Part shown: piece by piece, positions 1-64,000 of the stretch
How positions within the stretch are numbered: the stretch's first letter is position 1
Layout of the letters: each line of letters starts with the position of its first letter
From: Pseudoxanthomonas kalamensis DSM 18571
GTDB taxonomy: Bacteria; Pseudomonadota; Gammaproteobacteria; Xanthomonadales; Xanthomonadaceae
Length of the DNA stretch: 64,000 bases
NCBI RefSeq assembly: GCF_010211745.1
Contig: NZ_PDWQ01000006.1
Location: 124,001-188,000, forward strand
Direction: 5' to 3'
Position numbers and translations under genes: made by a program
Notes under the pieces: model-generated
Seen by the model: only the letters and a program-made list of their open reading frames with translations
Told to the model about the DNA's origin: nothing
Database searches by the model: none

Positions 1-1908
1 ACCGCTGTAGGCGCCGGCACCGACCAGCTTGATGTAGTAGGTGCCTGCTGTGGGACGGTTGACGCGGACCGTCTCGCTGTTGCCTCGGCGGGTCGACTTG
101 GCGTCGTAGTCGCTGGTGGTCGGCTCACGATCCAGGGCGACATAGACCGACACGTCGCCACTGCCGCCGTAGGTCATGATGGTCAGCTTGGCCCCGGCCG
201 CGGCATCGAAGCTGTACAGCGCCTCGCTACCGGCCGCACCGCTGAGGCCGGACACCACTACCTTGTTGGTCAGCGGGATGGCGGTCGGGCCGCAATCCTC
301 GGTGCACGGTGGCTCGATCGCCTTTGTCACCGCTGCCGCGGCATCGACGATACCGGCACCGATCGCACGGTTGGACGGCGGAGTCACGCTCGGCGCATGC
401 GCGGTGCTCTGCAGGATGCTCAGCACCTCATCCGGGGTCAGCAGCGGCAGGCCGGCATCGAGACGAGCGCCCTGCATCAACGCGACCACGCCGCTGACAT
501 GCGGCGCAGCCTGCGAAGTGCCGGCATAACCGCTGTAGCCGGTCGCATTCTCAACCGGCGTGGTCGTGCCGCTGTTGAGCGCCTGCCAGACGAAGCCATC
601 GTTGATCACCGTGCCGGAACTGCCGTCATTGGCGTAGATGCCGCCGCCCGGCGCGGCGATCTCCACCGTGGCGCCATAGTTCGAATAATAGGCACGCCGA
701 CTGGTGATGCCGGTAGACGCAACGGTGACCGCGCCCGGACAGCTGGCCGGCGAATAATTGGCCGCGTCGGCGCCGCTGTTGCCGGCCGAAACCACGACCA
801 CCGCACCCAGCGAGTTGGCCATGGCGATGGCCTGCGCCTGCGGATCGCTGGCAGGACAGCTGCCGCCGCCGCCCAGGCTCAGGTTGATGACCTGCGCCGG
901 GTTGGCATTGTCCGGCACGCCGTCCACGTGCCCGCCCGCCGACCAGACGATGGCGTCATTGATGTCGCTGTCGTAACCGCCGCAATGGCCGAGCACGCGC
1001 ACTGGCAGGATCTTGGCGTTGTAGGCGATGCCGGCCATGCCCAGCGCATTGTCGGTCAGCTCGGCGCCGGCGGTGCTGGCCACATGGGTGCCGTGCCAGG
1101 AACTCTCGCTCGGCGGATTGAATGCATCGGTACACTCGCTCAGCCAGGGCTCCTCGGTCGTCCAGTCGCCCAGATCCCAGCCGCCCGGCACGCGACCATC
1201 CGTTGCCCGGCCGGAAACGAAGCTGTCGGTGATGAAATCGTAGCCGGCATCGGCCAGTGAGGTGTCGATATCGACATGCGAGGTAATGCCGGTATCGAGC
1301 ACGGCGATGACAATGCCATTGCCATCGGCCAGATCCCAGGCATTGTTGACGTTGGAGCCGCCATCGTTGGCATTGCCTTCCGCCGTGGTCGCGCCATCGG
1401 GCGCCTTCAGGTGCCACTGGTAGTTGCCGTAATAGGTGTCGCTGGGATCGAAAGTCATCGGCTTCAGCGCGGCTGGTGCCTGGATGTCGCGGACCGGACG
1501 ACGCAGCACGTCCAGCGACACGCTGGCCACGTTGGGATCGGCGGCGATCTGGCGCATGAAGGCTTCGGCTTCGGCCCGGTCCAGCTTGCGCGACAGGCGG
1601 ATCAGGTCGGAACCGGTGGCCAGCTTGCGCATGTAGCTGGCGCTCGCCGGATTGGTGCGGCCGGCCAGACCGGCACGGGTCAGCGCAGTATTGCTGTTGC
1701 GGGTGATCGCGGTCCGGTTGTTCTTGCTGGTGCTGCCATCGCGATAGGTCACGATGAAGCGGCCGAACATCTGGTTGCCTTCGATGCCGCCAAGGTTGAC
1801 CCGGGGTGGGTCGGCGCGGGTAAACGTCGGTTTGGCCGCGAATGCCGGCGTGGCCGAAAGCACGCCGATGACCACGGTGGCCAACACACTGTTACGAAGC
1901 ATTTTCAT
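1..1908 (-). CDS. S8 family (subtilisin-like) serine peptidase with PPC domain, 3' end cut by window
   Basis: Secreted subtilase. The first 636 residues are visible and no stop is reached before the window edge. The start at 1908 is followed by a signal peptide (hydrophobic VLATVVIGVLS, then ATPAFA). A region around residues 45-130 looks like an I9 propeptide. The catalytic triad is complete: Asp205 in VLDTG, His272 in HGTHVA, Ser465 in GTSQAAPH. Several Cys in the catalytic region could form disulfides, in keeping with export. After about residue 500 there is a bacterial pre-peptidase C-terminal (PPC) domain, seen as the LYSFDA...YGGSGDVSVYV...YYIKL pattern. Such proteases are common extracellular enzymes in Lysobacter and Xanthomonas, usually exported by type II secretion; that route is inference. 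It follows the YadA-like adhesin on the same strand after 211 bases, in which I see no clear terminator. Confidence 0.93.
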   Translation of the reverse strand, partial: MKMLRNSVLATVVIGVLSATPAFAAKPTFTRADPPRVNLGGIEGNQMFGRFIVTYRDGSTSKNNRTAITRNSNTALTRAGLAGRTNPASASYMRKLATGSDLIRLSRKLDRAEAEAFMRQIAADPNVASVSLDVLRRPVRDIQAPAALKPMTFDPSDTYYGNYQWHLKAPDGATTAEGNANDGGSNVNNAWDLADGNGIVIAVLDTGITSHVDIDTSLADAGYDFITDSFVSGRATDGRVPGGWDLGDWTTEEPWLSECTDAFNPPSESSWHGTHVASTAGAELTDNALGMAGIAYNAKILPVRVLGHCGGYDSDINDAIVWSAGGHVDGVPDNANPAQVINLSLGGGGSCPASDPQAQAIAMANSLGAVVVVSAGNSGADAANYSPASCPGAVTVASTGITSRRAYYSNYGATVEIAAPGGGIYANDGSSGTVINDGFVWQALNSGTTTPVENATGYSGYAGTSQAAPHVSGVVALMQGARLDAGLPLLTPDEVLSILQSTAHAPSVTPPSNRAIGAGIVDAAAAVTKAIEPPCTEDCGPTAIPLTNKVVVSGLSGAAGSEALYSFDAAAGAKLTIMTYGGSGDVSVYVALDREPTTSDYDAKSTRRGNSETVRVNRPTAGTYYIKLVGAGAYSG

Positions 1909-2119
1909 CAATAGTTCCTCGCTGAAAAGTGGATGTCTTCCTGAACCCAACCGGTCCCTTCCGGCCCCGTGACCCGAAGCCTGTGCTGCACCCGGCCTGC
2001 AACCACGACGCACCGCGTCGCATCCCGTACCGATGACGCAAGGGTTTGCATGCGCGCCACCATCAAATCCGCAGCCATGCCCGCGCAGTGTTGCCGCACG
2101 GACATGGCTGTTGATGCCG

Positions 2120-5100
2120 TTACCAGCCGAAGCCGGCGCCGATACCGACCGACGAGTCGTCGCCGCTGAACGCGCCACCAATGGTCACCGTCGCGCGATC
2201 GCTGATCGCACGCTGGAAGCCGACCGACAACGCGCTTTCACCGCCCTGGAAGCCGATGCCGACGCCCAGCCGGTTCTGCGTGCGGATGCCGGCGGCGCTG
2301 GTCGCCATGTTCAGCATGGCCGCGCCCATCGCGCCCTGGCGATCGATGCGGCGATCCTGCTCGCTGAAGCGACGATCCACCTCGCCCTGGAAGCTGGCCA
2401 GACTGTCTTCCCAGGCGTTCACCCGGGCATCGGTGTAGGCGCGGGCCGCGGTCAGGGTTTCGGTCGCGGTGTTGTCGGCGTAGGCCCTGGCCTCTTCCAA
2501 GGTGCTGGCGCTCACCGTATCGGCGGCTGCGGCCACCTGCGGTGCAGCGCCGGCTGCAGCGACCGCGCCCTGCGGGGAACCGCCCGCCGGATCCGCATCT
2601 GCTTCGGCCGTAGCGGCCGTCGCCTCGCTGCTGCGGGTCGTATTGGCTGCTGTCGTTCGCGACGAGCTCGTCGATGCGGAAGTGCCCTCGATGGCGCTCA
2701 GGCGCTGGTCGAGGTCGGTGACCGAGGTGTCCAGCGCGGTCAGCGCATCGCCCACGCTGACGTAGCTGGCGCCCTGGATTACGTAGGTCGGCGGCGACAG
2801 GGTGCCGAAGGCGGTAATCCCGGCGCCACCGCCGAGTGCCGCCGCGGTGCTGTCGAGGGCGGCATACAACTGGCCGCCGTTCACTGCATCGGTACTGCTT
2901 GCGGCGACCGCACCGGCCGCCAGATTGCCGATCGTGGTGCCCTCGCTACCGCCCAAGGTGATACTGTCCTTGTCGCTGCCGTCGTACATGACAGCACTGT
3001 CGGTTAGCCCGCCGACACTGTCGGCGACGGCATTCAGCTGGGCGAGGTTCACCGCATCGGTATCGCGCGTGGCCGCCGCCACGTTGACGATCTGGCGCTC
3101 GCTGCCCACGTCGCCCACCGAGACCGTGTTGGCGCGATCGGCATACGAATTGGCGCCCAGGGCCACGCTGTTGGCCGCCATCGATTGCGCACCGACGCCC
3201 ATCGCCATCGAATCGCGCCCACTGGCGTTGGCGGTGCGGCCGAACGCGACCGAATCGCGACCGCTGGCCACGGCGTTGTTGCCCATCGCCAGCGCATGCG
3301 CGCCCGAGGCGCCGGCATTGAGGCCGATCGCCACCCCGTTGTTGCCGGTGACATAGGCCGTGTTGCCGATCGCCACGCCGTTGTTGGTCGTCGCCGACGC
3401 GCTGCGGCCCAGCGCCACGCTATTGCTGCCGCGTGCCTGGCTGTCGGCGCCGATCGCGGTGGCACCATTGCCCGCGGCCAGGCTGGCAGCGCCCATCGCG
3501 GTACTGCGGTTGCCACTGGCCGTGGCCGACGAACCGGAAGCGACCGCACGACTGCCGCTGGCTTCCGCCCCGTCGTTGCCGCTGCCGTCGGCCTGGAAGT
3601 ACTTGTCGGTGTTCTCCGCCACCGCCGCCACCTCGTTCAGCTGCGACACGTTCACCGCATCGGTGTCCTCCGTGCCCGCCGCCACGTTCGTGATCTGGCG
3701 CTCGCTGCCCACATCGCCTACCGACACCGTGTCGGCGCGATCCGCATACGAGCCAGCGCCGATCGCGACGCTGTTGTCGGCCTCGGCCGTGGCGTAGGCG
3801 CCCAATGCCACGCTGTCGGCTCCGAAGCTGGTGCTGTAGAAGCCGACTGCCGTGCTGTAGTCGCCACTGGCCCAGGACTCGGCGCCCAATGCGCTGGCAG
3901 CGTCGGCGGGCGCATAGGCGAAGTAACCCAGTGCCGTGCTTTCGATACCGTCCGCTTCGCTGAGCGCGCCGCTGGCCGTGCTGTAGTCGCCGGTGGCGAT
4001 GGCGCCCGCACCGAAGGCAGAAGCGCTCTCGCCGCTGGCCTGGGTGGAGACGAAGAAGCCGAACCCCGGAATCAGATCGGCCGGTCCACCCACCGCCACG
4101 CTGCTGCTGCCACTGGCCACGCTCTGCGTGCCGATCGCCGTGCTGTAGTCGCCGATGGCATTAGCGACCGCGCCGAAGGCCGAAGATTGCGCGCCGCCGG
4201 CATAGGCGCCGACGCCGAAAGCCGAGGCCGCAAAACCGTCTGCATTGGCGCTGGCGCCGACCGCGGTTCCACCGACGCCGGCGCTGGTGGCGCCAGTGTC
4301 GATCGGATTGCCGCCGGCATCGACGATCAGCGGGTCGCCGTTGTCGTCAACCGCCGCGCCACCGACCGCCACCGCCGCCGGGCCGAGTGCCTGCGCATTG
4401 TTGCCGAAGGCCGCGCTGTTCTGCCCGACTGCCAGCGCATTGAACCCCACCGCGGTGGCGTTGTCGGCCAGTGCGTTGGCGCCGCTGCCGTACGCCGATG
4501 CGCCGGCGCCGATCGCGTTGGTCGCCTCACCTGCCGCCGTCGCGTTGTCGCCTTCCACGTACGCCCCCGCATCGCTGTCCGCGCTGCCCGAGGCCTGGAA
4601 GTACTTGTCCGTGTTCTCCGCCACCGCCGCCACCTCGTTCAGCTGCGACACGTTCACCGCATCGGTGTCCTCCGTGCCCGCCGCCACGTTGGTGATCTGG
4701 CGCTCGCTGCCCACATCGCCCACCGACACCGTGTTCTCGCGGTCCGCGTACGAGCCCTGGCCCAGCGCCACGCTGCCATCGGCCTCGGCCGTCGCATCGC
4801 CGCCCAGCGCCAGACTGTTCTCGCCGAACGCCGTGGCGAAGTTGCCCACCGCCGTGGCGTTGGTCCCCGGCGCCCAGGCGCCGCCACCGACCGCCACGCT
4901 GTAATCACCCGAGGCCTCGGTCGGGATGAACCCGAAGAACGCACCGCCCACCGCCACGCTGTTGTAGCCGCTGGCAATCGCGTTCGAGCCCAGCGCCGTC
5001 GCGTCGCCGCCGCTGGCCGCTGCACCAAAGCCCAGCGCCGTGTCCGTTCCGCCGGTGGCCGAGGCCCCGTAGCCGAACGCCGAGTCGCCGAACCCGCTGG

Positions 5101-5638
5101 CCAGGCTGTAACCACCCACCGCCGTCGACGCATCGCCCGTGGCCTCGGCACGGAACCCGTTCGCCGTGGCCTGCAGGCCCACCGCCACCGACTCGGCGCC
5201 GGTCGCCGTCGCATACGCCCCTTCGGCCTGCGCTCCTTCGCCAAACGCGCTCGAGCCCACTTCCACCGCCGTCGCGTTCTGACCCACCGCCACGCTCTGA
5301 TCGCCCGAGGCGGCGCTGTGCGCGCCGATCGCGACCGCGTTGGCGCCGGAGGCAACGGCGTTGCCGTCGACCACGCACTGGTCGAGGATGCTGCCGCCGA
5401 GCACGATGCAGTTCTCGTTGCCACCGACTTCGACCGACTGCGCCGACGCCGACAGCGGAATGCCGACCGCGATTGCACACGCCATGGCAATGGACAGCGA
5501 CAGCAGACTGCCGCGACGGCCGTCGATGACCTGTTGCCGGGTGGCGACCTGCCCGCAACTGTCGCCACTGGCCAGTTCGGAAGCCACGGTCCACAGACCC
5601 AGGGACTTGTTCCAGACCTTGCGATAAATCCGATTCAT
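2120..5638 (-). CDS. YadA-like trimeric autotransporter adhesin (type Vc)
   Basis: 1172 residues. I chose the ATG at 5638 rather than an upstream in-frame start. It begins MNRIYRKVWNKSLGLWTVAS, the conserved extended signal peptide region (ESPR) of type V secretion, and a GAGGAG ribosome site lies 10 bases upstream. A hydrophobic signal core ending in SASAQ follows. The passenger is mostly short YadA-head repeats of the form ALG/AVG..A.A.G..S, interrupted by three neck/stalk segments (VGDVGSERQI...DTDAVN..QLN). A Thr/Ala-rich stalk leads to the C-terminal YadA membrane anchor (about the last 75 residues). Family members trimerise in the outer membrane and bind surfaces or host molecules. The last residue is Trp rather than the usual Phe or Tyr. 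The gene is isolated, with its own upstream region. Confidence 0.95.
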   Translation of the reverse strand: MNRIYRKVWNKSLGLWTVASELASGDSCGQVATRQQVIDGRRGSLLSLSIAMACAIAVGIPLSASAQSVEVGGNENCIVLGGSILDQCVVDGNAVASGANAVAIGAHSAASGDQSVAVGQNATAVEVGSSAFGEGAQAEGAYATATGAESVAVGLQATANGFRAEATGDASTAVGGYSLASGFGDSAFGYGASATGGTDTALGFGAAASGGDATALGSNAIASGYNSVAVGGAFFGFIPTEASGDYSVAVGGGAWAPGTNATAVGNFATAFGENSLALGGDATAEADGSVALGQGSYADRENTVSVGDVGSERQITNVAAGTEDTDAVNVSQLNEVAAVAENTDKYFQASGSADSDAGAYVEGDNATAAGEATNAIGAGASAYGSGANALADNATAVGFNALAVGQNSAAFGNNAQALGPAAVAVGGAAVDDNGDPLIVDAGGNPIDTGATSAGVGGTAVGASANADGFAASAFGVGAYAGGAQSSAFGAVANAIGDYSTAIGTQSVASGSSSVAVGGPADLIPGFGFFVSTQASGESASAFGAGAIATGDYSTASGALSEADGIESTALGYFAYAPADAASALGAESWASGDYSTAVGFYSTSFGADSVALGAYATAEADNSVAIGAGSYADRADTVSVGDVGSERQITNVAAGTEDTDAVNVSQLNEVAAVAENTDKYFQADGSGNDGAEASGSRAVASGSSATASGNRSTAMGAASLAAGNGATAIGADSQARGSNSVALGRSASATTNNGVAIGNTAYVTGNNGVAIGLNAGASGAHALAMGNNAVASGRDSVAFGRTANASGRDSMAMGVGAQSMAANSVALGANSYADRANTVSVGDVGSERQIVNVAAATRDTDAVNLAQLNAVADSVGGLTDSAVMYDGSDKDSITLGGSEGTTIGNLAAGAVAASSTDAVNGGQLYAALDSTAAALGGGAGITAFGTLSPPTYVIQGASYVSVGDALTALDTSVTDLDQRLSAIEGTSASTSSSRTTAANTTRSSEATAATAEADADPAGGSPQGAVAAAGAAPQVAAAADTVSASTLEEARAYADNTATETLTAARAYTDARVNAWEDSLASFQGEVDRRFSEQDRRIDRQGAMGAAMLNMATSAAGIRTQNRLGVGIGFQGGESALSVGFQRAISDRATVTIGGAFSGDDSSVGIGAGFGW
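3590..3731 (-). repeat. Neck-coding repeat, copy 2 of the YadA-like gene
   Basis: This 142-base stretch matches 4592-4733 with only three differences by eye. It encodes the neck segment from YFQ/KYFQ back through DAVNVSQLNE and SVGDVGSERQ. A shorter, more diverged third copy lies near 3047-3130. Such near-identical direct repeats 1 kb apart can recombine and change passenger length. Confidence 0.9.
4592..4733 (-). repeat. Neck-coding repeat, copy 1 of the YadA-like gene
   Basis: Direct repeat partner of 3590-3731, in the same frame and orientation, with three mismatches over 142 bases by eye. The roughly 860 bases between the two copies encode one complete head block. Confidence 0.9.
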
Positions 5639-5996
5639 CGACGTCGTACTCCTCAAAAGTTGGGCAGGTTTTGGACAAAAGAACCCACCGCACGGCCAAG
5701 TCGCTGCCATGCGATCCCCCTGAGGTTTTTCGAGCGTCACGAATAAGCGGGCTGCAAGAATTTGTGATTCGAACATCACATTCATCCTTGCCGTGATGGC
5801 GAACAGCAGCGCATCGTGCGTCTTGAAACAACTCTTAACCGGAGCAAAATGCAACGTCAAGAAGCGTTGCGTCATACATGTCAGTCGAACGCATGCGAAT
5901 GGTGAATGTCGTCAGACAAACGCATGTCGGCTTGTGGAATGAAAACAATCGGCTACCGGATTCGGTGAACGCAATCGGTCAAATCGACATGTGATG
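5639..5996. other. Upstream region of the adhesin gene, no gene seen
   Basis: About 360 bases between the adhesin start and the purL terminator. Apart from the ribosome binding site at 5649-5654 I see no conserved gene. The region is AT-richer than its surroundings, as expected for a promoter of the adhesin gene, but I cannot name a convincing -35/-10 pair. Confidence 0.5.
5649..5654 (-). promoter_or_regulatory. Ribosome binding site of the YadA-like gene
   Basis: GAGGAG on the minus strand, ten bases before the ATG at 5638. It decides the start in favour of the ESPR methionine over the in-frame upstream start. Confidence 0.8.
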
Positions 5997-6024
5997 AAAA
6001 AAGCCGTTGCGATCGCAACGGCTT
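5997..6024 (-). terminator. Rho-independent terminator of purL
   Basis: Perfect inverted repeat AAGCCGTTGC-GATC-GCAACGGCTT (6001-6024), about 40 bases after the purL stop. On the minus strand it is followed by a run of six T. Stem, loop and T-run fit an intrinsic terminator. Confidence 0.9.
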
Positions 6025-6065
6025 CATTCGCCCTTCACAAGGATGACTACGCGTCGCGCGCGAAA

Positions 6066-9000
6066 TCATCCGCACCAGAGTCGTGCATTGCGGAACATCC
6101 GCAACCATGGCGAATCGTCGCCCCACTCGTCCGGATGCCAGCTGAAATTGGCCGCAACCAGGGTGCGCTCGGGGTGCGGCATCAGGATGGTGGCGCGGCC
6201 GTCGTCGCTGCACAGGCCGGCGATGCTGGCGTGCGACCCGTTCGGATTGGCCGGATAGTCGCGGGCCGGCTCGCCGTCGTTGCCCAGGTAGCGCAACGCG
6301 ACCACCGCCGCACCGGCGTCCTGCCCGGCATCGAATTCGGCCCGCCCCTCGCCGTGCGCCACCGCCACCGGAATGCGCGAACCCGCCATCCCTCGGAGCA
6401 GCAGCGACGGCGATTCGGCGACTTCCAGCAGCGACAGCCGCGCCTCGAACTGCTCGCTGCGGTTACGGCGGAAACCCGGCCAGTGCGTCGCACCGGGGAT
6501 GATCTCGCGCAGCTGACTCATCATCTGGCAACCATTGCACACGCCGAGCGAAAACGTGTCCTGGCGGGCGAAGAAGGCGGCGAAGGCATCGCGCAACGCG
6601 GCGCGCTCCAGGATCGAGGTCGCCCAGCCGCGGCCCGCGCCAAGCACGTCGCCGTAGCTGAAACCACCGCAGGCGGCCAGGCCGCGGAAGCCGTCCAGCG
6701 CGATGCGTCCGGCGATCAGGTCGCTCATGTGCACGTCGACCGCCTCGAATCCGGCGCGGGTGAAGGCCTGCGCCATCTCGATCTGGCCGTTGACGCCTTG
6801 CTCGCGCAGGATCGCCACCCGCGGTTTCGCCGGCAGATGCAGATAGGGCGCGGCGATGTCCTCGTCCGGGTCGAACGACAGCTTCGGCTTCAGTCCCGGC
6901 GCGGAGAACTCGCGCGTGGCGGCAAACTCCTGGTCGGCCGATTCGGGATTGTCGCGCAGCTTCTGCATGGCATGGGTGACCGACCACCAGGCGTCGAACA
7001 GTTCCTCCCAGCGCCATTCGGCCAGCGTCCTGCCCTGCTGCGACACGTTCACACGCGCCGCCGTGGTCGGGCGCGCGATGCGCTGCGCGCACTCGGTCAA
7101 CGCATGTCGCTCGACCAGGTCGGCAAACGCGGCGCGGTCCTCGTCGGCGATCTGCACCACCGCGCCCAGCTCCTCGGCGAACAAGGTGCGGAACGGGTCG
7201 TCGCCCCAGCCGTCCAGATTGATCTCCAGGCCCAGATGAGAGGCGAAGGCCATCTCGCACAGGGCGGCGAAGGCACCGCCGTCGCTGCGATCGTGATAGG
7301 CCAGCAGCAGACCGGCCTTGCGGGCATCGCGGATCAGTTCGAAGAACGCGCGCAGGCGCTGCGGATCGTCGAGATCGGGCACCTCGCCGGCGAACGCCGG
7401 CAGCGCGTCGCCGCCTTGATCCGGATACACCTGTGCCAGCACCGAACCGCCCAACCGCTTCTTGCCCGCGCCCAGGCCAATCAACCACAGCTCGCTGTCG
7501 TCCTCGCGCGACAGCAGCGGGGTCAGCTGCGTGCGCACGTCCTCGACCGGAGCGAAGGCGCTGACCACCAGCGACACCGGCGACACCGACTTGCGCGCCG
7601 CACCGTCGGCCTGCCACTGCGCCTGCATCGACAACGAATCCTTGCCGACCGGGATGCTGAGGTCGATCTGCGGGCACAGTTCCATGCCGACCGCCCTGAC
7701 CGCATCGAACAGCAGCGCGTCCTCGCCGTCGTGGCCGGCGGCCGCCATCCAGTTGGCCGACAGCTTGACCCGCTCCAGCGACGCTACCGGCGCCGCGCAC
7801 AGGTTGGTGATCGCTTCGCCGACCGCCATCCGCGCCGCCGCCGCCGCATCCAGCAGAGCCAGCGGGGTACGCTCGCCGATCGCCATCGCTTCGCCGGCGA
7901 CGCCGTCGAAACCGGACAGGGTGATCGCGCAATCGGCCACCGGCATCTGCCACGGACCGACCAGCTGGTCGCGCGCGCTCAGGCCACCGACGCTGCGGTC
8001 GCCGATGGTGATCAGGAACTGCTTGGCCGCCACCGTCGGGTGCGCCAGCACGCGCAGGCCGGCTGCATGCAGGTCGATGCCGTCGGTGCCGAGTTCGGGC
8101 CAGGCCGGCGGTGCCGGGTGACGGGTGTCGCGATGCATCTTCGGCGGTTTGCCGAACAGCACATCCATCGGCAGGTCGATCGCGGCGTCTGCGGGAATGG
8201 CGCCGACGCGCGCACCATACCCGACCACCAGCCGCTCCTCCGCGGTGGCCGTGCCGACCACTGCGCACGGGCAGCGTTCGCGCTCGCACAGGGCGCGGAA
8301 TTCGGCCAGTCGCACCTGCGGCACGCCCAGCACGTAGCGTTCCTGCGACTCGTTGCACCACAGCTGCATCGGCGACAGCGAGGGATCGTCGCTGGGCACC
8401 TGGTCCAGATCGATCACCCCGCCGACGCCGGAATCGTGCAGCAGTTCGGGAATGGCATTGGACAGGCCGCCGGCGCCGACATCGTGGAACCACAGGATCG
8501 GGTTGTCCTCGCCCAGCGCCACGCAGCGGTCGATCACTTCCTGACAGCGCCGCTCCATCTCCGGGTTGTCGCGCTGCACGCTGGCGAAATCCAGATCCTC
8601 GGCGCTGTCGCCGGAAGCCACCGAACTGGCCGCGCCGCCGCCCAGACCGATCAGCATGGCCGGGCCACCGAGCACGATCACCGCGTCGCCGTCGGACAAC
8701 CGGCGCTTCTCCACCTGCACGCGGTCGATCGCGCCGAGCCCGCCGGCCAGCATGATCGGCTTGTCGTAGGCGCGCGCCAGATTGCTGCCCGCATCCAGTT
8801 CGAAACTGCGAAAATAGCCGAGCAGGTTGGGCCGGCCGAATTCGTTGTTGAACGCCGCCGCGCCCAGCGGACCGTCCAGCATGATCTCCAGCGCCGGGGC
8901 CATGCGTGGGTTCAACGCACGCGGCGCCTCCCACGGCTGCGGCAGGGTCGGAATGCGCAGGTGCGACACCGAGAATCCGCACAGGCCGGCCTTCGGCTTG

Positions 9001-9944
9001 CCGCCACGGCCGGTGGCGCCTTCGTCGCGGATCTCGCCGCCGGCGCCAGTCGACGCGCCGGGGAACGGCGCGATCGCGGTCGGATGGTTGTGCGTCTCCA
9101 CCTTGATGCAGAACGCCGACTCCCGTACCGGTTCGCTGCGGTACACGCCATCGGAATCGGGGCGGAAGCGTGCCGCCGGATAGCCTTCCAGCACGGCCGC
9201 GTTATCGCTGTAGGCGCTCAGCGTGTGCTGCGGCGTCTTCGCGTGGGTATGCTTGATCATGCGGAACAGCGAATGCGGCTGGTCCTTGCCGTCCAGCGTC
9301 CAGCTGGCGTTGAATATCTTGTGCCGGCAATGCTCGGAATTGGCCTGCGCGAACATCATCAGCTCGACGTCGGCCGGATCGCGGCCCAGCTCGCCGTAAC
9401 GCTGGCGCAGGTAGTCGATCTCGTCGGCCGCCAGCGCCAGGCCCAGCCGCGCATTGGCGGCTTCCAGTGCGTCCAGCGGGATGCGCTCCAGCGCACCGCG
9501 TTGCGGCGTGCGGAACAGCGCGTCGGCCTGCTCGCGGGCGGACAGCAGCGATTGCGTCATCGGATCATGCAACGCGCGCGCCAGCGCCGTCGAGCCGTCG
9601 TCCCAGCCTTCCAGATCGATCCGGGTACCGCGTTCGACGCGGCGGATCGGCAATCCGGCGCCGCGCAGCAGTTCGGTGGCCTTGCTGGCCCACGGCGACA
9701 GCGTGCCCAGCCGCGGCACCACGAAGCGCGACACCGCGCCGTCGGACAGCGCGGCCGGCGCGTCGGCGGCCTGCAGAATGCGGCGCAAGGCGGCTTCGTC
9801 GGGCGTCGTGCCGGGTTCGGGGTCGATGAAGTACACATGCCACGCGCCGCGAATGCGGACGCCGGCAAGGCGGGATTGCAGCGTGTTTTCGATCCGCTCG
9901 CGGCGGAAGGGCGACAAGGCCGGCTGGCCTTCGAGGACGATCAT
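6066..9944 (-). CDS. purL: Phosphoribosylformylglycinamidine synthase, large single-chain form
   Basis: 1292 residues, matching the roughly 1295 of the E. coli enzyme. It catalyses the fourth step of de novo purine synthesis: FGAR + glutamine + ATP to FGAM, in the cytoplasm. Domains in order: an N-terminal PurS-like region, a linker, two AIRS-type synthetase halves with the metal/ATP motifs (for example [10 protein letters not shown] and [10 protein letters not shown]), and a C-terminal class I glutamine amidotransferase. The nucleophile is Cys1136 in [10 protein letters not shown], with PHPERT near the C-terminus supplying the His and Glu. I chose ATG 9944 ([16 protein letters not shown]) because homologues begin this way; an upstream in-frame extension lacks support. 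It is transcribed after dsbC and ends at a strong terminator. Confidence 0.98.
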
Positions 9945-10064
9945 GTCCGGAACCGTGGGGCAGACCGCAGGGAAAGGCTGCTTATTGTAGGGGTTTTGCG
10001 CCCGCAACTGCGCAGCCGCAGCCGCGCCTTCGCCCAAGGATCGGATCGCGGCCCGTATGCAGGC

Positions 10065-10886
10065 TTATCTGGCCCCCGCCGGCGCGTCCCGTCCCGCCGC
10101 CAGCTTGTCCAGCGCGGCGCGCAACTGCTCCGGCGGCAGGTAGCCACCCACTTGGTAGCCTTCGGCGTTGAAGATGGCCGGCGTGCCGTTGACGCCGACA
10201 CGCTGGCCGATGTCGTACTCCTTGCTCACCGGATTGGTGCATTCCTTGCCACCAGTCGCGAGCTTGTGCCCGGCCTTGGCCTCGGTCATGGCAAGCTTCG
10301 GGTCGGCCGCGCACCACACCGCGATCATCTTCTTGTGGTCCTCACTGCCCAGACCCATGCGCGGGTAGGCCAGGTATTCCACCGCGATGCCCTGCTTGTT
10401 GTAGTCGGCGATCTGCTCGTGCAGCTTGCGGCAGTAGCCGCATTCGACGTCGGTGAACACGCTGATCGTGTAGACCGGGTTCGGCGGCGCGAACACGATC
10501 CGCTCGCCGTGCGGAATGCTGTCGATCAGCTGCTTGCGGTAGTTGGCCAGGCCCACGCTGGCCTGGGCCGCGTCCATCCGGTTGGCCACGTCCAGCACGC
10601 TGCCCTGCATCAGGTAATTGCCGTCGTCGCTGACGTAGACCAGCTGGCCGGTGACGACGACCTCGCGGAAGCCGGCGAACGGCGCCGGACCGACGTAATC
10701 GACTTCCAGCTCCGGATTGATGGCCTTCAGGGCCTCGCGCGCGTTCTTCTCCGCGGCAGCGGCATCCGCCGGCGATGCCGCTGCGGTCACCGCCGTAGCG
10801 GCGGCGGATTGCGGCGCCTGGGCGCAAGCGGAAAGGCTGAGGCCGCCCACCAGGGCAGCAAGGATCGCGCGAAGCATGGAATTCAT
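10065..10886 (-). CDS. dsbC: Thiol:disulfide interchange protein DsbC, predicted lipoprotein
   Basis: 273 residues. DsbC is a periplasmic disulfide isomerase: an N-terminal dimerisation domain (about 50-115) and a thioredoxin-fold catalytic domain with the CGYC active site at 149-152, cis-Pro in NGTPA (235-236) and a second Cys pair at 192 and 216. All of these are present. The N-terminus reads LVGGLSLSACAQ: Cys21 sits in a good lipobox, so this version may be membrane-anchored, unlike soluble E. coli DsbC. The start at 10886 (MNSMLRAILAAL) gives a proper signal peptide; ATG 10877 is an alternative. It lies between xerD and purL on the same strand. Its reductant would be DsbD, which is not in the window. 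Confidence 0.93.
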   Translation of the reverse strand: MNSMLRAILAALVGGLSLSACAQAPQSAAATAVTAAASPADAAAAEKNAREALKAINPELEVDYVGPAPFAGFREVVVTGQLVYVSDDGNYLMQGSVLDVANRMDAAQASVGLANYRKQLIDSIPHGERIVFAPPNPVYTISVFTDVECGYCRKLHEQIADYNKQGIAVEYLAYPRMGLGSEDHKKMIAVWCAADPKLAMTEAKAGHKLATGGKECTNPVSKEYDIGQRVGVNGTPAIFNAEGYQVGGYLPPEQLRAALDKLAAGRDAPAGAR

Positions 10887-11011
10887 CGGAATGCGGCCAC
10901 CCTTGCGGGCGGCGGTTCTGGAGTCCTTGGAAGACGGGAATTCTCGCACAGACCGGCTGAAGACCGGCTTCCGCCCAGCGGTGGCGATTCAGATTCGCAC
11001 GAATCGTCCGG

Positions 11012-11031
11012 CCCGGCCATCCATGGCCGGG
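11012..11031. repeat. Palindromic hairpin followed by CGTTCGCC, copy A
   Basis: CCCGGCCAT-CC-ATGGCCGGG, followed directly by CGTTCGCC. A second hairpin with a different stem but the same CGTTCGCC suffix lies 111 bases away. Both are in the xerD-dsbC gap, so they may be small REP-like elements or transcription attenuators. Confidence 0.6.
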
Positions 11032-11122
11032 CGTTCGCCATGATCGCGGCATGCCGCATGCGTTGGCGAAAGATTCTCGCCTCTTCGCCTCGCAATGACG
11101 CAACTTGCGACAACTCTCCCGG

Positions 11123-11141
11123 CCCGGCGCAGCGCGCCGGG
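11123..11141. repeat. Palindromic hairpin followed by CGTTCGCC, copy B
   Basis: CCCGGCGC-AGC-GCGCCGGG followed by CGTTCGCC, the same arrangement as at 11012. It lies just after the xerD stop, so a terminator role is possible, but there is no T-run. Confidence 0.6.
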
Positions 11142-11184
11142 CGTTCGCCCAAGCCGCGCGGCATGCCGCGCAAGCAGCTTGGGC

Positions 11185-12138
11185 TCACCCCCTCGGGTGG
11201 TGTTTGGCGTGCAGGTGCCGCAGTTGTTCGCGGGCGACCAGGGTGTAGATCTGGGTGGTCGACAGCGAGCTGTGGCCCAACAGCATCTGCAGCGCGCGCA
11301 GATCGGCGCCGTGGTTCAGCAGATGGGTGGCGAAGCTGTGGCGCAGGCCGTGCGGACTGACCCTGGCCGGGTCGATCCCGACCGCGCCGGCATGGCGCTT
11401 GACCAGCACCCAGAACTGCTGTCGGCTCGGCGCCTGGCCATCGACACCGACGAACAGCGACTCGGCAGGCCGCTTGCCCAGCAGCTGTGGCCGTGACTGC
11501 TCCAGGTAACGCTGCAACCAGTGCTGCGATTCCTCGCCCAGCGGCACCAGCCGCTCCTTGCTGCCCTTGCCGGTGACCCGCAGCACGCCCTGGCGCAGGT
11601 TGACGGCCGTGGACGGCAGGTTGACCAGTTCGCTGACGCGCAGGCCGGCGGCGTACATCAGTTCGAGCATCGCCCGATCGCGCAGGCCCAGCGGAGTGTC
11701 CGTGTCCGGCGCGGCCAACAGCGCCTCGATCTGGCTCTCCGACAGCGCCTTGGGCAGCGAACGCGGCAACTTCGGCGGCTCCAGCAGCGCGGTCGGATCG
11801 TCGCCACGTGCGCCACGGCGAACGCACCAGCCGTAATACGCACGCAGTACCGACAGCAGCCGCGCCGTGCTGCGCGGCGAGTAGCCCTGTTCGGTGCGCC
11901 AGCGCAGGTATTCGAACAGCGCCGCGCGGTCGGCGCCGGCCAGGCCGCCGTCTTGACCATTGCGCCAGCGCGCGACGCCTTCCAGGTCGCGCCGGTAGCT
12001 GGCCAGGGTAGCTGGCGACAGGCCGTTCTCGGCCCAGAAGGCATCGAGGAACGCCTCGATCTGGCGCGCGTCGGCGTCGCCCAACTCGGGCAGGCGCATC
12101 ATCTGCTGGCGACGGTCGGCGGGACTGCGGGCGCTCAT
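11185..12138 (-). CDS. xerD: Tyrosine recombinase XerD
   Basis: 317 residues. XerD acts with XerC at dif to resolve chromosome dimers at the division septum under FtsK control. The N-terminal SAM-like core-binding domain covers about 20-110 and the catalytic domain 130-310. All catalytic residues are visible: Arg167 (AAGLRVSE), Lys191 (GKGSKE), His263 and Arg266 (HGLRH), His289 (LLGHSS) and the nucleophile Tyr298 (TTQIYT). XerD is preferred over XerC by overall similarity and by the dsbC neighbour, which is a common pairing; this remains a judgement by eye. The start could also be one of the Met pair at residues 13-14. It is divergent from the RDD gene with a 41-base gap. Confidence 0.93.
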
Positions 12139-12179
12139 CCGGCAAGCTTAGTGCATGCTCCAGCGGCTATCCTTTCGCG

Positions 12180-12656
12180 ATGGAAAACGCTGCCCCGCCC
12201 GCGCAACGGCCCCGCGCCCTGATCGGCTGGCGCCTGCTGGCGCTGCTGTACGACCTGTGGCCGGTACTGGCCCTGTGGATGCTGGTCTCGCTGGCCTTCA
12301 CCCTGGGTTTCACCTTTCTAGGCCACCACGCCGATCGCGAAAACATCGCCCCCTTCAGTGCCCTGCAATGGCTGCTGTGGCTGAGCTGCTGGGGCGTGGC
12401 CGGCGTGTACGCCACGCTCAGCTGGCGGCGCGGTGGACAGACGCTGGGCATGCGTCCGTGGCGGCTCGCGGTCAGGTCGGTCGACGGCGGCACGGCCAGC
12501 CTCAAATCACTGTGGCTGCGCTACGCGGTCGCCACCCTGTCGCTGCTGCTGGCCGGGATCGGATTCTGGTGGGCGTGGCTGGATCGCGATCGTTTGACGT
12601 GGCACGACCGTTTCAGCGGGACACGCCTGATCCGGGTACCGAAGAGGACTTCCTAA
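12180..12656 (+). CDS. RDD family membrane protein
   Basis: 158 residues. It has the RDD domain layout: an Arg/Asp motif in the first helix (GWRLLALLYDLWPV), two further hydrophobic helices (about 35-60 and 65-85), a GGQTLGMRPWRLAV segment, then a last helix and DRLTWHDRFSGT, typical of the family C-terminus. The function of this family is not settled; some members are proposed ion antiporters. It is divergent from xerD and appears monocistronic, since the next gene is on the other strand. Confidence 0.88.
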   Translation: MENAAPPAQRPRALIGWRLLALLYDLWPVLALWMLVSLAFTLGFTFLGHHADRENIAPFSALQWLLWLSCWGVAGVYATLSWRRGGQTLGMRPWRLAVRSVDGGTASLKSLWLRYAVATLSLLLAGIGFWWAWLDRDRLTWHDRFSGTRLIRVPKRTS

Positions 12657-12730
12657 CCACCACTTCTCCAACACATCGCCGTGCAGTCATATATCCCACA
12701 TCACCAACATTGACTCGAATACCACGTGGG

Positions 12731-13222
12731 TTATGGCGAATGCTCTTGGATTTTGCAGTTTTCAGGGAGCTTGATATCAAAGGATCGACCACTCTTGCCA
12801 GAACGGCTCGCCTCAAACCGTTTGAATTCCATAAGCTCTGCCGTCCGAAGATTGAACAGCATGTTCACACTCGAATTGAATGACTTGTCCTGGGTATATC
12901 CAGGATCACGGAATTGGATATAGATGTAATACGGCAGGCTTGATTCGTCGTGATGCCAGGACCCTGTAATCTGCACATCACTCTTCGACTTCGAACGAAT
13001 GTATCGGGCTGCGCACGTCGGAAGATCGTTCACGTGCATGCCGGCATGAAATCGAACACTAGGTGCACTGCCGTCAAGACCCGAGATGCTTAAAAAGACG
13101 GAACCAAACGAGGCAGGGATCTCCGGGATATTGCCGTCCGGTTGCAGGGTAAGAATCCGGTCTTCGTGCGCATGCACAGCGCCAGCGAGCAACGCCAAAA
13201 ACAGCAAGCAAGACTTCTTCAT
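12731..13222 (-). CDS. Hypothetical exported protein, third gene of the lptFG operon
   Basis: 163 residues. It begins MKKSCLLFLALLAGAVHAHE, a clear signal peptide with cleavage after AHA, so the product is periplasmic or secreted. Two Cys remain in the mature part (PTCAARY and ENCKIQ), which could form one disulfide. No membrane segment follows, and I do not recognise the family. The start at 13222 lies five bases after the lptG stop (13228), which suggests co-transcription. Base composition is lower in GC than in lptG. A direct link to LPS transport is only a positional guess. Confidence 0.75.
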   Translation of the reverse strand: MKKSCLLFLALLAGAVHAHEDRILTLQPDGNIPEIPASFGSVFLSISGLDGSAPSVRFHAGMHVNDLPTCAARYIRSKSKSDVQITGSWHHDESSLPYYIYIQFRDPGYTQDKSFNSSVNMLFNLRTAELMEFKRFEASRSGKSGRSFDIKLPENCKIQEHSP

Positions 13223-13227
13223 TCCGG

Positions 13228-14331
13228 TCAACTGCTGCGCCGCCGGAACAGCCAGGCCGAGATCGACAGCATCAGGATCGGCGGCAGCGCATAGGCGATG
13301 CGGAAGTCGAACTTGAATGCCGCCGCCAGCCGGCTGAACTGCAACTGCAGCACCCAGAAGGCCAGCGCGAACACGATGCCCAGGAACAGCCGCTTGCCCA
13401 GTCCGCCGCTGCGCAGGTTGCCGAAGGCGAACGGAATCGCCGCCAGGCACAACGCCAGCACATTCAGCGGATAGAACCAGCGGCTCCAGTAGTTGTCTTC
13501 GTATTCGCGCGCATCCAGCTCGTTGCGCTTGCGGTAGTCGATGCTGCGCGCCAGATCGCGGGCGCTCATGTAGCGCGGATTGGTCAGCCCCGCCGCCAGC
13601 GAGGCCACGTCCAGTTTCGACTCCCAGCGCTCGCTGTCGATCCGCTCGCGGCTGGCCGAACGCTCGTGGAAGGTCGTGCGGACCACGTCGTTCAAGCGCC
13701 AGTTGCCGTCGATGTGGTCGGCGGTGGCGGCGTGGGCGATCGACTGCAGGCGGCCGTCGTCGGCCACTTCGTACAGGCGCACGTCGCGCAACTGCAGCCA
13801 CTGCTTGCCGTCGTCCAGGCGCTCTTCGCCATTCTGCGCGTTCAGGAACACGTTGCCTTCGCGCGCCCACAGGCCGGAATAGCGGGCCACTGCCACATCG
13901 CCGCTGCGCGCGGTGGCCTTCAGCGCGATGGCCTGCTGCTGGCCCCATACGCCGACCGTTTCCATGCTCACCACCATCAGCCCGGTCAGCAGGGCCAGCG
14001 CCACCGCCACCGACACGCTCAATCGCTTGCGCGACAGGCCCAGCGCGCGCAAGGCGGTCAGTTCGGAACTGGCGGCCATCTGCCCCAGCCCCATCAGGGC
14101 ACCGATCACCGCCGCGGTCGGAAACAGTATGTAGGCGCGGCGCGGCACCGTGTAGGCCACCCAGGCCACCGCGTGGCCGAAGCTGTAACCGCCCTGGCCG
14201 ATGTCCTCGGCCTGGTCGGCCAGACCAAGCATGACATCCAGACCCAGCAGCACTGCCCAGACCAGCAGCACGGTGCCCAGCACCACCCGGCCGACGTACA
14301 GATCATGAAGGTTTGGGCGCAGGCGGATCAT
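13228..14331 (-). CDS. lptG: LPS export ABC transporter permease LptG
   Basis: 367 residues, near the family norm of 360. LptG is half of the LptB2FG inner membrane complex that pulls lipopolysaccharide from the outer leaflet onto the periplasmic LptC/A bridge. The YjgP/YjgQ fold is visible: helices near 15-35, 60-80 and 100-120, a periplasmic jellyroll domain (about 135-270) and three C-terminal helices. The start overlaps the end of lptF by four bases (ATGA), which indicates translational coupling. LptG is called because it is the second gene and begins RLRPNLHDLYVGR..L..VL. Confidence 0.95.
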   Translation of the reverse strand: MIRLRPNLHDLYVGRVVLGTVLLVWAVLLGLDVMLGLADQAEDIGQGGYSFGHAVAWVAYTVPRRAYILFPTAAVIGALMGLGQMAASSELTALRALGLSRKRLSVSVAVALALLTGLMVVSMETVGVWGQQQAIALKATARSGDVAVARYSGLWAREGNVFLNAQNGEERLDDGKQWLQLRDVRLYEVADDGRLQSIAHAATADHIDGNWRLNDVVRTTFHERSASRERIDSERWESKLDVASLAAGLTNPRYMSARDLARSIDYRKRNELDAREYEDNYWSRWFYPLNVLALCLAAIPFAFGNLRSGGLGKRLFLGIVFALAFWVLQLQFSRLAAAFKFDFRIAYALPPILMLSISAWLFRRRSS

Positions 14332-15413
14332 GTCGCCGCCTTGCCGCGCGGTCGCGACAACCGGCCGTCATGCGCATACCACCACACCGCCAGCGCCAGC
14401 AGCGGCAGGCTCAGCCACCACAGGCCGGCCGCGGGCGGCAACTTGCCGTCGGCCAGCGCCTGGGTACCGTTGATCATCAGCAGCGTGCCGACCAGATAGC
14501 CCATGAATCCCAGCATGATCCGGCCATAGCGCCCTTGCCGCGGCAGGCTGCGCGCCAACGGCAGCGCCAGCAGTGCGAAGGCCAGCGCCAGCAGCGGCGG
14601 AGTGATGCGCGCATGCAGCTGGGCATTGGCTTCCGGGCGCGGATCGCCCAGCAATGCCGGTGTCGGCAGCATTTCCGGGTCGGTGGCATCGCGCACGTCC
14701 TCGCGATCCGGCAACGCCAGTTCGTTCTGGGCGAAACGCATCAGCCGGTAGTCCAGGCCGTCGTCCAGCGGGCCTTCGACCCGGAAACCCTTGTTCAACC
14801 GCAGGTAGCGGTCGGTATCGCCTTCGAAGAACATGTCGCCGCCCTGTGCGGTGACCACGTCCAGCCGGTCCTCAGTCTGCCGCTGCACGAACACCCGTTC
14901 GATGTGGGTGCCTTCCCCGGAGATCCCGCCCACGTAGATCACGCTGCCGTTGGGCAGGGTGGTGAACTTGCCGGCGTCGAAACCCGCGACCACCAGGCTC
15001 TTGTTGGCGTTGGCGATCATCTCCTGCCCGGTCCGCTGCGCCCACGGGCCCAGCCACAGCGACAGCAGCCCGACCACCACCACCACCGGCAGCACCACCG
15101 CCAGCAACGGCCGCAGCAACCGCCCCGGCCCGACCCCGACCGAGGCCAGCACCGGCATCTCCGAATCGCGGTACATGCGGGCGAAGGCCAGCATCAGCCC
15201 CAGCATCAGCGCCATCGGCAGGATCAGCGGCAGGTAGTTGAGCAGCTGCAGCCCCAGCTGGGACAGCATCAGGGTGGCCGGGATGCGGCCTTCGGCGATC
15301 TTGCCCAGCAGGTCGGCCATCACCCCGCCCAGGCTGACCACCAGCAGCACCATCAAGGTGGCCAGGAAGCTCTGGGTGAAATCCCGCAACAGGTGGCGAT
15401 CCAGCCTCGACAT
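14328..15413 (-). CDS. lptF: LPS export ABC transporter permease LptF
   Basis: 361 residues. Partner permease of LptG. It begins MSRLDRHLLRDFTQSF, typical of LptF, followed by a first hydrophobic helix (TLMVLLVVSLGGVM). Further helices lie around 50-75 and 95-120, a periplasmic beta-jellyroll domain in the middle, and three C-terminal helices near 270-345. It is first in the lptF-lptG-163 aa operon and divergent from pepA, a classical arrangement in gammaproteobacteria. Confidence 0.95.
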   Translation of the reverse strand: MSRLDRHLLRDFTQSFLATLMVLLVVSLGGVMADLLGKIAEGRIPATLMLSQLGLQLLNYLPLILPMALMLGLMLAFARMYRDSEMPVLASVGVGPGRLLRPLLAVVLPVVVVVGLLSLWLGPWAQRTGQEMIANANKSLVVAGFDAGKFTTLPNGSVIYVGGISGEGTHIERVFVQRQTEDRLDVVTAQGGDMFFEGDTDRYLRLNKGFRVEGPLDDGLDYRLMRFAQNELALPDREDVRDATDPEMLPTPALLGDPRPEANAQLHARITPPLLALAFALLALPLARSLPRQGRYGRIMLGFMGYLVGTLLMINGTQALADGKLPPAAGLWWLSLPLLALAVWWYAHDGRLSRPRGKAAT

Positions 15414-15423
15414 GGGTCTTGTC

Positions 15424-15430
15424 TTATAAT
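15424..15430. promoter_or_regulatory. Possible -10 element in the lptF/pepA divergent region
   Basis: TTATAAT on the plus strand, ATTATAA on the minus strand, in the 148-base gap between lptF and pepA. It is the only good -10-like hexamer there and could serve either direction. No matching -35 box is clear, so the assignment is weak. Confidence 0.35.
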
Positions 15431-15561
15431 TTCAGGTTCTTTTCGCAGGTCGCCGGAACGTTCCGCCCGCCTGGGATCCGCCTTCGCGTCGCCAGGAAGG
15501 CAGGTGCCGGGAAGAGGCGATTGTACGTATCTGGCCACCCTATGACTCGGAAATCTGCGCA

Positions 15562-17046
15562 ATGACCCTGGAATTCGTGCTGAACCAAGACGCCCCGGCT
15601 GCCGCCGGCTTCGACTGCATCGTCATCGGCGCGTTCGCCGACAAGAGCCTGACCGCCGCCGGTCGCGCCCTCGACGACGCCAGCGGCGGTCGCCTGTCGG
15701 CCCTGCTGGAGCGCGGCGACATCGACGGCAAGACCGGCAGGACCACCCTGCTGCACGACCTGCCCGGCGTCGCCGCGGCGCGCGTGCTGGTGATCGGGCT
15801 GGGCGAACCGGCCAAGTTCGGCGTGCCGCAATACCTCAAGTCGGTGGCTGACGCGGTCCGCGCGCTGAAGTCCGGCCCGGCGGCCTCGGCGCTGTTCACC
15901 CTCGCCGAACTGCAGGTGAAGGGACGCGACGCCGCCTGGAACATCCGCCAAGCCGTGGCCGCCGCCGACCATGCCAGCTACCGCTACACCGCCACCCTGG
16001 GCAAGAAAAAGGCCGACGAACCCGGCCTGACCCGCCTGGCCATCGCCGGCGACGACGCGACCGCGCTGGCCCAGGGCGAAGCCATCGCCGACGGCGTCAA
16101 GTTCGCCCGCGACTTGGGCAACCTGCCGCCGAACATCTGCAACCCGGCCTACATCGCCGAACAGTCGCGCAGCTTCGCCGAAGCCAACGGCGCCGAGGCC
16201 GAGATCCTCGACGAGGCACAGATGGAAGCGCTGGGCATGGGTTCGCTGCTGGCCGTGGCCCGCGGTTCGGCCAACCGCCCGCACCTGGTGGTGCTGAAGT
16301 GGAGCGGCCTGAAGGACGCCGGCGACAGCGGCAAGCCCTACGTGCTGGTCGGCAAGGGCATCACCTTCGACACCGGCGGCGTCAACCTGAAGACTCAGGG
16401 CGGCATCGAGGAAATGAAGTACGACATGTGCGGCGGCGCCACCGTGCTGGGCACCTTCGTCGCCGCGGTGCGGATGAAGCTGCCAATCAACCTGATCGCG
16501 ATCGTGCCGGCGGTGGAAAACGCCATCGACGGCAACGCCTACCGCCCCTCCGACGTGATCACCAGCATGTCCGGCAAGACCATCGAGGTCGGCAACACCG
16601 ATGCCGAGGGCCGGCTGATCCTGTGCGACGCACTGACCTACGCCGAACGCTTCCAGCCCAAGGCCCTGATCGACGTGGCCACCCTGACCGGCGCCTGCAT
16701 CGTCGCCCTGGGCCACTACGCCACCGGCCTGATGAGCAAGCACGACGACCTGGCCGGCGAACTGCTGGCCGCCGGCGAGCACGTGTTCGACCGCGCCTGG
16801 CGCCTGCCGCTGTGGGACGAATACCAGACCCTGCTCAGCTCGACCTTCGCCGACGTCTACAACATCGGCGGCCGCTGGGCCGGCGCCATCACCGCCGGCT
16901 GCTTCCTGTCGCGCTTCGCCGAGGATCAGCGCTGGGCGCATCTGGACATCGCCGGCGTCGCCAACGGCCAGGGCAAGAACGGCATGGCTACCGGCCGACC
17001 GGTCGGCCTGTTGAGCCAGTGGCTGCTGGACCGCGTCGAGAAGTGA
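15562..17046 (+). CDS. pepA: Leucyl aminopeptidase (M17)
   Basis: 494 residues, usual length. A cytosolic two-metal aminopeptidase that removes N-terminal residues; in E. coli the same protein (XerA) also binds DNA at Xer and carAB sites. The catalytic domain motifs are complete: Lys265 and Asp270 in [11 protein letters not shown], Lys277, Asp288, and the signature NTDAEGRL at 346-352 with Asp347, Glu349 and Arg351. The N-terminal macro-like domain covers about 1-160. It starts a same-strand run with holC and valS, a conserved order in gammaproteobacteria. Confidence 0.97.
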
Positions 17047-17059
17047 GCGCAGTGAGGTG

Positions 17060-17100
17060 AGGAGTGAGCAAAGCACTGCTCCCACTCGCTTCTCACTCCT
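17060..17100. repeat. Inverted repeat between pepA and holC
   Basis: AGGAGTGAG (17060-17068) pairs with CTCACTCCT (17092-17100) across a 23-base loop. The whole 75-base pepA-holC gap is built from GTGAG/CTCAC words, so it may be an intergenic repeat element or an attenuating hairpin. Confidence 0.6.
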
Positions 17101-17121
17101 CCCCACTCGCCCCTGCCTTCT

Positions 17122-17547
17122 ATGCCCCGCGCCGACTTCTACCTGATCGCCAAGCCGCGCTTTCTGGAAGAGCCGCTGCGGCTGGTCTGCGAACTGGCGC
17201 GCAAGGCCTACGAAGCCAACCAGTGGACCCTGGTGCTGGCGCGCGACGCCGCCCAGGCCGAAGCACTGGACGAACTGCTATGGGCCTTCGACGAAGAGGC
17301 CTACGTGCCGCACCAGATCGCCGGCACCGACGAGGACGATGACCTGACCCCGGTGCTGATCGCCGCGCCGGAGTTCGATGCGCCGTCGCGGGCACTGGTC
17401 ATCAATCTGCGCGACGACGCCTGGCTGGGCGCCTGTGAACGGATACTGGAAGTGGTCCCCGCCGACCCGGCTGCGCGCGAACCGTTGCGCGAGCGCTGGA
17501 AGCAGTACAAGGCGCTGGGACTGGAACTGAACAAATACGACATGTAG
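17122..17547 (+). CDS. holC: DNA polymerase III chi subunit
   Basis: 141 residues (E. coli HolC 147). Chi bridges single-strand-binding protein to psi and the clamp loader. The sequence shows the family pattern: [13 protein letters not shown] at the start, a helix [14 protein letters not shown], the strand [19 protein letters not shown], then FVPH-like YVPHQIA. A C-terminal RER(W)K..K..G.ELNKYDM segment is conserved in proteobacterial HolC. It lies between pepA and valS as in many gammaproteobacteria. A candidate partner, psi, lies at 21046-21462. Confidence 0.93.
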
Positions 17548-17550
17548 CCA

Positions 17551-17583
17551 TCTCCCCTCTCCCCTGCCTGCGGGGGAAGGGTC
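17551..17583. repeat. GC-rich palindromic intergenic repeat before valS
   Basis: The CCCCTCTCCCC...CGGGGGAAGGGTC stretch fills the holC-valS gap. Its CCCC/GGGG hairpin and GGGGGAAGG end match the element found inside valS at 19595-19638. It looks like a copy of a dispersed short repeat. Confidence 0.65.
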
Positions 17584-17602
17584 ATTTCTCCCGAATACGA
17601 CG

Positions 17603-20497
17603 ATGACCGATCAACTCGCCTCCAGCTACGAACCTGGCGCCTTCGAATCCCGCCTGTACGCCGAATGGGAAAGCGGCGGCATGTTCGCACCGCACGGCGA
17701 CGGCCCGGCTTACAGCATCCTGCTGCCGCCACCGAACGTCACCGGCACTCTGCACATGGGCCATGCCTTCCAGCACACCCTGCAGGACGCGCTGATCCGC
17801 TACCACCGCATGCATGGCTACCGCACGTTGTGGCAGGTCGGCAGCGACCACGCCGGCATCGCCACCGAAATGGTGGTCACCCGCAACCTGAAGCTGGCCG
17901 GTTCCACCGACACCCGCGACTCGCTGGGCCGCGAGGGCTTCGTGGCCAAGGTCTGGGAGTGGAAGCAGCAATCCGGCGACACCATCGAACGGCAGATGCG
18001 CCGGCTGGGCACCTCCGGCGACTGGTCGCGCAAGGTGTTCACCATGGACGAAGGCCCGTCGCGGGCGGTCGTCGAGGCCTTCGTGCGCCTGCACGAAGAA
18101 GGGCTGATCTACCGCGGCCAGCGCCTGGTCAACTGGGATCCGGTGCTGAAGACCGCGATCTCCGACCTGGAAGTGGTCAGCGAGGAAGAAGACGGCTTCC
18201 TGTGGTCGATCCGCTATCCGCTGGCCGACGGCGCCAGCTACGAACACGTCGAAACCGACACCGACGGCAACGAGACCCTGCGCGAAACCCGCGACTACCT
18301 GGTGGTGGCCACCACCCGCCCGGAAACGATGCTCGGCGACACCGCGGTGATGGTGCACCCGGACGATGCGCGCTATGCCGCGCTGCATGGCGCATCGGTC
18401 GAACTGCCGCTCAGCGGACGCCGCATTCCGCTGATCGTCGACGACTACGTCGACCGCGACTTCGGCACCGGCGTGGTCAAGGTCACCCCCGCGCACGACT
18501 TCAACGACTACGCGGTCGGCCAGCGCCACGGCCTACCGATTATCAATCTGTTCACCGATATCGCCGCGATCAACGACGATGCACCGGAAAAGTATCGCGG
18601 TCTGGACCGCTACGACGCACGCAAGGCCGTACTGGCCGATCTGGAAGCGGCCGATCTACTGGTCGAAGCCAAGCCGCACAAGCTGCAGGTGCCGCGCGGC
18701 GACCGCACCGGCCAGGTGATCGAGCCCTACCTGACCGACCAGTGGTTCGTGAAGATGGACGCGCTGGGTCAGCGCGGCATGCAGCTGGTCGAGTCGGGCG
18801 AAGTGAAATTCGTGCCGCCGAACTGGATCAACACCTATCGCCACTGGATGGAGAACATCCAGGACTGGTGCATCAGCCGCCAGCTGTGGTGGGGCCACCG
18901 CATTCCGGCGTGGTTTGGCAGTGATGGTGTGCCCTATGTCGGCAGGAGCATCGAAGAAGCCCGCGCAAACGCAAAGGCTCAAGGCTACACAGGCGAACTT
19001 TCCGAAGATGATCGTGACAACGACGTGCTGGAGACCTGGTTCTCCTCGGCGCTGTGGCCGTTCAGCACCCTGGGCTGGCCGGACGAAGCGGCGATGGCCG
19101 CGCGCGGCTACGACGACTACCTGCCCTCCAGCGTGCTGGTCACCGGCTTCGACATCATCTTCTTCTGGGTCGCGCGCATGGTGATGATGACCGACAGGCT
19201 GACCGGCCAGGTGCCGTTCCGCGACGTCTACATCACCGGCTTGGTCCGCGACAAGGACGGGCAGAAGATGTCCAAGTCCAAGGGCAACATCCTCGACCCG
19301 CTGGACATCATTGACGGCATCGCGCTGGACGCGCTGGTCGCCAAGCGCACCGCCGGGCTGATGCAGCCGAAGATGGCCGAGAAAATCGAAAAGGCCACGC
19401 GCAAGGAATTTCCCGACGGCATCGCCGCCCACGGCGCCGACGCGCTGCGCTTCACCATGGCTGCACTGGCCGGTCCCGGCCGCGACATCAAGTTCGACCT
19501 CGGCCGCGCCGAAGGCTACAAGAACTTCTGCAACAAGCTGTGGAACGCCAGCCGCTTCGTGCTGATGAACACCGAAGGCTTCGTGCTTCCAACTCTTCCC
19601 CCGCAAGCGGGGGAAGGTGCCCGCAGGGCGGATGGGGGCACACCGGCATGGCCGGTCACCGATGCCGAGAAGTGGATCCTGGCCCGCCTGGCGCGTACGG
19701 TCGCCGCGGCGCAGGAACACTTCGCCGCCTACCGTTTCGACCTGCTGACGCAGGCGCTGTACGAATTCGCCTGGAACGAGTTCTGCGACTGGTTCGTCGA
19801 ATTGGCCAAGCCGGCGCTGAACGGCGACGATGCGGCGGCGGCCGATTCGACCCGCCACACCCTGCTGCACGTACTCGAATCATTGCTGCGGCTGCTGCAC
19901 CCGCTGGTGCCGTTCGTCACCGAGGAGCTTTGGCGGCAGGTCGCGCCGAAGCTGGGCATCGCCGGCAACAGCATTTCGCTGCAGCGCTATCCGCAGCCGG
20001 ACGACTTCGCCGGCCAGGACCATGCCGGCGCCGAAGCCGGTGTCGAATGGCTCAAGGCCATGGTCAGCGCCTTGCGTCGGGTGCGCAGCGAGTTGAACGT
20101 GTCGCCCGCCAAGACCATCCGCCTGCTGCTGCAGGACGGCAGCCCCGAGGACCGCAGCCGTGTCGAACGTTTCGCCGCGCCGTTGCGCTTCCTGCTGAAG
20201 CTGGAAAACATCGAATGGCTGGACGGCGGCGCCGACGCGCCCGCCAGTGCCACCGCCGTGGTCGGCGAGTTGAAGCTGCTGGTGCCGTTGGAAGGCCTGG
20301 TCGATCTGGATGCCGAGCGCGCACGCCTGGACAAGGAGATCGCCCGGGTCGCCGGCGAGAAGCTCAAGAGCGAAACCAAGCTGTCGAAATTCACCGACAA
20401 GGTGCCGGCGGCGGTGGTCGAGCAGGAACGTCAGCGCCTAGTCGACTGGAGCACCCAACTGGACGCCTTGCAGGCGCAGCGCCTGCGCCTGGGCTGA
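17603..20497 (+). CDS. valS: Valyl-tRNA synthetase
   Basis: 964 residues (E. coli 951). A class I enzyme that charges tRNA-Val. The HIGH motif is HMGH at 51-54 within [13 protein letters not shown]. The CP1 editing domain follows, with [15 protein letters not shown] is at 555-559, then the anticodon-binding domain, and a C-terminal tRNA-binding coiled coil (about 900-964). Unusually, around residues 663-686 there is an extra Pro/Gly/Arg-rich stretch encoded by a palindromic repeat. It sits between MNTEG and EKWILARL, where the E. coli protein has a shorter linker, so it is probably tolerated as a surface loop. Confidence 0.97.
19595..19638 (+). repeat. Palindromic repeat inside the valS coding sequence
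   Basis: A perfect palindrome CTTCCCCCGC-AA-GCGGGGGAAG (19595-19616) is followed by a GCCC-GCA-GGGC hairpin and GGATGGGGG. It is read in frame as [15 protein letters not shown]. The same kind of element is normally intergenic (compare 17551). Confidence 0.85.
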
Positions 20498-20548
20498 TTC
20501 GCCATCGTGCCTGCCTCTCCTTCGAGAAAGCGGGCGCGGCGACGTGCA

Positions 20549-21049
20549 TCAAAGCGGCGGCATGCGCTCGATCTCGCCGTGCACCAGTTCGATCGCCATC
20601 ACGATGGCATCCTCGCGACCATGCTCGGCCGGGTAGTAGCGCGGTCGCCGGCCGATCTCGTTGAAGCCCTCGGCGTGGTACAGGGCGATGGCCGGCGGAT
20701 TCGACGGCCGCACCTCCAGGAACACCCGCTCGGCCTCGCGCTCGCGCGCCTGCTGCAGCAGCGCGTGCAGCAGCTTGCGGCCCAAGCCGCGACCCTGGCG
20801 CTCGGGCGCCACGCACAAGTTGAGGATATGCGCCTCGCCGGCCGCCAGGCTGATCAGCCCGTAGCCGATCAGCAGGCCGTTCTCGCGCAGGGTCCAGCCC
20901 GGATAGCCGGCCAGCAGGCAGTCGCGGAAGATGCCGCGCGTCCACGGGAACGGATAGGCGCGCTGCTCGACGGCCATCACCTCGTCCAGGTCGGATTCGC
21001 CCATTGGCCGCAATACCGGCTCGCGCGCAGCACTGCGTACCGCGCTCAT
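20549..21049 (-). CDS. rimI: Ribosomal protein S18-alanine N-acetyltransferase
   Basis: 166 residues. A GNAT acetyltransferase that modifies the N-terminal alanine of ribosomal protein S18. The acetyl-CoA loop is visible as VAPERQGRGLGRKLL, followed by FLEVRPSNPPAIALYHAEGF and RRPRYY, all typical of RimI. I chose ATG 21049 (MSAVRSAAREP), which overlaps the stop of the upstream gene in an ATGA; a much longer upstream extension in the same frame is not coding-like. It is last of pssA-holD-like-rimI and converges on valS. Confidence 0.94.
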   Translation of the reverse strand: MSAVRSAAREPVLRPMGESDLDEVMAVEQRAYPFPWTRGIFRDCLLAGYPGWTLRENGLLIGYGLISLAAGEAHILNLCVAPERQGRGLGRKLLHALLQQAREREAERVFLEVRPSNPPAIALYHAEGFNEIGRRPRYYPAEHGREDAIVMAIELVHGEIERMPPL

Positions 21050-21462
21050 GGTGTGCCGGCCACCTTGCGCAAGGCGCGCAGCCGCGGCCACAACGCGCGC
21101 TTGGCAGCGGGATTGCCGCGTAGTTCGGCTGAAGGCGGCCACTGGGCGATGACCTCGGCCATGCCCGGCGCGGAAGGATTGCAGCCCGAGGCCCGGATCA
21201 GGGCGAAATGCAGGCGATCGGGCACCCGCGTCGGTAGGCGGCGGCCGAAGCCGTTGCTCGCCGGCGGCGTGTCCGTGGCAGGCGGCGGCACAGGCGCCCG
21301 ACGCGGCGGCGGTGCGGTTTCGCGGACACGGGTCGTCGTCTCGGCGTGCGCCTCGGTCACCGGCGCCTGTTGCGCTGCTGCCGGCAGCGACCCGGCGATC
21401 CAGACCTTGTGCCCCAGCGCTTCCAGCCAGCCATGCTGCTCGGCCGTCCACAGCGGCGGCAT
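21046..21462 (-). CDS. Probable divergent DNA polymerase III psi subunit (HolD-like)
   Basis: 138 residues from ATG 21462, eight bases after the pssA stop; E. coli HolD has 137. Seen: the N-terminus has W..EQHGWLEALGHKVW, comparable to the HolD segment WQLQQLGITQW. The C-terminus reads ELRGNPAAKRALWPRLRAL, comparable to HolD DLRANPTARAALWQQICTY. The middle is Pro/Ala-rich and low in complexity. It overlaps rimI by four bases; in E. coli holD also overlaps rimI. Psi binds chi (holC is in this window) and the clamp loader. Such genes are usually left hypothetical because the family diverges fast, so the call is inference from two end motifs, length and synteny. Confidence 0.72.
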   Translation of the reverse strand: MPPLWTAEQHGWLEALGHKVWIAGSLPAAAQQAPVTEAHAETTTRVRETAPPPRRAPVPPPATDTPPASNGFGRRLPTRVPDRLHFALIRASGCNPSAPGMAEVIAQWPPSAELRGNPAAKRALWPRLRALRKVAGTP

Positions 21463-21470
21463 CGCCTCGC

Positions 21471-22247
21471 TCACCCGGCGCGCTCCGCCGGCCTGCGCAG
21501 ACGCTGCCACAACCACATCGCCGGTCCGGACAGGGCATACACCACCCCGACCACGAACAATACGCGTGGCGGGTCCACCACCAGCATCGCCAGCACGATC
21601 GGCACCAACAGCAGGACCACGAACGGCACCCGGTCGGCCTTCGGCCCGCCACCGGCACCCTTGAAGCTCCAGTAGCGGATCCGGCTAACCATCAGCAGAC
21701 CCGACACCAGGGTCACTGCCAGCGCGACGTAACGCAGTTCCTCGCCGCTCCAGCCCAGCTTGCCGTCAGCGAAAGCCAGCACGAAGGACATCATCAGCCC
21801 GGCCGAGGCCGGGCTGGCCAGACCGATGAACCAGCGTTTGTCGACCACCCCGACCTGAGTATTGAAGCGCGCCAGCCGCAGCGCCGCGCAGGCGGCGTAC
21901 AGGAAGGCCACCGCCCAACCGACCCGGCCCATCACGCTGCCGTCGAACTTCAGCGCCGACAACGACCAGTGGTACATCACCAACGCCGGCGCCATGCCGA
22001 AGCTGACCAGGTCGGCCAGCGAGTCGTACTGCACGCCGAACTCGCTGCTGGTGCCTGTCAGGCGCGCCACCCGGCCGTCGATGCCGTCGGCCAGTCCGGC
22101 GATGAAGACCGCCACCGCCGCGTGCACGAATTGTGAGTTGGCGGCGGCAATGATGGCGTAGAAGCCCGCAAACAGGCCCGCCGTGGTGAACAGGTTGGGT
22201 AACAGATAGATGCCACGGGAGCGCGGCGGGGGCGGGTTCTGGTCCAT
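21471..22247 (-). CDS. pssA: CDP-diacylglycerol-serine O-phosphatidyltransferase
   Basis: 258 residues. Makes phosphatidylserine, the precursor of phosphatidylethanolamine, in the inner membrane. The CDP-alcohol phosphotransferase signature is complete: Asp57-Gly58..Ala61-Arg62, Gly71, Asp75, Asp79 (from GIDGRVARLTG through FGVQYDSLAD). Some seven hydrophobic helices follow the start MDQNPPPPRSRGIYLLPNLF. This is the multi-spanning type II PssA of Bacillus and many proteobacteria, not the soluble E. coli type. It is first in a run with the holD-like gene and rimI. Confidence 0.94.
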   Translation of the reverse strand: MDQNPPPPRSRGIYLLPNLFTTAGLFAGFYAIIAAANSQFVHAAVAVFIAGLADGIDGRVARLTGTSSEFGVQYDSLADLVSFGMAPALVMYHWSLSALKFDGSVMGRVGWAVAFLYAACAALRLARFNTQVGVVDKRWFIGLASPASAGLMMSFVLAFADGKLGWSGEELRYVALAVTLVSGLLMVSRIRYWSFKGAGGGPKADRVPFVVLLLVPIVLAMLVVDPPRVLFVVGVVYALSGPAMWLWQRLRRPAERAG

Positions 22248-22333
22248 TGGACTCAGTTTAGCTTAAGCCGCGCCCTTGCCAGCACGGCCGGACGATGCTG
22301 CAATCATGGGCCCAGCAAGCCATGGAACCCGCC

Positions 22334-22732
22334 ATGCGTACCCTGTTCAGCCTGTCCGTTCTGCTGGCGACCGTGCTCGTCGCGACGCCGCTGGCGGCCC
22401 AGTCCACCAAGGTCTACCAGTGGAAGGATTCCAGTGGCGTGACCCACTATTCCGACAGCCCGCCGCCGGGGCAACGCCCCAAGGAACGCCGCATCGATAC
22501 CCGTGGCAGCGCCGTGGCCGAGGCCCAGGACGAGGAAAAGCCGGACGAGAGTCCGCAATGCAAGCAGGCCCGCTTCAACCTGCAGGCGTTGAGCAGTTCG
22601 TCACCGGTGCAGCAGGACACCGATGGCGACGGCAAGCCGGACAAGATCCTGACCGACGCCGAACGCGGCAACCAGAAGGCACTGGCCGAGGCCGCGGTCA
22701 AGGCCTACTGCACCTCCGCCCCGGCCAAATAG
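22334..22732 (+). CDS. DUF4124 domain exported protein
   Basis: 132 residues. The ATG at 22334 gives a signal peptide ([23 protein letters not shown]) and is preferred over an in-frame ATG 13 codons upstream. The mature N-terminus holds the DUF4124 core: [19 protein letters not shown] followed by RRID. This small domain recurs in secreted or periplasmic gammaproteobacterial proteins of unknown role. The C-terminal part has an Asp-rich [12 protein letters not shown] stretch resembling a calcium-binding loop. It is followed after three bases by a second DUF4124 gene and then proS. Confidence 0.82.
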
Positions 22733-22735
22733 CCG

Positions 22736-23005
22736 ATGCGCCTGGCCTGGGCCGTCCTTGCAGGACTGCTGCTGGGCGCCGTGGCAGCCTGGTGGGTTTC
22801 CCGGGACGCGCCCGGGCAATCGAAAGCCAGGCAGCAGCGCGCCGAACAGGCCGCTGCCGAACAGGCGCGCGATGCGGTCCCCGCGCTGTACCGCTGGCGC
22901 GACGACGCCGGCACCCTGCAGATCACCGACCAACCGCCGCAAGGACGTCCCTACGAGCGCATCGCGCGCGATCCCGAGCGCGGGATCGAGGTTCGCGGCA
23001 ACTGA
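22736..23005 (+). CDS. Small DUF4124 domain protein, membrane-anchored
   Basis: 89 residues. The N-terminus has one hydrophobic helix ([19 protein letters not shown]) without a clear cleavage site, so it may stay as an anchor. A charged Gln/Ala/Arg-rich linker follows, then a DUF4124-like core: [19 protein letters not shown]. It is a paralogue of the preceding gene, three bases downstream and probably co-transcribed. Function unknown. Confidence 0.78.
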
Positions 23006-23066
23006 AGCAGGCCCGGGTTGCCGGCACATGGCAAAATGGCGACTTTCCGCCGTTCGATCCCACGCC

Positions 23067-24761
23067 ATGCGCCTGTCGCGATTCCATCTGCACACCACCA
23101 AGGAAACACCGGCCGATGCCGAACTGGTCAGCCACCGGCTGATGCTGCGCGCCGGCATGATCCGCAAGCTGGCCGCCGGCCTGTACGCCTGGTCGCCGCT
23201 GGGCCTGCGCGTGCTGCGCAAGGTGGAAACCGTGGTCCGCGAGGAAATGGACCGCGCCGGCGCGATCGAGATGGTTATGCCGACGATCCAGCCGCGCGAA
23301 CTGTGGGAAGAAACCGCACGCTGGGAAAAATTCGGCGGCCAGTTGCTGAAGATCACCGACCGCAAGGACCAGCAGTTCTGCTACAGCCCGACCGCCGAAG
23401 AGGCAGTCACCGATTTCGCCCGCCAGGAGCTGTCCAGCTACAAGCAGCTGCCGGTCAATTTCTACCAGATCAACACCAAGTTCCGCGACGAGATCCGCCC
23501 GCGCTTCGGGGTGATGCGCGCACGCGAATTCGTGATGAAGGATGCCTATTCCTTCCATGTCGCCGACGAGGACCTGGAGCTCGAATACCGCAACATGCAG
23601 GCTGCCTACACGCGCATCTTCACCCGCCTCGGCCTGCAGTTCCGCGCGGTGCAGGCCGACAGCGGCGCGATCGGCGGCGACGCCTCGCAGGAATTCCACG
23701 TGCTGGCCGAATCAGGCGAGGACGCCCTCGCCTTCTCCACCGGCTCGGACTATGCCGCCAACGTCGAGGCCGCCCGCGCCGCCGCGCCTGACCCGCGCCC
23801 GGCCGCCGCCGAAGCAATGCGCGAGGTCGAAACGCCCACGCAGAAAACCTGCGAGGACGTCGCCGCCCTGCTCGGCATCCCGCTGCAACGCACGGCGAAA
23901 TCGGTCGCGGTGATGACCGACGACGGTTTCGTGCTGGCGCTGGTGCGCGGCGACCACGCCGTCAACGAGATCAAGCTGGCCAAGGTCCCGGGCTTGGCCG
24001 GCTACCGCATGGCCAGCGAAGCCGAAATCCTCGAGCACCTAGGCTGCGAACCCGGCTTCCTCGGCCCGATCGGCGCGAAGAAGCCCGTCCGCATCGTCGC
24101 CGACCGCGAGGTCGCAGCGATGGCCGACTTCGTCGTCGGTGCCAACGCGGCCGGTTTCCACATCGCCGGGGTCAACTGGGGGCGCGACCTGCCCGAACCC
24201 GAGGTCGTCGCCGACATCCGCAACGTGGTCGCCGGCGATCGCGCCGAGGACGGCGGCGAACTCCGCCTCGCTCGCGGCATCGAGGTCGGTCACGTATTCC
24301 AGCTTGGCCGCAAGTACAGCGAGGCGATGCAGTTCAGCGTGCTCGACGAGAACGGTAAATCGCTGGTGCCGACCATGGGCTGCTATGGAATCGGCGTATC
24401 GCGCATCGTCGCCGCGGCGATCGAGCAGAACCACGACGACAACGGCATCGTCTGGCCCGAGCCGATGGCGCCGTGGACGGTGGCAGTGTGCGTCATCAAT
24501 CCGAAGAAGGATGCGCAAGTAGCCGCCGCCGCCGAAGCCCTGCTGCAGGAATTGCTCGACGCCGGCATCGACGCCGTGCTCGACGATCGCGGCCTGCGCC
24601 CCGGCGCGATGTTCGCTGACATCGAGTTGATCGGCATCCCGCACCGGGTGGTGGTTTCCGAGCGCGGCCTGGCCGCCGGCAGCTACGAATATCGCGCCCG
24701 CAACGCTGTCGAAGCCAAAAATCTCGCGCATGACGCACTGCTGGAAAAACTGTGCGGTTGA
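23067..24761 (+). CDS. proS: Prolyl-tRNA synthetase, bacterial type
   Basis: 564 residues (E. coli 572). A class II synthetase charging tRNA-Pro. The ATG at 23067 gives [19 protein letters not shown], the standard start; a longer in-frame extension overlaps the preceding gene. Motif 1 lies near [11 protein letters not shown], motif 2 near [21 protein letters not shown], and motif 3 near GCYGIGVSR. Between motifs 2 and 3 is the INS editing domain (about 230-400), which clears Ala-tRNA-Pro, then a C-terminal anticodon-binding domain. Confidence 0.97.
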
Positions 24762-24768
24762 GCGGGAT

Positions 24769-24792
24769 CGGGGCAATTCGCCCCGGATTTTC
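24769..24792 (+). terminator. Weak terminator-like hairpin after proS
   Basis: CGGGGC-AATTC-GCCCCG followed by GATTTT, starting eight bases after the proS stop. The stem is short and the T-run has only four, so termination is plausible but not certain. Confidence 0.5.
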
Positions 24793-24906
24793 CCGATTAT
24801 CCGTTTCTCACGTTAATCGCCGGATTTCCCATCGCATTAATTCGCGATTATCATTGGTTATGCGCGCCATGGAATGGCGTCATCCATCCATGATTCGGAG
24901 ATATTG

Positions 24907-25278
24907 ATGTCCATCGATTTGAACGGCCTGTCGGCCAAAGAACTGACCACGCTGATTTCGCAAGCCAAGAAGCAGCAGACCAAGCTGGCCAAGCGCCGTC
25001 CGGTCGGCACCATCCGCAAGCAGATCAATGCTTTCCTGAAGAAGGAAGGCTATACCGTCGCCGAGGTATTCGGCTCCGCAGGCAAGGCTCCCGCGCGCGC
25101 CGCCAGAAAGGCCGCGACGACCAAGAAACCGCGCAAGCTCGGCAAGGTCGCGCCGAAATACCGCAACCCTGCCAATCCGAAGGAAACCTGGACCGGACGC
25201 GGCAAGCAGCCGCGCTGGATGGCCGCGCTGACCGCCAAGGGCAAGAAGAAGGAAGATTTCCTGATCAAGCGCAAGTAA
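24907..25278 (+). CDS. H-NS family nucleoid-associated protein
   Basis: 123 residues. The start at 24907 has GGAG six bases upstream. The N-terminal half is a short oligomerisation helix region (LSAKELTTLISQAKKQQTKL). The linker is very rich in Lys and Ala. The C-terminus carries the H-NS DNA-binding core: KYRNPANPKETWTGRGKQPR at 84-103, which inserts into the minor groove of AT-rich DNA. Similar proteins silence low-GC, horizontally acquired loci; the AT-richer polysaccharide island here would be a natural target, which is inference. The 145-base upstream gap is AT-rich. A strong hairpin follows the stop. Confidence 0.9.
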   Translation: MSIDLNGLSAKELTTLISQAKKQQTKLAKRRPVGTIRKQINAFLKKEGYTVAEVFGSAGKAPARAARKAATTKKPRKLGKVAPKYRNPANPKETWTGRGKQPRWMAALTAKGKKKEDFLIKRK

Positions 25279-25297
25279 GCGTCGATCCCGTTTTCAT

Positions 25298-25327
25298 GAA
25301 AATGCCGGCGCTTGCGCCGGCATTTTC
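25298..25327 (+). terminator. Strong hairpin terminator after the H-NS-like gene
   Basis: A perfect 14-base stem, GAAAATGCCGGCGC pairing with GCGCCGGCATTTTC across a two-base loop. The A/T ends of the stem make it work in either direction: for the H-NS gene on plus and for the convergent thrE-like gene on minus. Confidence 0.88.
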
Positions 25328-25417
25328 GTTTCCTCGCCCCCGTGACCAAACATGCCGTGACCGAACATGCAGCCGTTGTTACCGGCCGCGACGGCGAAGG
25401 GAATCTACGGCTGCCCG

Positions 25418-26668
25418 CTACAGGAATTTCCGCGCCGGCACCAGCAGGTTGCCGAACAGCAGACCCGCCACCAGCGCCATCACCACGTACAGCACCGTCA
25501 GCAACGGCGCCTCGACTGCCCCGCCATCGATCTGCTGGGTCAGGTTCATCAGCCCACGCAGGCTGATGCTGCCCGGCACCAGCATGATGATGCCGGGCAC
25601 GCGGATGATCGCGCCGGGACGGCCGAGCTTCCTCGCGAACAAGTTGCCGGCGGCGGTCAGGGCCAGCGCCGAAACGAAGATCCCGACCGGGCTACCCAGC
25701 GTCAGGCCGACAAAGCGCGAGATCAGGTAGCCGGCGATGGCCGCGGCCATCACCCATGGAATGTCCCGCCGATGCGCGCGGAACAGCAGGGCAAAGGCAT
25801 AGGCTGCGGCCGCCAGCGCCACCCACTCCACCCAGCCCGGTTGCGGACGGCTGGCACGGACCGCCGGTTCCAGCCCGAGCCAATGCGCCAGTTGCAGCGC
25901 GATCAGGGTGCCGACGGTGAGTTTGAGCATGGTCGTGATCGCACCGGCGAAGCGCGCGGTGCCCGACACCAGATGCTGGCTGGTCAGTTCGTTCACCGCA
26001 TTGGTCAGCGTCAGGCCCGGCAGCAGCACGACCAGGGAGGCGATGACCACGGTGTTGAGATTCAACGGCGCGACGAAATACGCCACCAGCACGGCCAGCA
26101 GGCCGGCCAGCAGCGCGGAAATCGCGTCGCTGGCTTCCTTCAGCTGCGGCCGCCGTTCGGTGATCTGCGCGAACAGGCCGATCACCAGACCGATCAATGA
26201 CGCGGTGGCGATATCCAGCCACGGCAACCGCCACAAGCCGGCAACCGCGGCGGACGCCAGCGCGAAGGCGCCGAGCTGGACCAGACGCCAGCGCCGGCTG
26301 TGCGGCCGGTCCAGCGCGCGCAGGGCAGTGTGCCCTTCGGCCACGCTCATCTCGCCAACGGCCACCGCTTCGGCGATCCGGTCCGCCTCGCCCAGCTTGT
26401 ATAGATCATTCTCGCCGGGCGCCAGACGGATGACCCGTGTGGTATCGCTCAGGCCCAGCGGCCGGGCCGGGTCGCTGAAGCTCAGGATCACCCCGGTCGG
26501 ATTCGACCACGGCTCGCAATCCAGCCCCAGGCGACGCGACAGCACCTCCACCGCGCCCTCCAGCCGTTGCGCCGTGGTGCCGTAGGTATGCAGGCGCGCG
26601 GCGATCTCGCAGACGAAGGCAATGCGCTGGGCGTAGGTGGCGTCGGATTCGGAAGGCGGCATCGGCAT
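25418..26668 (-). CDS. Threonine/serine exporter family protein (ThrE type)
   Basis: 416 residues. The N-terminal half is the soluble ThrE domain: ERIAFVCEIAARLHTYG-like start, RLEGAVE, and a pattern of short strands. Helices follow from about residue 125. The second half carries the smaller ThrE_2-like domain with helices near 265-400. The full ThrE length in Corynebacterium is about 490. Known members export L-threonine and L-serine by proton motive force; the substrate here is not shown by sequence. It is convergent with the H-NS-like gene and divergent from the Mla-like operon. Confidence 0.85.
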   Translation of the reverse strand: MPMPPSESDATYAQRIAFVCEIAARLHTYGTTAQRLEGAVEVLSRRLGLDCEPWSNPTGVILSFSDPARPLGLSDTTRVIRLAPGENDLYKLGEADRIAEAVAVGEMSVAEGHTALRALDRPHSRRWRLVQLGAFALASAAVAGLWRLPWLDIATASLIGLVIGLFAQITERRPQLKEASDAISALLAGLLAVLVAYFVAPLNLNTVVIASLVVLLPGLTLTNAVNELTSQHLVSGTARFAGAITTMLKLTVGTLIALQLAHWLGLEPAVRASRPQPGWVEWVALAAAAYAFALLFRAHRRDIPWVMAAAIAGYLISRFVGLTLGSPVGIFVSALALTAAGNLFARKLGRPGAIIRVPGIIMLVPGSISLRGLMNLTQQIDGGAVEAPLLTVLYVVMALVAGLLFGNLLVPARKFL

Positions 26669-26728
26669 ATTCTAGGCGGCGTTGATCGCCGTTTGTCGGC
26701 ATAGCCTGTATTCTGGCCGCCAAGCGAT

Positions 26729-27844
26729 ATGACGATCGACCGCGCCCGCCCGCAATGCCATGTCGACCAAGCCGACCCGGCCCGGGTCAGGCTGTCGGGC
26801 ACGTGGACGCTGGCCAACGCCGTCTCGCTGGCCGATATCCTGAAAAGACTGCCCGAGCAGGTCGTCCGCGTGGATGCCACCGGAATCGACCGGGTCGATT
26901 CGGCCGGCGTGCTGCAATTGCTTCGCTTCGCCAAGCGCCGCGGCCTGCCGCTGGAGAACCTGAGCTTCCGCCGCGACCACCAGGCCCTGGTCGGGGTCAT
27001 CGACGACGTCGGCGACGAACGCCCCAAGTCGCGCCGCGACTACGGCTTCCTGGCCGCGCTGGACCGCCTGGGCCGGCGCATGTACGAGAACGGCCAGGAG
27101 ATCCGCCTGTTGCTCGGCTTCCTTGGCGAGAATCTGGTCAAGCTGCTGCGCATCCTGCGCGAACCGCGGCGGCTGCGGCTGACCGCCACCGTCCACCACA
27201 TGGAGCAGGTCGGGCTGGACGCAATGCCGCTGGTGGCGTTGCTGTCGTATCTGGTCGGCGCGGTGATCGCCTTCCTCGGCTCGACCATCTTGCGCGACTT
27301 CGGCGCGGAGATCTACGTGGTCGAACTGGTCAGCATCGCCTTCCTGCGCGAATTCGCCGTGCTGCTGACCGCCATCGTGCTGGCCGGCCGCACCGCCAGC
27401 GCCTTCACTGCGCAGATCGGCGCGATGAAATCGCGCGAGGAGATCGACGCCATCCAGACGCTCGGCCTGGACCCGATCGACCTGCTGGTGATCCCGCGCC
27501 TGCTGGCCCTGCTGGTGATGCTGCCGCTGCTGACCTTCATCGCGATGATGGCCGGCCTGGCCGGCGGCGTCACCGTCGGCGCCTTCGACCTGGACATCCC
27601 GCCGCAGATGTACATCGCGCGAATGCACGAAACGATCGAGGTGCGGCACTTCCTGGTCGGCCTGTCCAAGGCGCCGGTGTTCGCCCTGGTCATCGGCCTG
27701 ATCGGTTGCCTGGAAGGGTTGCAGGTGAAGGGCACCGCGCAATCGGTCGGCGAACGCACCACCTCCAGCGTGGTCCAGACCATTTCCCTGGTCATCATCC
27801 TCGACGCACTGGCCGCGTTGTGGTTCATGCACATGGACTGGTGA
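26729..27844 (+). CDS. STAS-MlaE fusion, ABC lipid transporter permease
   Basis: 371 residues. An N-terminal STAS domain (about 1-95; VRLSGTWTLANA and DATGIDRVDSAGVLQLLRF, as in MlaB) is fused to an MlaE permease (about 115-371) with its conserved LVSYLVGAVIAF-like, GAEIYVVELVSIAFLREFAV and RTASAFTAQIGAMK segments. In E. coli MlaB and MlaE are separate. It starts a four-gene operon (permease, ATPase, MCE protein, lipoprotein). The likely role is phospholipid movement between inner and outer membranes, with direction and substrate unknown. Confidence 0.93.
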   Translation: MTIDRARPQCHVDQADPARVRLSGTWTLANAVSLADILKRLPEQVVRVDATGIDRVDSAGVLQLLRFAKRRGLPLENLSFRRDHQALVGVIDDVGDERPKSRRDYGFLAALDRLGRRMYENGQEIRLLLGFLGENLVKLLRILREPRRLRLTATVHHMEQVGLDAMPLVALLSYLVGAVIAFLGSTILRDFGAEIYVVELVSIAFLREFAVLLTAIVLAGRTASAFTAQIGAMKSREEIDAIQTLGLDPIDLLVIPRLLALLVMLPLLTFIAMMAGLAGGVTVGAFDLDIPPQMYIARMHETIEVRHFLVGLSKAPVFALVIGLIGCLEGLQVKGTAQSVGERTTSSVVQTISLVIILDALAALWFMHMDW

Positions 27845-27848
27845 ACGG

Positions 27849-28661
27849 ATGATCGTTTCCGACATCTCATCCGCAGATCCGATCATCCGCGTCCGCGGCC
27901 TGGTCAACCGCTTCGGCGAACAGGTCGTGCACGATGGCCTGGACCTGGATGTGTATCCGGGCGAGATCCTCGGCGTGGTCGGCGGCTCCGGGACCGGCAA
28001 ATCGGTGCTGATGCGTTCGATCCTGGGACTGCGCCATCCGAATGCCGGAGAAATTTCGGTCATGGGCGTGGATGCGCGATCGTCCGATCCGGACATCCGC
28101 CGCCAGATCGAACGCAATACCGGCGTGCTGTTCCAGGATGGCGCGCTGTTTTCCTCGCTCAGCGTCGGCGAAAACGTCGAGGTTCCGCTGAAGGAGCACC
28201 ACCCGGACCTGCCCGACAGCTGGCGCTACGAACTGGCGCTGCTGAAGATCAAGCTGGCCGGATTGCCGGCCGACGCGCTGGACAAGCTGCCGGCGCAACT
28301 GTCTGGCGGCATGCGCAAGCGCGCCGGGTTGGCGCGCGCACTGGCGCTGGATCCGCCGCTGCTGTTCCTGGACGAACCGACCGCCGGACTGGACCCGATC
28401 GGCGCTTCGGCCTTCGATCATCTGACCCGGACCTTGCGCGATGCGCTGGGTCTGACCGTGTTCCTGATCACCCACGACCTGGACACGCTGTATGCCATCT
28501 GCGACCGCGTGGCCGTGCTCGCCGATCGCAAGGTGATCGCCAACGCGCCGCTGAACGAGATCGAACGCATGGACCACCCGTGGATCCGCGAATATTTCCA
28601 CGGCCCACGCGCGCGCGCCGCGCGCCGCGATACCGAAGTATCCTTCTCCACTACCGGATAG
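27849..28661 (+). CDS. MlaF-like ABC transporter ATPase
   Basis: 270 residues. Walker A is GGSGTGKS at 45-52, the Q-loop is in LFQDGALFSSLSV, the signature LSGGMRKR is at 151-158, and Walker B LLFLDEPTAGLDP starts at 171. ITHDLDT carries the H-loop. The GALFSSLSVGENV segment after the Q-loop is characteristic of the MlaF/Ttg2A branch. It starts four bases after the permease stop and feeds the same complex. Confidence 0.94.
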   Translation: MIVSDISSADPIIRVRGLVNRFGEQVVHDGLDLDVYPGEILGVVGGSGTGKSVLMRSILGLRHPNAGEISVMGVDARSSDPDIRRQIERNTGVLFQDGALFSSLSVGENVEVPLKEHHPDLPDSWRYELALLKIKLAGLPADALDKLPAQLSGGMRKRAGLARALALDPPLLFLDEPTAGLDPIGASAFDHLTRTLRDALGLTVFLITHDLDTLYAICDRVAVLADRKVIANAPLNEIERMDHPWIREYFHGPRARAARRDTEVSFSTTG

Positions 28662-28671
28662 TGCCGAGACC

Positions 28672-29595
28672 ATGGAAACCAAGGCCAACTACGTCCTGAT
28701 CGGCGCCTTCACCCTGATCGTGGCGGCCGCGCTGCTGCTGTTCGGGTTGTGGGCCGCCAAATACTCCTCCGAACGCACCTGGCAGGAATACGAGGTGGTC
28801 TTCAACGAGGCCGTGACCGGGCTGTCGACCGGCAGCCCGGTGCAGTACAACGGCATCTCGGTTGGCTCCATCACCGGGCTCACCCTGGCGCCGGACGACC
28901 CGCGCAAGGTCGTGGCCCGGTTGCGCATCGACGCCCGCACCCCGGTCAAGGTCGATACCCGCGCCAAACTGGCCATCACCAGCCTGACCGGACCGACCAT
29001 CATCCAGCTCAGCGGCGGTTCGCCGCAGGCGGCGTGGCTGCGCGCGGTGGACAACCGCGACGCACCGATCATCAAGACCACGCCCTCGGCGCTGCAGAAC
29101 ATCACCGATACCGCCAACCGTCTGGTCGATCGCCTCGACCTGGTGTTCAGCGAGGAGAACGTCAACAGCATCGGCGATACGCTGAAGAACCTCGACGAGA
29201 TCAGCAGTTCCATCGCCGCGCAGAAGGACGACCTGCAGGAACTGATCGTCAGCGCGCGCCAGGCGGCGCAAAAACTGGACACTACGCTTGCCAGCACCAA
29301 CGGCACCCTCGAGCGGCTCGACCAGAACCTGGTGCAGCAGTTGCCGCAACTGGTCAACCGCCTGGACAGCACGCTGGCCAAGCTGGATTCGGCCGCGGAC
29401 AACGCCGATGCCATCCTCGGCGAGAACCGCGCCGCCATCAATTCCTTCGCCAACGACGGCCTGGCCCAGCTCGGGCCGACCCTGGGCGAACTGCGCGGCC
29501 TGGTCCGCGACCTGCGCCAGATCAGCGACCGGCTGGAAACCAATCCGACCCGCTACCTGCTGGGCCGCGACGCGCCCAAGGAGTTCGAACCGTGA
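28672..29595 (+). CDS. MCE (MlaD-like) domain protein
   Basis: 307 residues. One N-terminal transmembrane helix (YVLIGAFTLIVAAALLLFGLW) anchors it in the inner membrane. The single MCE domain covers about 38-120, with the VQYNGISVGSI and SLTGPTIIQLSGG patterns. The rest is a long alpha-helical coiled region (about 140-300), longer than E. coli MlaD (183), more like MCE proteins that form longer periplasmic tunnels. It ends in GTGA shared with the start of the lipoprotein gene. Confidence 0.93.
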   Translation: METKANYVLIGAFTLIVAAALLLFGLWAAKYSSERTWQEYEVVFNEAVTGLSTGSPVQYNGISVGSITGLTLAPDDPRKVVARLRIDARTPVKVDTRAKLAITSLTGPTIIQLSGGSPQAAWLRAVDNRDAPIIKTTPSALQNITDTANRLVDRLDLVFSEENVNSIGDTLKNLDEISSSIAAQKDDLQELIVSARQAAQKLDTTLASTNGTLERLDQNLVQQLPQLVNRLDSTLAKLDSAADNADAILGENRAAINSFANDGLAQLGPTLGELRGLVRDLRQISDRLETNPTRYLLGRDAPKEFEP

Positions 29596-30275
29596 GCCAG
29601 CGAACCCCGCATCCTGTTTTCGCCAGCGGTCGCTCGAGGCAGACGCCGGCATCGAGGCGCACCCTCTTTCGGGCTGTCGCCAGCGGCTTGCTGATGGCCG
29701 CGCTTGGCGGCTGTTCGATCCTCAGTGGTGGTCCGCCTAGCAGCGCCATCACCCTGTACGCGCCGGACGTGAGGGTCGCGCCGGACCCTGCCTGGCCGCA
29801 GGTAGACTGGTCGCTGGCCATTGCCCGCCCGACCGCGGCGCGGATGATCGACAGTCCACGGATACTGGTTCGCCCGACGCCCGACGAGCTGCAGGTCTAC
29901 CGCGGCGTCAGCTGGGCGCAGCCGGCCACCGACCTGGTCGAGAACGCCGTGCTGCGGGCCCTGGAGGACTCCGGGCGCATGCCCGCCGTAGCCCGCCTGG
30001 ATACCGGCATCCGCGCCGACTACAAACTGGTCATGGACATCCGCCGCTTCGAAGCCGACTACGCCGGCCAGGCCGTCCCCAGCGCCGTCATCGAGATCAA
30101 CGCCAAGCTGCTGAACTCCCGCGACCAGCACGTGGTGGCGTCACAGACGTTCCTGCAAGCAGCGCCGTCCGCAGGTACGGAACCCGCGCAGGTCACGGCT
30201 GCCTTCGAAACCTCGCTGACCTCGCTGACCAACGCCTTGACTGGCTGGATTCTGACCCAGCAACTGGACTCCTGA
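29592..30275 (+). CDS. PqiC-type ABC transport auxiliary lipoprotein
   Basis: 227 residues from a GTG start at 29592 overlapping the MCE gene stop (GTGA). The lipobox is LMAALGGCSIL, so the mature protein begins at a lipidated Cys. The body has the PqiC/DUF330 pattern: ITLYAPDVRV near the start, WSLAIARP, then SPRILVRPTPDELQVYRGVSW and a region ending in a C-terminal helix. PqiC-like lipoproteins sit at the outer membrane end of MCE bridges. It is the last gene of the operon; no MlaC-like periplasmic carrier is present. Confidence 0.86.
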   Translation: MSQRTPHPVFASGRSRQTPASRRTLFRAVASGLLMAALGGCSILSGGPPSSAITLYAPDVRVAPDPAWPQVDWSLAIARPTAARMIDSPRILVRPTPDELQVYRGVSWAQPATDLVENAVLRALEDSGRMPAVARLDTGIRADYKLVMDIRRFEADYAGQAVPSAVIEINAKLLNSRDQHVVASQTFLQAAPSAGTEPAQVTAAFETSLTSLTNALTGWILTQQLDS

Positions 30276-30364
30276 ATCACATGCCCCAGTACCCGTCAAT
30301 GGCACCGCATCCGGCATCCGCCTGAAATCTGGACCGTTACCCGTCAATCCCCGATCATGTCGCG

Positions 30365-32404
30365 ATGAAGACTACGATCCGGACACGACTGACGTCGTCG
30401 TTGTTCTACCTGCTGCGCTTCGGTTTCAGACTGCTTCCCGTCTCCGAAGCCCGCCGTGACCAGCTGAGACAATCATTCCTCGAACGATTTTCGGGACTCG
30501 TTCCCCCTCCGGCGGCTGGCATCTTGCCGGATCATGGCACGCAGCAGCATCGTCCCAGGATCCGCTCGGACGAACCCGCATTGGGTTACATCGGCCACAC
30601 ACCCGGCAGCTTGCCTGACACGATACCGGCCACCTTGGTGGCATTCTACTTGCCACAGTTCCACCCCATCCCGGAAAACGACGAGTGGTGGGGAAAAAGT
30701 TTCACCGAATGGCGCAACGTGACTCGTGCATTGCCACAGTTCGAAGGCCATGCGCAGCCTCGCCTGCCTGCCGATCTCGGCTACTACGACCTGCGAATCC
30801 CGGATGTCCTGCGCGAACAGATGTGTCTTGCACGGAAATACGGCATCGGCGCCTTCTGCATGTACTTCTACTGGTTCGGCGGCAAGACGCTGCTGGAAAT
30901 GCCCGCCAGGCAGTGGCTGGAGGATGCATCGCTGGACTTCCCGATTTGCCTGTGCTGGGCCAACGAGAAATGGACCCGCAGCTGGGATGGCCGCTCCAGC
31001 GATATCCTGATCGACCAGCAACACAATCCCGATGACGATATCGCCTTCATTGCCCACATCGCGGACTATCTGCGCGACCCTCGCTATCTGCGCATGGAGG
31101 GCAGGCCTCTGTTGTTGTTGTACCGTCCCGGACTGCTGCCTGATGCCAAGGCTACCGCCAGTCGTTGGCGGAAATGGTGTCTAGACAATGGCGTTGGCGA
31201 AATTCACCTGGCTTACGTTCAATCCTTCGAACGCCCGACTCCGGCGAACATCGGTTTCGATTCCGCCGTCGAGTTCCCTCCAAACCTCAGCACTCCACCC
31301 GACATAACCTCCAAACAGGCATTGTTGAATCCGGAGTTCAAAGGACAAGTGCTGGATTGGCGCGCGCTGGCCAATGAAATGCGCGAGAAATCCATGCCGG
31401 ACTACTCATTATTTCCGGGTGTGAATTGCGGCTGGGATAATGAGCCCCGTCGTCCGGGGGCAGGTCGCATCTATCAACACGCCTCCCCGTATGGCTACCG
31501 GGATTGGCTGCATGACACCGTTCACAAGCGTTTGGCCGCCGTGCCAGAAGCGCAGCGCCTTGTCTTCATAAATGCTTGGAACGAGTGGGCCGAAGGCGCG
31601 GTACTGGAACCGGACGCGCGTCTTGGTCACGCCTGGCTTGAAGCCACCCGGCAGGCGCTGCATGCAAACCCGCCGGTTTCCGCCGATCCGCGCCCTTGCG
31701 CCGTTGTGCATGTCTGGTATCCGGAGCTACTGGAAGAAATCCATCAAGCTTTGCAGCAGAGCGGCATCGACTGGCGGCTGGTCGTCACCACCTCGCACGA
31801 ACGCAAAGCCGAAGTGATGGCGAAGCTCGCGGAACTGGGTGTCGATGCCGAGACCGAAGCCATGGAAAACCGCGGGCGCGATATCCTGCCATTCCTGCGT
31901 GTGGCTTATCGTCTGCTCGACGAGGGCACCGACATCGTGCTGAAACTACACACCAAAAAATCCCCCCACCGAAAAGATGGCGATACTTGGCGCAGGGAAC
32001 TGATCAGCAGCCTGCTGCAGCCAGGACGCGCGCATGCCATTCTGGACGCCTTTAGTACCGATCCGGAGCTGGGCCTGGTCGCCCCCGAGGGACAACTGCA
32101 GCCTTTGAGCTACTTCTGGGGCGCCAACGCGGCCAATGTCCACCATCTGATGAACCGCATCGGCATCGACTTGGCAGCTGATGCCGAATTCATCGCCGGC
32201 AGTATGTACTGGCTGCGACTTAGGGCGCTGCGCCCACTACTGGACGTCCACATCGAAGACTGGGAGTTCGAGGACGAGTCCGGACAGCTGGACGGTACCA
32301 TGGCACACGCCGTCGAACGCCTGATCAATGCGACCATTGCCACGGCCGGCATGCACATACGAGACATCAAACGGATCGACACCCCGCTCGCCGCCAGACC
32401 GTAG
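30365..32404 (+). CDS. WbsX-RgpF fusion, polysaccharide biosynthesis protein
   Basis: 679 residues. Residues about 85-430 form a WbsX-type domain related to GH99: LVAFYLPQFHPIPENDEWWG, SFTEWRNVTRALPQFEGH, FCMYFYWFGGKTLLE and FINAWNEWAEGAVLEPD are its hallmarks. Residues about 435-670 are an RgpF (rhamnan synthesis protein F) domain: VVHVWYPELLEEI, ENRGRDILPFL and LKLHTKKSPHRKDGD. Such fusions occur in O-antigen and rhamnan loci and are taken to be glycosyltransferase-like. It stands outside the etfA-metB interval, after the Mla-like operon and convergent with scoB. Codon use is less GC-rich than its neighbours, suggesting acquisition. Confidence 0.88.
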   Translation: MKTTIRTRLTSSLFYLLRFGFRLLPVSEARRDQLRQSFLERFSGLVPPPAAGILPDHGTQQHRPRIRSDEPALGYIGHTPGSLPDTIPATLVAFYLPQFHPIPENDEWWGKSFTEWRNVTRALPQFEGHAQPRLPADLGYYDLRIPDVLREQMCLARKYGIGAFCMYFYWFGGKTLLEMPARQWLEDASLDFPICLCWANEKWTRSWDGRSSDILIDQQHNPDDDIAFIAHIADYLRDPRYLRMEGRPLLLLYRPGLLPDAKATASRWRKWCLDNGVGEIHLAYVQSFERPTPANIGFDSAVEFPPNLSTPPDITSKQALLNPEFKGQVLDWRALANEMREKSMPDYSLFPGVNCGWDNEPRRPGAGRIYQHASPYGYRDWLHDTVHKRLAAVPEAQRLVFINAWNEWAEGAVLEPDARLGHAWLEATRQALHANPPVSADPRPCAVVHVWYPELLEEIHQALQQSGIDWRLVVTTSHERKAEVMAKLAELGVDAETEAMENRGRDILPFLRVAYRLLDEGTDIVLKLHTKKSPHRKDGDTWRRELISSLLQPGRAHAILDAFSTDPELGLVAPEGQLQPLSYFWGANAANVHHLMNRIGIDLAADAEFIAGSMYWLRLRALRPLLDVHIEDWEFEDESGQLDGTMAHAVERLINATIATAGMHIRDIKRIDTPLAARP

Positions 32405-32536
32405 AAACGGCGCGAACCACGCTGGGAGGCGTGCGCACCCGCTTAAAGCCAGTCACAATTTCTACCGAAACCCCATCGCGGCTTGCGCCGTTCCTATGGT
32501 CATGCAGTCATTGCGATACAAACATTCCTGTGCAAG

Positions 32537-33172
32537 TCACGCCACTACCACGAACGACACCCCGGTCTTGTCCTTCAGCTCCTGCTCGCTGACCCCGTCG
32601 GCCATTTCCCGCAGCACCAGCCCCTCGGCGGTCACGTCGAACACGGCCAGGTCGGTGATGATGCGGTCAACCACCCCGACCCCGGTCAGCGGCAACGTGC
32701 ATTCGGGCAGGATCTTGTGGCTTCCGTCCTTCGCCACGTGCTCCATCAGCACCACGATGCGCTTGACCCCGGCGACCAGATCCATCGCCCCGCCCATGCC
32801 CTTGACCATCTTGCCCGGCACCATCCAGTTGGCCAGATCGCCGGTGTCGGTGACCTGCATCGCCCCCAGCACCGCCAGATCGATGTGTCCGCCGCGGATC
32901 ATCGCGAAGGAGTCGTGGCTGCCGAAGTAGCTGGCGCCCGGCCGCGCCGTCACCGTCTGCTTGCCGGCATTGATCAAATCGGCGTCGACCTCGGCCTCGG
33001 TCGGGAACGGGCCGATGCCCAGCAGGCCGTTCTCGGACTGCAGCCATACGTCCATGCCCTCGGGAATGTAGTTGGCCACCAGGGTCGGCAGGCCGATGCC
33101 CAGATTCACATAGGCGCCATCGCTGAGTTCGCGGGCGGCGCGCTGGGCCATCTCGTCGCGGGTCCAGGCCAT
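32537..33172 (-). CDS. scoB: 3-oxoacid CoA-transferase subunit B
   Basis: 211 residues. Together with ScoA it transfers CoA from succinyl-CoA to acetoacetate (ketone body use). The catalytic Glu47 lies in [29 protein letters not shown] is the standard start, and LGIGLPTLV and [14 protein letters not shown] are typical of the subunit. Its ATG overlaps the scoA stop by one base (TAATG). In Xanthomonas LPS literature these genes have been called lpsJ/lpsI because they lie close to the LPS locus, but the motifs are of CoA transferase. Confidence 0.94.
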
Positions 33173-33927
33173 TATTTGTCCTCCGGGCGAACGGTACGGT
33201 TCTCGATGCGCTTCTCCGGCGTCGCGTTGACCACGATGCGGTCGACGTAGATGCCGGGCAGGTGGACCTGATCCGGATCGATCTGCCCGATCTCCACCAG
33301 TTCCTCGACTTCGGCCACGCAGACCTTGCCGGCCATCGCGCAGGCGGGGTTGAAGTTGCGCGCGGTCTTGCGGAACACCAGGTTGCCGGCCCTGTCGGCC
33401 TTCCAAGCCTTGACCAGGGACACGTCGGCGATCAGCGCGGTCTCCATCACGTACCAGTGCTCGCCGAACTGGCGCGTTTCCTTGCCCTCGGCAACCACGG
33501 TGCCGTAGCCGGTGCGGGTATAGAACGCCGGAATCCCGGCCCCGCCGGCGCGCAGGCGCTCGGCCAGGGTCCCCTGGGGATTGAACTCCAGCTCCAGCTC
33601 GCCGGACAGGAACTGGCGCTCGAACTCCTTGTTCTCGCCGACGTAGGACGAAATCATCTTGCGGATCTGCCGCGTCTCCAGCAGCTGACCGAGGCCGAAG
33701 CCGTCCACGCCAGCGTTGTTGGAGATCGCGGTCAGGCCGCTGACGCCGCTGTCGCGCAGGGCGGCGATCAGCGCCTCGGGGATGCCGCACAGACCGAAAC
33801 CGCCAACGGCCAGCGTCTGGTTGTCGGCCACGATGCCGGCCAGGGCGGCATCGGCGTCGGGATACAGTTTCTGCCTGCCCGTGCCTGATGGCGGAACAGC
33901 GGCGGGATTCGGTGTCATGTGCGGCAT
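33172..33927 (-). CDS. scoA: 3-oxoacid CoA-transferase subunit A
   Basis: 251 residues, including about 20 extra N-terminal residues before [14 protein letters not shown] where homologues begin. The CoA-transferase family 1 signature is visible as [14 protein letters not shown], followed by [12 protein letters not shown] and [15 protein letters not shown]. First gene of the scoAB pair, divergent from the ATP-grasp gene. Confidence 0.94.
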
Positions 33928-34042
33928 CCGGATCGTCGGAGGGAGAGCCGCATTCTACCCAGCTGTCTCCGTCCCGCCACCGGTACTTTCGGGCAATGGG
34001 CAATGACTGCCATGCAAAACCGCACGACCGTACACTGTAGCC

Positions 34043-34984
34043 ATGAACTGTATTGCCTTGGTGACCGCCGTGGCCGCGACCGGCCATGACGACGACCTGA
34101 TTCCGCTCCTGGACGCCTGCGCCGATGCCGGGCTGCATGCCCGCGCGCTGGCCTGGGACGATGCCACGGTGAACTGGGCGCGCTTCGATGCCGCGCTGCT
34201 GCGCTCGCCGTGGGATTACACCGAGCGCCTGCCCGAATTCCTGGCCTGGTGCGCGCGGGTGGAGCGCTCGACGCGACTGCTCAACCCGTCCACCGTGGTG
34301 CGCTGGAACACCGACAAGCACTACCTGGCCGACCTGGCCGCCGCCGGGCTCCCGGTCGTCCGGACCCGTTTCGTCGAGCCCGACGAGGAGCCGATGCAGG
34401 CCTTGACGGACTTCCTGGCCGGACTGGACGCCGACGAATTCGTCATCAAGCCCGCGATCAGCGCCGGCGCACGCGACACCCTCCGCTACGCGCGCCACCA
34501 GAATTTCGCCGCCGGCAACCATCTGGCCCGGCTGCTGGAACAGGATCGCAGCGCGATGCTGCAACCCTATCTGGCCGGGGTCGATACCTCCGGTGAAACC
34601 GCGCTGCTGTATTTCAGCGGCGAGTTCAGCCACGCCATCCGCAAGGGGGCGCAACTGACCCCGGACGGCGGTGGCGCCCGACAGGCGCCGATGGCGCTGG
34701 GCGATATCCGGACCACCGAAGCCAGTCCGGAACAGCGCCAGCTGGCCGAGCGAATTCTGGAAACCACCGCCCGTTGCCTGCACCTGGACACACCCTTGAC
34801 CTACGCCCGGGTCGACCTGCTGCCGGGTCCGGATGGCCGGCCCTGCCTGCTGGAACTGGAATTGACCGAGCCCTCGCTGTTCTTCCACCAGGCCCCCGGC
34901 AGTGCCGACCGCTTCGCCCGTCAGCTGGCCGAAACCCTGGCCGCAGCGCCATACGGACTCGCACGGGCACCAGCAGCCGGCTAA
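34043..34984 (+). CDS. ATP-grasp family protein, function unknown
   Basis: 313 residues. It resembles RimK/glutathione synthetase-like ATP-grasp ligases, including the DcsG group: [52 protein letters not shown] (nucleotide-binding lysine), and a C-terminal metal-binding stretch ARVDLLPG...[12 protein letters not shown]. Such enzymes form amide bonds between a carboxylate and an amine using ATP. No substrate can be named. It lies alone between scoA and etfB. Confidence 0.8.
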
Positions 34985-35049
34985 AATCGGAATCCGGCCC
35001 GCATCGATGCGGGCATCACTGACGTCCCCATACAGGAACCCCTCGCAGA

Positions 35050-35796
35050 ATGAAGATTCTGGTCGCCTACAAGCGGGTGGTGGACTACAACGTCCGCATC
35101 CAGGTCAAGCCGGACGGTTCCGGCGTGGTCACCGAGGGCGTCAAGCTCTCGCCCAACCCCTTCGACGAGATCGCGCTGGAAGAGGCCCTGCGCCTGCGCG
35201 ACAAGGGCATCGCCACCGAGGTCGTGGTCGCCACCATCGCCCCGGCCGACGCCCAGGCCCACCTGCGCAACGGTCTGGCCATGGGCGCCAACCGCGCCCT
35301 CCACGTGGTCACCGACCAGCCCATCCAGCCGCTGACCGCCGCCCGCACCCTGCTCAAGCTGGTCGAAAAGGAGTCGCCGGACCTGGTGATCCTGGGCAAG
35401 CAGGCCATCGACGACGACGCCAACCAGACCGGGCAGATGCTGGCCACGCTGTGGAGCCGCCCGCAGGCGACCTTCGCCAGCAAGCTCGAGATCGCCGACG
35501 GCAAGGCCACGGTGACCCGCGAAGTCGACGCCGGCCTGGAGACGCTGGAAGTCGACCTGCCGGCGGTGGTCACCACCGACTTGCGCCTGAACGAGCCGCG
35601 CTTCATCAAGCTGCCCGACATCATGAAGGCCAAGAGCAAGCCACTGGAGACGCTGCAACTGGCGGACCTGGGCGTGGAGTCTGGCGATGCCCTCAAGACC
35701 ACGGCCTACGCCCCGCCGGCCAAGCGCAGCAAGGGCGTGATGGTGAAGGATGCGGCCGAACTGGTCGCCGCACTCAAGCAGAAGGGGTTGTTGTAA
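35050..35796 (+). CDS. etfB: Electron transfer flavoprotein beta subunit
   Basis: 248 residues. Starts [17 protein letters not shown], with the AMP-binding region later in the chain. The beta subunit pairs with EtfA to carry electrons from acyl-CoA and other dehydrogenases to ETF-ubiquinone oxidoreductase. The ETF beta signature region is near [17 protein letters not shown]. It overlaps etfA by one base. In Xanthomonas this pair marks one edge of the LPS locus. Confidence 0.97.
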
Positions 35797-36734
35797 TGGC
35801 CAAGGTACTTGTCATCGCCGAACATCTGGACGGCAAGCTCAACGCCTCCACCTCCAAGACCGTCAGCGCCGCGGCCGCCCTGCAGCCCGAGGCGATCGAC
35901 GTGGTCGTGCTGGCCGACGATCCGTCGGCCGTGGCCGCCCAGGCCGCCGGCATCGCCGGCGTGTCGAAGGTGCTGGCCGTGGCCCATCCGGCCAACGCCC
36001 AGGCCGTAGCCCAGGTGCTGGGCCCGCAGATCGCCGAGCTGGCCGCCGGCTATACCCATGTCTTCGGCCCCTCGACCACCTTCGGCAAGGACCTGGTCCC
36101 GGTCGTGGCCGCCCTGCTCGGCGTCAGCCAGGTCTCGGACGTGATGACGGTGGAGGGCCAGACCACCTTCACCCGGCCCATCTATGCCGGCAACGCCATC
36201 ATCACGGTCGAGGCCCCAGCCGGACAGACCGTGGTCGCCACCGTGCGCACCGCCTCGTGGCCGGAAGCGGCCCAGGGCGGCAGCGCCACGGTCGAAGCGG
36301 TCAGCCCCTCGGCGACCCTGCCCACCCATACCCGCCACCTCGGCTTGTCCGCGGCCAAGTCCGACCGCCCCGACCTGCAGAGCGCCAAGCGCGTGGTCTC
36401 CGGCGGCCGCGGCGTCGGCTCGGAAGAGAACTTCAAGATCATCTACGCCCTGGCCGACAAACTCGGCGCTGCCGTCGGTGCCTCGCGCGCCGCGGTCGAC
36501 GCCGGCTACGTTCCCAGCGACCTGCAGGTCGGCCAGACCGGCAAGATCATCGCCCCCGAGCTGTACATCGCCGTCGGCATCTCCGGCGCGATCCAGCACC
36601 TGACCGGCATCAAGGACGCCGGCACCATCGTGGCGATCAACAAGGACCCCGACGCCCCGATCTTCGAGGTCGCCGATATCGGACTCGTTGGTGATCTGTT
36701 TGCACTGCTGCCGGAAATGGAAGCCTTACTTTGA
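35796..36734 (+). CDS. etfA: Electron transfer flavoprotein alpha subunit
   Basis: 312 residues. ATG 35796 shares its A with the etfB stop codon. The C-terminal FAD domain shows [14 protein letters not shown], the signature [19 protein letters not shown] and [15 protein letters not shown]. The last 60 or so bases shift to a less GC-rich codon use (GGACTCGTTGGTGATCTGTTT), so the left boundary of the variable island may fall in the extreme 3' end of this gene. Confidence 0.97.
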
Positions 36735-36744
36735 TACCTGCCCA

Positions 36745-37869
36745 ATGCCAAGCAGGGATATTCCAACCGTGAAACTAGCTCTAGTAGGGCCCATCAAACC
36801 CTACCGTGGCGGCATTTCCCAATACACAACTCAACTTGCACACGCATTACGCAACTCCTGCGCACTGACGCTGATCTCATTTAAACGGCAGTACCCTAAT
36901 TGGATATATCCAGGCAAGAGCGACTTAGAGCCAGGTCAGGAAGACCAGAAAGACCAACAAGCAAACTATTGTCTAGATATATTTTCGCCTGTCAGTTGGC
37001 TGCGCGCCGCCGATAGGATTGCCATGGATGGCTGCAAGGTCACGATAATCAGCTGGTGGACCATCGTCTGGGCCATGCCCTTCGCACTGCTGGCAAAGCG
37101 CCTGAGCAAACAAGGCATTAGTTGCGTTTTCCTATGCCATAACCTCGCCGATCATGGGGCAAGCAAGCTTAGAGCGTGGCTGTCTTGGCAAGTGTTGGCG
37201 CTGGCAGACGGCTATATCGTTCACTCCGAAGAGCAACGCAAACAACTCGAGTATCGCTGGCCGGACAAGCCCGTCCTACAGCGGCCACATCCGATATACG
37301 GCCAATTCCCGGAACCAACTGGGATCCTGCCCAAGCGCGGAAAACTTGAAATCCTATTTTTTGGTTTCATCCGCCCATACAAGGGCCTGGAGATCCTGAT
37401 CTCCGCACTGGACCGGCTTCAAGACTCCGAAATTCATCTTACAATCGCGGGCGAATCCTGGTCAGATCCACATGAACTGCAATCTCTTTGCCAGCTTATT
37501 CCAAGTGTAGACCTATGCTTGGGCTACGCAAGCGATACAGAGTCTGCTGAATACTTTGACCGAGCGGATATCGTCGTACTCCCTTACCTGAGCGCAACCG
37601 GAAGTGGCGTTGCATCCTTGGCTTTTCATTATGGAAAGCCGATTCTGGCCTCTTCCGTTGGCGGACTGAAAGATGTCGTGATAGATAACCAAACTGGATG
37701 GCTGGTGCCGCCAGGTTCGGCATCTGCCTTGGCGAATAGCATTAGCCGCATCAGCCGCGCAGATGCTCTTGCATGCAGGCCGCACATCGAGAGGTTTGTG
37801 GAAGAAAACAGCTGGTCAAGTATGTCCCAAGACATCATCGATTTTTGTGGCACAGCACAGAAGTCATGA
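36745..37869 (+). CDS. GT4 family glycosyltransferase
   Basis: 374 residues from ATG 36745, ten bases after etfA. A GTG at 36769 (VKLALVGPI) with AGGGA upstream is a good alternative start. The GT-B fold is visible: N-terminal [21 protein letters not shown] (glycine-rich acceptor side), and C-terminal [24 protein letters not shown], and [16 protein letters not shown] (nucleotide-sugar side). Base composition drops sharply compared with etfA, so this is the first island gene. It overlaps the next gene by ATGA. Confidence 0.88.
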
Positions 37870-38600
37870 AACACTCGCCGCTGCCACGCCATCCGCACGC
37901 CATCTTGGATATGCCCTCCAGATGGAGGAAGGCCAGGAAAATCGAACAAATCTTGGGTCGACAGCGCATAATCGATTGCCGTAACTTGCTGGAAATCGGG
38001 ACGGGTTCGGGGATGATCGCCTCGTACTTTTCAACCGTGATCCCGCATGGGAAGGTCCACGCCGTTGACACCACGGACAATCTCGTCGCCCCACCTTCAT
38101 TTGCATTCCAAAAGGTTCAAAGTACGATTCTCCCATTCGAACAGGAAACTCTCGACATTGTCATCAGCAATCACGTGCTTGAACATGTCGGAGATCGTGG
38201 CGCGCAGATTTCCCACTTGCGAGAAATCCGCCGTGTACTGGACCGCCAAGGCATTGCGTATTTGGCCGTGCCAAACCGCTGGAGTCTCTATGAAGCACAC
38301 TATCGACTCCCCTTGCTCAGCTGGCTGCCGCATCCATGGTCCGATCGCTACCTGCACGCCTTCCGCAACACCCAGCACTACGACTGCGAACCTCTGGGCC
38401 CGTTGGCCTTGAGGCGAATGTTCAAGAAGGCTGGCCTAGCATGGTGGGATGTTTCTTTCGACGCACTGCAATTGCTGCTTGCCCAGGAAAGCAGTAGCAA
38501 GAGGCTGGGACGCGCCGCATCCCGGCTGTGGCCCGTGACAGTTCCGCTCTATCCGATCCTTCCAACTTACGTTTTCCTGCTATCACGCACGAACCGATGA
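37866..38600 (+). CDS. Class I SAM-dependent methyltransferase
   Basis: 244 residues. Motif I is LEIGTGSGMIASYF, motif II the acidic HAVDTTDN, motif IV near DIVISNHVLEHV, typical of methyltransferase type 11. The start overlaps the GT4 stop by four bases, as does its stop with the next start (both ATGA), so the three genes are translationally coupled. It probably modifies a sugar or lipid intermediate of the glycan; the substrate is unknown. Confidence 0.85.
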   Translation: MKHSPLPRHPHAILDMPSRWRKARKIEQILGRQRIIDCRNLLEIGTGSGMIASYFSTVIPHGKVHAVDTTDNLVAPPSFAFQKVQSTILPFEQETLDIVISNHVLEHVGDRGAQISHLREIRRVLDRQGIAYLAVPNRWSLYEAHYRLPLLSWLPHPWSDRYLHAFRNTQHYDCEPLGPLALRRMFKKAGLAWWDVSFDALQLLLAQESSSKRLGRAASRLWPVTVPLYPILPTYVFLLSRTNR

Positions 38601-39544
38601 AAACTGCAGGGAAATGGCTGGGGCTCGCAGCGACGCTGCTTTGCCTCTACTTTTTTTCCAGCCAGGTCGTCGCCTACTGGAAAACGATTCGGGAATTTCC
38701 TGGAACGCCTGCCTTCACAGTTGCGTTCCTTGGCTCAATGGCACTCTATCTCTCGACCTATGCCACCAGCGGGAAAAGCTGGCAACTTGCATTGAGGATG
38801 GCTTCGACTCACATATCCTTGGGCAAGTCCACCAGGATCATCATGCAGTCGCAGATTGCCAAATTTGCACCAGGCAATGTGGCACACCATATCGGAAGAG
38901 TGGTTCTCGCCAATCGCGCCGGAATACCGCCTGCGACCACCGTGGCTACCGCGGCTATCGACATGCTGGCACTGCTCATTGCGGCACTGCTTGCCGCGCT
39001 CCTGGTCCTGGAGCCACTCACTACCCTGATTCGACAGTATGAGGAACACCTTGAACAAAGCGCGAGGCTGGCGACGATCACCGGGCTGACGCTTTCAGCC
39101 GTCGCGCTGTTTGCATATGCCGGATCGCGGCGAGTACGAAGAGGCCTACGGAAATTCGCAGGCGTGTCTGGACTCAGCGCCCTCGGGAATATTCAGAACC
39201 TTCGTCGCATGCTGGCCTGCATAGCCCTTTATCTCGGCTCCTTCGTCCTGGGAGGTTCAGCACTGTGGCTGATAGCCGAAAGCTTGCCGGCATCAAACCA
39301 GATCCAGCTCGTCTGGGCAGTCGGAACCTATGCGGTCGCATGGCTGGCGGGATTTATTGCTCCTGGAGCGCCTGCCGGACTGGGAGTCAGAGAGGCAGTT
39401 ATTGTACTTGCCCTTGGGCCTATGGCAGGAAAAGATGTTGCCACTACCTCCGCGCTCTTCTTTCGTCTTGCAACAACCATTGGGGATGGAGCTGCCTTTT
39501 CCATCGCCTGGCTCTATGAAAAGAAAATCAAATCTTCCGATTGA
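38597..39544 (+). CDS. LPG-synthase TM / YbhN-like integral membrane protein
   Basis: 315 residues, about eight hydrophobic helices. It matches the UPF0104/lysylphosphatidylglycerol synthase transmembrane domain: QIAKFAPGNVAHHIGRVVLANRAGIP near residue 95 and GFIAPGAPAGLGVREAVIVL near 255 are its two conserved segments. Family members in glycan loci are proposed flippases or accessory membrane proteins. Third gene of the coupled run. Confidence 0.85.
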   Translation: MKTAGKWLGLAATLLCLYFFSSQVVAYWKTIREFPGTPAFTVAFLGSMALYLSTYATSGKSWQLALRMASTHISLGKSTRIIMQSQIAKFAPGNVAHHIGRVVLANRAGIPPATTVATAAIDMLALLIAALLAALLVLEPLTTLIRQYEEHLEQSARLATITGLTLSAVALFAYAGSRRVRRGLRKFAGVSGLSALGNIQNLRRMLACIALYLGSFVLGGSALWLIAESLPASNQIQLVWAVGTYAVAWLAGFIAPGAPAGLGVREAVIVLALGPMAGKDVATTSALFFRLATTIGDGAAFSIAWLYEKKIKSSD

Positions 39545-39576
39545 ATCCATTGCCAGTGGCGCTGCTATGGGCGAAC

Positions 39577-42039
39577 CTACAACGAAGAAACATTGCCTAT
39601 CTTTCTGTAGCTCGACGACAGTGCATTTCCATTACCCAACCACACCCACATGTCACCCTTTGTTGTTTTCCAGAGCAGATCCAGCTTGTCATCGCCGCTG
39701 AAGTCCCCCCCAGCCATCAATTCATCGCCTGCATTCAATCTTATGACCGCAGACTGCCTAGAAACATTTGGCCCATCCATGATCCAGTAGGTATACCGAT
39801 TAGGTGATGGGTTAATGAATACGAGATCGTCTTTCCCATCCCCATCAACATCACCGGCATGCTCAATCCCCCAACCAGCCCCAAGTGTTGCAATCTTCTT
39901 ATATGAAGCATACGGATGGGAACCATTCCCCATCCACATCCACAACTCGCGCTTAGGAGTTTGCCAAAGCAAATCCAGATTTCCGTCTCCGTTGAAATCC
40001 CCATGCGCAACCAGCGTGTCGCCATTCTTCCCTGCGGGCACAGATGCACGGCGACTTATGATCGTCGCTCCATTCATAATCCAATAGGTATAACGGTATG
40101 CCACTGGGTTTGTGAACAGCAGATCGTCCTTGCCGTCACCATTGATGTCTCCCGCACCAGCCATCTTCCAGCCAGCGCCAAGCCCTACAGCAAGCTTTAT
40201 GCTGCTGGCGGCCAGATCGCTGCCATTGCCCAGCCACATCCACAAATCGCCTTCGGGGGTGGACCACACCGTATCCAGCTTTCCATCTCCGTTGAAATCA
40301 CCGACGGCACCCAATGCATCATCTTCATTGGTCTCCTTGGCTGAACCCGTCCCGGCTACCGCCAAACCCTGCAGCTTCCAGAAATTGACTTCATTCAAGC
40401 CCGCATTATTGAACAAAAGATCTTCATCTCCGTCCGCATCCAAATCCCCCGCATATGCGAGCCACTCTCCATCGTCGCCAGCGTCCCCTCCCTCATCGAC
40501 CTTGGTCGCTCTGAAGGATGCAATGATGGAAACTGTCTGCCTCAAGCTCCTGGCATTATCTGCATGGTCGCTAATCCCGCAAGCCACTCCCCCACACGCA
40601 GATACATCCGGGTTCGAAAAATAGCGGTACAGCGTCTGGTTATTGTCGCCATACGCCATGACCGTATAGAAATTACCTCCAGCAGGACTTGTCTTGTACC
40701 CAAACGAGTATGGATACCGCCCGTAGACTAGTTCCCCGCCATCATCCAGTGCATTCGACTCATCATGAGCAGAGCCCATATTGTGAGCCATTTCATGAAT
40801 CAGAGAGATGTCGTCGCAGTAGTAAGTACTACCTCCACTTGTGTACTCCCCATCACTGACAACGGAATACCCGAATGACGCATCAATGGCAGGGACTATC
40901 TCCTCCTGATCTGCACCAAGGAGCCATGCAATACCACATCCCTCCTGCTCCTGCTTCAGCTGCCGAACCAGAGTCACGAGATCCGCGCCATATTCCTCCC
41001 GGGCCTCTCGCAATGCCTGTAATGATGTAGGTACCGAGATCGGACTGGCGCCATCGCTTCCTGTCAGCTCCTCCAATGCCACCGAGTTGCTGGTGTTGTC
41101 GGCATAGGCTACCGCCACCGAGTGCACCAACCGGATTCTGGCATCGACGTTGCTGTTACTCAGCGCCTGATTTGAAATTGAAACCAGATTGTTGAGCAAG
41201 GTCACGGCCGCAGACTGGCTGCCCACCCGTGACACGATGCCATTCGAATAACCTGCGACCAGATCGATTGTCACGGCAGAACTGGAATCAGCCGCACTTG
41301 AAACCCTACTCGAAGATGAAGCCATATCTTGTCTCGCAAGAGACGCACTGGCCTGCTGACCTTGAACATCCTCCGAGCTCGACGCGTTCACCTTGCCCTC
41401 AGCCTGCTCTACAAGCGAGTATGCTGCCGCGTCGATATCCAAGCCGCCTGGCATGGCAATATCCGTCGCTGCAAGGCGCGCGCTTTTCAGCTTTGTGGCA
41501 TCCGGCTGCGCGACATAAGCCAGACCATCTTGCGTTACCAGTCTGAGCGCTGGGCCATTTCCTTGGGGAATCGATCCAAATACTGCATTCTCGCCAAAAG
41601 TAATGATGGCCTCTTGAGCTTGGTCACCATCGATAACGCGTCCTATCCATGACCAATTCCCATCTGGGCTTTCCTCATGTCGCTCATACTGCAGTTCAAG
41701 CGCACTGCCATCCGGTTTCGGGATTGACATCCGCCCGGTAGCAACGGCACGGAATGCATGTTCCTCACTCACTTTCACCGGGTAGAGCTTGTATGCCCCC
41801 TGCTGGCGCACCCCATCTCCGAATGACAGCAGTTGTCCTCGATCTGGCAGGTTGGCGAACACGCGCCTCCGCTCTTCCATCACAGGAGTATGCGACAAAG
41901 CACCTGGGCTTTGCGTAACCGCGACCGCCCCTCCCCTGTCAACTGGATGCCATTTCGAATCACGACCATCCTCTCCCCCCGTAGTGCAAGAGAGAAGCAA
42001 CACGACTGGGACAAGACCTGCAAGTAAGGAAAACCGCAC
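39577..42039 (-). CDS. Reprolysin-like zinc metalloprotease lipoprotein with FG-GAP repeats
   Basis: 820 residues. I chose GTG 42039 because GGAGG lies five bases upstream and the product then starts VRFSLLAGLVPVVLLLSC, a lipobox signal peptide. The zinc site is HEMAHNMGSAHD at 415-426, the HExxHxxGxxHD of metzincins; a Met-turn may be in NFYTVMAYGD. The C-terminal 280 residues contain six FG-GAP/VCBS-type repeats (AGDLDADGDEDLLF, VGDFNGDGKLDTVW and so on), each with a DxDxDGxxD calcium loop, predicted to form a beta-propeller. It lies on the opposite strand inside the glycan island, convergent with the flippase-like gene. Its role in polysaccharide synthesis is not evident; it may be cargo of an acquired segment. 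Confidence 0.9.
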   Translation of the reverse strand: MRFSLLAGLVPVVLLLSCTTGGEDGRDSKWHPVDRGGAVAVTQSPGALSHTPVMEERRRVFANLPDRGQLLSFGDGVRQQGAYKLYPVKVSEEHAFRAVATGRMSIPKPDGSALELQYERHEESPDGNWSWIGRVIDGDQAQEAIITFGENAVFGSIPQGNGPALRLVTQDGLAYVAQPDATKLKSARLAATDIAMPGGLDIDAAAYSLVEQAEGKVNASSSEDVQGQQASASLARQDMASSSSRVSSAADSSSAVTIDLVAGYSNGIVSRVGSQSAAVTLLNNLVSISNQALSNSNVDARIRLVHSVAVAYADNTSNSVALEELTGSDGASPISVPTSLQALREAREEYGADLVTLVRQLKQEQEGCGIAWLLGADQEEIVPAIDASFGYSVVSDGEYTSGGSTYYCDDISLIHEMAHNMGSAHDESNALDDGGELVYGRYPYSFGYKTSPAGGNFYTVMAYGDNNQTLYRYFSNPDVSACGGVACGISDHADNARSLRQTVSIIASFRATKVDEGGDAGDDGEWLAYAGDLDADGDEDLLFNNAGLNEVNFWKLQGLAVAGTGSAKETNEDDALGAVGDFNGDGKLDTVWSTPEGDLWMWLGNGSDLAASSIKLAVGLGAGWKMAGAGDINGDGKDDLLFTNPVAYRYTYWIMNGATIISRRASVPAGKNGDTLVAHGDFNGDGNLDLLWQTPKRELWMWMGNGSHPYASYKKIATLGAGWGIEHAGDVDGDGKDDLVFINPSPNRYTYWIMDGPNVSRQSAVIRLNAGDELMAGGDFSGDDKLDLLWKTTKGDMWVWLGNGNALSSSYRKIGNVSSL

Positions 42040-42044
42040 GTGGA

Positions 42045-42049
42045 CCTCC
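42045..42049 (-). promoter_or_regulatory. Ribosome binding site deciding the GTG start of the metalloprotease
   Basis: GGAGG on the minus strand, five bases before GTG 42039. The longer reading frame opens with TTG codons that lack such a site. Confidence 0.75.
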
Positions 42050-42278
42050 GTGCATTTACGTTTTATGAACAAGGAACTTCAAGCATATGCGCAACTCGGC
42101 ACCAAATGCAGCCAAGCGCCCCCTGCGGCTTCTGAGGAGGAGCCTCCCAATATTAGACAACAAGCATGTCTTGAAGATGTGAACCCACTCACGGGTTGCC
42201 CGAAGGGCTTCATTCGCATGATCCTGCCGGCACCAGCGGGAACCGGTATCATCCCTTAGCCCACCAAGACCATGCCCC

Positions 42279-43238
42279 ATGAAGCTCATCGTACAGATTC
42301 CCTGCCTCAATGAAGCCGCCACCCTGGCCACCACGATCTCGGAATTACCTAATAAAATCAATGGGTTTGATGAAGTTGAGTGGTTGGTTATAGATGATGG
42401 CTCGACCGACGATACGGCACTGGTCGCCAAGTCCTTGGGCGTTCACCACATTGTCCGCCACCCGGCGAACCGCGGCTTGGCCACGGCCTTCATGACTGGA
42501 GTTGATGCTTGCTTGCGCCTGAATGCCGATGTCATCGTCAATACGGATGCAGACAACCAATATAGGGCCGAAGATATCCCGAAATTGACGGCCCCAATCC
42601 TGAGCGGTGAAGCCGACATGGTTATTGGCGAGCGGCCTATCGACAGCACGGAGCACTTCTCCTGGCTGAAAAAAAAATTGCAACGCCTTGGAAGCTGGGC
42701 CGTACGCATAGCCAGCAAAACCGATGTAAAAGATGCACCAAGCGGATTTCGTGCAGTTTCCCGGGAAACTGCCATGCGCCTGAATGTATTCAATGCATAT
42801 ACCTACACACTTGAAACGATCATCCAGGCGGGCCTGAGCAATCTCAGGGTCATTTCGGTACCGATCCGCACCAATGAAGATTTGCGCCCATCACGACTTG
42901 TCAAGAGCATTTTCAGCTATGTTCGTCGTTCGCTGACGACGATAATACGGGTGGTATTGATTTACAGGCCGCTGCATGTTTTTTTCTGGTCAGGACTACT
43001 CATGACCTCAACAGGTGGACTGCTGGCCTTCCGCTTCCTGTACTTCTTCCTGTCAGGCTCCGGGGACGGGCACATCCAATCCCTGATCCTAGCCTCGCTT
43101 TGCATCGTACTGGGGGGGATGATGTGGATGCTGGGACTGATCTCGGAACTGATTTCGACTAATCGCAAGCTTCTGGAAAAGATCAACTGGCGAATACAGA
43201 AAATCGAACATCATCAAGGTTCGCCCTATGCACGGTGA
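42279..43238 (+). CDS. GT2 polyprenyl/dolichyl-phosphate-sugar synthase-like glycosyltransferase
   Basis: 319 residues. The GT-A domain has IPCLNEAATL, VIDDGSTDDT and VNTDADNQY (DAD metal motif), then PSGFRAVSR, as in DPM1/GtrB-like enzymes. Two C-terminal helices (about 225-250 and 262-285) anchor it in the membrane. Such enzymes make undecaprenyl-phosphate-linked sugars used by membrane GT-C transferases; the next gene, overlapping by 11 bases, encodes such a candidate. This pairing is typical of glycan side-branch or lipid A modification and is inference. Confidence 0.88.
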   Translation: MKLIVQIPCLNEAATLATTISELPNKINGFDEVEWLVIDDGSTDDTALVAKSLGVHHIVRHPANRGLATAFMTGVDACLRLNADVIVNTDADNQYRAEDIPKLTAPILSGEADMVIGERPIDSTEHFSWLKKKLQRLGSWAVRIASKTDVKDAPSGFRAVSRETAMRLNVFNAYTYTLETIIQAGLSNLRVISVPIRTNEDLRPSRLVKSIFSYVRRSLTTIIRVVLIYRPLHVFFWSGLLMTSTGGLLAFRFLYFFLSGSGDGHIQSLILASLCIVLGGMMWMLGLISELISTNRKLLEKINWRIQKIEHHQGSPYAR

Positions 43239-44970
43239 GCCCGAACCAGCATCGGGATTCCCCTTACGACAGGCCTTGTCATCGCTATTCCGACCGGAAT
43301 TTCTATTGGCGCTTGCGCTTGCCATATACACTTTTTCCAGTGCCTGGATACAGGCCGACACCACTCCCGTCGGGGCTCCACCCGATGAATGGGCACATAT
43401 CAGCTATATAGACGACATCTACACAGGCAAAGGCCTGATACCCGACTACGCCAACGCCACGATACTGCCTAGCCGAAGCCGCGGAAACTACCTGGGCCAC
43501 CCGCCGCTTTACTACACCGCTTCCGCATTGGCCGGCAAGACGCTTGGCTGGGACGCCCCGTCCGAGAACCCGCTTCCCTACAGGCTATTCAGCGCCACCC
43601 TGTTTTCGCTCGGCATGGGCCTCTGGATCCTGGCCGGGAAAAACCTCGGGCTGAATTCCACCACACTTGTCGCCATGGTTGCTGGAACCATGGCAATTCC
43701 CATGTTCCCCTACCTTGCTGGCAGCATCAACAATGACAACCTTGGCTATCTTTCCGTGGCCATTTCAGGCTTCGGTGCTAGCCTTCTTAGGAAAAACTCC
43801 CGAGCGGCATTCTGGATAGCCGCAGCAGGGCTTGCAATGGCGCTCTTAACAAAAGCGACGGCCGGATTGTTCCTGTTGATATTTCTCGGCATTCTCCTTG
43901 GCTTCCACCTATATTCCTACAGGTCTCGCAAAGAGTGGATCCATGCAATTGCCCCCACCATGATGGTGATCGTCATTGCAGGCACCTACTTCATTCCTAC
44001 GGTAATACACCATGGGAGTGCCTTTCCGAAAAGCGCCGAACTTTATACCGAGCTGGGACCACCTGACAGCCCAGTGGGACTGACTGAATCCGCCGCCGAA
44101 TCCTTCAGACAGATGTGGGCACGTCTTCCCATGATCGCCTCGCACCAGTCCCTGATCGTGTTCGATAAGCATGACACGCACGTATTTTATGCCATGCTGA
44201 TACTTGCAACACTGGCGTTTCTCGCATCTATCAGTTTCCCGCATCACCGACGACAGGCACGATCGTCGCCCACGGCATGGTACGGATATGCAACGGCAGT
44301 CGCTTTCCTGGTAGCGATGTTGGCTACCATGCTCGTCCATTTCATTGTCGTGTTTCGCGGATACCAGCTGCATGGAGTGTTCGCCGCATTGCAACCCCGC
44401 TATTACAACTATGCATTGCCTGGATTTTTCGTCCTGGCCTTCCAGGCATGGAGAAATAATGCGATTGTTCGTAGCCTGTTCGTAGGCTACTGCTTGACTG
44501 CTTCGTACCTGATTGCCATTTCTCCGCCACGACTCACCTTCTCACAGTCAGCGAAGTTCACCGAGCCCGCCATCATGGAAATACACATTCCAGCATTCCC
44601 CCCTGCCAGTTCCTCACGGCCAACGATCCTTAATGCCCCAGCTGGCCATGTGGACAGCTTCAATATCAAAAGCGGGAATATCGAAGTTCGTGGATGGGGC
44701 ATCGATGCCAGCCGGAAAACCCCCGCCGTGCGCATCTGGATACTCCTGGATGGACAGTCGATCGGGACCATTCCAACAGGCCTCTCCCGTCCGGATGTTG
44801 CCAACGCCCTGCATTCGCCGCCCGCCATGAGGTCCGGATTCAAGGCTAAACTGGTTCTAGACAAAAATGACTTGGACCCTTGCCGTGTACAACTTGCCGC
44901 TGAACAGGCCGATGGTTCACTTACACCAATACGAAACAGGCATTGTCAAAACCGAATTGATGGGAGATAA
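43228..44970 (+). CDS. Multi-spanning GT-C-like membrane protein with C-terminal GW/RPDV module
   Basis: 580 residues. Residues about 20-455 hold ten or more hydrophobic helices. Early loops carry GAPPDEWAHISYI and YLGHPPLYY, the acidic and HPPL motifs of PMT/ArnT-like or DUF2142 membrane glycosyltransferases that use polyprenyl-phosphate sugars. The periplasmic C-terminus (473-560) is a soluble module with VRGWGID, SRPDV at 521-525 and GFKA at 538, which also occurs in Wzt and in the 471-residue protein at 47747-49162. It starts within the GT2 gene and converges with the minus-strand half of the island. Confidence 0.8.
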   Translation: MHGEPEPASGFPLRQALSSLFRPEFLLALALAIYTFSSAWIQADTTPVGAPPDEWAHISYIDDIYTGKGLIPDYANATILPSRSRGNYLGHPPLYYTASALAGKTLGWDAPSENPLPYRLFSATLFSLGMGLWILAGKNLGLNSTTLVAMVAGTMAIPMFPYLAGSINNDNLGYLSVAISGFGASLLRKNSRAAFWIAAAGLAMALLTKATAGLFLLIFLGILLGFHLYSYRSRKEWIHAIAPTMMVIVIAGTYFIPTVIHHGSAFPKSAELYTELGPPDSPVGLTESAAESFRQMWARLPMIASHQSLIVFDKHDTHVFYAMLILATLAFLASISFPHHRRQARSSPTAWYGYATAVAFLVAMLATMLVHFIVVFRGYQLHGVFAALQPRYYNYALPGFFVLAFQAWRNNAIVRSLFVGYCLTASYLIAISPPRLTFSQSAKFTEPAIMEIHIPAFPPASSSRPTILNAPAGHVDSFNIKSGNIEVRGWGIDASRKTPAVRIWILLDGQSIGTIPTGLSRPDVANALHSPPAMRSGFKAKLVLDKNDLDPCRVQLAAEQADGSLTPIRNRHCQNRIDGR

Positions 44971-44978
44971 ATCCTGCG

Positions 44979-47738
44979 TCAGGCAGTCCTGGGAGGGAAT
45001 GCCAAGTCCTCCCCCCAACCCGTGAGGGCCAGATTCGGGTTGTAAGCAGGGTCATGCTCAAGGACATCTTTCCAGCGCTCTTGCATGAACCTTACTTCGG
45101 AGTGGAAGCGCGCCAGGCGATCTTCGCTTTCATCAGCCCCACGAGTTGCCGACTCGTGATGTACGAGTTCCGCGAACGGGGTCCAGAGATTTCGATATCC
45201 AGCCTCACCAACCCGCAAGCAAAAGTCAACATCGTTGAATGCGACTTTCAGGCGTTCATCCAACCCGCCGACAGACTCATAAACACTACGGCGGATGACC
45301 AAGCAAGCCGCAGTCACTGCGGATAAATTTTGCGCTACGAGTGCACGGGCGCCATGCCCAGGGTAACCCTTGGGAGAGTGGCAATACGCGTGGTTGGCAA
45401 CTCCGCCCACCCCCAATATCACGCCGGCATGCTGAATGTTGCCATCAGGGTAGTACAACATCGCACCAACTGCACCAATCTCTGGACGCAATGCGTGAGC
45501 AGCCATCTCGCTCAACCAGTCCTGTTTAACCACCTCAATATCGTTGTTCATTAAGCACAGCAATTCGCCATCACAGTGTCGAACCGCGAAATTATTGATG
45601 GCGGAAAAGTTGAATGGATACGGATAAGACAACACGCGCACCTTGGGGTACGTTGCCAGTTTAGCCAGATATTGCAGTGCATCTGGCTCTTCCGACCCAT
45701 TGTCGACGACTACGACCTCGAAGTTCGAATACTTCGTTTTCGACAATAGGCTTTCAATGCATGTCTCAAGCAGGCCTGCCCTGTCGCGGGTGGGAATAAC
45801 GATATTCACTTTAGGTTGTGGAGACGGCAGCGGCCATACCACGCGATAATGTCCATGTGGCAACCCCTCAACCGCTGCGCCCGGGCACGCCTTGCGCATG
45901 TGATCGTGCACCGCTTTCAGGCCTGCGTCTGCCGCATAATCCTTCTCGTCCCGGTGCAGCGCCGTAGAACCTTCTATGGCACGCCAGTGGTAAAGAATCT
46001 TCGGGATATGTGCAATCTGTTCCGCATGCAAAAACGAAGTGCAGCGCAGGAAAAGGTCATGATCCTGGCTGCCCTCATAGCCCTTGCGAAATCCACCAGC
46101 CTCCCGCGCAAGTGCAGTGTCGATCACCGCCAGATGGCACAAGTAGTTCTGTGACAGCAGAAGGTCAGGATTCCAGTCCGGTTTGAAGTTGGGATGAAAC
46201 CTTTCCCCCAATTCGTTTATCTTGTCCTCGTCCGAATAGATGAATCGGACACTTGGATCATTGACAATCACCTCGGCGACGCTTGCCAACGCGTGCACCT
46301 GCAATTCGTCGTCATGATCCAGAAGGGCAACGAATTCGCCTTGGGCCATCTGCAGCGAAGTATTGGAACTTTCCGCGATGTGCCCGTTCTTGTCGCGGTA
46401 CACTACGCGGATCCGGTCATCCTTCGCCGCGTATTCGTCCAGTACCTTGCGCACGTGCCTCGAAGAGGACGCATCGTCGGCAATGCACAACTCCCAGTTC
46501 CGGTACGTCTGCCGCAATACGCTATCCAGGCATTGCCGCAACCACCTCTCCGGCGTCTCGTATACCGGAAGCAGGACCGAGATCAGTGGTCCGTTTCCCA
46601 TGCCTGCGGCACGCTTCTGCAGCCTGTCCAGGTCATCACCGTGCACAGTGTCGTAACTCGAAACCCAACGCCGGTAATCAAGCCGACCCGGTACGTAGCG
46701 TGCCCTTAAGCGGTCATGCCGTTGCTGTACCGCCGCCTGAAGTCCGGACGCTCTTACTGTATAAAGGAAATCCACAAATGCTTTACGGATTTCTTTCCAA
46801 TCGGTCTCGTCACCCTCCGATTCACTGCGCAGCAAATCCCACAATGCACGCAGTCTCGATATCCTCAGCAAGCGGCAATCCTGCAGACTGAATTCCGTAC
46901 AGTTTGTAGTTGGGTCGAAGCGGAGTGACTGCACATCATGCGCCAACAGTACCAACCCGCGAATCCAACCGGTCTGGTCAGGCGTAGGCAACTCGATGGC
47001 GTCCGCCTGGATGTGGCCACTGCCGTAATCCGGGAAAAGGCACGGGGCAATGATCCGGCGCCTGTCGTCCAGCAAACGACATTCGAACCAGTACCAACCT
47101 GCAGGCAGCCGGAATGTGCTGCCCATCACTAGAAATTGCGGGTCGTTGCCCGTGCACTTCCATGAGTTGCCGCCCAGTTCCGATACAATGCGCTCCAACT
47201 GCGATACCGGGACCAGCCATGTCATCATGGCTGGTCCCAGAACGCTTCGGCGCAGTTGCAGTTTCGAATGCAACTCCTGACGGTCTATTATCCCATTGGC
47301 GTCAAGATAGTGCCGCCACACGCCATCCTTGATGCCGGACATGCGCGAAACAACGGCCGCGTGCACCAGATTCCAGCAGGCACGCAACGCACCGACGATA
47401 CCGGCGGCGGAAAATCGGCCCGGTCGGCCCGCCAACACCTGCCAGGCAGCCTTCCATTTACTGATGGGCCGGGGATCGAAACCAGACAGCGCGTCACTCA
47501 GCACGCCGTCATCATCATCAACCTCGAACTCGATATTTAAGGCCGGGCTACGCAACGGGAAGACCAGTTGCAGACGCTTCACTCCCCCGGTGTCCACTTG
47601 AACGACGATAGACTCGTTGCTCGGGGCTCCGTCCCCGCTGTCGTAATCCGGCTTGATGACAAGACGACCGTCTTTCACCGGCGCATTCAGGCCTACATCG
47701 ATGGCATACCAACCAGCCGGTCTCCTGTCTGCATCCAT
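44979..47738 (-). CDS. Large bifunctional GT2 glycosyltransferase
   Basis: 919 residues from ATG 47738; a TTG four codons earlier is possible. The N-terminal 300 residues contain two related segments, each opening PAGWY and followed by a P.Y.SG stretch, likely beta-sandwich repeats. Two GT-A domains follow: the first starts near 386 with SVLLPVYETPERW, IADDAS and LLDHDDEL; the second near 650 with IVIPTRDRAG, VVDNGS and CLMNNDIEV, then AFNDVDFCLRVGEAGYRN. The pattern resembles rhamnosyltransferase-like O-antigen enzymes that add two sugars. It is last in the minus-strand run and starts nine bases after the preceding stop. Confidence 0.9.
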   Translation of the reverse strand: MDADRRPAGWYAIDVGLNAPVKDGRLVIKPDYDSGDGAPSNESIVVQVDTGGVKRLQLVFPLRSPALNIEFEVDDDDGVLSDALSGFDPRPISKWKAAWQVLAGRPGRFSAAGIVGALRACWNLVHAAVVSRMSGIKDGVWRHYLDANGIIDRQELHSKLQLRRSVLGPAMMTWLVPVSQLERIVSELGGNSWKCTGNDPQFLVMGSTFRLPAGWYWFECRLLDDRRRIIAPCLFPDYGSGHIQADAIELPTPDQTGWIRGLVLLAHDVQSLRFDPTTNCTEFSLQDCRLLRISRLRALWDLLRSESEGDETDWKEIRKAFVDFLYTVRASGLQAAVQQRHDRLRARYVPGRLDYRRWVSSYDTVHGDDLDRLQKRAAGMGNGPLISVLLPVYETPERWLRQCLDSVLRQTYRNWELCIADDASSSRHVRKVLDEYAAKDDRIRVVYRDKNGHIAESSNTSLQMAQGEFVALLDHDDELQVHALASVAEVIVNDPSVRFIYSDEDKINELGERFHPNFKPDWNPDLLLSQNYLCHLAVIDTALAREAGGFRKGYEGSQDHDLFLRCTSFLHAEQIAHIPKILYHWRAIEGSTALHRDEKDYAADAGLKAVHDHMRKACPGAAVEGLPHGHYRVVWPLPSPQPKVNIVIPTRDRAGLLETCIESLLSKTKYSNFEVVVVDNGSEEPDALQYLAKLATYPKVRVLSYPYPFNFSAINNFAVRHCDGELLCLMNNDIEVVKQDWLSEMAAHALRPEIGAVGAMLYYPDGNIQHAGVILGVGGVANHAYCHSPKGYPGHGARALVAQNLSAVTAACLVIRRSVYESVGGLDERLKVAFNDVDFCLRVGEAGYRNLWTPFAELVHHESATRGADESEDRLARFHSEVRFMQERWKDVLEHDPAYNPNLALTGWGEDLAFPPRTA

Positions 47739-47746
47739 TCTCCCGC

Positions 47747-49162
47747 TCAACCCCGCAGACGCTCGATGTCGCCGGATGCCAATAACTCCCCAACCGTCTT
47801 GGCAATGCTCAACGGATAACCTTGTGCTACGCCTTCATGAGCTGGCAGAACCTCAAAACCATCGAGAATACCGTCATCCACATCTTCCGGATCCAGTGAC
47901 AGATCAGCCACGAAGCCAAGCAGGGCGTGACTGGTGGACATGCTTTTCTGCACATCGGGCCGCAACTGCTTCTCGAACCTGTCCACCAGGCAGGACTTCG
48001 TGCCTGCCTTTACCGTCAGTTGTTGCGGCAGCGAACCATTGCCATCCACCGCCCAGCCACGGATCCGCAACGTGTTGCCGGTAAGCTTCAACTCATCAAC
48101 GAATCCCACCGCCGCATATCGGCTGTCCTCACCAACAACAGGATCCGGCAGAACATCGCCAAGCGAGAGATAGAATGCTTCGGCCCGTTTCGCCAGCTCC
48201 TCGCCAGGCAAGGGACTCGGCCCGTATCGCTCCCAGCATATCTGCACGGGCAGATAGCCCGATTCCGACAATATACGCTCGACGTCAGCGTGATACTGAG
48301 CCGGCACATATCCATCTACCGCAAAATCCTTGCCATCGGCCTCACTCGCCCACAAACGAACCAGCTCATCGCCCAGCCCCTGGTCGAAGACCTGCTGAAT
48401 CGCCTGGTCCAGCGTGAATGGAGAGTAGTTGCGGGACAAGGCTTCGTACAATGCTGGCGATGCATCCAACCTGCCCTGGGCGACAAGCGACGCTTTCTGG
48501 TCACCAGAAACTATCAGGACATTTGCCGGCTCGAACAACGAAGCGGCGATACTGGACTTTCCATATCCAGGGGGTTGCATCAAAAGGTAGGCCAGCGGCC
48601 GACGACGGCTTACATGGATCACATGCCGGCGCACCGGGTCGCCGGCCTGGGCAATACTGGGTCCCATCCATTTCCAAGCATACCCCCGCAATATCTCACG
48701 CAGCTTCGGCATGGTCGGAAAGTAGCGCTCGTCGATGCCGCGCTCCACCTTGACCCATTCGCTCTTGTCGGAGGAAGCAATGCCAAGTTCCAACACCAGC
48801 ACACCATTGACTGCCAGCAGGTTCACCAGACGCCCAATCAGTTCCGCCTGGTCCTCAGCGTAATGCAGGGCGGAAGCCAGCAGGATCACGTCAAACGGGC
48901 CTGCAGGCAATTGGTCCCAACTCCGGTTATGAAACTCGCAATCGGGAAAGCGCTGGCGGGCACGCTCGATGAAAAGGCGGCTGTAGTCGACACCCACCAC
49001 TCGTTGCGCACCCTGAGACTTGGCAAACCCGCAAAAGAACCCCTCGTTGCAGCCTACGTCCAGGAAGTCGCGGCCCTCCAGATCAGGCAGAAGCAGCGCC
49101 TTGAGCTTGTCAAGTGTGTGGGAAGCCCCGGCTGCATCCGGGAAAGACTGGTATTGGGCCAT
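47747..49162 (-). CDS. Methyltransferase / P-loop kinase-like / GW-RPDV module fusion
   Basis: 471 residues. Residues 30-180 are a class I SAM methyltransferase: FLDVGCNEGFF (motif I), VVGVDYS, and FDVILLASALHY. Residues 190-335 begin AYLLMQPPGYGKSSIAASLF, a P-loop of the adenylate-kinase style (PGxGKxS) after a hydrophobic strand, followed by VLIVSGD; I read it as an NTP-binding kinase-like domain. Residues 350-430 are a module with RIRGWAVD, LRPDV at 400-404 and GFVAD, shared with Wzt and the GT-C-like protein. The combination is new to me. A chain-terminating methylation/phosphorylation role is a hypothesis (see findings). Confidence 0.75.
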   Translation of the reverse strand: MAQYQSFPDAAGASHTLDKLKALLLPDLEGRDFLDVGCNEGFFCGFAKSQGAQRVVGVDYSRLFIERARQRFPDCEFHNRSWDQLPAGPFDVILLASALHYAEDQAELIGRLVNLLAVNGVLVLELGIASSDKSEWVKVERGIDERYFPTMPKLREILRGYAWKWMGPSIAQAGDPVRRHVIHVSRRRPLAYLLMQPPGYGKSSIAASLFEPANVLIVSGDQKASLVAQGRLDASPALYEALSRNYSPFTLDQAIQQVFDQGLGDELVRLWASEADGKDFAVDGYVPAQYHADVERILSESGYLPVQICWERYGPSPLPGEELAKRAEAFYLSLGDVLPDPVVGEDSRYAAVGFVDELKLTGNTLRIRGWAVDGNGSLPQQLTVKAGTKSCLVDRFEKQLRPDVQKSMSTSHALLGFVADLSLDPEDVDDGILDGFEVLPAHEGVAQGYPLSIAKTVGELLASGDIERLRG

Positions 49163-49262
49163 GGCGCTGTAATTTTATGGTGAGAGTAGTCGAACGGGAA
49201 ATAAGCATTTCGCGCAAACAAGCCGCGTTTGCATCGGAATGACGGTCCGCGGAGTTGCTGCG

Positions 49263-50876
49263 TCAGGTTCCGGTTGGCTGCCTACCCTCACTGGCGCCGT
49301 ACCGGATGAAATGCAGGAGTGGATCGATATCAGCCTGGCGGACGTCGGGATAGGTAGCCAAGTAGTATGCCGGATCAAATCCCGGTCCGGGCATCCGCCC
49401 TTCCCTCCAGCCATGGACATGGTAATGCTCGGCCGCATCCTTGCCAGCCTGTCTGACGTCCTCGTGCATCGCCAGATACCAATCGGCATCGAACCATTGG
49501 CTTCCCCGGATCTCAGCGAGTTCATGCTCCTGCACAAGTCCTGCCCTGATCTTGGCCCTACGCTTAAGGATGGACTTCGGCACCATCCTCCAGACCAGCC
49601 TTCGAACCAGAATCGACAGTAGGGCACGGCTGCGGACAATCGACAAGTCTGGCCCACGCTCGATACTGGCCCGCAATTCGGCTTGCACCGATCCCAGCTG
49701 AAATTTCAACGCATCCACTTCACGATCCGACTCCATCAGACGCAGATAGTACCGCTCCAGCTCCTCCTGGACCTGATGCAGCTGGGTCAGCAAAAGCTCG
49801 TTTTCCTCACCAGCACTGCGGAGCTTCTCATACTGCGACACGCTCTGTTCTTGCAGTCGCGCCAGCGCATTGGCATTCACTGCTTTTTCATCTTGCAGAG
49901 CGAGTTGGCTCCGGGAAAACTCATCGCCTACCCGGCGAACTTCGCCATGCAAACGCAACATCACCTGGGAAACGAAGCTACGTTGACGCAGTAGGGCCTC
50001 CCAAGCCGCAGCCGCCGCGCCCTGTGCCTCGCGCGGCGGCGCGTCCAGCGGCAGGTTGGCGGCGGATTGAAGTTCGGCGTAGAGCTGCATGACAGCGGGA
50101 TGGTGGCCGAGTACATCGTCAATGAGATAACGCTCTGTCGGATCGGCCCGCAACAGAGCAGCTGCTTGCTGCGGCTCGACGCTCGTGTCGTGAAAGGCTG
50201 AGCTCAGCTCTTGCTGCAACGGCATTGGCGAGAACGACAGATTGTCGCCCGATGGGCCAGCCAATGCCGCCACACTCGGGGAGGGCGATAGGGGCGTATC
50301 CAGCAAGGGCTGCAGTTCCTTCACATAGCGATCCGTGGCCCGCTGTACCTGCCGGGCATGAACCAGCAAGCTGCGCCCCGCGTGACGCAGATGGAAGCGC
50401 AGTAGTGCCCCGTTATAAGCAACCCAATTGTCCAGCAGGCGGTGAAGATCCTGCCCTGATGGGAGCATCTCACCTCCCTCCCCCCGCCCGCGGGCCGCAT
50501 CCATCAGCACGCGATGAGGGTCGTCATAGACCAGCACAAAGGTGAGTTGCGGATCCAACCCTTCCCAATAGTCCAGTGCGTAAATGGCCTGTGGGTCGGC
50601 CCAGCCCCAGAGGGGTTGCTCCAGGTTGCCGAGCATCAAATCCAACGCCATGCCTTGCCACACGGGGGCGGCTTCGATCTGGGAAAAATCCTCTTCATCC
50701 GTCACACTCTCAATCGGCGCCACCTTGTGCGCCTTGCACAAGATGGCGGTAATGGCCTGGGGCAACAGGCCCTCGCGTTGCGACGGCAACGCCGTGGCCA
50801 TACCGTATTCTTGCAGCAGGGACAACACGCTCCCATACCCAGATGCCGGATGGCCGACAATGACGATCTTATTCAT
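49263..50876 (-). CDS. Sulfotransferase-like protein with coiled coil and C-terminal WYL/DV repeats
   Basis: 537 residues. It opens IVIVGHPASGYGSVLSLLQE, a PAPS-loop-like motif in the position of GxHRSGTS of sulfotransferases, with a second region FVLVYDDPHRVLMDAARGR resembling the 3'-phosphate site (R.P). Residues about 310-400 are strongly helical (coiled coil). The C-terminal 76 residues are two copies of a repeat, FDADWYLAMHEDV...GWREGR and FDPAYYLATYPDV...GASEGR, which also occurs in the 958-residue glycosyltransferase at 57496-60372. Whether the sulfotransferase site is active is unclear because the usual Arg is replaced. The IS3 remnant lies upstream. Confidence 0.7.
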   Translation of the reverse strand: MNKIVIVGHPASGYGSVLSLLQEYGMATALPSQREGLLPQAITAILCKAHKVAPIESVTDEEDFSQIEAAPVWQGMALDLMLGNLEQPLWGWADPQAIYALDYWEGLDPQLTFVLVYDDPHRVLMDAARGRGEGGEMLPSGQDLHRLLDNWVAYNGALLRFHLRHAGRSLLVHARQVQRATDRYVKELQPLLDTPLSPSPSVAALAGPSGDNLSFSPMPLQQELSSAFHDTSVEPQQAAALLRADPTERYLIDDVLGHHPAVMQLYAELQSAANLPLDAPPREAQGAAAAAWEALLRQRSFVSQVMLRLHGEVRRVGDEFSRSQLALQDEKAVNANALARLQEQSVSQYEKLRSAGEENELLLTQLHQVQEELERYYLRLMESDREVDALKFQLGSVQAELRASIERGPDLSIVRSRALLSILVRRLVWRMVPKSILKRRAKIRAGLVQEHELAEIRGSQWFDADWYLAMHEDVRQAGKDAAEHYHVHGWREGRMPGPGFDPAYYLATYPDVRQADIDPLLHFIRYGASEGRQPTGT

Positions 50877-50997
50877 ATTCTAACTTACTGACCAGACTTG
50901 CCTTGAGCGCGAGATAATACAACATCAACAACGACGAATCTCATCAACCGGCGGACAATCCGTAATCCATCAGCAACGCCGAAAATCCGCGCCCGAC

Positions 50998-51503
50998 TCA
51001 CTCAAAAAACTTGACTAATTGTTCGAGCCACTCATTCCTAGAGAATGGCTTCAGGTCGCCTAGGCTTGAATGGGGCCGGATCTGATTGTAGTGCTGTGAC
51101 CTACCACCACTGCCCGATCTCGATCCGTGCCTCGGTACGGTTGCGAAACCACTCCACCGACAAGCATTCGTCGTAGAACTTACCATTGAAGCTCTCGGTA
51201 GCGCCGTTCTGCCGCGGCTTGCCCACAGTGTCGATCAATGCCATGCCAGCCCCACGCCGGTGGCCCAGCGCAGCAGGCACGGGTCACAAGCTCCATGCCG
51301 CTGTCCAAACACAGCGCCCGGGGTGCATCCCGCAGGATGATTAACTGCGACAGAATTTCGATCGCCTGCGGCGAGCAGATCGAACCGGCCACGTCGATTG
51401 CCAAGTTCTCGTGGCCGTACTTGCCCACTGCGTCAAGCACTTCAACTCGGGAGAACCGCCAAGTCGCGGTATTTACTGGACCAAGAACAAGCTCAGCACA
51501 CAT
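50998..51503 (-). pseudogene. IS3-family transposase remnant, frameshifted
   Basis: Decayed DDE transposase on the minus strand. One frame (51503-51180) reads ENLAIDVAGSI...ILRDAPRALCLDSGMELVTRA, typical of the IS3 OrfB core around the second Asp. A second frame gives SFNGKFYDECLSVEWFRN and then TEARIEIGQWW before a stop. A third gives HYNQIRPHSSLGDLKP, the usual C-terminal motif. At least two frameshifts therefore break it. I found no terminal inverted repeats or target duplication, and the 5' half including the first Asp is missing. It separates two island genes and marks past rearrangement. Confidence 0.85.
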
Positions 51504-51583
51504 CTGGGAAATCGCTTTCCAACGTTCAACACCGAGCAGCTGAACCTTTTAGAATCCCGTATCAAATCGACTGAAACTACCGA

Positions 51584-54007
51584 TCACAGAACTGGAACAA
51601 GTTCAACGGTGTGCCAGTTCGCCTTGAGCATCCCTGCCGCCAGACGCTTCTTGCTCTCCCGCACAATCTTTTTCCGATACTCCGAGTCAAACCCAGTATC
51701 GGGAGATGCGGTTAGATTCTCACCACTAACACGCCGAATAAACCAATTAGCGGCCGGATCGCTCACCACCTGACGGCCGGTCATTTTCAACCTGTTGATC
51801 AGGTCACTATCCATCCCGACACGCTGTTCGTTATAAGCACCCACAGCCTCAAACGCTCCCATTTCAATTAAAACAATGCCATGAGCTGGCCTACAGACCT
51901 CCTTCAGCGCCCGAGAATTAGGATCAAAACGATAATCCATAGAATGATATGCAGCCAATTCTTTCCCGAATTTACCATAGAAAGATTCACAACCAGCATC
52001 AAGAATGCTCTTCACTATCTCAGTGAACTCGATCTTCGGCTTGCTATTTCCAGCATCGAAAAATGGAACCTCTGTAAAGTCAACCAGATTGAACCTTATC
52101 CCGCAGACACGCCGGTCCTTATTCTTATGGTCAAAATACCTATTTAAGCAGTCCCTCACTAATCCCCTTGGCATCAAATCATCGCAATCAAAGGTCAAGA
52201 CAAGCCCATCTCGTCTAGGAATTTTTTTCAGCAATGAATTTTTAATTATGTATGGACCCACGTTCTCTATGGAGTTCCAGAACTGAACAGTCGCTCCATA
52301 TTTGACAGAAAGTTTCTTCGCCATCAATGAGGTCTCTCGACAAGCATCAATTCCCACCAGAACCTGCAGCGATGGAACATCCAGCCGTTGCGCCAAGATT
52401 GAATCCAGACACCCTTCCAAATATAGTTTTGCCTTGAAAGCAGGTATCACAACCGTAACAGACGGGTCGGCCGACAAATCAACCGTCGGCTTATCGTCCC
52501 GCCTGCCATACCCGTCTTCGACAATCCGTTGCAGCCCGGTCAATACTTCATCAAACCAGACGGGGTTTGCTGATGCTTGATGTATGAAATCGGCAACCCG
52601 GAAATCGCCCCGTTTCCAAGGCCCCCAAGACGGACGAATCGCCACGGAATGCGAATAGCCAATCGTTGAAATGTCGCGGCAGACGGGCTTTTTCTTGAGC
52701 CAATTTTTTTCACCCGGCACCAGTCGGTTCGGGAACTGTACCCGCCAAAACACGGCATCAGCCTGCTGCTGCTTGATGACGGCGGCCAGCTTAGTCAATG
52801 CAGAACGGTCGACAAAACAATCATCATCATCCAGATACAGTACATAGCCCTGCCTGGCGAATGGCAGCAGAGAATTGAAATATTCGTTGAATGGAAACCA
52901 GATTCCATACTGGTCGCCATCAGGTTTCTCTGGAACCTCTCCATCCCATTTTCGCAATGGAATCCTGAGGCACGGCAATTTGGCGATGTAATCTTCAGAT
53001 TCCGGATCATCGAAACCAACAACAATGTTAGTGTTCTTGTAATCCTGATCCATTATCGATGCGATGCAATCGTGAAAATAGTTCGGGCGACCGCTGGTTC
53101 GGATCAAAATATTGAACAGCGGCAGGTCATCGACCCATTTATCACGAACGAGATCCAGCAATTCGGACTCGGAGCGGGCCACGGAAACCGTTGCGCCGGA
53201 CAAGCATGGGTACCAGCCATAAAAAGAATTGATATCCGGATTCAGCTCATGGCATTTTTTGGAAAAAACAATGTTCTCCCCACCAAAATAGGACGCCAAT
53301 ATACCAAGGCCGCCGTTGGAACTGATGAACTTCTCACAGCCGGCGTACAGCTTGCACTGAAGTTCGTTGATGGATTTATCAGGATTCCGCTTTAATAATT
53401 CGGCGAATGTAATTATTCCCGACAAATCGAGGCCCTGCATTCGATCAGGAGATTGCTCGAACGCCGCATGATCCTCATATTTTTCGCTGAAGTGCGAAGT
53501 CTCCAGATAGACGATCTGATACTTCTCGCGCAACAGGGCGAAGATGCGATTTAATGTTTCAGCATCAAGAAAATTGATCGGATCTCCATTCCACTCCGAA
53601 TTGATACGGTTGGAAATGATCAGCGTTGGTTTTGCAAACCCAATGGCACTGGACTGATAATGTTCTCTGTACGGAGTTGACGCAAACAGATTCCAGTCGA
53701 GCTGCCGACGATGGATATCGGCGTTCGGGAATCCGGCCTGCTGTAGTTTCTTTACATTTCCATAGCTGCGCGGCTCATCCATCTCATCATGCTGAGGCGA
53801 GAACCAATACAATGCCTTGGTGTCATAGCCAGACACGCTGCGCCGCAACAGGCCTTTTTGATGCAAATGCCAAGCCAACGGGATAGCCGAAAGCAACTCA
53901 TAGCCGAACTCCGGCAATCCGCTGTAAATCGTGTATGTCCCGTCGTCATGTTTGGAAACATATGGAGGGATTTCTGGAATCTCCATTCCTCTTGAATGTT
54001 CATTCAT
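51584..54007 (-). CDS. Tandem GT2 glycosyltransferase, low GC
   Basis: 807 residues. The N-terminal 280 residues are of a type seen ahead of glycan transferases (YSGLPEFGYELLSAIPLAWHL, and NGGLGILASYFGG). A first GT-A domain starts near 300 with LFNILIRTSGRPNYF and contains YVLYLDDDDCF (DxD). A second starts near 520 with VTVVIPAFKAKLYLEGCLDS and has LVLTFDCDDLMPRG. It is the most AT-rich gene of the window: in one 60-base sample (52141) I count 25 G+C, compared with 37 at 28441 in the Mla-like operon. Recent acquisition is likely. No clear Shine-Dalgarno precedes ATG 54007. Confidence 0.85.
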   Translation of the reverse strand: MNEHSRGMEIPEIPPYVSKHDDGTYTIYSGLPEFGYELLSAIPLAWHLHQKGLLRRSVSGYDTKALYWFSPQHDEMDEPRSYGNVKKLQQAGFPNADIHRRQLDWNLFASTPYREHYQSSAIGFAKPTLIISNRINSEWNGDPINFLDAETLNRIFALLREKYQIVYLETSHFSEKYEDHAAFEQSPDRMQGLDLSGIITFAELLKRNPDKSINELQCKLYAGCEKFISSNGGLGILASYFGGENIVFSKKCHELNPDINSFYGWYPCLSGATVSVARSESELLDLVRDKWVDDLPLFNILIRTSGRPNYFHDCIASIMDQDYKNTNIVVGFDDPESEDYIAKLPCLRIPLRKWDGEVPEKPDGDQYGIWFPFNEYFNSLLPFARQGYVLYLDDDDCFVDRSALTKLAAVIKQQQADAVFWRVQFPNRLVPGEKNWLKKKPVCRDISTIGYSHSVAIRPSWGPWKRGDFRVADFIHQASANPVWFDEVLTGLQRIVEDGYGRRDDKPTVDLSADPSVTVVIPAFKAKLYLEGCLDSILAQRLDVPSLQVLVGIDACRETSLMAKKLSVKYGATVQFWNSIENVGPYIIKNSLLKKIPRRDGLVLTFDCDDLMPRGLVRDCLNRYFDHKNKDRRVCGIRFNLVDFTEVPFFDAGNSKPKIEFTEIVKSILDAGCESFYGKFGKELAAYHSMDYRFDPNSRALKEVCRPAHGIVLIEMGAFEAVGAYNEQRVGMDSDLINRLKMTGRQVVSDPAANWFIRRVSGENLTASPDTGFDSEYRKKIVRESKKRLAAGMLKANWHTVELVPVL

Positions 54008-54040
54008 AACGAAGTCCGATTTCGACCAATCCGATAGCGC

Positions 54041-55321
54041 TCACAGTCGAATATCCGCTGCTTCCAACGGCAGCACATGCTTCAGGTCGTACAGCACATG
54101 CTCCGGCTTGCCCAACTTGCGGATGTCCGCCGCGCCCATGGCCGTGAACTTGTCGTGGGCCACGGCCAGCACGATGCCGTCGTACGCGCCGGCCTCCGGC
54201 TGGCCGATCAGCGAGTACCCGTATTCGTGCTTCGCCTCTTCGGGATCCGCCCATGGATCGTAGATATCCACGTCCACGTCGTATTGACGCAGCTCGTCGA
54301 TAATGTCAGCCACCTTTGTGTTCCGCAGGTCCGGGCAGTTTTCCTTGAAGGTCAGGCCCAGCATCAATACGCGCGCCCCTTGTACATGGATGCGCCGCTT
54401 GGTCATGGTCTTGACGAGTTGCGAGGCGACATAAGCCCCCATTGCATCGTTCAGGCGGCAACCAGCCAGCATGATCTCGGGGTGCAGGCCGATAGCTTGC
54501 GCCTTGTGGATCAGGTAATACGGATCGACCCCAATGCAATGTCCGCCCACCAGACCCGGACGGAAGGGCAGGAAGTTCCACTTTGTTCCCGCCGCTTCCA
54601 GCACCGCTTGGGTATCGATACCCATCTTGTTGAACACCAGCGCTAGTTCGTTGATGAGTGCTATATTGAGACCACGCTGGGTATTCTCGATGACCTTGGA
54701 TGCTTCGGCCACGCGGATACTGGGGGCCTTGTGCGTGCCAGCGACGACGATTTCGCGATAGAGAGCGTCCACCACGTCAGCGACTTCGGGAGTAGAACCA
54801 GAAGTTACCTTCTTAATGGTGCTGACGCCTCGGTTTTTGTCGCCGGGGTTAATGCGTTCGGGGCTGTAGCCAACGAAGAAGTCCCGGTTGAATCTCAGGC
54901 CAGATACGCGCTCCAGCACCGGGACGCAGTCTTCTTCGGTCGCGCCGGGATAGACGGTGGATTCGTAGACGACGATGTCGCCGCGCTTGAGTACCGCGCC
55001 GATCGTTTCGCTGGCCTTGACCAGCGGTGTCAAGTCGGGCTGTTTATAGTCGTCGATCGGCGTTGGCACGGTGACGATGAACACGTTGGCCTGGGCCAAG
55101 TCTTCGGGTTGCGTGGTATAGCGCAACCGTCCGGCACGGGCCAGTTCGGCGTCGTCTACTTCCAGGGTGTGATCGTGCCCAGCTTGCAGGGCCCGGATAC
55201 GCGCGGCATTGATATCGAAGCCGATGACAGGCCGTTTTTTCCCGAACTCGACGGCCAACGGCAATCCGACGTAACCGAGGCCGACAATAGCGAGCCGAAT
55301 GCTGCTGTAAGAAATTTCCAT
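54041..55321 (-). CDS. UDP-N-acetylhexosamine 6-dehydrogenase (TviB/WbpO type)
   Basis: 426 residues. Oxidises the C6 hydroxyl of a UDP-sugar to a uronic acid with [13 protein letters not shown] at 14-23 is the Rossmann loop, [12 protein letters not shown] and [12 protein letters not shown] are family motifs, and the catalytic Cys262 lies in [28 protein letters not shown] is typical of the UDP-GlcNAc/GalNAc dehydrogenases (TviB, WbpO, CapL) rather than UDP-glucose dehydrogenase. So the glycan probably contains an N-acetylhexosaminuronic acid. ATG 55321 is preferred over a TTG seven codons earlier. No C4 epimerase is present in the window. Confidence 0.9.
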
Positions 55322-55697
55322 GTCTGCGTGTGCCCATTCCAAATTGTCTTGAGTCTTGCTTCGCCCGGCGCCAAGATGACTCCTTGAGCCGGCAACGTTC
55401 TTCTCCGCTTCCCGGTTTGCCGGGGCGAGCCGCCTCGAACGCTCTCGGAATTGGGGAGGTTCAGGCTTGCCTCGCTGAATTCCCCCTTAGCCACCCAGAT
55501 TCCATCCATGCTGAATGTCTTGACTACAGGTTCCGAGCATAGGCCGTCGGAACAGGGGATTGGCCGGCAACCATACAGGCGGATCGCGCCTATAATCCAT
55601 AAGGCTCTGTATTCTATATGCCTCCCCGACCGTGCGGTGTCGCATCGGACCATTCGCGTTAACGGGTAGCTTGTCGCACGAAATCGCCATCGCCAGG
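55322..55697. other. Intergenic region before the UDP-sugar dehydrogenase, no gene seen
   Basis: 376 bases between the dehydrogenase start and the upstream methyltransferase stop. It is the longest open gap in the minus-strand half of the island and may hold a separate promoter for the dehydrogenase and downstream genes. A TATAAT word at 55591-55596 lies on the plus strand, with no fitting -35 box. No hairpin terminator is clear. Confidence 0.45.
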
Positions 55698-57509
55698 TCA
55701 GTCGTAGTTGCGCGCCCAGTACAGGCCCTTCTCGCTGGGCTTGCTTGTCGCGATCGCGCGGATCGAGCGCTTCTTCCAGTATGTGCGCCAGAGTTCGATG
55801 ACGGCTTTTTCCTCGGGGCGGCTGGCGTCATCCAGCACCACGTCCACTTCGTGCCGCGCAAAGTATTTGAACACCAGCGGAACCGCCGGATAGCGGGCAT
55901 TGGGGCAGGTTGAGCCAGGCGGGCCGTCCACCAGCACCAGCACGCGCTTGGGCGGCGCGCCCAACTGCTTGGCAAGCGTGGCAAGCGTGGCATCGCAGTC
56001 GTAGTGCAGATAGTGCCCCGTGTCGTCCTGCCAATCCACCAGCGGTGCGTGGTTCAACGCCACCCATTCAAGCAGGCCCTGGGTTTCGAGCATGGCCTTG
56101 GTCTTGTTCAGATAGAGCTTGTCGTGCTCAAAAGTGCACACAGGACGGGGGGCGCGCACCGGCAGCGACTTCACGCCCTTGCTGGCCTTGGCCGCCCTGG
56201 GCAATGCCTCCGGTCGGCTAATCTTCAAGGTCCTGGCAAACAAGGCCGTGGAGGTACCGCTGCCGAACTCGATGATGAGATCGTGCCGGCGCTCGCGGAT
56301 GTGTTCGATGAGAAAGAGGCCAATATCCGGACTGATAGGCCAACCGTGGAAATTCGAAAGACTGTCGCCGTTGCTTAGATAGTTCTGGATGGAGATGAAG
56401 TCTTCGATCTGCTTGACGCTGTTCGCCAGGCTTTTGTCGAAACTGGCACGCAACTGCTTTTCCACGTCATTGATGCTTTGCTGGCAAGCCTCCAACTGCT
56501 TGGACTGAGCTTGCTGCAACTGCTCCCGCAGCGCCTTCTGCGCCTGTTCGGATACCTGCTTCGCCTGATCTTCCGCCTGCCTGGCCGACCTGCTCGCCTC
56601 CTGATGTGCCTCCATCAGGTCCGCCTTTTCCTTTGCCCACGCCTCCTGCGCTGACTTGAGCTGCTCTTGCGCTTGCCGCAACTGCTCCTGCAACGCCTTC
56701 TGCGCCTGCTCGGATGCCTGCTTCGCCTGATCCGCCGCCTGCCTGGCCGACTCGCTCGCCGCCTGATAAGCCTGCTCGGCGGCCTTCAGCCGATGGGCAG
56801 TATCTCGGACATACAAAACATGCGCCAAGGCAGGGTGGCGCTCGGCCTGACCGTGTATGCAGCGCAGGCCGACCGCATGCAGCACCTGGTCCACCGCCTG
56901 TTGATCGGCCAGCAGTTCGGGGGACAGATCGCTGGCCACGCGCACCAAAGCCACGTCCAGTTGCGGCAACAGTTTCGCGCCGCCTTGCAGCAAGGCAGCG
57001 GCAGGCAGGCAATCCAACACTAGCCAGTTGATCTGCCCCCCGGCCTCGGCGTACAGGGCGTCCAGGGTGGTGGCGTCTTCGATAAGGGCGTCCTGCTCGG
57101 CACCCAGATGCGGCCACAGTTTTTGCAGGCTCTGGGCCGGCAGTAATCCGCTTTCGGCCGGGTTGCTGACACGATGGAAGGTTGCAGTTCCCGCCGCTGG
57201 AGCCACCACATCACGCCAGGAAGTCCAGCCGCCATCAGCGTCAAAGTTGCGCCGCAAGTTCCGATACTGGTGTTCGTCGCCTTCAACAAGGTGCACTGCC
57301 ACACCGGCAGAGGCGACACCCCGACTTTGCAGCCATCGCACCCAGGAACCTTTGCCCGCGCCCGCGCCAACGAGCATCACCCCCTCAGGAGGCAGTACGA
57401 CGCGCAGGACATCCAGCCACGCAGTCATGGGTAGCCGTTTGGTGTTGCCGATTTTCGCTTCGACCTGGTTCAACAGATTGCCTTTGTTCGCTCGCTCAGG
57501 AGGTATCAC
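55698..57509 (-). CDS. Two methyltransferase-like domains joined by a duplicated coiled coil
   Basis: 603 residues from GTG 57509; ATG 57428 is a plausible later start. Residues about 40-200 look like an FkbM-type methyltransferase (VMLVGAGAGKGSW, VHLVEGDEHQYRNL). Residues 238-375 form a long Ala/Gln/Lys/Glu coiled coil in which SARQAADQAKQASEQAQKAL recurs 54 residues later with few changes. Residues 395-603 form a second domain with IIEFGSGTSTALFARTL, CTFEHDKLYL and LVDGPPGSTCPNARYP, like SAM-dependent methyltransferases. The start overlaps the upstream glycosyltransferase gene by 14 bases. A length-measuring role of the coil is a hypothesis. Confidence 0.75.
   Translation of the reverse strand: MIPPERANKGNLLNQVEAKIGNTKRLPMTAWLDVLRVVLPPEGVMLVGAGAGKGSWVRWLQSRGVASAGVAVHLVEGDEHQYRNLRRNFDADGGWTSWRDVVAPAAGTATFHRVSNPAESGLLPAQSLQKLWPHLGAEQDALIEDATTLDALYAEAGGQINWLVLDCLPAAALLQGGAKLLPQLDVALVRVASDLSPELLADQQAVDQVLHAVGLRCIHGQAERHPALAHVLYVRDTAHRLKAAEQAYQAASESARQAADQAKQASEQAQKALQEQLRQAQEQLKSAQEAWAKEKADLMEAHQEASRSARQAEDQAKQVSEQAQKALREQLQQAQSKQLEACQQSINDVEKQLRASFDKSLANSVKQIEDFISIQNYLSNGDSLSNFHGWPISPDIGLFLIEHIRERRHDLIIEFGSGTSTALFARTLKISRPEALPRAAKASKGVKSLPVRAPRPVCTFEHDKLYLNKTKAMLETQGLLEWVALNHAPLVDWQDDTGHYLHYDCDATLATLAKQLGAPPKRVLVLVDGPPGSTCPNARYPAVPLVFKYFARHEVDVVLDDASRPEEKAVIELWRTYWKKRSIRAIATSKPSEKGLYWARNYD
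56517..56598 (-). repeat. Coiled-coil coding repeat, copy B
   Basis: Direct repeat with 56679-56760, offset 162 bases (54 codons), in the same frame, with scattered mismatches. It encodes the second SARQAEDQAKQ...KALREQL block. Confidence 0.8.
56679..56760 (-). repeat. Coiled-coil coding repeat, copy A
   Basis: Partner of 56517-56598. Loss or gain of one 162-base unit would change the coil by exactly 54 residues without a frameshift. Confidence 0.8.
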
Positions 57510-60372
57510 CGTATCGCTGATGGCCTTGATTATATGAACAAGTCTGCGCCTGCTGCAGGATCGACCCCGCCGGCTGGGCATGCGCGATGGCTTCCAGGCA
57601 GTTCCGATAGATCGCCTGATATTGGGCAGCCATCGCCACGGTGCTGCCATTACGGCCGGGGCCAGCCTGCCAACGACCGACTTCCGCGATGCGCTCGGCA
57701 CGATCGCCTGGTTCGTCGGACAGGCGGATCAGCAACCCATATAGCGCCACCGGGTCGGTGGGAAATTCCAGCAACCACCCCCCACCCTGTTCACGTATCC
57801 GCTCCCCGACCGCACCGATGTCGATACCGACCACCGGCAAGCCAGCGGCCCAGCACTCGGTCAGCGTATGACAGTACGTCTCGGGCCAGATAGAAAGAAC
57901 CGCGGCCAAGTCGGGAGCGATGGCCTCGACCCGATCAGCAAATTCCCCGCGATCATAGGCCCCATGTTCGATTACCAAATCTTCAAGTGCTGACGGGCTG
58001 TTTCCCAGCACATGCAATTCGATACGCCCCTCCACATCCAGAGCCTTGAGACCATGAACCAACTCAATGCCCTTGTGGACCGACAGGTTGCCAGGCAAGA
58101 GCACACGAAGCGGCCTGCCAAGCCGAGCCTGTACCGGCTCCGGCCCCGGCAGGAACCGTTCGAAATCCCGGCCATGAGGAATGATGTGAAAGTTGTCAGC
58201 TCGGGCGGCGACCCCGGGCAGCGCCTCGCAGATCAGCCGGCGCGCGGTTGGCGACGTCGTGACGAACGCCGACACTCCGGCCAACACCTGCTGCATGCGG
58301 CGCTGCCAATGCGCCAAACCGGCAGGGGTCATGGGCAATAGCGTCGGGTCGTGATGCCACAACGGGTTGGGCGCGTGACCAGGCACCCCAGACGCATGGA
58401 AAACCGCATCATTGTCCAGCAAATGCACGCTCGGGCAAACACAGTAGTAATCATGGAACGACATTACGACAGGGATACCTAGGCTACGTGCCGTTTCAAC
58501 CAAGCCAAGCCCGTGCCAGACCAGATGCCGAACATGCATCAGATCGATCCCAAGCCGCAACAGCAATGCGCACACGGCCTGGTCGTACTCTAGGCTCACG
58601 TGACTGGCGAAACGCAACGGCTCGGACAGCGTGATGCGTTCGATCAGTTCATAGCCGTTCTCACCTGCACGCAGCAGCTCCAGCCTGTGGCCGTCGCTGG
58701 CCAATGCATAGGCGTCGAATCGGCCCGCAACGGCGCGCATCAGGTCGGCGTTGGTCTGCGGCGTCCCTCCTATGCGCGTCGATATCACGTACAGGATGCG
58801 CGGTTTCGGATGGTATCCGCCGGAGGCCAGACGCTGGAACTGACGCCCGATCCGGTAACGCGCCTCGATGAAACCCGGTGATACACTGATCGCGCGAATC
58901 GCCGCTTCGTAGTGCGGATGGCGTTCGCACACGCGCCTGAAACCGACCCCGGCCAAGGCGTCCCGACGCTCACTGAACGAAGCCGAGCGCCGGTGCCGTA
59001 CGTAGACTGTCGGCTCCACCCAATGCGTCCAGCCAGCGGCAGCAGCCCGCATGCACAGATCGTTTTCCTCGCCATAGCCCTCCGGGAATGCGATCTCGTC
59101 GAAACCACCGACGGCATCGAGCATTGCACGCCGCATATACAGGCAGAAACCGTTGCCGGTCGGAACCTCGAATGGCTGGGCCGCTGTATCCTCAACGGCG
59201 CGAGCCAGCGCATCGCCATCGATCATCCCGGATGGCGGACGATTGCCGGGTGCAGGCACGGAGAATTCACCAGCCGCGTTGGACACTGCCGTTACCGTGC
59301 CAATACGCTCGTGGGCTGTAGCGGTTGCCTTGAGCCGGCGCAACCAGTGCGGTCCAACCACCGTGTCGCTGTTGAGCAGGACGACGTCGTCACGGCTTGC
59401 CAGCACTAGGCCGCAGTTCACCGTTCGCGTGTAGCCTAGGTTCTGCGCGTGGCGCTCGACCCGGATACCCAAGCATCCTTCCAGTCGTTGCAACAATTGC
59501 GCAATGCCGGGGTCGGTGCTGGCATCATCGATCACCAGCAGGCTGTCCTGTTCGCCGAAATGTGTATGTTCCAGCAACGCGTCCAGGCATTCGGCAACGG
59601 CTTCTACGGCATTGTGTACCGGGACGATCACCGTGCAGTGGACCCTGCGCAAATCGGTGACGGACGCCTCGCCAAGCGCACCCGGAGACGGCAGCATCGT
59701 TCGCCGCCCGAGCATCAGCCCGTAACGCAGGAAATGGTCTAGCGGCGCCAGCGGGGAAGCCGCGGCATCCACGTAACGCGCCCGATAGTAGTGCCCATCA
59801 AAACGCGCGGAGGTGTCGAAATCGCTCCTCAACGGTGAAGCCAGGTAGTGGACCAGGGGGTTGGTGTCATCGCCCGGTGACATGTGCACAGACTGGTAAT
59901 AACGAGTATCGAAATAGGGATTCGGCAGGCGCCCTTCGCCAGCACCGTATTCGAGATAGTGCTGCAACGGCTCCATGCCAACCGACCGCACGTCGTCGTA
60001 CGTCGCGAGGTAGTAGTCGGCATCGAACAATGCCGTATCGGCGATCATGGCTCGCTCTTTTTCAAATGGAGCCGGGACCGCATGCGGCGGCGGCGCGTCG
60101 ATCCGGTAGCGCCGCCTGCCTTCGACGCGCCCAAACTGCAGGTAGTGAAGCAGCGGGTTCATGTCGGCAGCTGCGACATCAGGGTTGACCGACAGATAAT
60201 GGTTACTGCTGAATTCAGGCCCGGGATCCAGGTCAGCGCTGGCGCCAGCGCTCAGGTAGTGGGCGATAGCATCTTCGATCGTCGACACGCCCGGGTGTCT
60301 ACGCAGGTACCAGTCAAGATCGAAGAGGCCGCTGTCCACGACCATGGCAATGTCGTCCGCGGAAGGATTCAT
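57496..60372 (-). CDS. WYL/DV-repeat protein with GT2 and GT4 domains
   Basis: 958 residues. The first 225 residues contain five copies, some worn, of a 35-residue repeat (FDLDWYLRRHPGV..., HYLSVNPDV...FGRVEGR, FDADYYLATYDDV...GAGEGRLP and two more). A GT-A domain covers 246-500: VIVPVHNAVEAVAECLDALL, IDDAST, LLNSDTVVG, and GYGEENDLCMRAAAAGW. A GT-B domain (GT4) covers about 524-950: ILYVISTRIGGTPQTNADLM, LPGNLSVHKGIELV, and SIWPETYCHTLTECWAAGLPVV. Such fusions add successive sugars or glycosylate with two specificities. The start overlaps the preceding broken gene by ATGA, as if once coupled. Confidence 0.9.
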   Translation of the reverse strand: MNPSADDIAMVVDSGLFDLDWYLRRHPGVSTIEDAIAHYLSAGASADLDPGPEFSSNHYLSVNPDVAAADMNPLLHYLQFGRVEGRRRYRIDAPPPHAVPAPFEKERAMIADTALFDADYYLATYDDVRSVGMEPLQHYLEYGAGEGRLPNPYFDTRYYQSVHMSPGDDTNPLVHYLASPLRSDFDTSARFDGHYYRARYVDAAASPLAPLDHFLRYGLMLGRRTMLPSPGALGEASVTDLRRVHCTVIVPVHNAVEAVAECLDALLEHTHFGEQDSLLVIDDASTDPGIAQLLQRLEGCLGIRVERHAQNLGYTRTVNCGLVLASRDDVVLLNSDTVVGPHWLRRLKATATAHERIGTVTAVSNAAGEFSVPAPGNRPPSGMIDGDALARAVEDTAAQPFEVPTGNGFCLYMRRAMLDAVGGFDEIAFPEGYGEENDLCMRAAAAGWTHWVEPTVYVRHRRSASFSERRDALAGVGFRRVCERHPHYEAAIRAISVSPGFIEARYRIGRQFQRLASGGYHPKPRILYVISTRIGGTPQTNADLMRAVAGRFDAYALASDGHRLELLRAGENGYELIERITLSEPLRFASHVSLEYDQAVCALLLRLGIDLMHVRHLVWHGLGLVETARSLGIPVVMSFHDYYCVCPSVHLLDNDAVFHASGVPGHAPNPLWHHDPTLLPMTPAGLAHWQRRMQQVLAGVSAFVTTSPTARRLICEALPGVAARADNFHIIPHGRDFERFLPGPEPVQARLGRPLRVLLPGNLSVHKGIELVHGLKALDVEGRIELHVLGNSPSALEDLVIEHGAYDRGEFADRVEAIAPDLAAVLSIWPETYCHTLTECWAAGLPVVGIDIGAVGERIREQGGGWLLEFPTDPVALYGLLIRLSDEPGDRAERIAEVGRWQAGPGRNGSTVAMAAQYQAIYRNCLEAIAHAQPAGSILQQAQTCSYNQGHQRYGDTS

Positions 60373-61320
60373 GCCTGTTCCTTCTCCGCTGTGCCAAGCC
60401 CGATCGCATCCAGATGTGGGCCGAGACGGGTTGCCCAGCCATGAGTCTTGGAAAACGCTTCAAACCGTTCGCGTGGCGGTCGACCGTCGGCAAGGCAATC
60501 CGATACTGCCGCGATGGAAGTCTCCGTATCGGTCGCCAAGGTCAACAAGCCCGGCACCGGCTCGATGTTGGGTACTGCGGTTACGACCACGGGCACGCCA
60601 TTGGCCAAGTAAACGTACGCCTTGAGTGGGTTCATATGACGGGTCAATTCCATTCGCCGGTGCGGAATAAGACCCACGTCGAAACCCGACAGCCAGGCAC
60701 CAAGCCTATCGTAAGGCACCACTCCGGGCATGCGGACGTTCGGATAGCGCAGCAACGATTTCACTTCCGGGTTCGCATGAGTCGAGCCAACAAGCACCAG
60801 TCGGCAATCGGGGAACGTCTCGGCGAGCCTGGACAGGAGCGGAATGTCAATCTTGGCCTCTAGATTGCCGACGAAGTCGAGCGTGCACCCCACGAAAGCC
60901 AAGTGTTCACGCAACGCGTCGTCTGCATCGTCGATTACCGGCTTTCGATAGCACAGAAAATACGAACTCACCATGAAATCATAATAATACTCCTGCTCAA
61001 AAGCATCTAGCAGGTCCATGCGCACCGTGATGGGGCGAGTGAACTGGCTGGCAGGTCGGCTCCGCGTCGCCACGATCCTCTTGGTCGCCTGCAGCCCCCA
61101 CCAATCACAGGCTCGCCTATCCACCCTGGAAAAACACCTCATCCAAGGGCTTGAGCAGATAGCAGCTGTCGTTGACCAACAGCACTCCGTCGCACCTGCC
61201 AATCTCGTCCCAACCAATGTCCAAGCTGGATCTCCTGCAGACCCAGCCGACCAATCACCTTCCAAACCTGCAAATAGATTCCCATATCCGTCAAAAAAGT
61301 TTTCCGATTATGTATCGCCA
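60369..61320 (-). pseudogene. Decayed RgpF-GT4 fusion gene
   Basis: The 3' part (from about 60910 down to 60369) is an intact-looking C-terminal half of a GT4 transferase: FVGNLEAKIDIPLLSRLAE, LVLVGSTHANPEV, VPYDRLGAWLSGFDVGLIPH and NPLKAYVYLANGVPVVVTAVP, but its N-terminal domain is missing. Ahead of it, pieces of an RgpF-type domain occur in shifting frames: CDGVLLVNDSCYLLKPLDEV in one, then after a slip near GTTTTTCC, DRRACDWWGLQATKRIV and SSYFLCYRKPV in another. A 216-codon frame from ATG 61019 remains open and could still be translated, overlapping the next gene by ATGA. From 61321 to 61611 I see no gene. Confidence 0.7.
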
Positions 61321-61611
61321 TCCCGAACGGCGCGCATTGTTGCCAGGAAATGGGCGTATTTCTGCTCGGCAGGGCTACCTCGCATGATGCTTTGGCGCGA
61401 CCGATTCAGACGGATAAAACATCAAGCGGAAACTCCACTTTGACGCACCATCCGACTCCATGCCGCTGACAACCACTCTACGGAAGGCTGCTCGGAATAC
61501 ACAAATACAGCTTGCGCACTTTGTATTGAAATATTCCAGGCAGATTCTCATACTCATCTTAAATACAAACCGCTTAGCCCTCATCGCAGATCATTGCGTC
61601 TGCCGCACCTG

Positions 61612-62772
61612 CTACGGCAATTCATGCATCACACCCGCCGCCAGCCGTAAACTGGTGCCGGCAATGCCATCCGGATCTCCGCCAAGCACCCTGAAGTCCT
61701 TGCCGAGATCCCAGATCCGCAAAGCTCCGGGCACCATCACCTCGGCACGGAAGCCGCATTCGCCTTGGCTCAGGCCCAGATGGCCGACCACATCCGGACG
61801 ACTGACCCGTTCGTAGCTCTCGGCCAGATAACGCTGGCCATCAACCTGCAGGGCAAGGCCCTTTGGCAGGGCGCCCTCGGTGTCAACCATCCAGCCTTTA
61901 ACCAGGAATCGACCATCGCCTTGGGCGATGACCGATTCGACTACCCCGTATGTGCGCGCGGCAGTCTCAGCCTGACTGCCGCCCCCTCCCTCTGCCAACA
62001 TGGCATCGGCATGAGGATTCTCACGCAACTCGGCAAGTAATTCATGATAGCGACGTAGTGAGGACACGATGTCACCCGCATGGATCAACCTGCCACCTTC
62101 CAGCACAATGCCCTTGTTGCAAATGTCACGCAACAGGCCGACGCTATGGCTAGCCAAGACCACGACCTTGCTGCCGCCGACACGACTGCGCATGCGCTCC
62201 TTGGCTTGGGCCATGAAATTGGCATCACCGGTGCCCACCCATTCATCCATCAACATAATGTCATGCTGTACGGAAGTGGAAATAGCAAAGCCCAGGCGCA
62301 TACGCTGCCCAGACGAGAGCGTACGCAGTAGATGATTGGCCTTGTGGGCTAACCCGGCAAACTCCAGGATGCTTTCCATCTGCGCCTTCAGCAATGCGGA
62401 TTTCATGCCCATCGCAACACCACGCAGGATGATGTTTTCCCGCACAGTAGCGTAACCGTTGAAACCCAGCGCCATGTTTAACAGCGCCTGGCAGCTTCCG
62501 AATATTTCGATAGAGCCATTGGTGGGCCGATATACACCATTGAGAACACGTAACAAGGTGCTTTTACCGGCGCCGTTGCGGCCGAGAATGGCCAAACGAT
62601 CACCCTCGCCTATATCCAGCGATACGCTGTCCAGAAGCTTCACCAGCCGGCGCTGCGGCGGACTGAACGCAGCGTTGCGGAACAGGCTCCCCCACCCTTT
62701 GACTTCGTGCTCACGCTGAAAATAGGCCGGAACTTCCAAACTCAGGTTGCGAACGCGTATATGCACACTCAT
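61612..62772 (-). CDS. wzt: O-antigen ABC exporter ATPase Wzt with C-terminal recognition module
   Basis: 386 residues; ATG 62772 is four bases after the wzm stop. Walker A GRNGAGKST at 64-72, signature LSSGQRMRL from 152, Walker B IMLMDEW at 172-178, H-loop in ASHS (His209). The MSVHIRVRNLSLEVP start and the ALLNMALGFNGYATVRENI stretch are typical of polysaccharide exporters (KpsT/Wzt/TagH). Residues 275-386 form an extra domain with VKGWMVD, SRPDV at 324-328 and GFRAEV, shared with two other island proteins. In E. coli O9a and O8 the Wzt C-terminal domain binds the modified chain end; here it is a different-looking sequence in the same place. Confidence 0.92.
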   Translation of the reverse strand: MSVHIRVRNLSLEVPAYFQREHEVKGWGSLFRNAAFSPPQRRLVKLLDSVSLDIGEGDRLAILGRNGAGKSTLLRVLNGVYRPTNGSIEIFGSCQALLNMALGFNGYATVRENIILRGVAMGMKSALLKAQMESILEFAGLAHKANHLLRTLSSGQRMRLGFAISTSVQHDIMLMDEWVGTGDANFMAQAKERMRSRVGGSKVVVLASHSVGLLRDICNKGIVLEGGRLIHAGDIVSSLRRYHELLAELRENPHADAMLAEGGGGSQAETAARTYGVVESVIAQGDGRFLVKGWMVDTEGALPKGLALQVDGQRYLAESYERVSRPDVVGHLGLSQGECGFRAEVMVPGALRIWDLGKDFRVLGGDPDGIAGTSLRLAAGVMHELP

Positions 62773-62776
62773 ACCG

Positions 62777-63598
62777 TCATATCCACAAGGGTACGTAACG
62801 TGCATAACGGCGATAGAGGAAACCAGCCAACAGGAGACCTATGACGGTACTTATCCCGATAAACCACAATGTTAGCGGTTCGACCGGATCTCCCATGATC
62901 GGATTGCGGAACAGCGAAACGTAGTGGAAAAAAGGATTGAAGCGCATTAAATGACCGCGGATGCTATCCACCGGTATCGATTCCGGGTACCAGATGATTG
63001 GCGTCAGCAGAAACAGGAAGATTGACGCTTGTCCGATCAATTGCCCGAAATCTGGGAAGCGCGCGCCCACCAGCGAGAACACCACACTTATCCAAAGCGC
63101 ATTCACGTAGATCAGAAATGCCGCCACCGGGGCTAGCGCCAAGCCCAGCCATGACACCTGACCGAATAGCACAAGCGCCACCGTGGTGATCGGCAGATAG
63201 GCACAAAAATCGAAACACGACTTCGCTAGTGCCTCCAGCAGGTAATCGGTCATGCGCACCCGGCCATCCATGATGAACGAACTGCTGGCATTGAAGATGT
63301 TCGCACTTCCAATCACCGTCGACATAATGGTGCGAAAAATCATCGCGCCAAGCGCGATATGCGCCGCGAATTCGGAGATCGCCCTGCCGTACAGGCTGGC
63401 AAAGAAAGAACCAAGCCCGAACACATAGATCAAGGCCGGCGTCATCAACCAAAGCACCCCCAGACGCGACTTGCGTGCGCGCACCAAAATATCCAACCAG
63501 CTAGATAGCGCCCAGAACTCCGGATTGCGCAGACTTTGCCAAAGATCGTGCCAGAACATCCCCGAACTACTGTTGCTACCAGCATGCGAGATCGTCAT
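62777..63598 (-). CDS. wzm: O-antigen ABC exporter permease Wzm
   Basis: 273 residues. ABC-2 type permease with six hydrophobic helices. It has the pattern of polysaccharide exporters: FWHDLWQSLRNPEFWALSSW, RKSRLGVLWLMTPALIYVFG, and LTPIIWYPESIP followed by FNPFFHYVSLFRNPIMG. Moves the undecaprenyl-diphosphate-linked glycan across the inner membrane with Wzt. It begins 14 bases after metB, and base composition changes at once, marking the right edge of the island. Confidence 0.92.
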   Translation of the reverse strand: MTISHAGSNSSSGMFWHDLWQSLRNPEFWALSSWLDILVRARKSRLGVLWLMTPALIYVFGLGSFFASLYGRAISEFAAHIALGAMIFRTIMSTVIGSANIFNASSSFIMDGRVRMTDYLLEALAKSCFDFCAYLPITTVALVLFGQVSWLGLALAPVAAFLIYVNALWISVVFSLVGARFPDFGQLIGQASIFLFLLTPIIWYPESIPVDSIRGHLMRFNPFFHYVSLFRNPIMGDPVEPLTLWFIGISTVIGLLLAGFLYRRYARYVPLWI

Positions 63599-63612
63599 AT
63601 TCTGCTCGATCG

Positions 63613-64000
63613 TCACGACAGCGTGCCCTCCAGGTCGGAGCACAGGTCGCCAACATCCTCCACCCCCACGCTCAGCCGCACCAGTCCGTCGGTAATGCCG
63701 AGGCGATGGCGGCGTTCGGGGGGGACGGAGGCGTGGGTCATGACGGCGGGGTGGTTGACCAGGCTTTCCACGCCGCCGAGGGATTCGGCCAGGGTGAAGA
63801 TCTCGAGTTTCTCGCAGAATGTGCGCGCGGCGTCGAATCCGCCTTTCAGCACGATCGAGATGATGCCGCCATAGCCCTGCATCTGCCGGCCGGCCAATGC
63901 GTGCTGCGGATGCGATTCCAGACCCGGATAGATCACTTTCTCGATGGTCGGCTGATCCTGCAGCCATTCGGCCAGCGCCAGTGCGTTTTCGCAGTGCGCC
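63613..64000 (-). CDS. metB: Cystathionine gamma-synthase/lyase family PLP enzyme, C-terminal part
   Basis: 128 C-terminal residues; the 5' part lies beyond the window, so the PLP lysine is not seen. AHCENALALAEWLQ, VIYPGLESHPQHALAGRQM, ESLGGVESLVNHPAVMTHAS and GLVRLSVGVED are conserved in the Cys/Met metabolism PLP family (MetB, MetC, CGL). The symbol follows the Xanthomonas locus, where metB flanks the LPS cluster; synthase and lyase cannot be told apart from this fragment. Confidence 0.88.
   Translation of the reverse strand, partial: AHCENALALAEWLQDQPTIEKVIYPGLESHPQHALAGRQMQGYGGIISIVLKGGFDAARTFCEKLEIFTLAESLGGVESLVNHPAVMTHASVPPERRHRLGITDGLVRLSVGVEDVGDLCSDLEGTLS

Follow-up and report, generated by a model that had tools for sequence, protein, structure and literature searches.

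A methyltransferase fused to a P-loop kinase-like domain in a xanthomonad O-antigen locus, a putative chain terminator

The window analysed here, a 64,000-nucleotide stretch of the Pseudoxanthomonas kalamensis DSM 18571 genome, contains a glycan gene locus lying between an ETF pair and a metB-like gene, with the ABC transporter components Wzm and Wzt encoded inside it. The interval from the metB-like gene to etf is the known site of LPS loci in xanthomonads (see also PMC524487, PMC2238763). The gene under study, termed X, is located within this interval, in the following arrangement.

35125..36311, plus strand: ETF genes (etfA/etfB type; PF01012 at C127:159125-160311), one border of the LPS locus
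43228-44970, plus strand: DUF2142-like membrane protein (match below cut-off), ending in a β-module common to Wzt and X
44979..47750, minus strand: 923-residue protein with two GT2 domains, directly downstream of X; the listed ORF overlaps the X stop by four bases
47747..49162, minus strand: X, the methyltransferase/P-loop kinase-like/β-module protein (ORF of 471 residues, ATG at 49162)
49263..50876, minus strand: 537-residue neighbour of X, coiled-coil-like in part, with two YLxxxPDV-type repeats at its C-terminus
55698..57701, minus strand: protein with an FkbM-like N-terminus (below cut-off), a long coiled-coil-like segment and a C-terminus that is Rossmann-like by eye; candidate scaffold or ruler
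61612..62805, minus strand: Wzt, O-antigen ABC transporter ATPase (Pfam ABC_tran; galactan_ABC_ATP at E = 1e-49, below its cut-off)
61684-61950, minus strand: C-terminal module of Wzt, detected by the module HMM
62777..63967, minus strand: Wzm, ABC-2 permease (ABC2_membrane just over cut-off; galactan_ABC_perm at E = 5.6e-40, below cut-off)
63619..64000, continuing beyond the window end, minus strand: Cys/Met-metabolism PLP enzyme (metB-like; PF01053 at C127:187619-188743, E = 8.4e-155), the other border of the LPS locus

The initial annotation had placed X in an ABC-transporter-dependent O-antigen setting, which is borne out by Wzm and Wzt within the metB-like-to-etf interval; it had located the gene correctly at 47747..49162 and omitted the strand, which is minus. 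X lies approximately 12 kb from wzt. The window Wzt has no PF14524 (Wzt_C) match at E-values up to 0.01, and the listed Wzm ORF runs into the metB-like gene, so that the true start of wzm probably lies further downstream. The 537-residue neighbour of X has no Pfam match at E-values up to 1; its assignment as a sulfotransferase is unsupported, as among the rows listed only the C-terminal repeats and part of the coiled coil align with such proteins. Among the glycan genes of this locus there is also one for a metallopeptidase of the reprolysin-like type (M12B) that carries FG-GAP repeats (39577-42072, minus strand). Two Wzy_C (WaaL-type ligase/polymerase family) genes that score over the cut-off are located on other contigs of the genome, C73 and C105.

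The polypeptide encoded by X is made up of a methyltransferase domain, a P-loop domain and a C-terminal module, with the following landmarks.

48608..49162, minus strand: class I SAM-dependent methyltransferase domain, residues 1–185 (Pfam, Foldseek)
49034-49066, minus strand: SAM motif FLDVGCNEGFF, residues 33–43
48128..48607, minus strand: P-loop NMP/gluconate-kinase-like domain, residues 186–345 (conservation, Foldseek)
48551-48586, minus strand: Walker A LLMQPPGYGKSS, residues 193–204, with the P-loop lysine K202
48500-48502, minus strand: D221, conserved
48314-48316, minus strand: D283, conserved in most homologues
47834..48115, minus strand: C-terminal β-module, residues 350–443 (pattern GFVDE..RGWAVD..RPDVQ..GF)

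X exceeds the cut-offs of Pfam models for methyltransferases (best Methyltransf_12, E = 2.8e-13), in agreement with the SAM site that the initial annotation had read in FLDVGCNEGFF. The AlphaFold2 model of the whole protein, calculated from a 41-sequence alignment, has a mean pLDDT of 92.4 and a pTM of 0.70, and the best 50 Foldseek rows for it are all methyltransferases, the top matches being CmoB, XrdM and toxoflavin methyltransferase (E = 4e-11 to 1e-9).

Homologues were collected by a scan with two peptide patterns over one genome per species in 84,980 species, which detects only pattern-bearing relatives. The resulting 56 X loci are distributed among Lysobacteraceae, Halomonas, Oceanimonas, Zobellella, Accumulibacter, Rhizobiaceae, Acetobacteraceae, Desulfovibrio and one archaeal bin; relatives are thereby found throughout Proteobacteria. 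The alignment termed A3 comprises 41 rows including the X of the window; near-duplicates (L009, L025, L026, L028, L029, L031–L035, L038–L041), a further five loci (L044, L052, L054, L064, L065), the fragments L023 and L061, L024, which is devoid of the SAM motif, and the divergent L068 and L070–L080 were left out of it. Residues D35, G37, C38, N39 and E40 of the methyltransferase domain are invariant in A3, a conservation that is partly circular because CNEGFFC, from the SAM motif, was in the search pattern; K202, D221, G201 and D283 do not belong to the patterns. R179, positioned between the methyltransferase and P-loop domains, is likewise invariant in A3 and is kept in 57 of 58 homologues (the 56 loci plus L023 and L024, aligned on A3); it is a candidate for the residue that would complete the kinase site. 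Mean pairwise identity among 16 Lysobacteraceae X proteins falls from 0.70 in the methyltransferase domain to 0.47 in the P-loop domain and 0.40 in the module. L024 (genome G051; 1156-2541) and L079 (Alkalimonas; 7878-9047) have lost the SAM motif while retaining the P-loop. The two activities thus need not go together, and these losses suggest that the kinase-like part is able to act by itself.

The P-loop domain is barely visible to standard family models. In the X of the window this region has no Pfam match at E-values up to 1 and no match among 25 of 28 NCBIfam families. In each of ten relatives that were scanned, P-loop models match this stretch, almost always below cut-off: nine match AAA_33 (best E = 8.4e-5, worst 0.32) and the tenth Zeta_toxin, the sole match above cut-off being a marginal one to PF00004 AAA in L053 (21.6 versus 21.2 bits). 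A profile built from 14 homologues and run against PDB sequences matched adenylate kinase 9 (E = 1.5e-7) and zeta toxin (E = 1.6e-5) over the P-loop stretch only; its best match was a 1,910-residue chain labelled CFAP276 (E = 7.6e-8), and unrelated chains also matched at weaker scores. The P-loop of the X in the window opens with Q instead of G or A, and some relatives have a canonical one (GTPGSGKS in L051).

In the P-loop domain G201, K202, D221, D283 and P287 are invariant in A3, K202 and D221 are present in 58 of 58 homologues, G201 in 57 (the exception being L070) and D283 in 48, the residue differing in L024, L070–L076, L078 and L080, where the alignment is uncertain. Kinases of the P-loop NMP class normally carry LID arginines; the homologue alignments contain no invariant arginine in the P-loop domain. 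The AlphaFold2 model of residues 186–471 (22 sequences) has a mean pLDDT of 87.7 and a pTM of 0.49. In a Foldseek search with it a single row falls under 0.001, that of 2rhm, a putative kinase (E = 6e-4); adenylate, gluconate and shikimate kinases also match, with probabilities near 1 and a TM to target of at most 0.45, and matches to different folds (RmlT, translation factors and Ig chains) are interspersed. These predictions support an adenylate/gluconate-kinase-like P-loop fold for residues 186–345. With the adenylate, gluconate and shikimate kinases and the AAA_33/zeta-type kinases the domain shares the Walker A GK[ST], the Asp after the second strand and the predicted fold; it differs from them in its matches below cut-off (with one marginal exception), in its fusion to a methyltransferase and in having no invariant LID arginine detected. 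The adenylate-kinase-style P-loop with Lys202 proposed initially thus holds, K202 being at the expected place, kept throughout and accompanied by kinase-like Foldseek matches; structure prediction, put forward as a check, gave a P-loop fold in the AlphaFold2 model. A chance match to the P-loop pattern is ruled out by the conservation and the predicted fold.

The C-terminal module is formed mainly of β-strands with short helices in the AlphaFold2 model. Ig-fold chains appear in the Foldseek search of residues 186–471 (for example 9b9k_L, probability 0.90; the query range of the matches is not given) and may correspond to this module. With an HMM made from the modules of X proteins, the window Wzt obtains 66 bits (E = 3.8e-20) at its C-terminus and the DUF2142-like protein 31 bits, so the module common to X and Wzt that had been described initially is real; the cap recognition by both proteins that had been read from it is not implied, as the module is widespread. 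A module HMM made from X and Wzt modules matches Wzt in 18 of 20 sampled loci of genomes without X, a figure that shows presence and not frequency because the loci were preselected: 19 such genomes had a Wzt match reaching at least residue 350, of which 18 were sampled (G317 was left out), all module-bearing, and two further loci were chosen for genus g20. The two Wzts lacking the module are those of L129 and L130. The module is also found on several proteins of glycosyltransferase size in these clusters, and six X homologues carry it with no module-bearing Wzt in the surrounding DNA examined (L037, L042, L043, L045, L049 and L057). The wider module HMM marks 31 of the 56 X-family loci; in L074–L076 the module is N-terminal to the methyltransferase instead of C-terminal to the methyltransferase–P-loop pair, so its link to that pair recurs. 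It appears to be an accessory module in general use in these glycan pathways, and its Wzt-like character was rejected as proof of cap recognition, given its occurrence on Wzts of genomes without X and on other proteins.

The association of X with Wzt is tight. X directly follows a module-bearing wzt in 17 of 17 Lysobacteraceae loci (L025–L036, L038–L041 and L062) and in 14 of 16 carrier genomes, two sets that overlap, the exceptions among the latter being the window and one contig end. The 16 carriers were found among 297 genomes of the family, in searches that score only some candidates per genome. A Wzt match at E-values up to 1e-40 is present in 80 of the 297, and all 16 carriers fall within the best 17, G140 being the single genome among these without X; the 64 genomes with a Wzt match that are not carriers, G140 included, have no X at E-values up to 1e-20.

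In the more distant relatives the setting changes. A set of 25 of 40 loci (L037 and L042–L080, omitting L058, L061, L062, L064, L069–L078 and L080) was searched for PF05159 (Capsule_synth, KpsC/KpsS type), which occurs in 13 of the 25 genomes: in eight (G329, G332, G334, G338, G339, G342, G343 and G353) it shares a contig with X and lies within 20 kb of it, and in five it is on another contig. The remaining 12 of the 25 genomes searched have no KpsC/S match. In part of its family X therefore accompanies both types of ABC-transporter-dependent glycan. The exporter of KpsC/KpsS systems is not known to read a cap, nor are KpsC/S capsules known to carry one at the non-reducing end; the occurrence of X in such clusters does not fit a cap read by Wzt alone.

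X itself has no coiled-coil-like segment by a crude home-made score, which in the window also flags the dual-GT2 protein and 51587-54040, and the longest helix in its model has 18 residues. Proteins combining a sulfotransferase motif with a coiled-coil-like segment lie within 8 kb of X in 7 of 17 carrier loci (L026, L027, L029, L033, L036, L040 and L041); in L038 an ORF close to the contig end carries the motif, and in the other nine (L031 being short) a search of all ORFs in the DNA examined around X did not find it. The two best-scoring Wzt matches without X are those of G140 and G202, both module-bearing. Directly after wzt, G202 encodes a Sulfotransfer_3 protein by Pfam (L112 9508-11511) and G140 a protein with a sulfotransferase motif, a long coiled coil and YLxxNPDV repeats (L111 9622-12210). 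These two proteins are candidate terminators that would cap with sulfate and contain their own ruler. With no ruler of its own in X and a separate coiled-coil protein nearby, another terminator is possible, and X may be an additional modifier or may work with a separate ruler.

The kinase domain of WbdD is protein-kinase-like. WbdD combines this fold with a coiled-coil ruler, whereas X has a P-loop fold, a C-terminal β-module and no coiled coil. The initial description of X as unlike WbdD is supported in this respect by the profile, the model and the Foldseek matches, all of which give a P-loop for its kinase-like domain. WbdD chains match X very weakly and in the methyltransferase part only (phmmer E = 0.15–0.2). 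What X has in common with the WbdD of Escherichia coli O9a and Klebsiella pneumoniae O3 is a methyltransferase and a kinase in one chain, encoded in an ABC-transporter O-antigen cluster; WbdD is described as phosphorylating and then methylating the end of the O9a chain (PMC3482155).

A parallel in composition is the K. pneumoniae O7 terminator, reported to phosphorylate and methylate the chain end, as shown experimentally, and to have an AmiN-like kinase and an Ig-like module (PMC11231755). Its ORF6-N is described there as consisting of a methyltransferase, an unannotated kinase, an Ig-like CBM, a coiled coil and GT2s (PMC11231755). X resembles it in the succession of a methyltransferase, a kinase or kinase-like domain without a family match and a further module, Ig-like in O7 and β-rich in X, and in belonging to an ABC-transporter-dependent O-polysaccharide system with orthologues in several bacterial groups (PMC11231755). 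The kinases differ in fold, that of O7 being AmiN-like and that of X giving P-loop kinase matches; the best 50 Foldseek rows for residues 186–471 include no match of the AmiN or phosphotransferase type. X thus belongs to neither the WbdD nor the O7 type by fold, and could work like both, given its context and composition. The convergent capping solution suggested initially is plausible, and it would not be the first, as O7 sets a methyltransferase–kinase precedent (PMC11231755). No P-loop chain terminator was found in the open-licence literature searched.

Within the same bacterial family, the O-antigen cluster of Xanthomonas campestris encodes WxcB, described as a putative kinase of unknown function similar to the methyltransferase and kinase domains of WbdD (PMC4878081). 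A wxcB insertion mutant of X. campestris is reported to be without O-antigen, with polar effects not excluded by its authors, and a wxcB mutant of X. euvesicatoria to show no LPS change (PMC4878081). No locus labelled Xanthomonas is among the 56 found by the pattern scan. The protein at L130 6450-8615 (minus strand, directly after wzt, genus g20) was considered as a WxcB candidate and dropped, having no WbdD match at E-values up to 0.01; by eye it combines a methyltransferase with a part resembling a glycosyltransferase, and it occurs in 1 of 297 genomes at E-values up to 1e-30.

The reading that we prefer, at a probability of about one half, is that X is a cytoplasmic bifunctional glycan-modifying enzyme and a putative (methyl)phosphate chain terminator of an ABC-transporter-dependent O-antigen pathway. 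The P-loop domain, through K202, D221 and D283, would phosphorylate the growing chain on a sugar hydroxyl, drawing the γ-phosphate from ATP and acting probably at the non-reducing end, and the methyltransferase domain would next methylate this phosphate or a nearby hydroxyl. The resulting phosphate/methyl cap would end polymerisation, and with it chain growth, before export by Wzm/Wzt, the C-terminal β-module probably binding the glycan and positioning the acceptor. The order of methyltransferase, kinase-like domain and β-rich module, which parallels the methyltransferase, kinase and Ig-like module of the O7 terminator (PMC11231755), supports this reading, as do the fusion of a methyltransferase to a P-loop domain, the retention of K202 and D221 in all 58 homologues and the predicted fold of a small-molecule or NMP kinase. 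It is further supported by the LPS locus with Wzm/Wzt, by the adjacency of X and wzt, by the position of the carriers among the best Wzt matches and by the proximity of KpsC/S in 8 of 25 genomes. It is weakened by the lack of a coiled-coil ruler in X, although all the Klebsiella systems reviewed in PMC11231755 possess a coiled-coil protein, and by the sulfotransferase-type coiled-coil proteins nearby, by the lack of an invariant P-loop arginine, the loss of D283 in 10 of 58 homologues and the modest Foldseek E-values, and by the loss of the SAM motif in L024 and L079, the KpsC/S clusters and the 12 of 25 genomes without KpsC/S. The chain-capping role proposed initially therefore stands as far as the fused domains, the O-antigen setting and the tight Wzt link carry it, and loses its argument from the module, with the KpsC/S homologues and the rulerless X also counting against it.

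That X is a WbdD or WxcB orthologue with a misread kinase part is highly improbable, given the P-loop in place of the protein-kinase-like domain of WbdD, the restriction of the WbdD matches to the methyltransferase part and the lack of a Xanthomonas label among the 56 loci; in its favour are the very weak match of that part itself and the description of WxcB as similar to the methyltransferase and kinase of WbdD and essential for O-antigen (PMC4878081). A division of labour also appears decidedly unlikely. In it the methyltransferase would produce an O-methyl cap, and the P-loop domain would bind nucleotides as a degenerate or regulatory unit, or would have a small-molecule precursor, nucleotide or sugar, as its substrate. 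This would account for the lower conservation of the P-loop domain (0.47 versus 0.70 in 16 homologues), the missing invariant LID arginine, the loss of D283 in 10 of 58 and the independent losses of the SAM motif in L024 and L079. The same two loci retain the P-loop without that motif, which argues for a functional P-loop domain, and K202 and D221 persist in all 58 homologues.

A stronger competitor, though still on the unlikely side, is that X decorates repeat units with an internal phosphate, methylphosphate or O-methyl group and terminates nothing, chain length being set by neighbouring coiled-coil proteins, either of the sulfotransferase type or the FkbM-like protein of the window. Coiled-coil proteins do lie near X or directly after wzt, and G140 and G202 possess a module-bearing Wzt and a sulfotransferase-type coiled-coil protein with no X; the X homologues in KpsC/S capsule clusters also favour decoration, the class of Haemophilus influenzae type b being described as without a chain-terminating residue (PMC11231755). 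It is opposed by the nine of 17 carrier loci in which no sulfotransferase-motif ORF was found (L031 being short) and by the methyltransferase–kinase pairs characterised so far, WbdD (PMC3482155) and O7 (PMC11231755), both of which are reported to act at chain ends.

Relatives of X are encoded next to sugar-export functions in various bacteria, so X may be a third independently evolved tool for the capping of exported sugar chains. We advance only tentatively, with the balance somewhat against it, the broader proposal of a third independently assembled class of methyltransferase–kinase terminators, built on a P-loop sugar kinase and distributed across Proteobacteria with both Wzm/Wzt O-antigens and KpsC/KpsS capsules.

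Chain termination sets the length of the O-antigen and in several systems constitutes the export signal read by Wzt. If X is a terminator, methyltransferases have been paired with three unrelated kinase folds (protein-kinase-like, AmiN-like and P-loop) to the same end, and uncharacterised proteins seen by standard family models as methyltransferases only would gain a testable function. On the broader proposal KpsC/S capsules would gain a non-reducing-end cap, and their clusters would allow one to ask whether such capsules can be capped.
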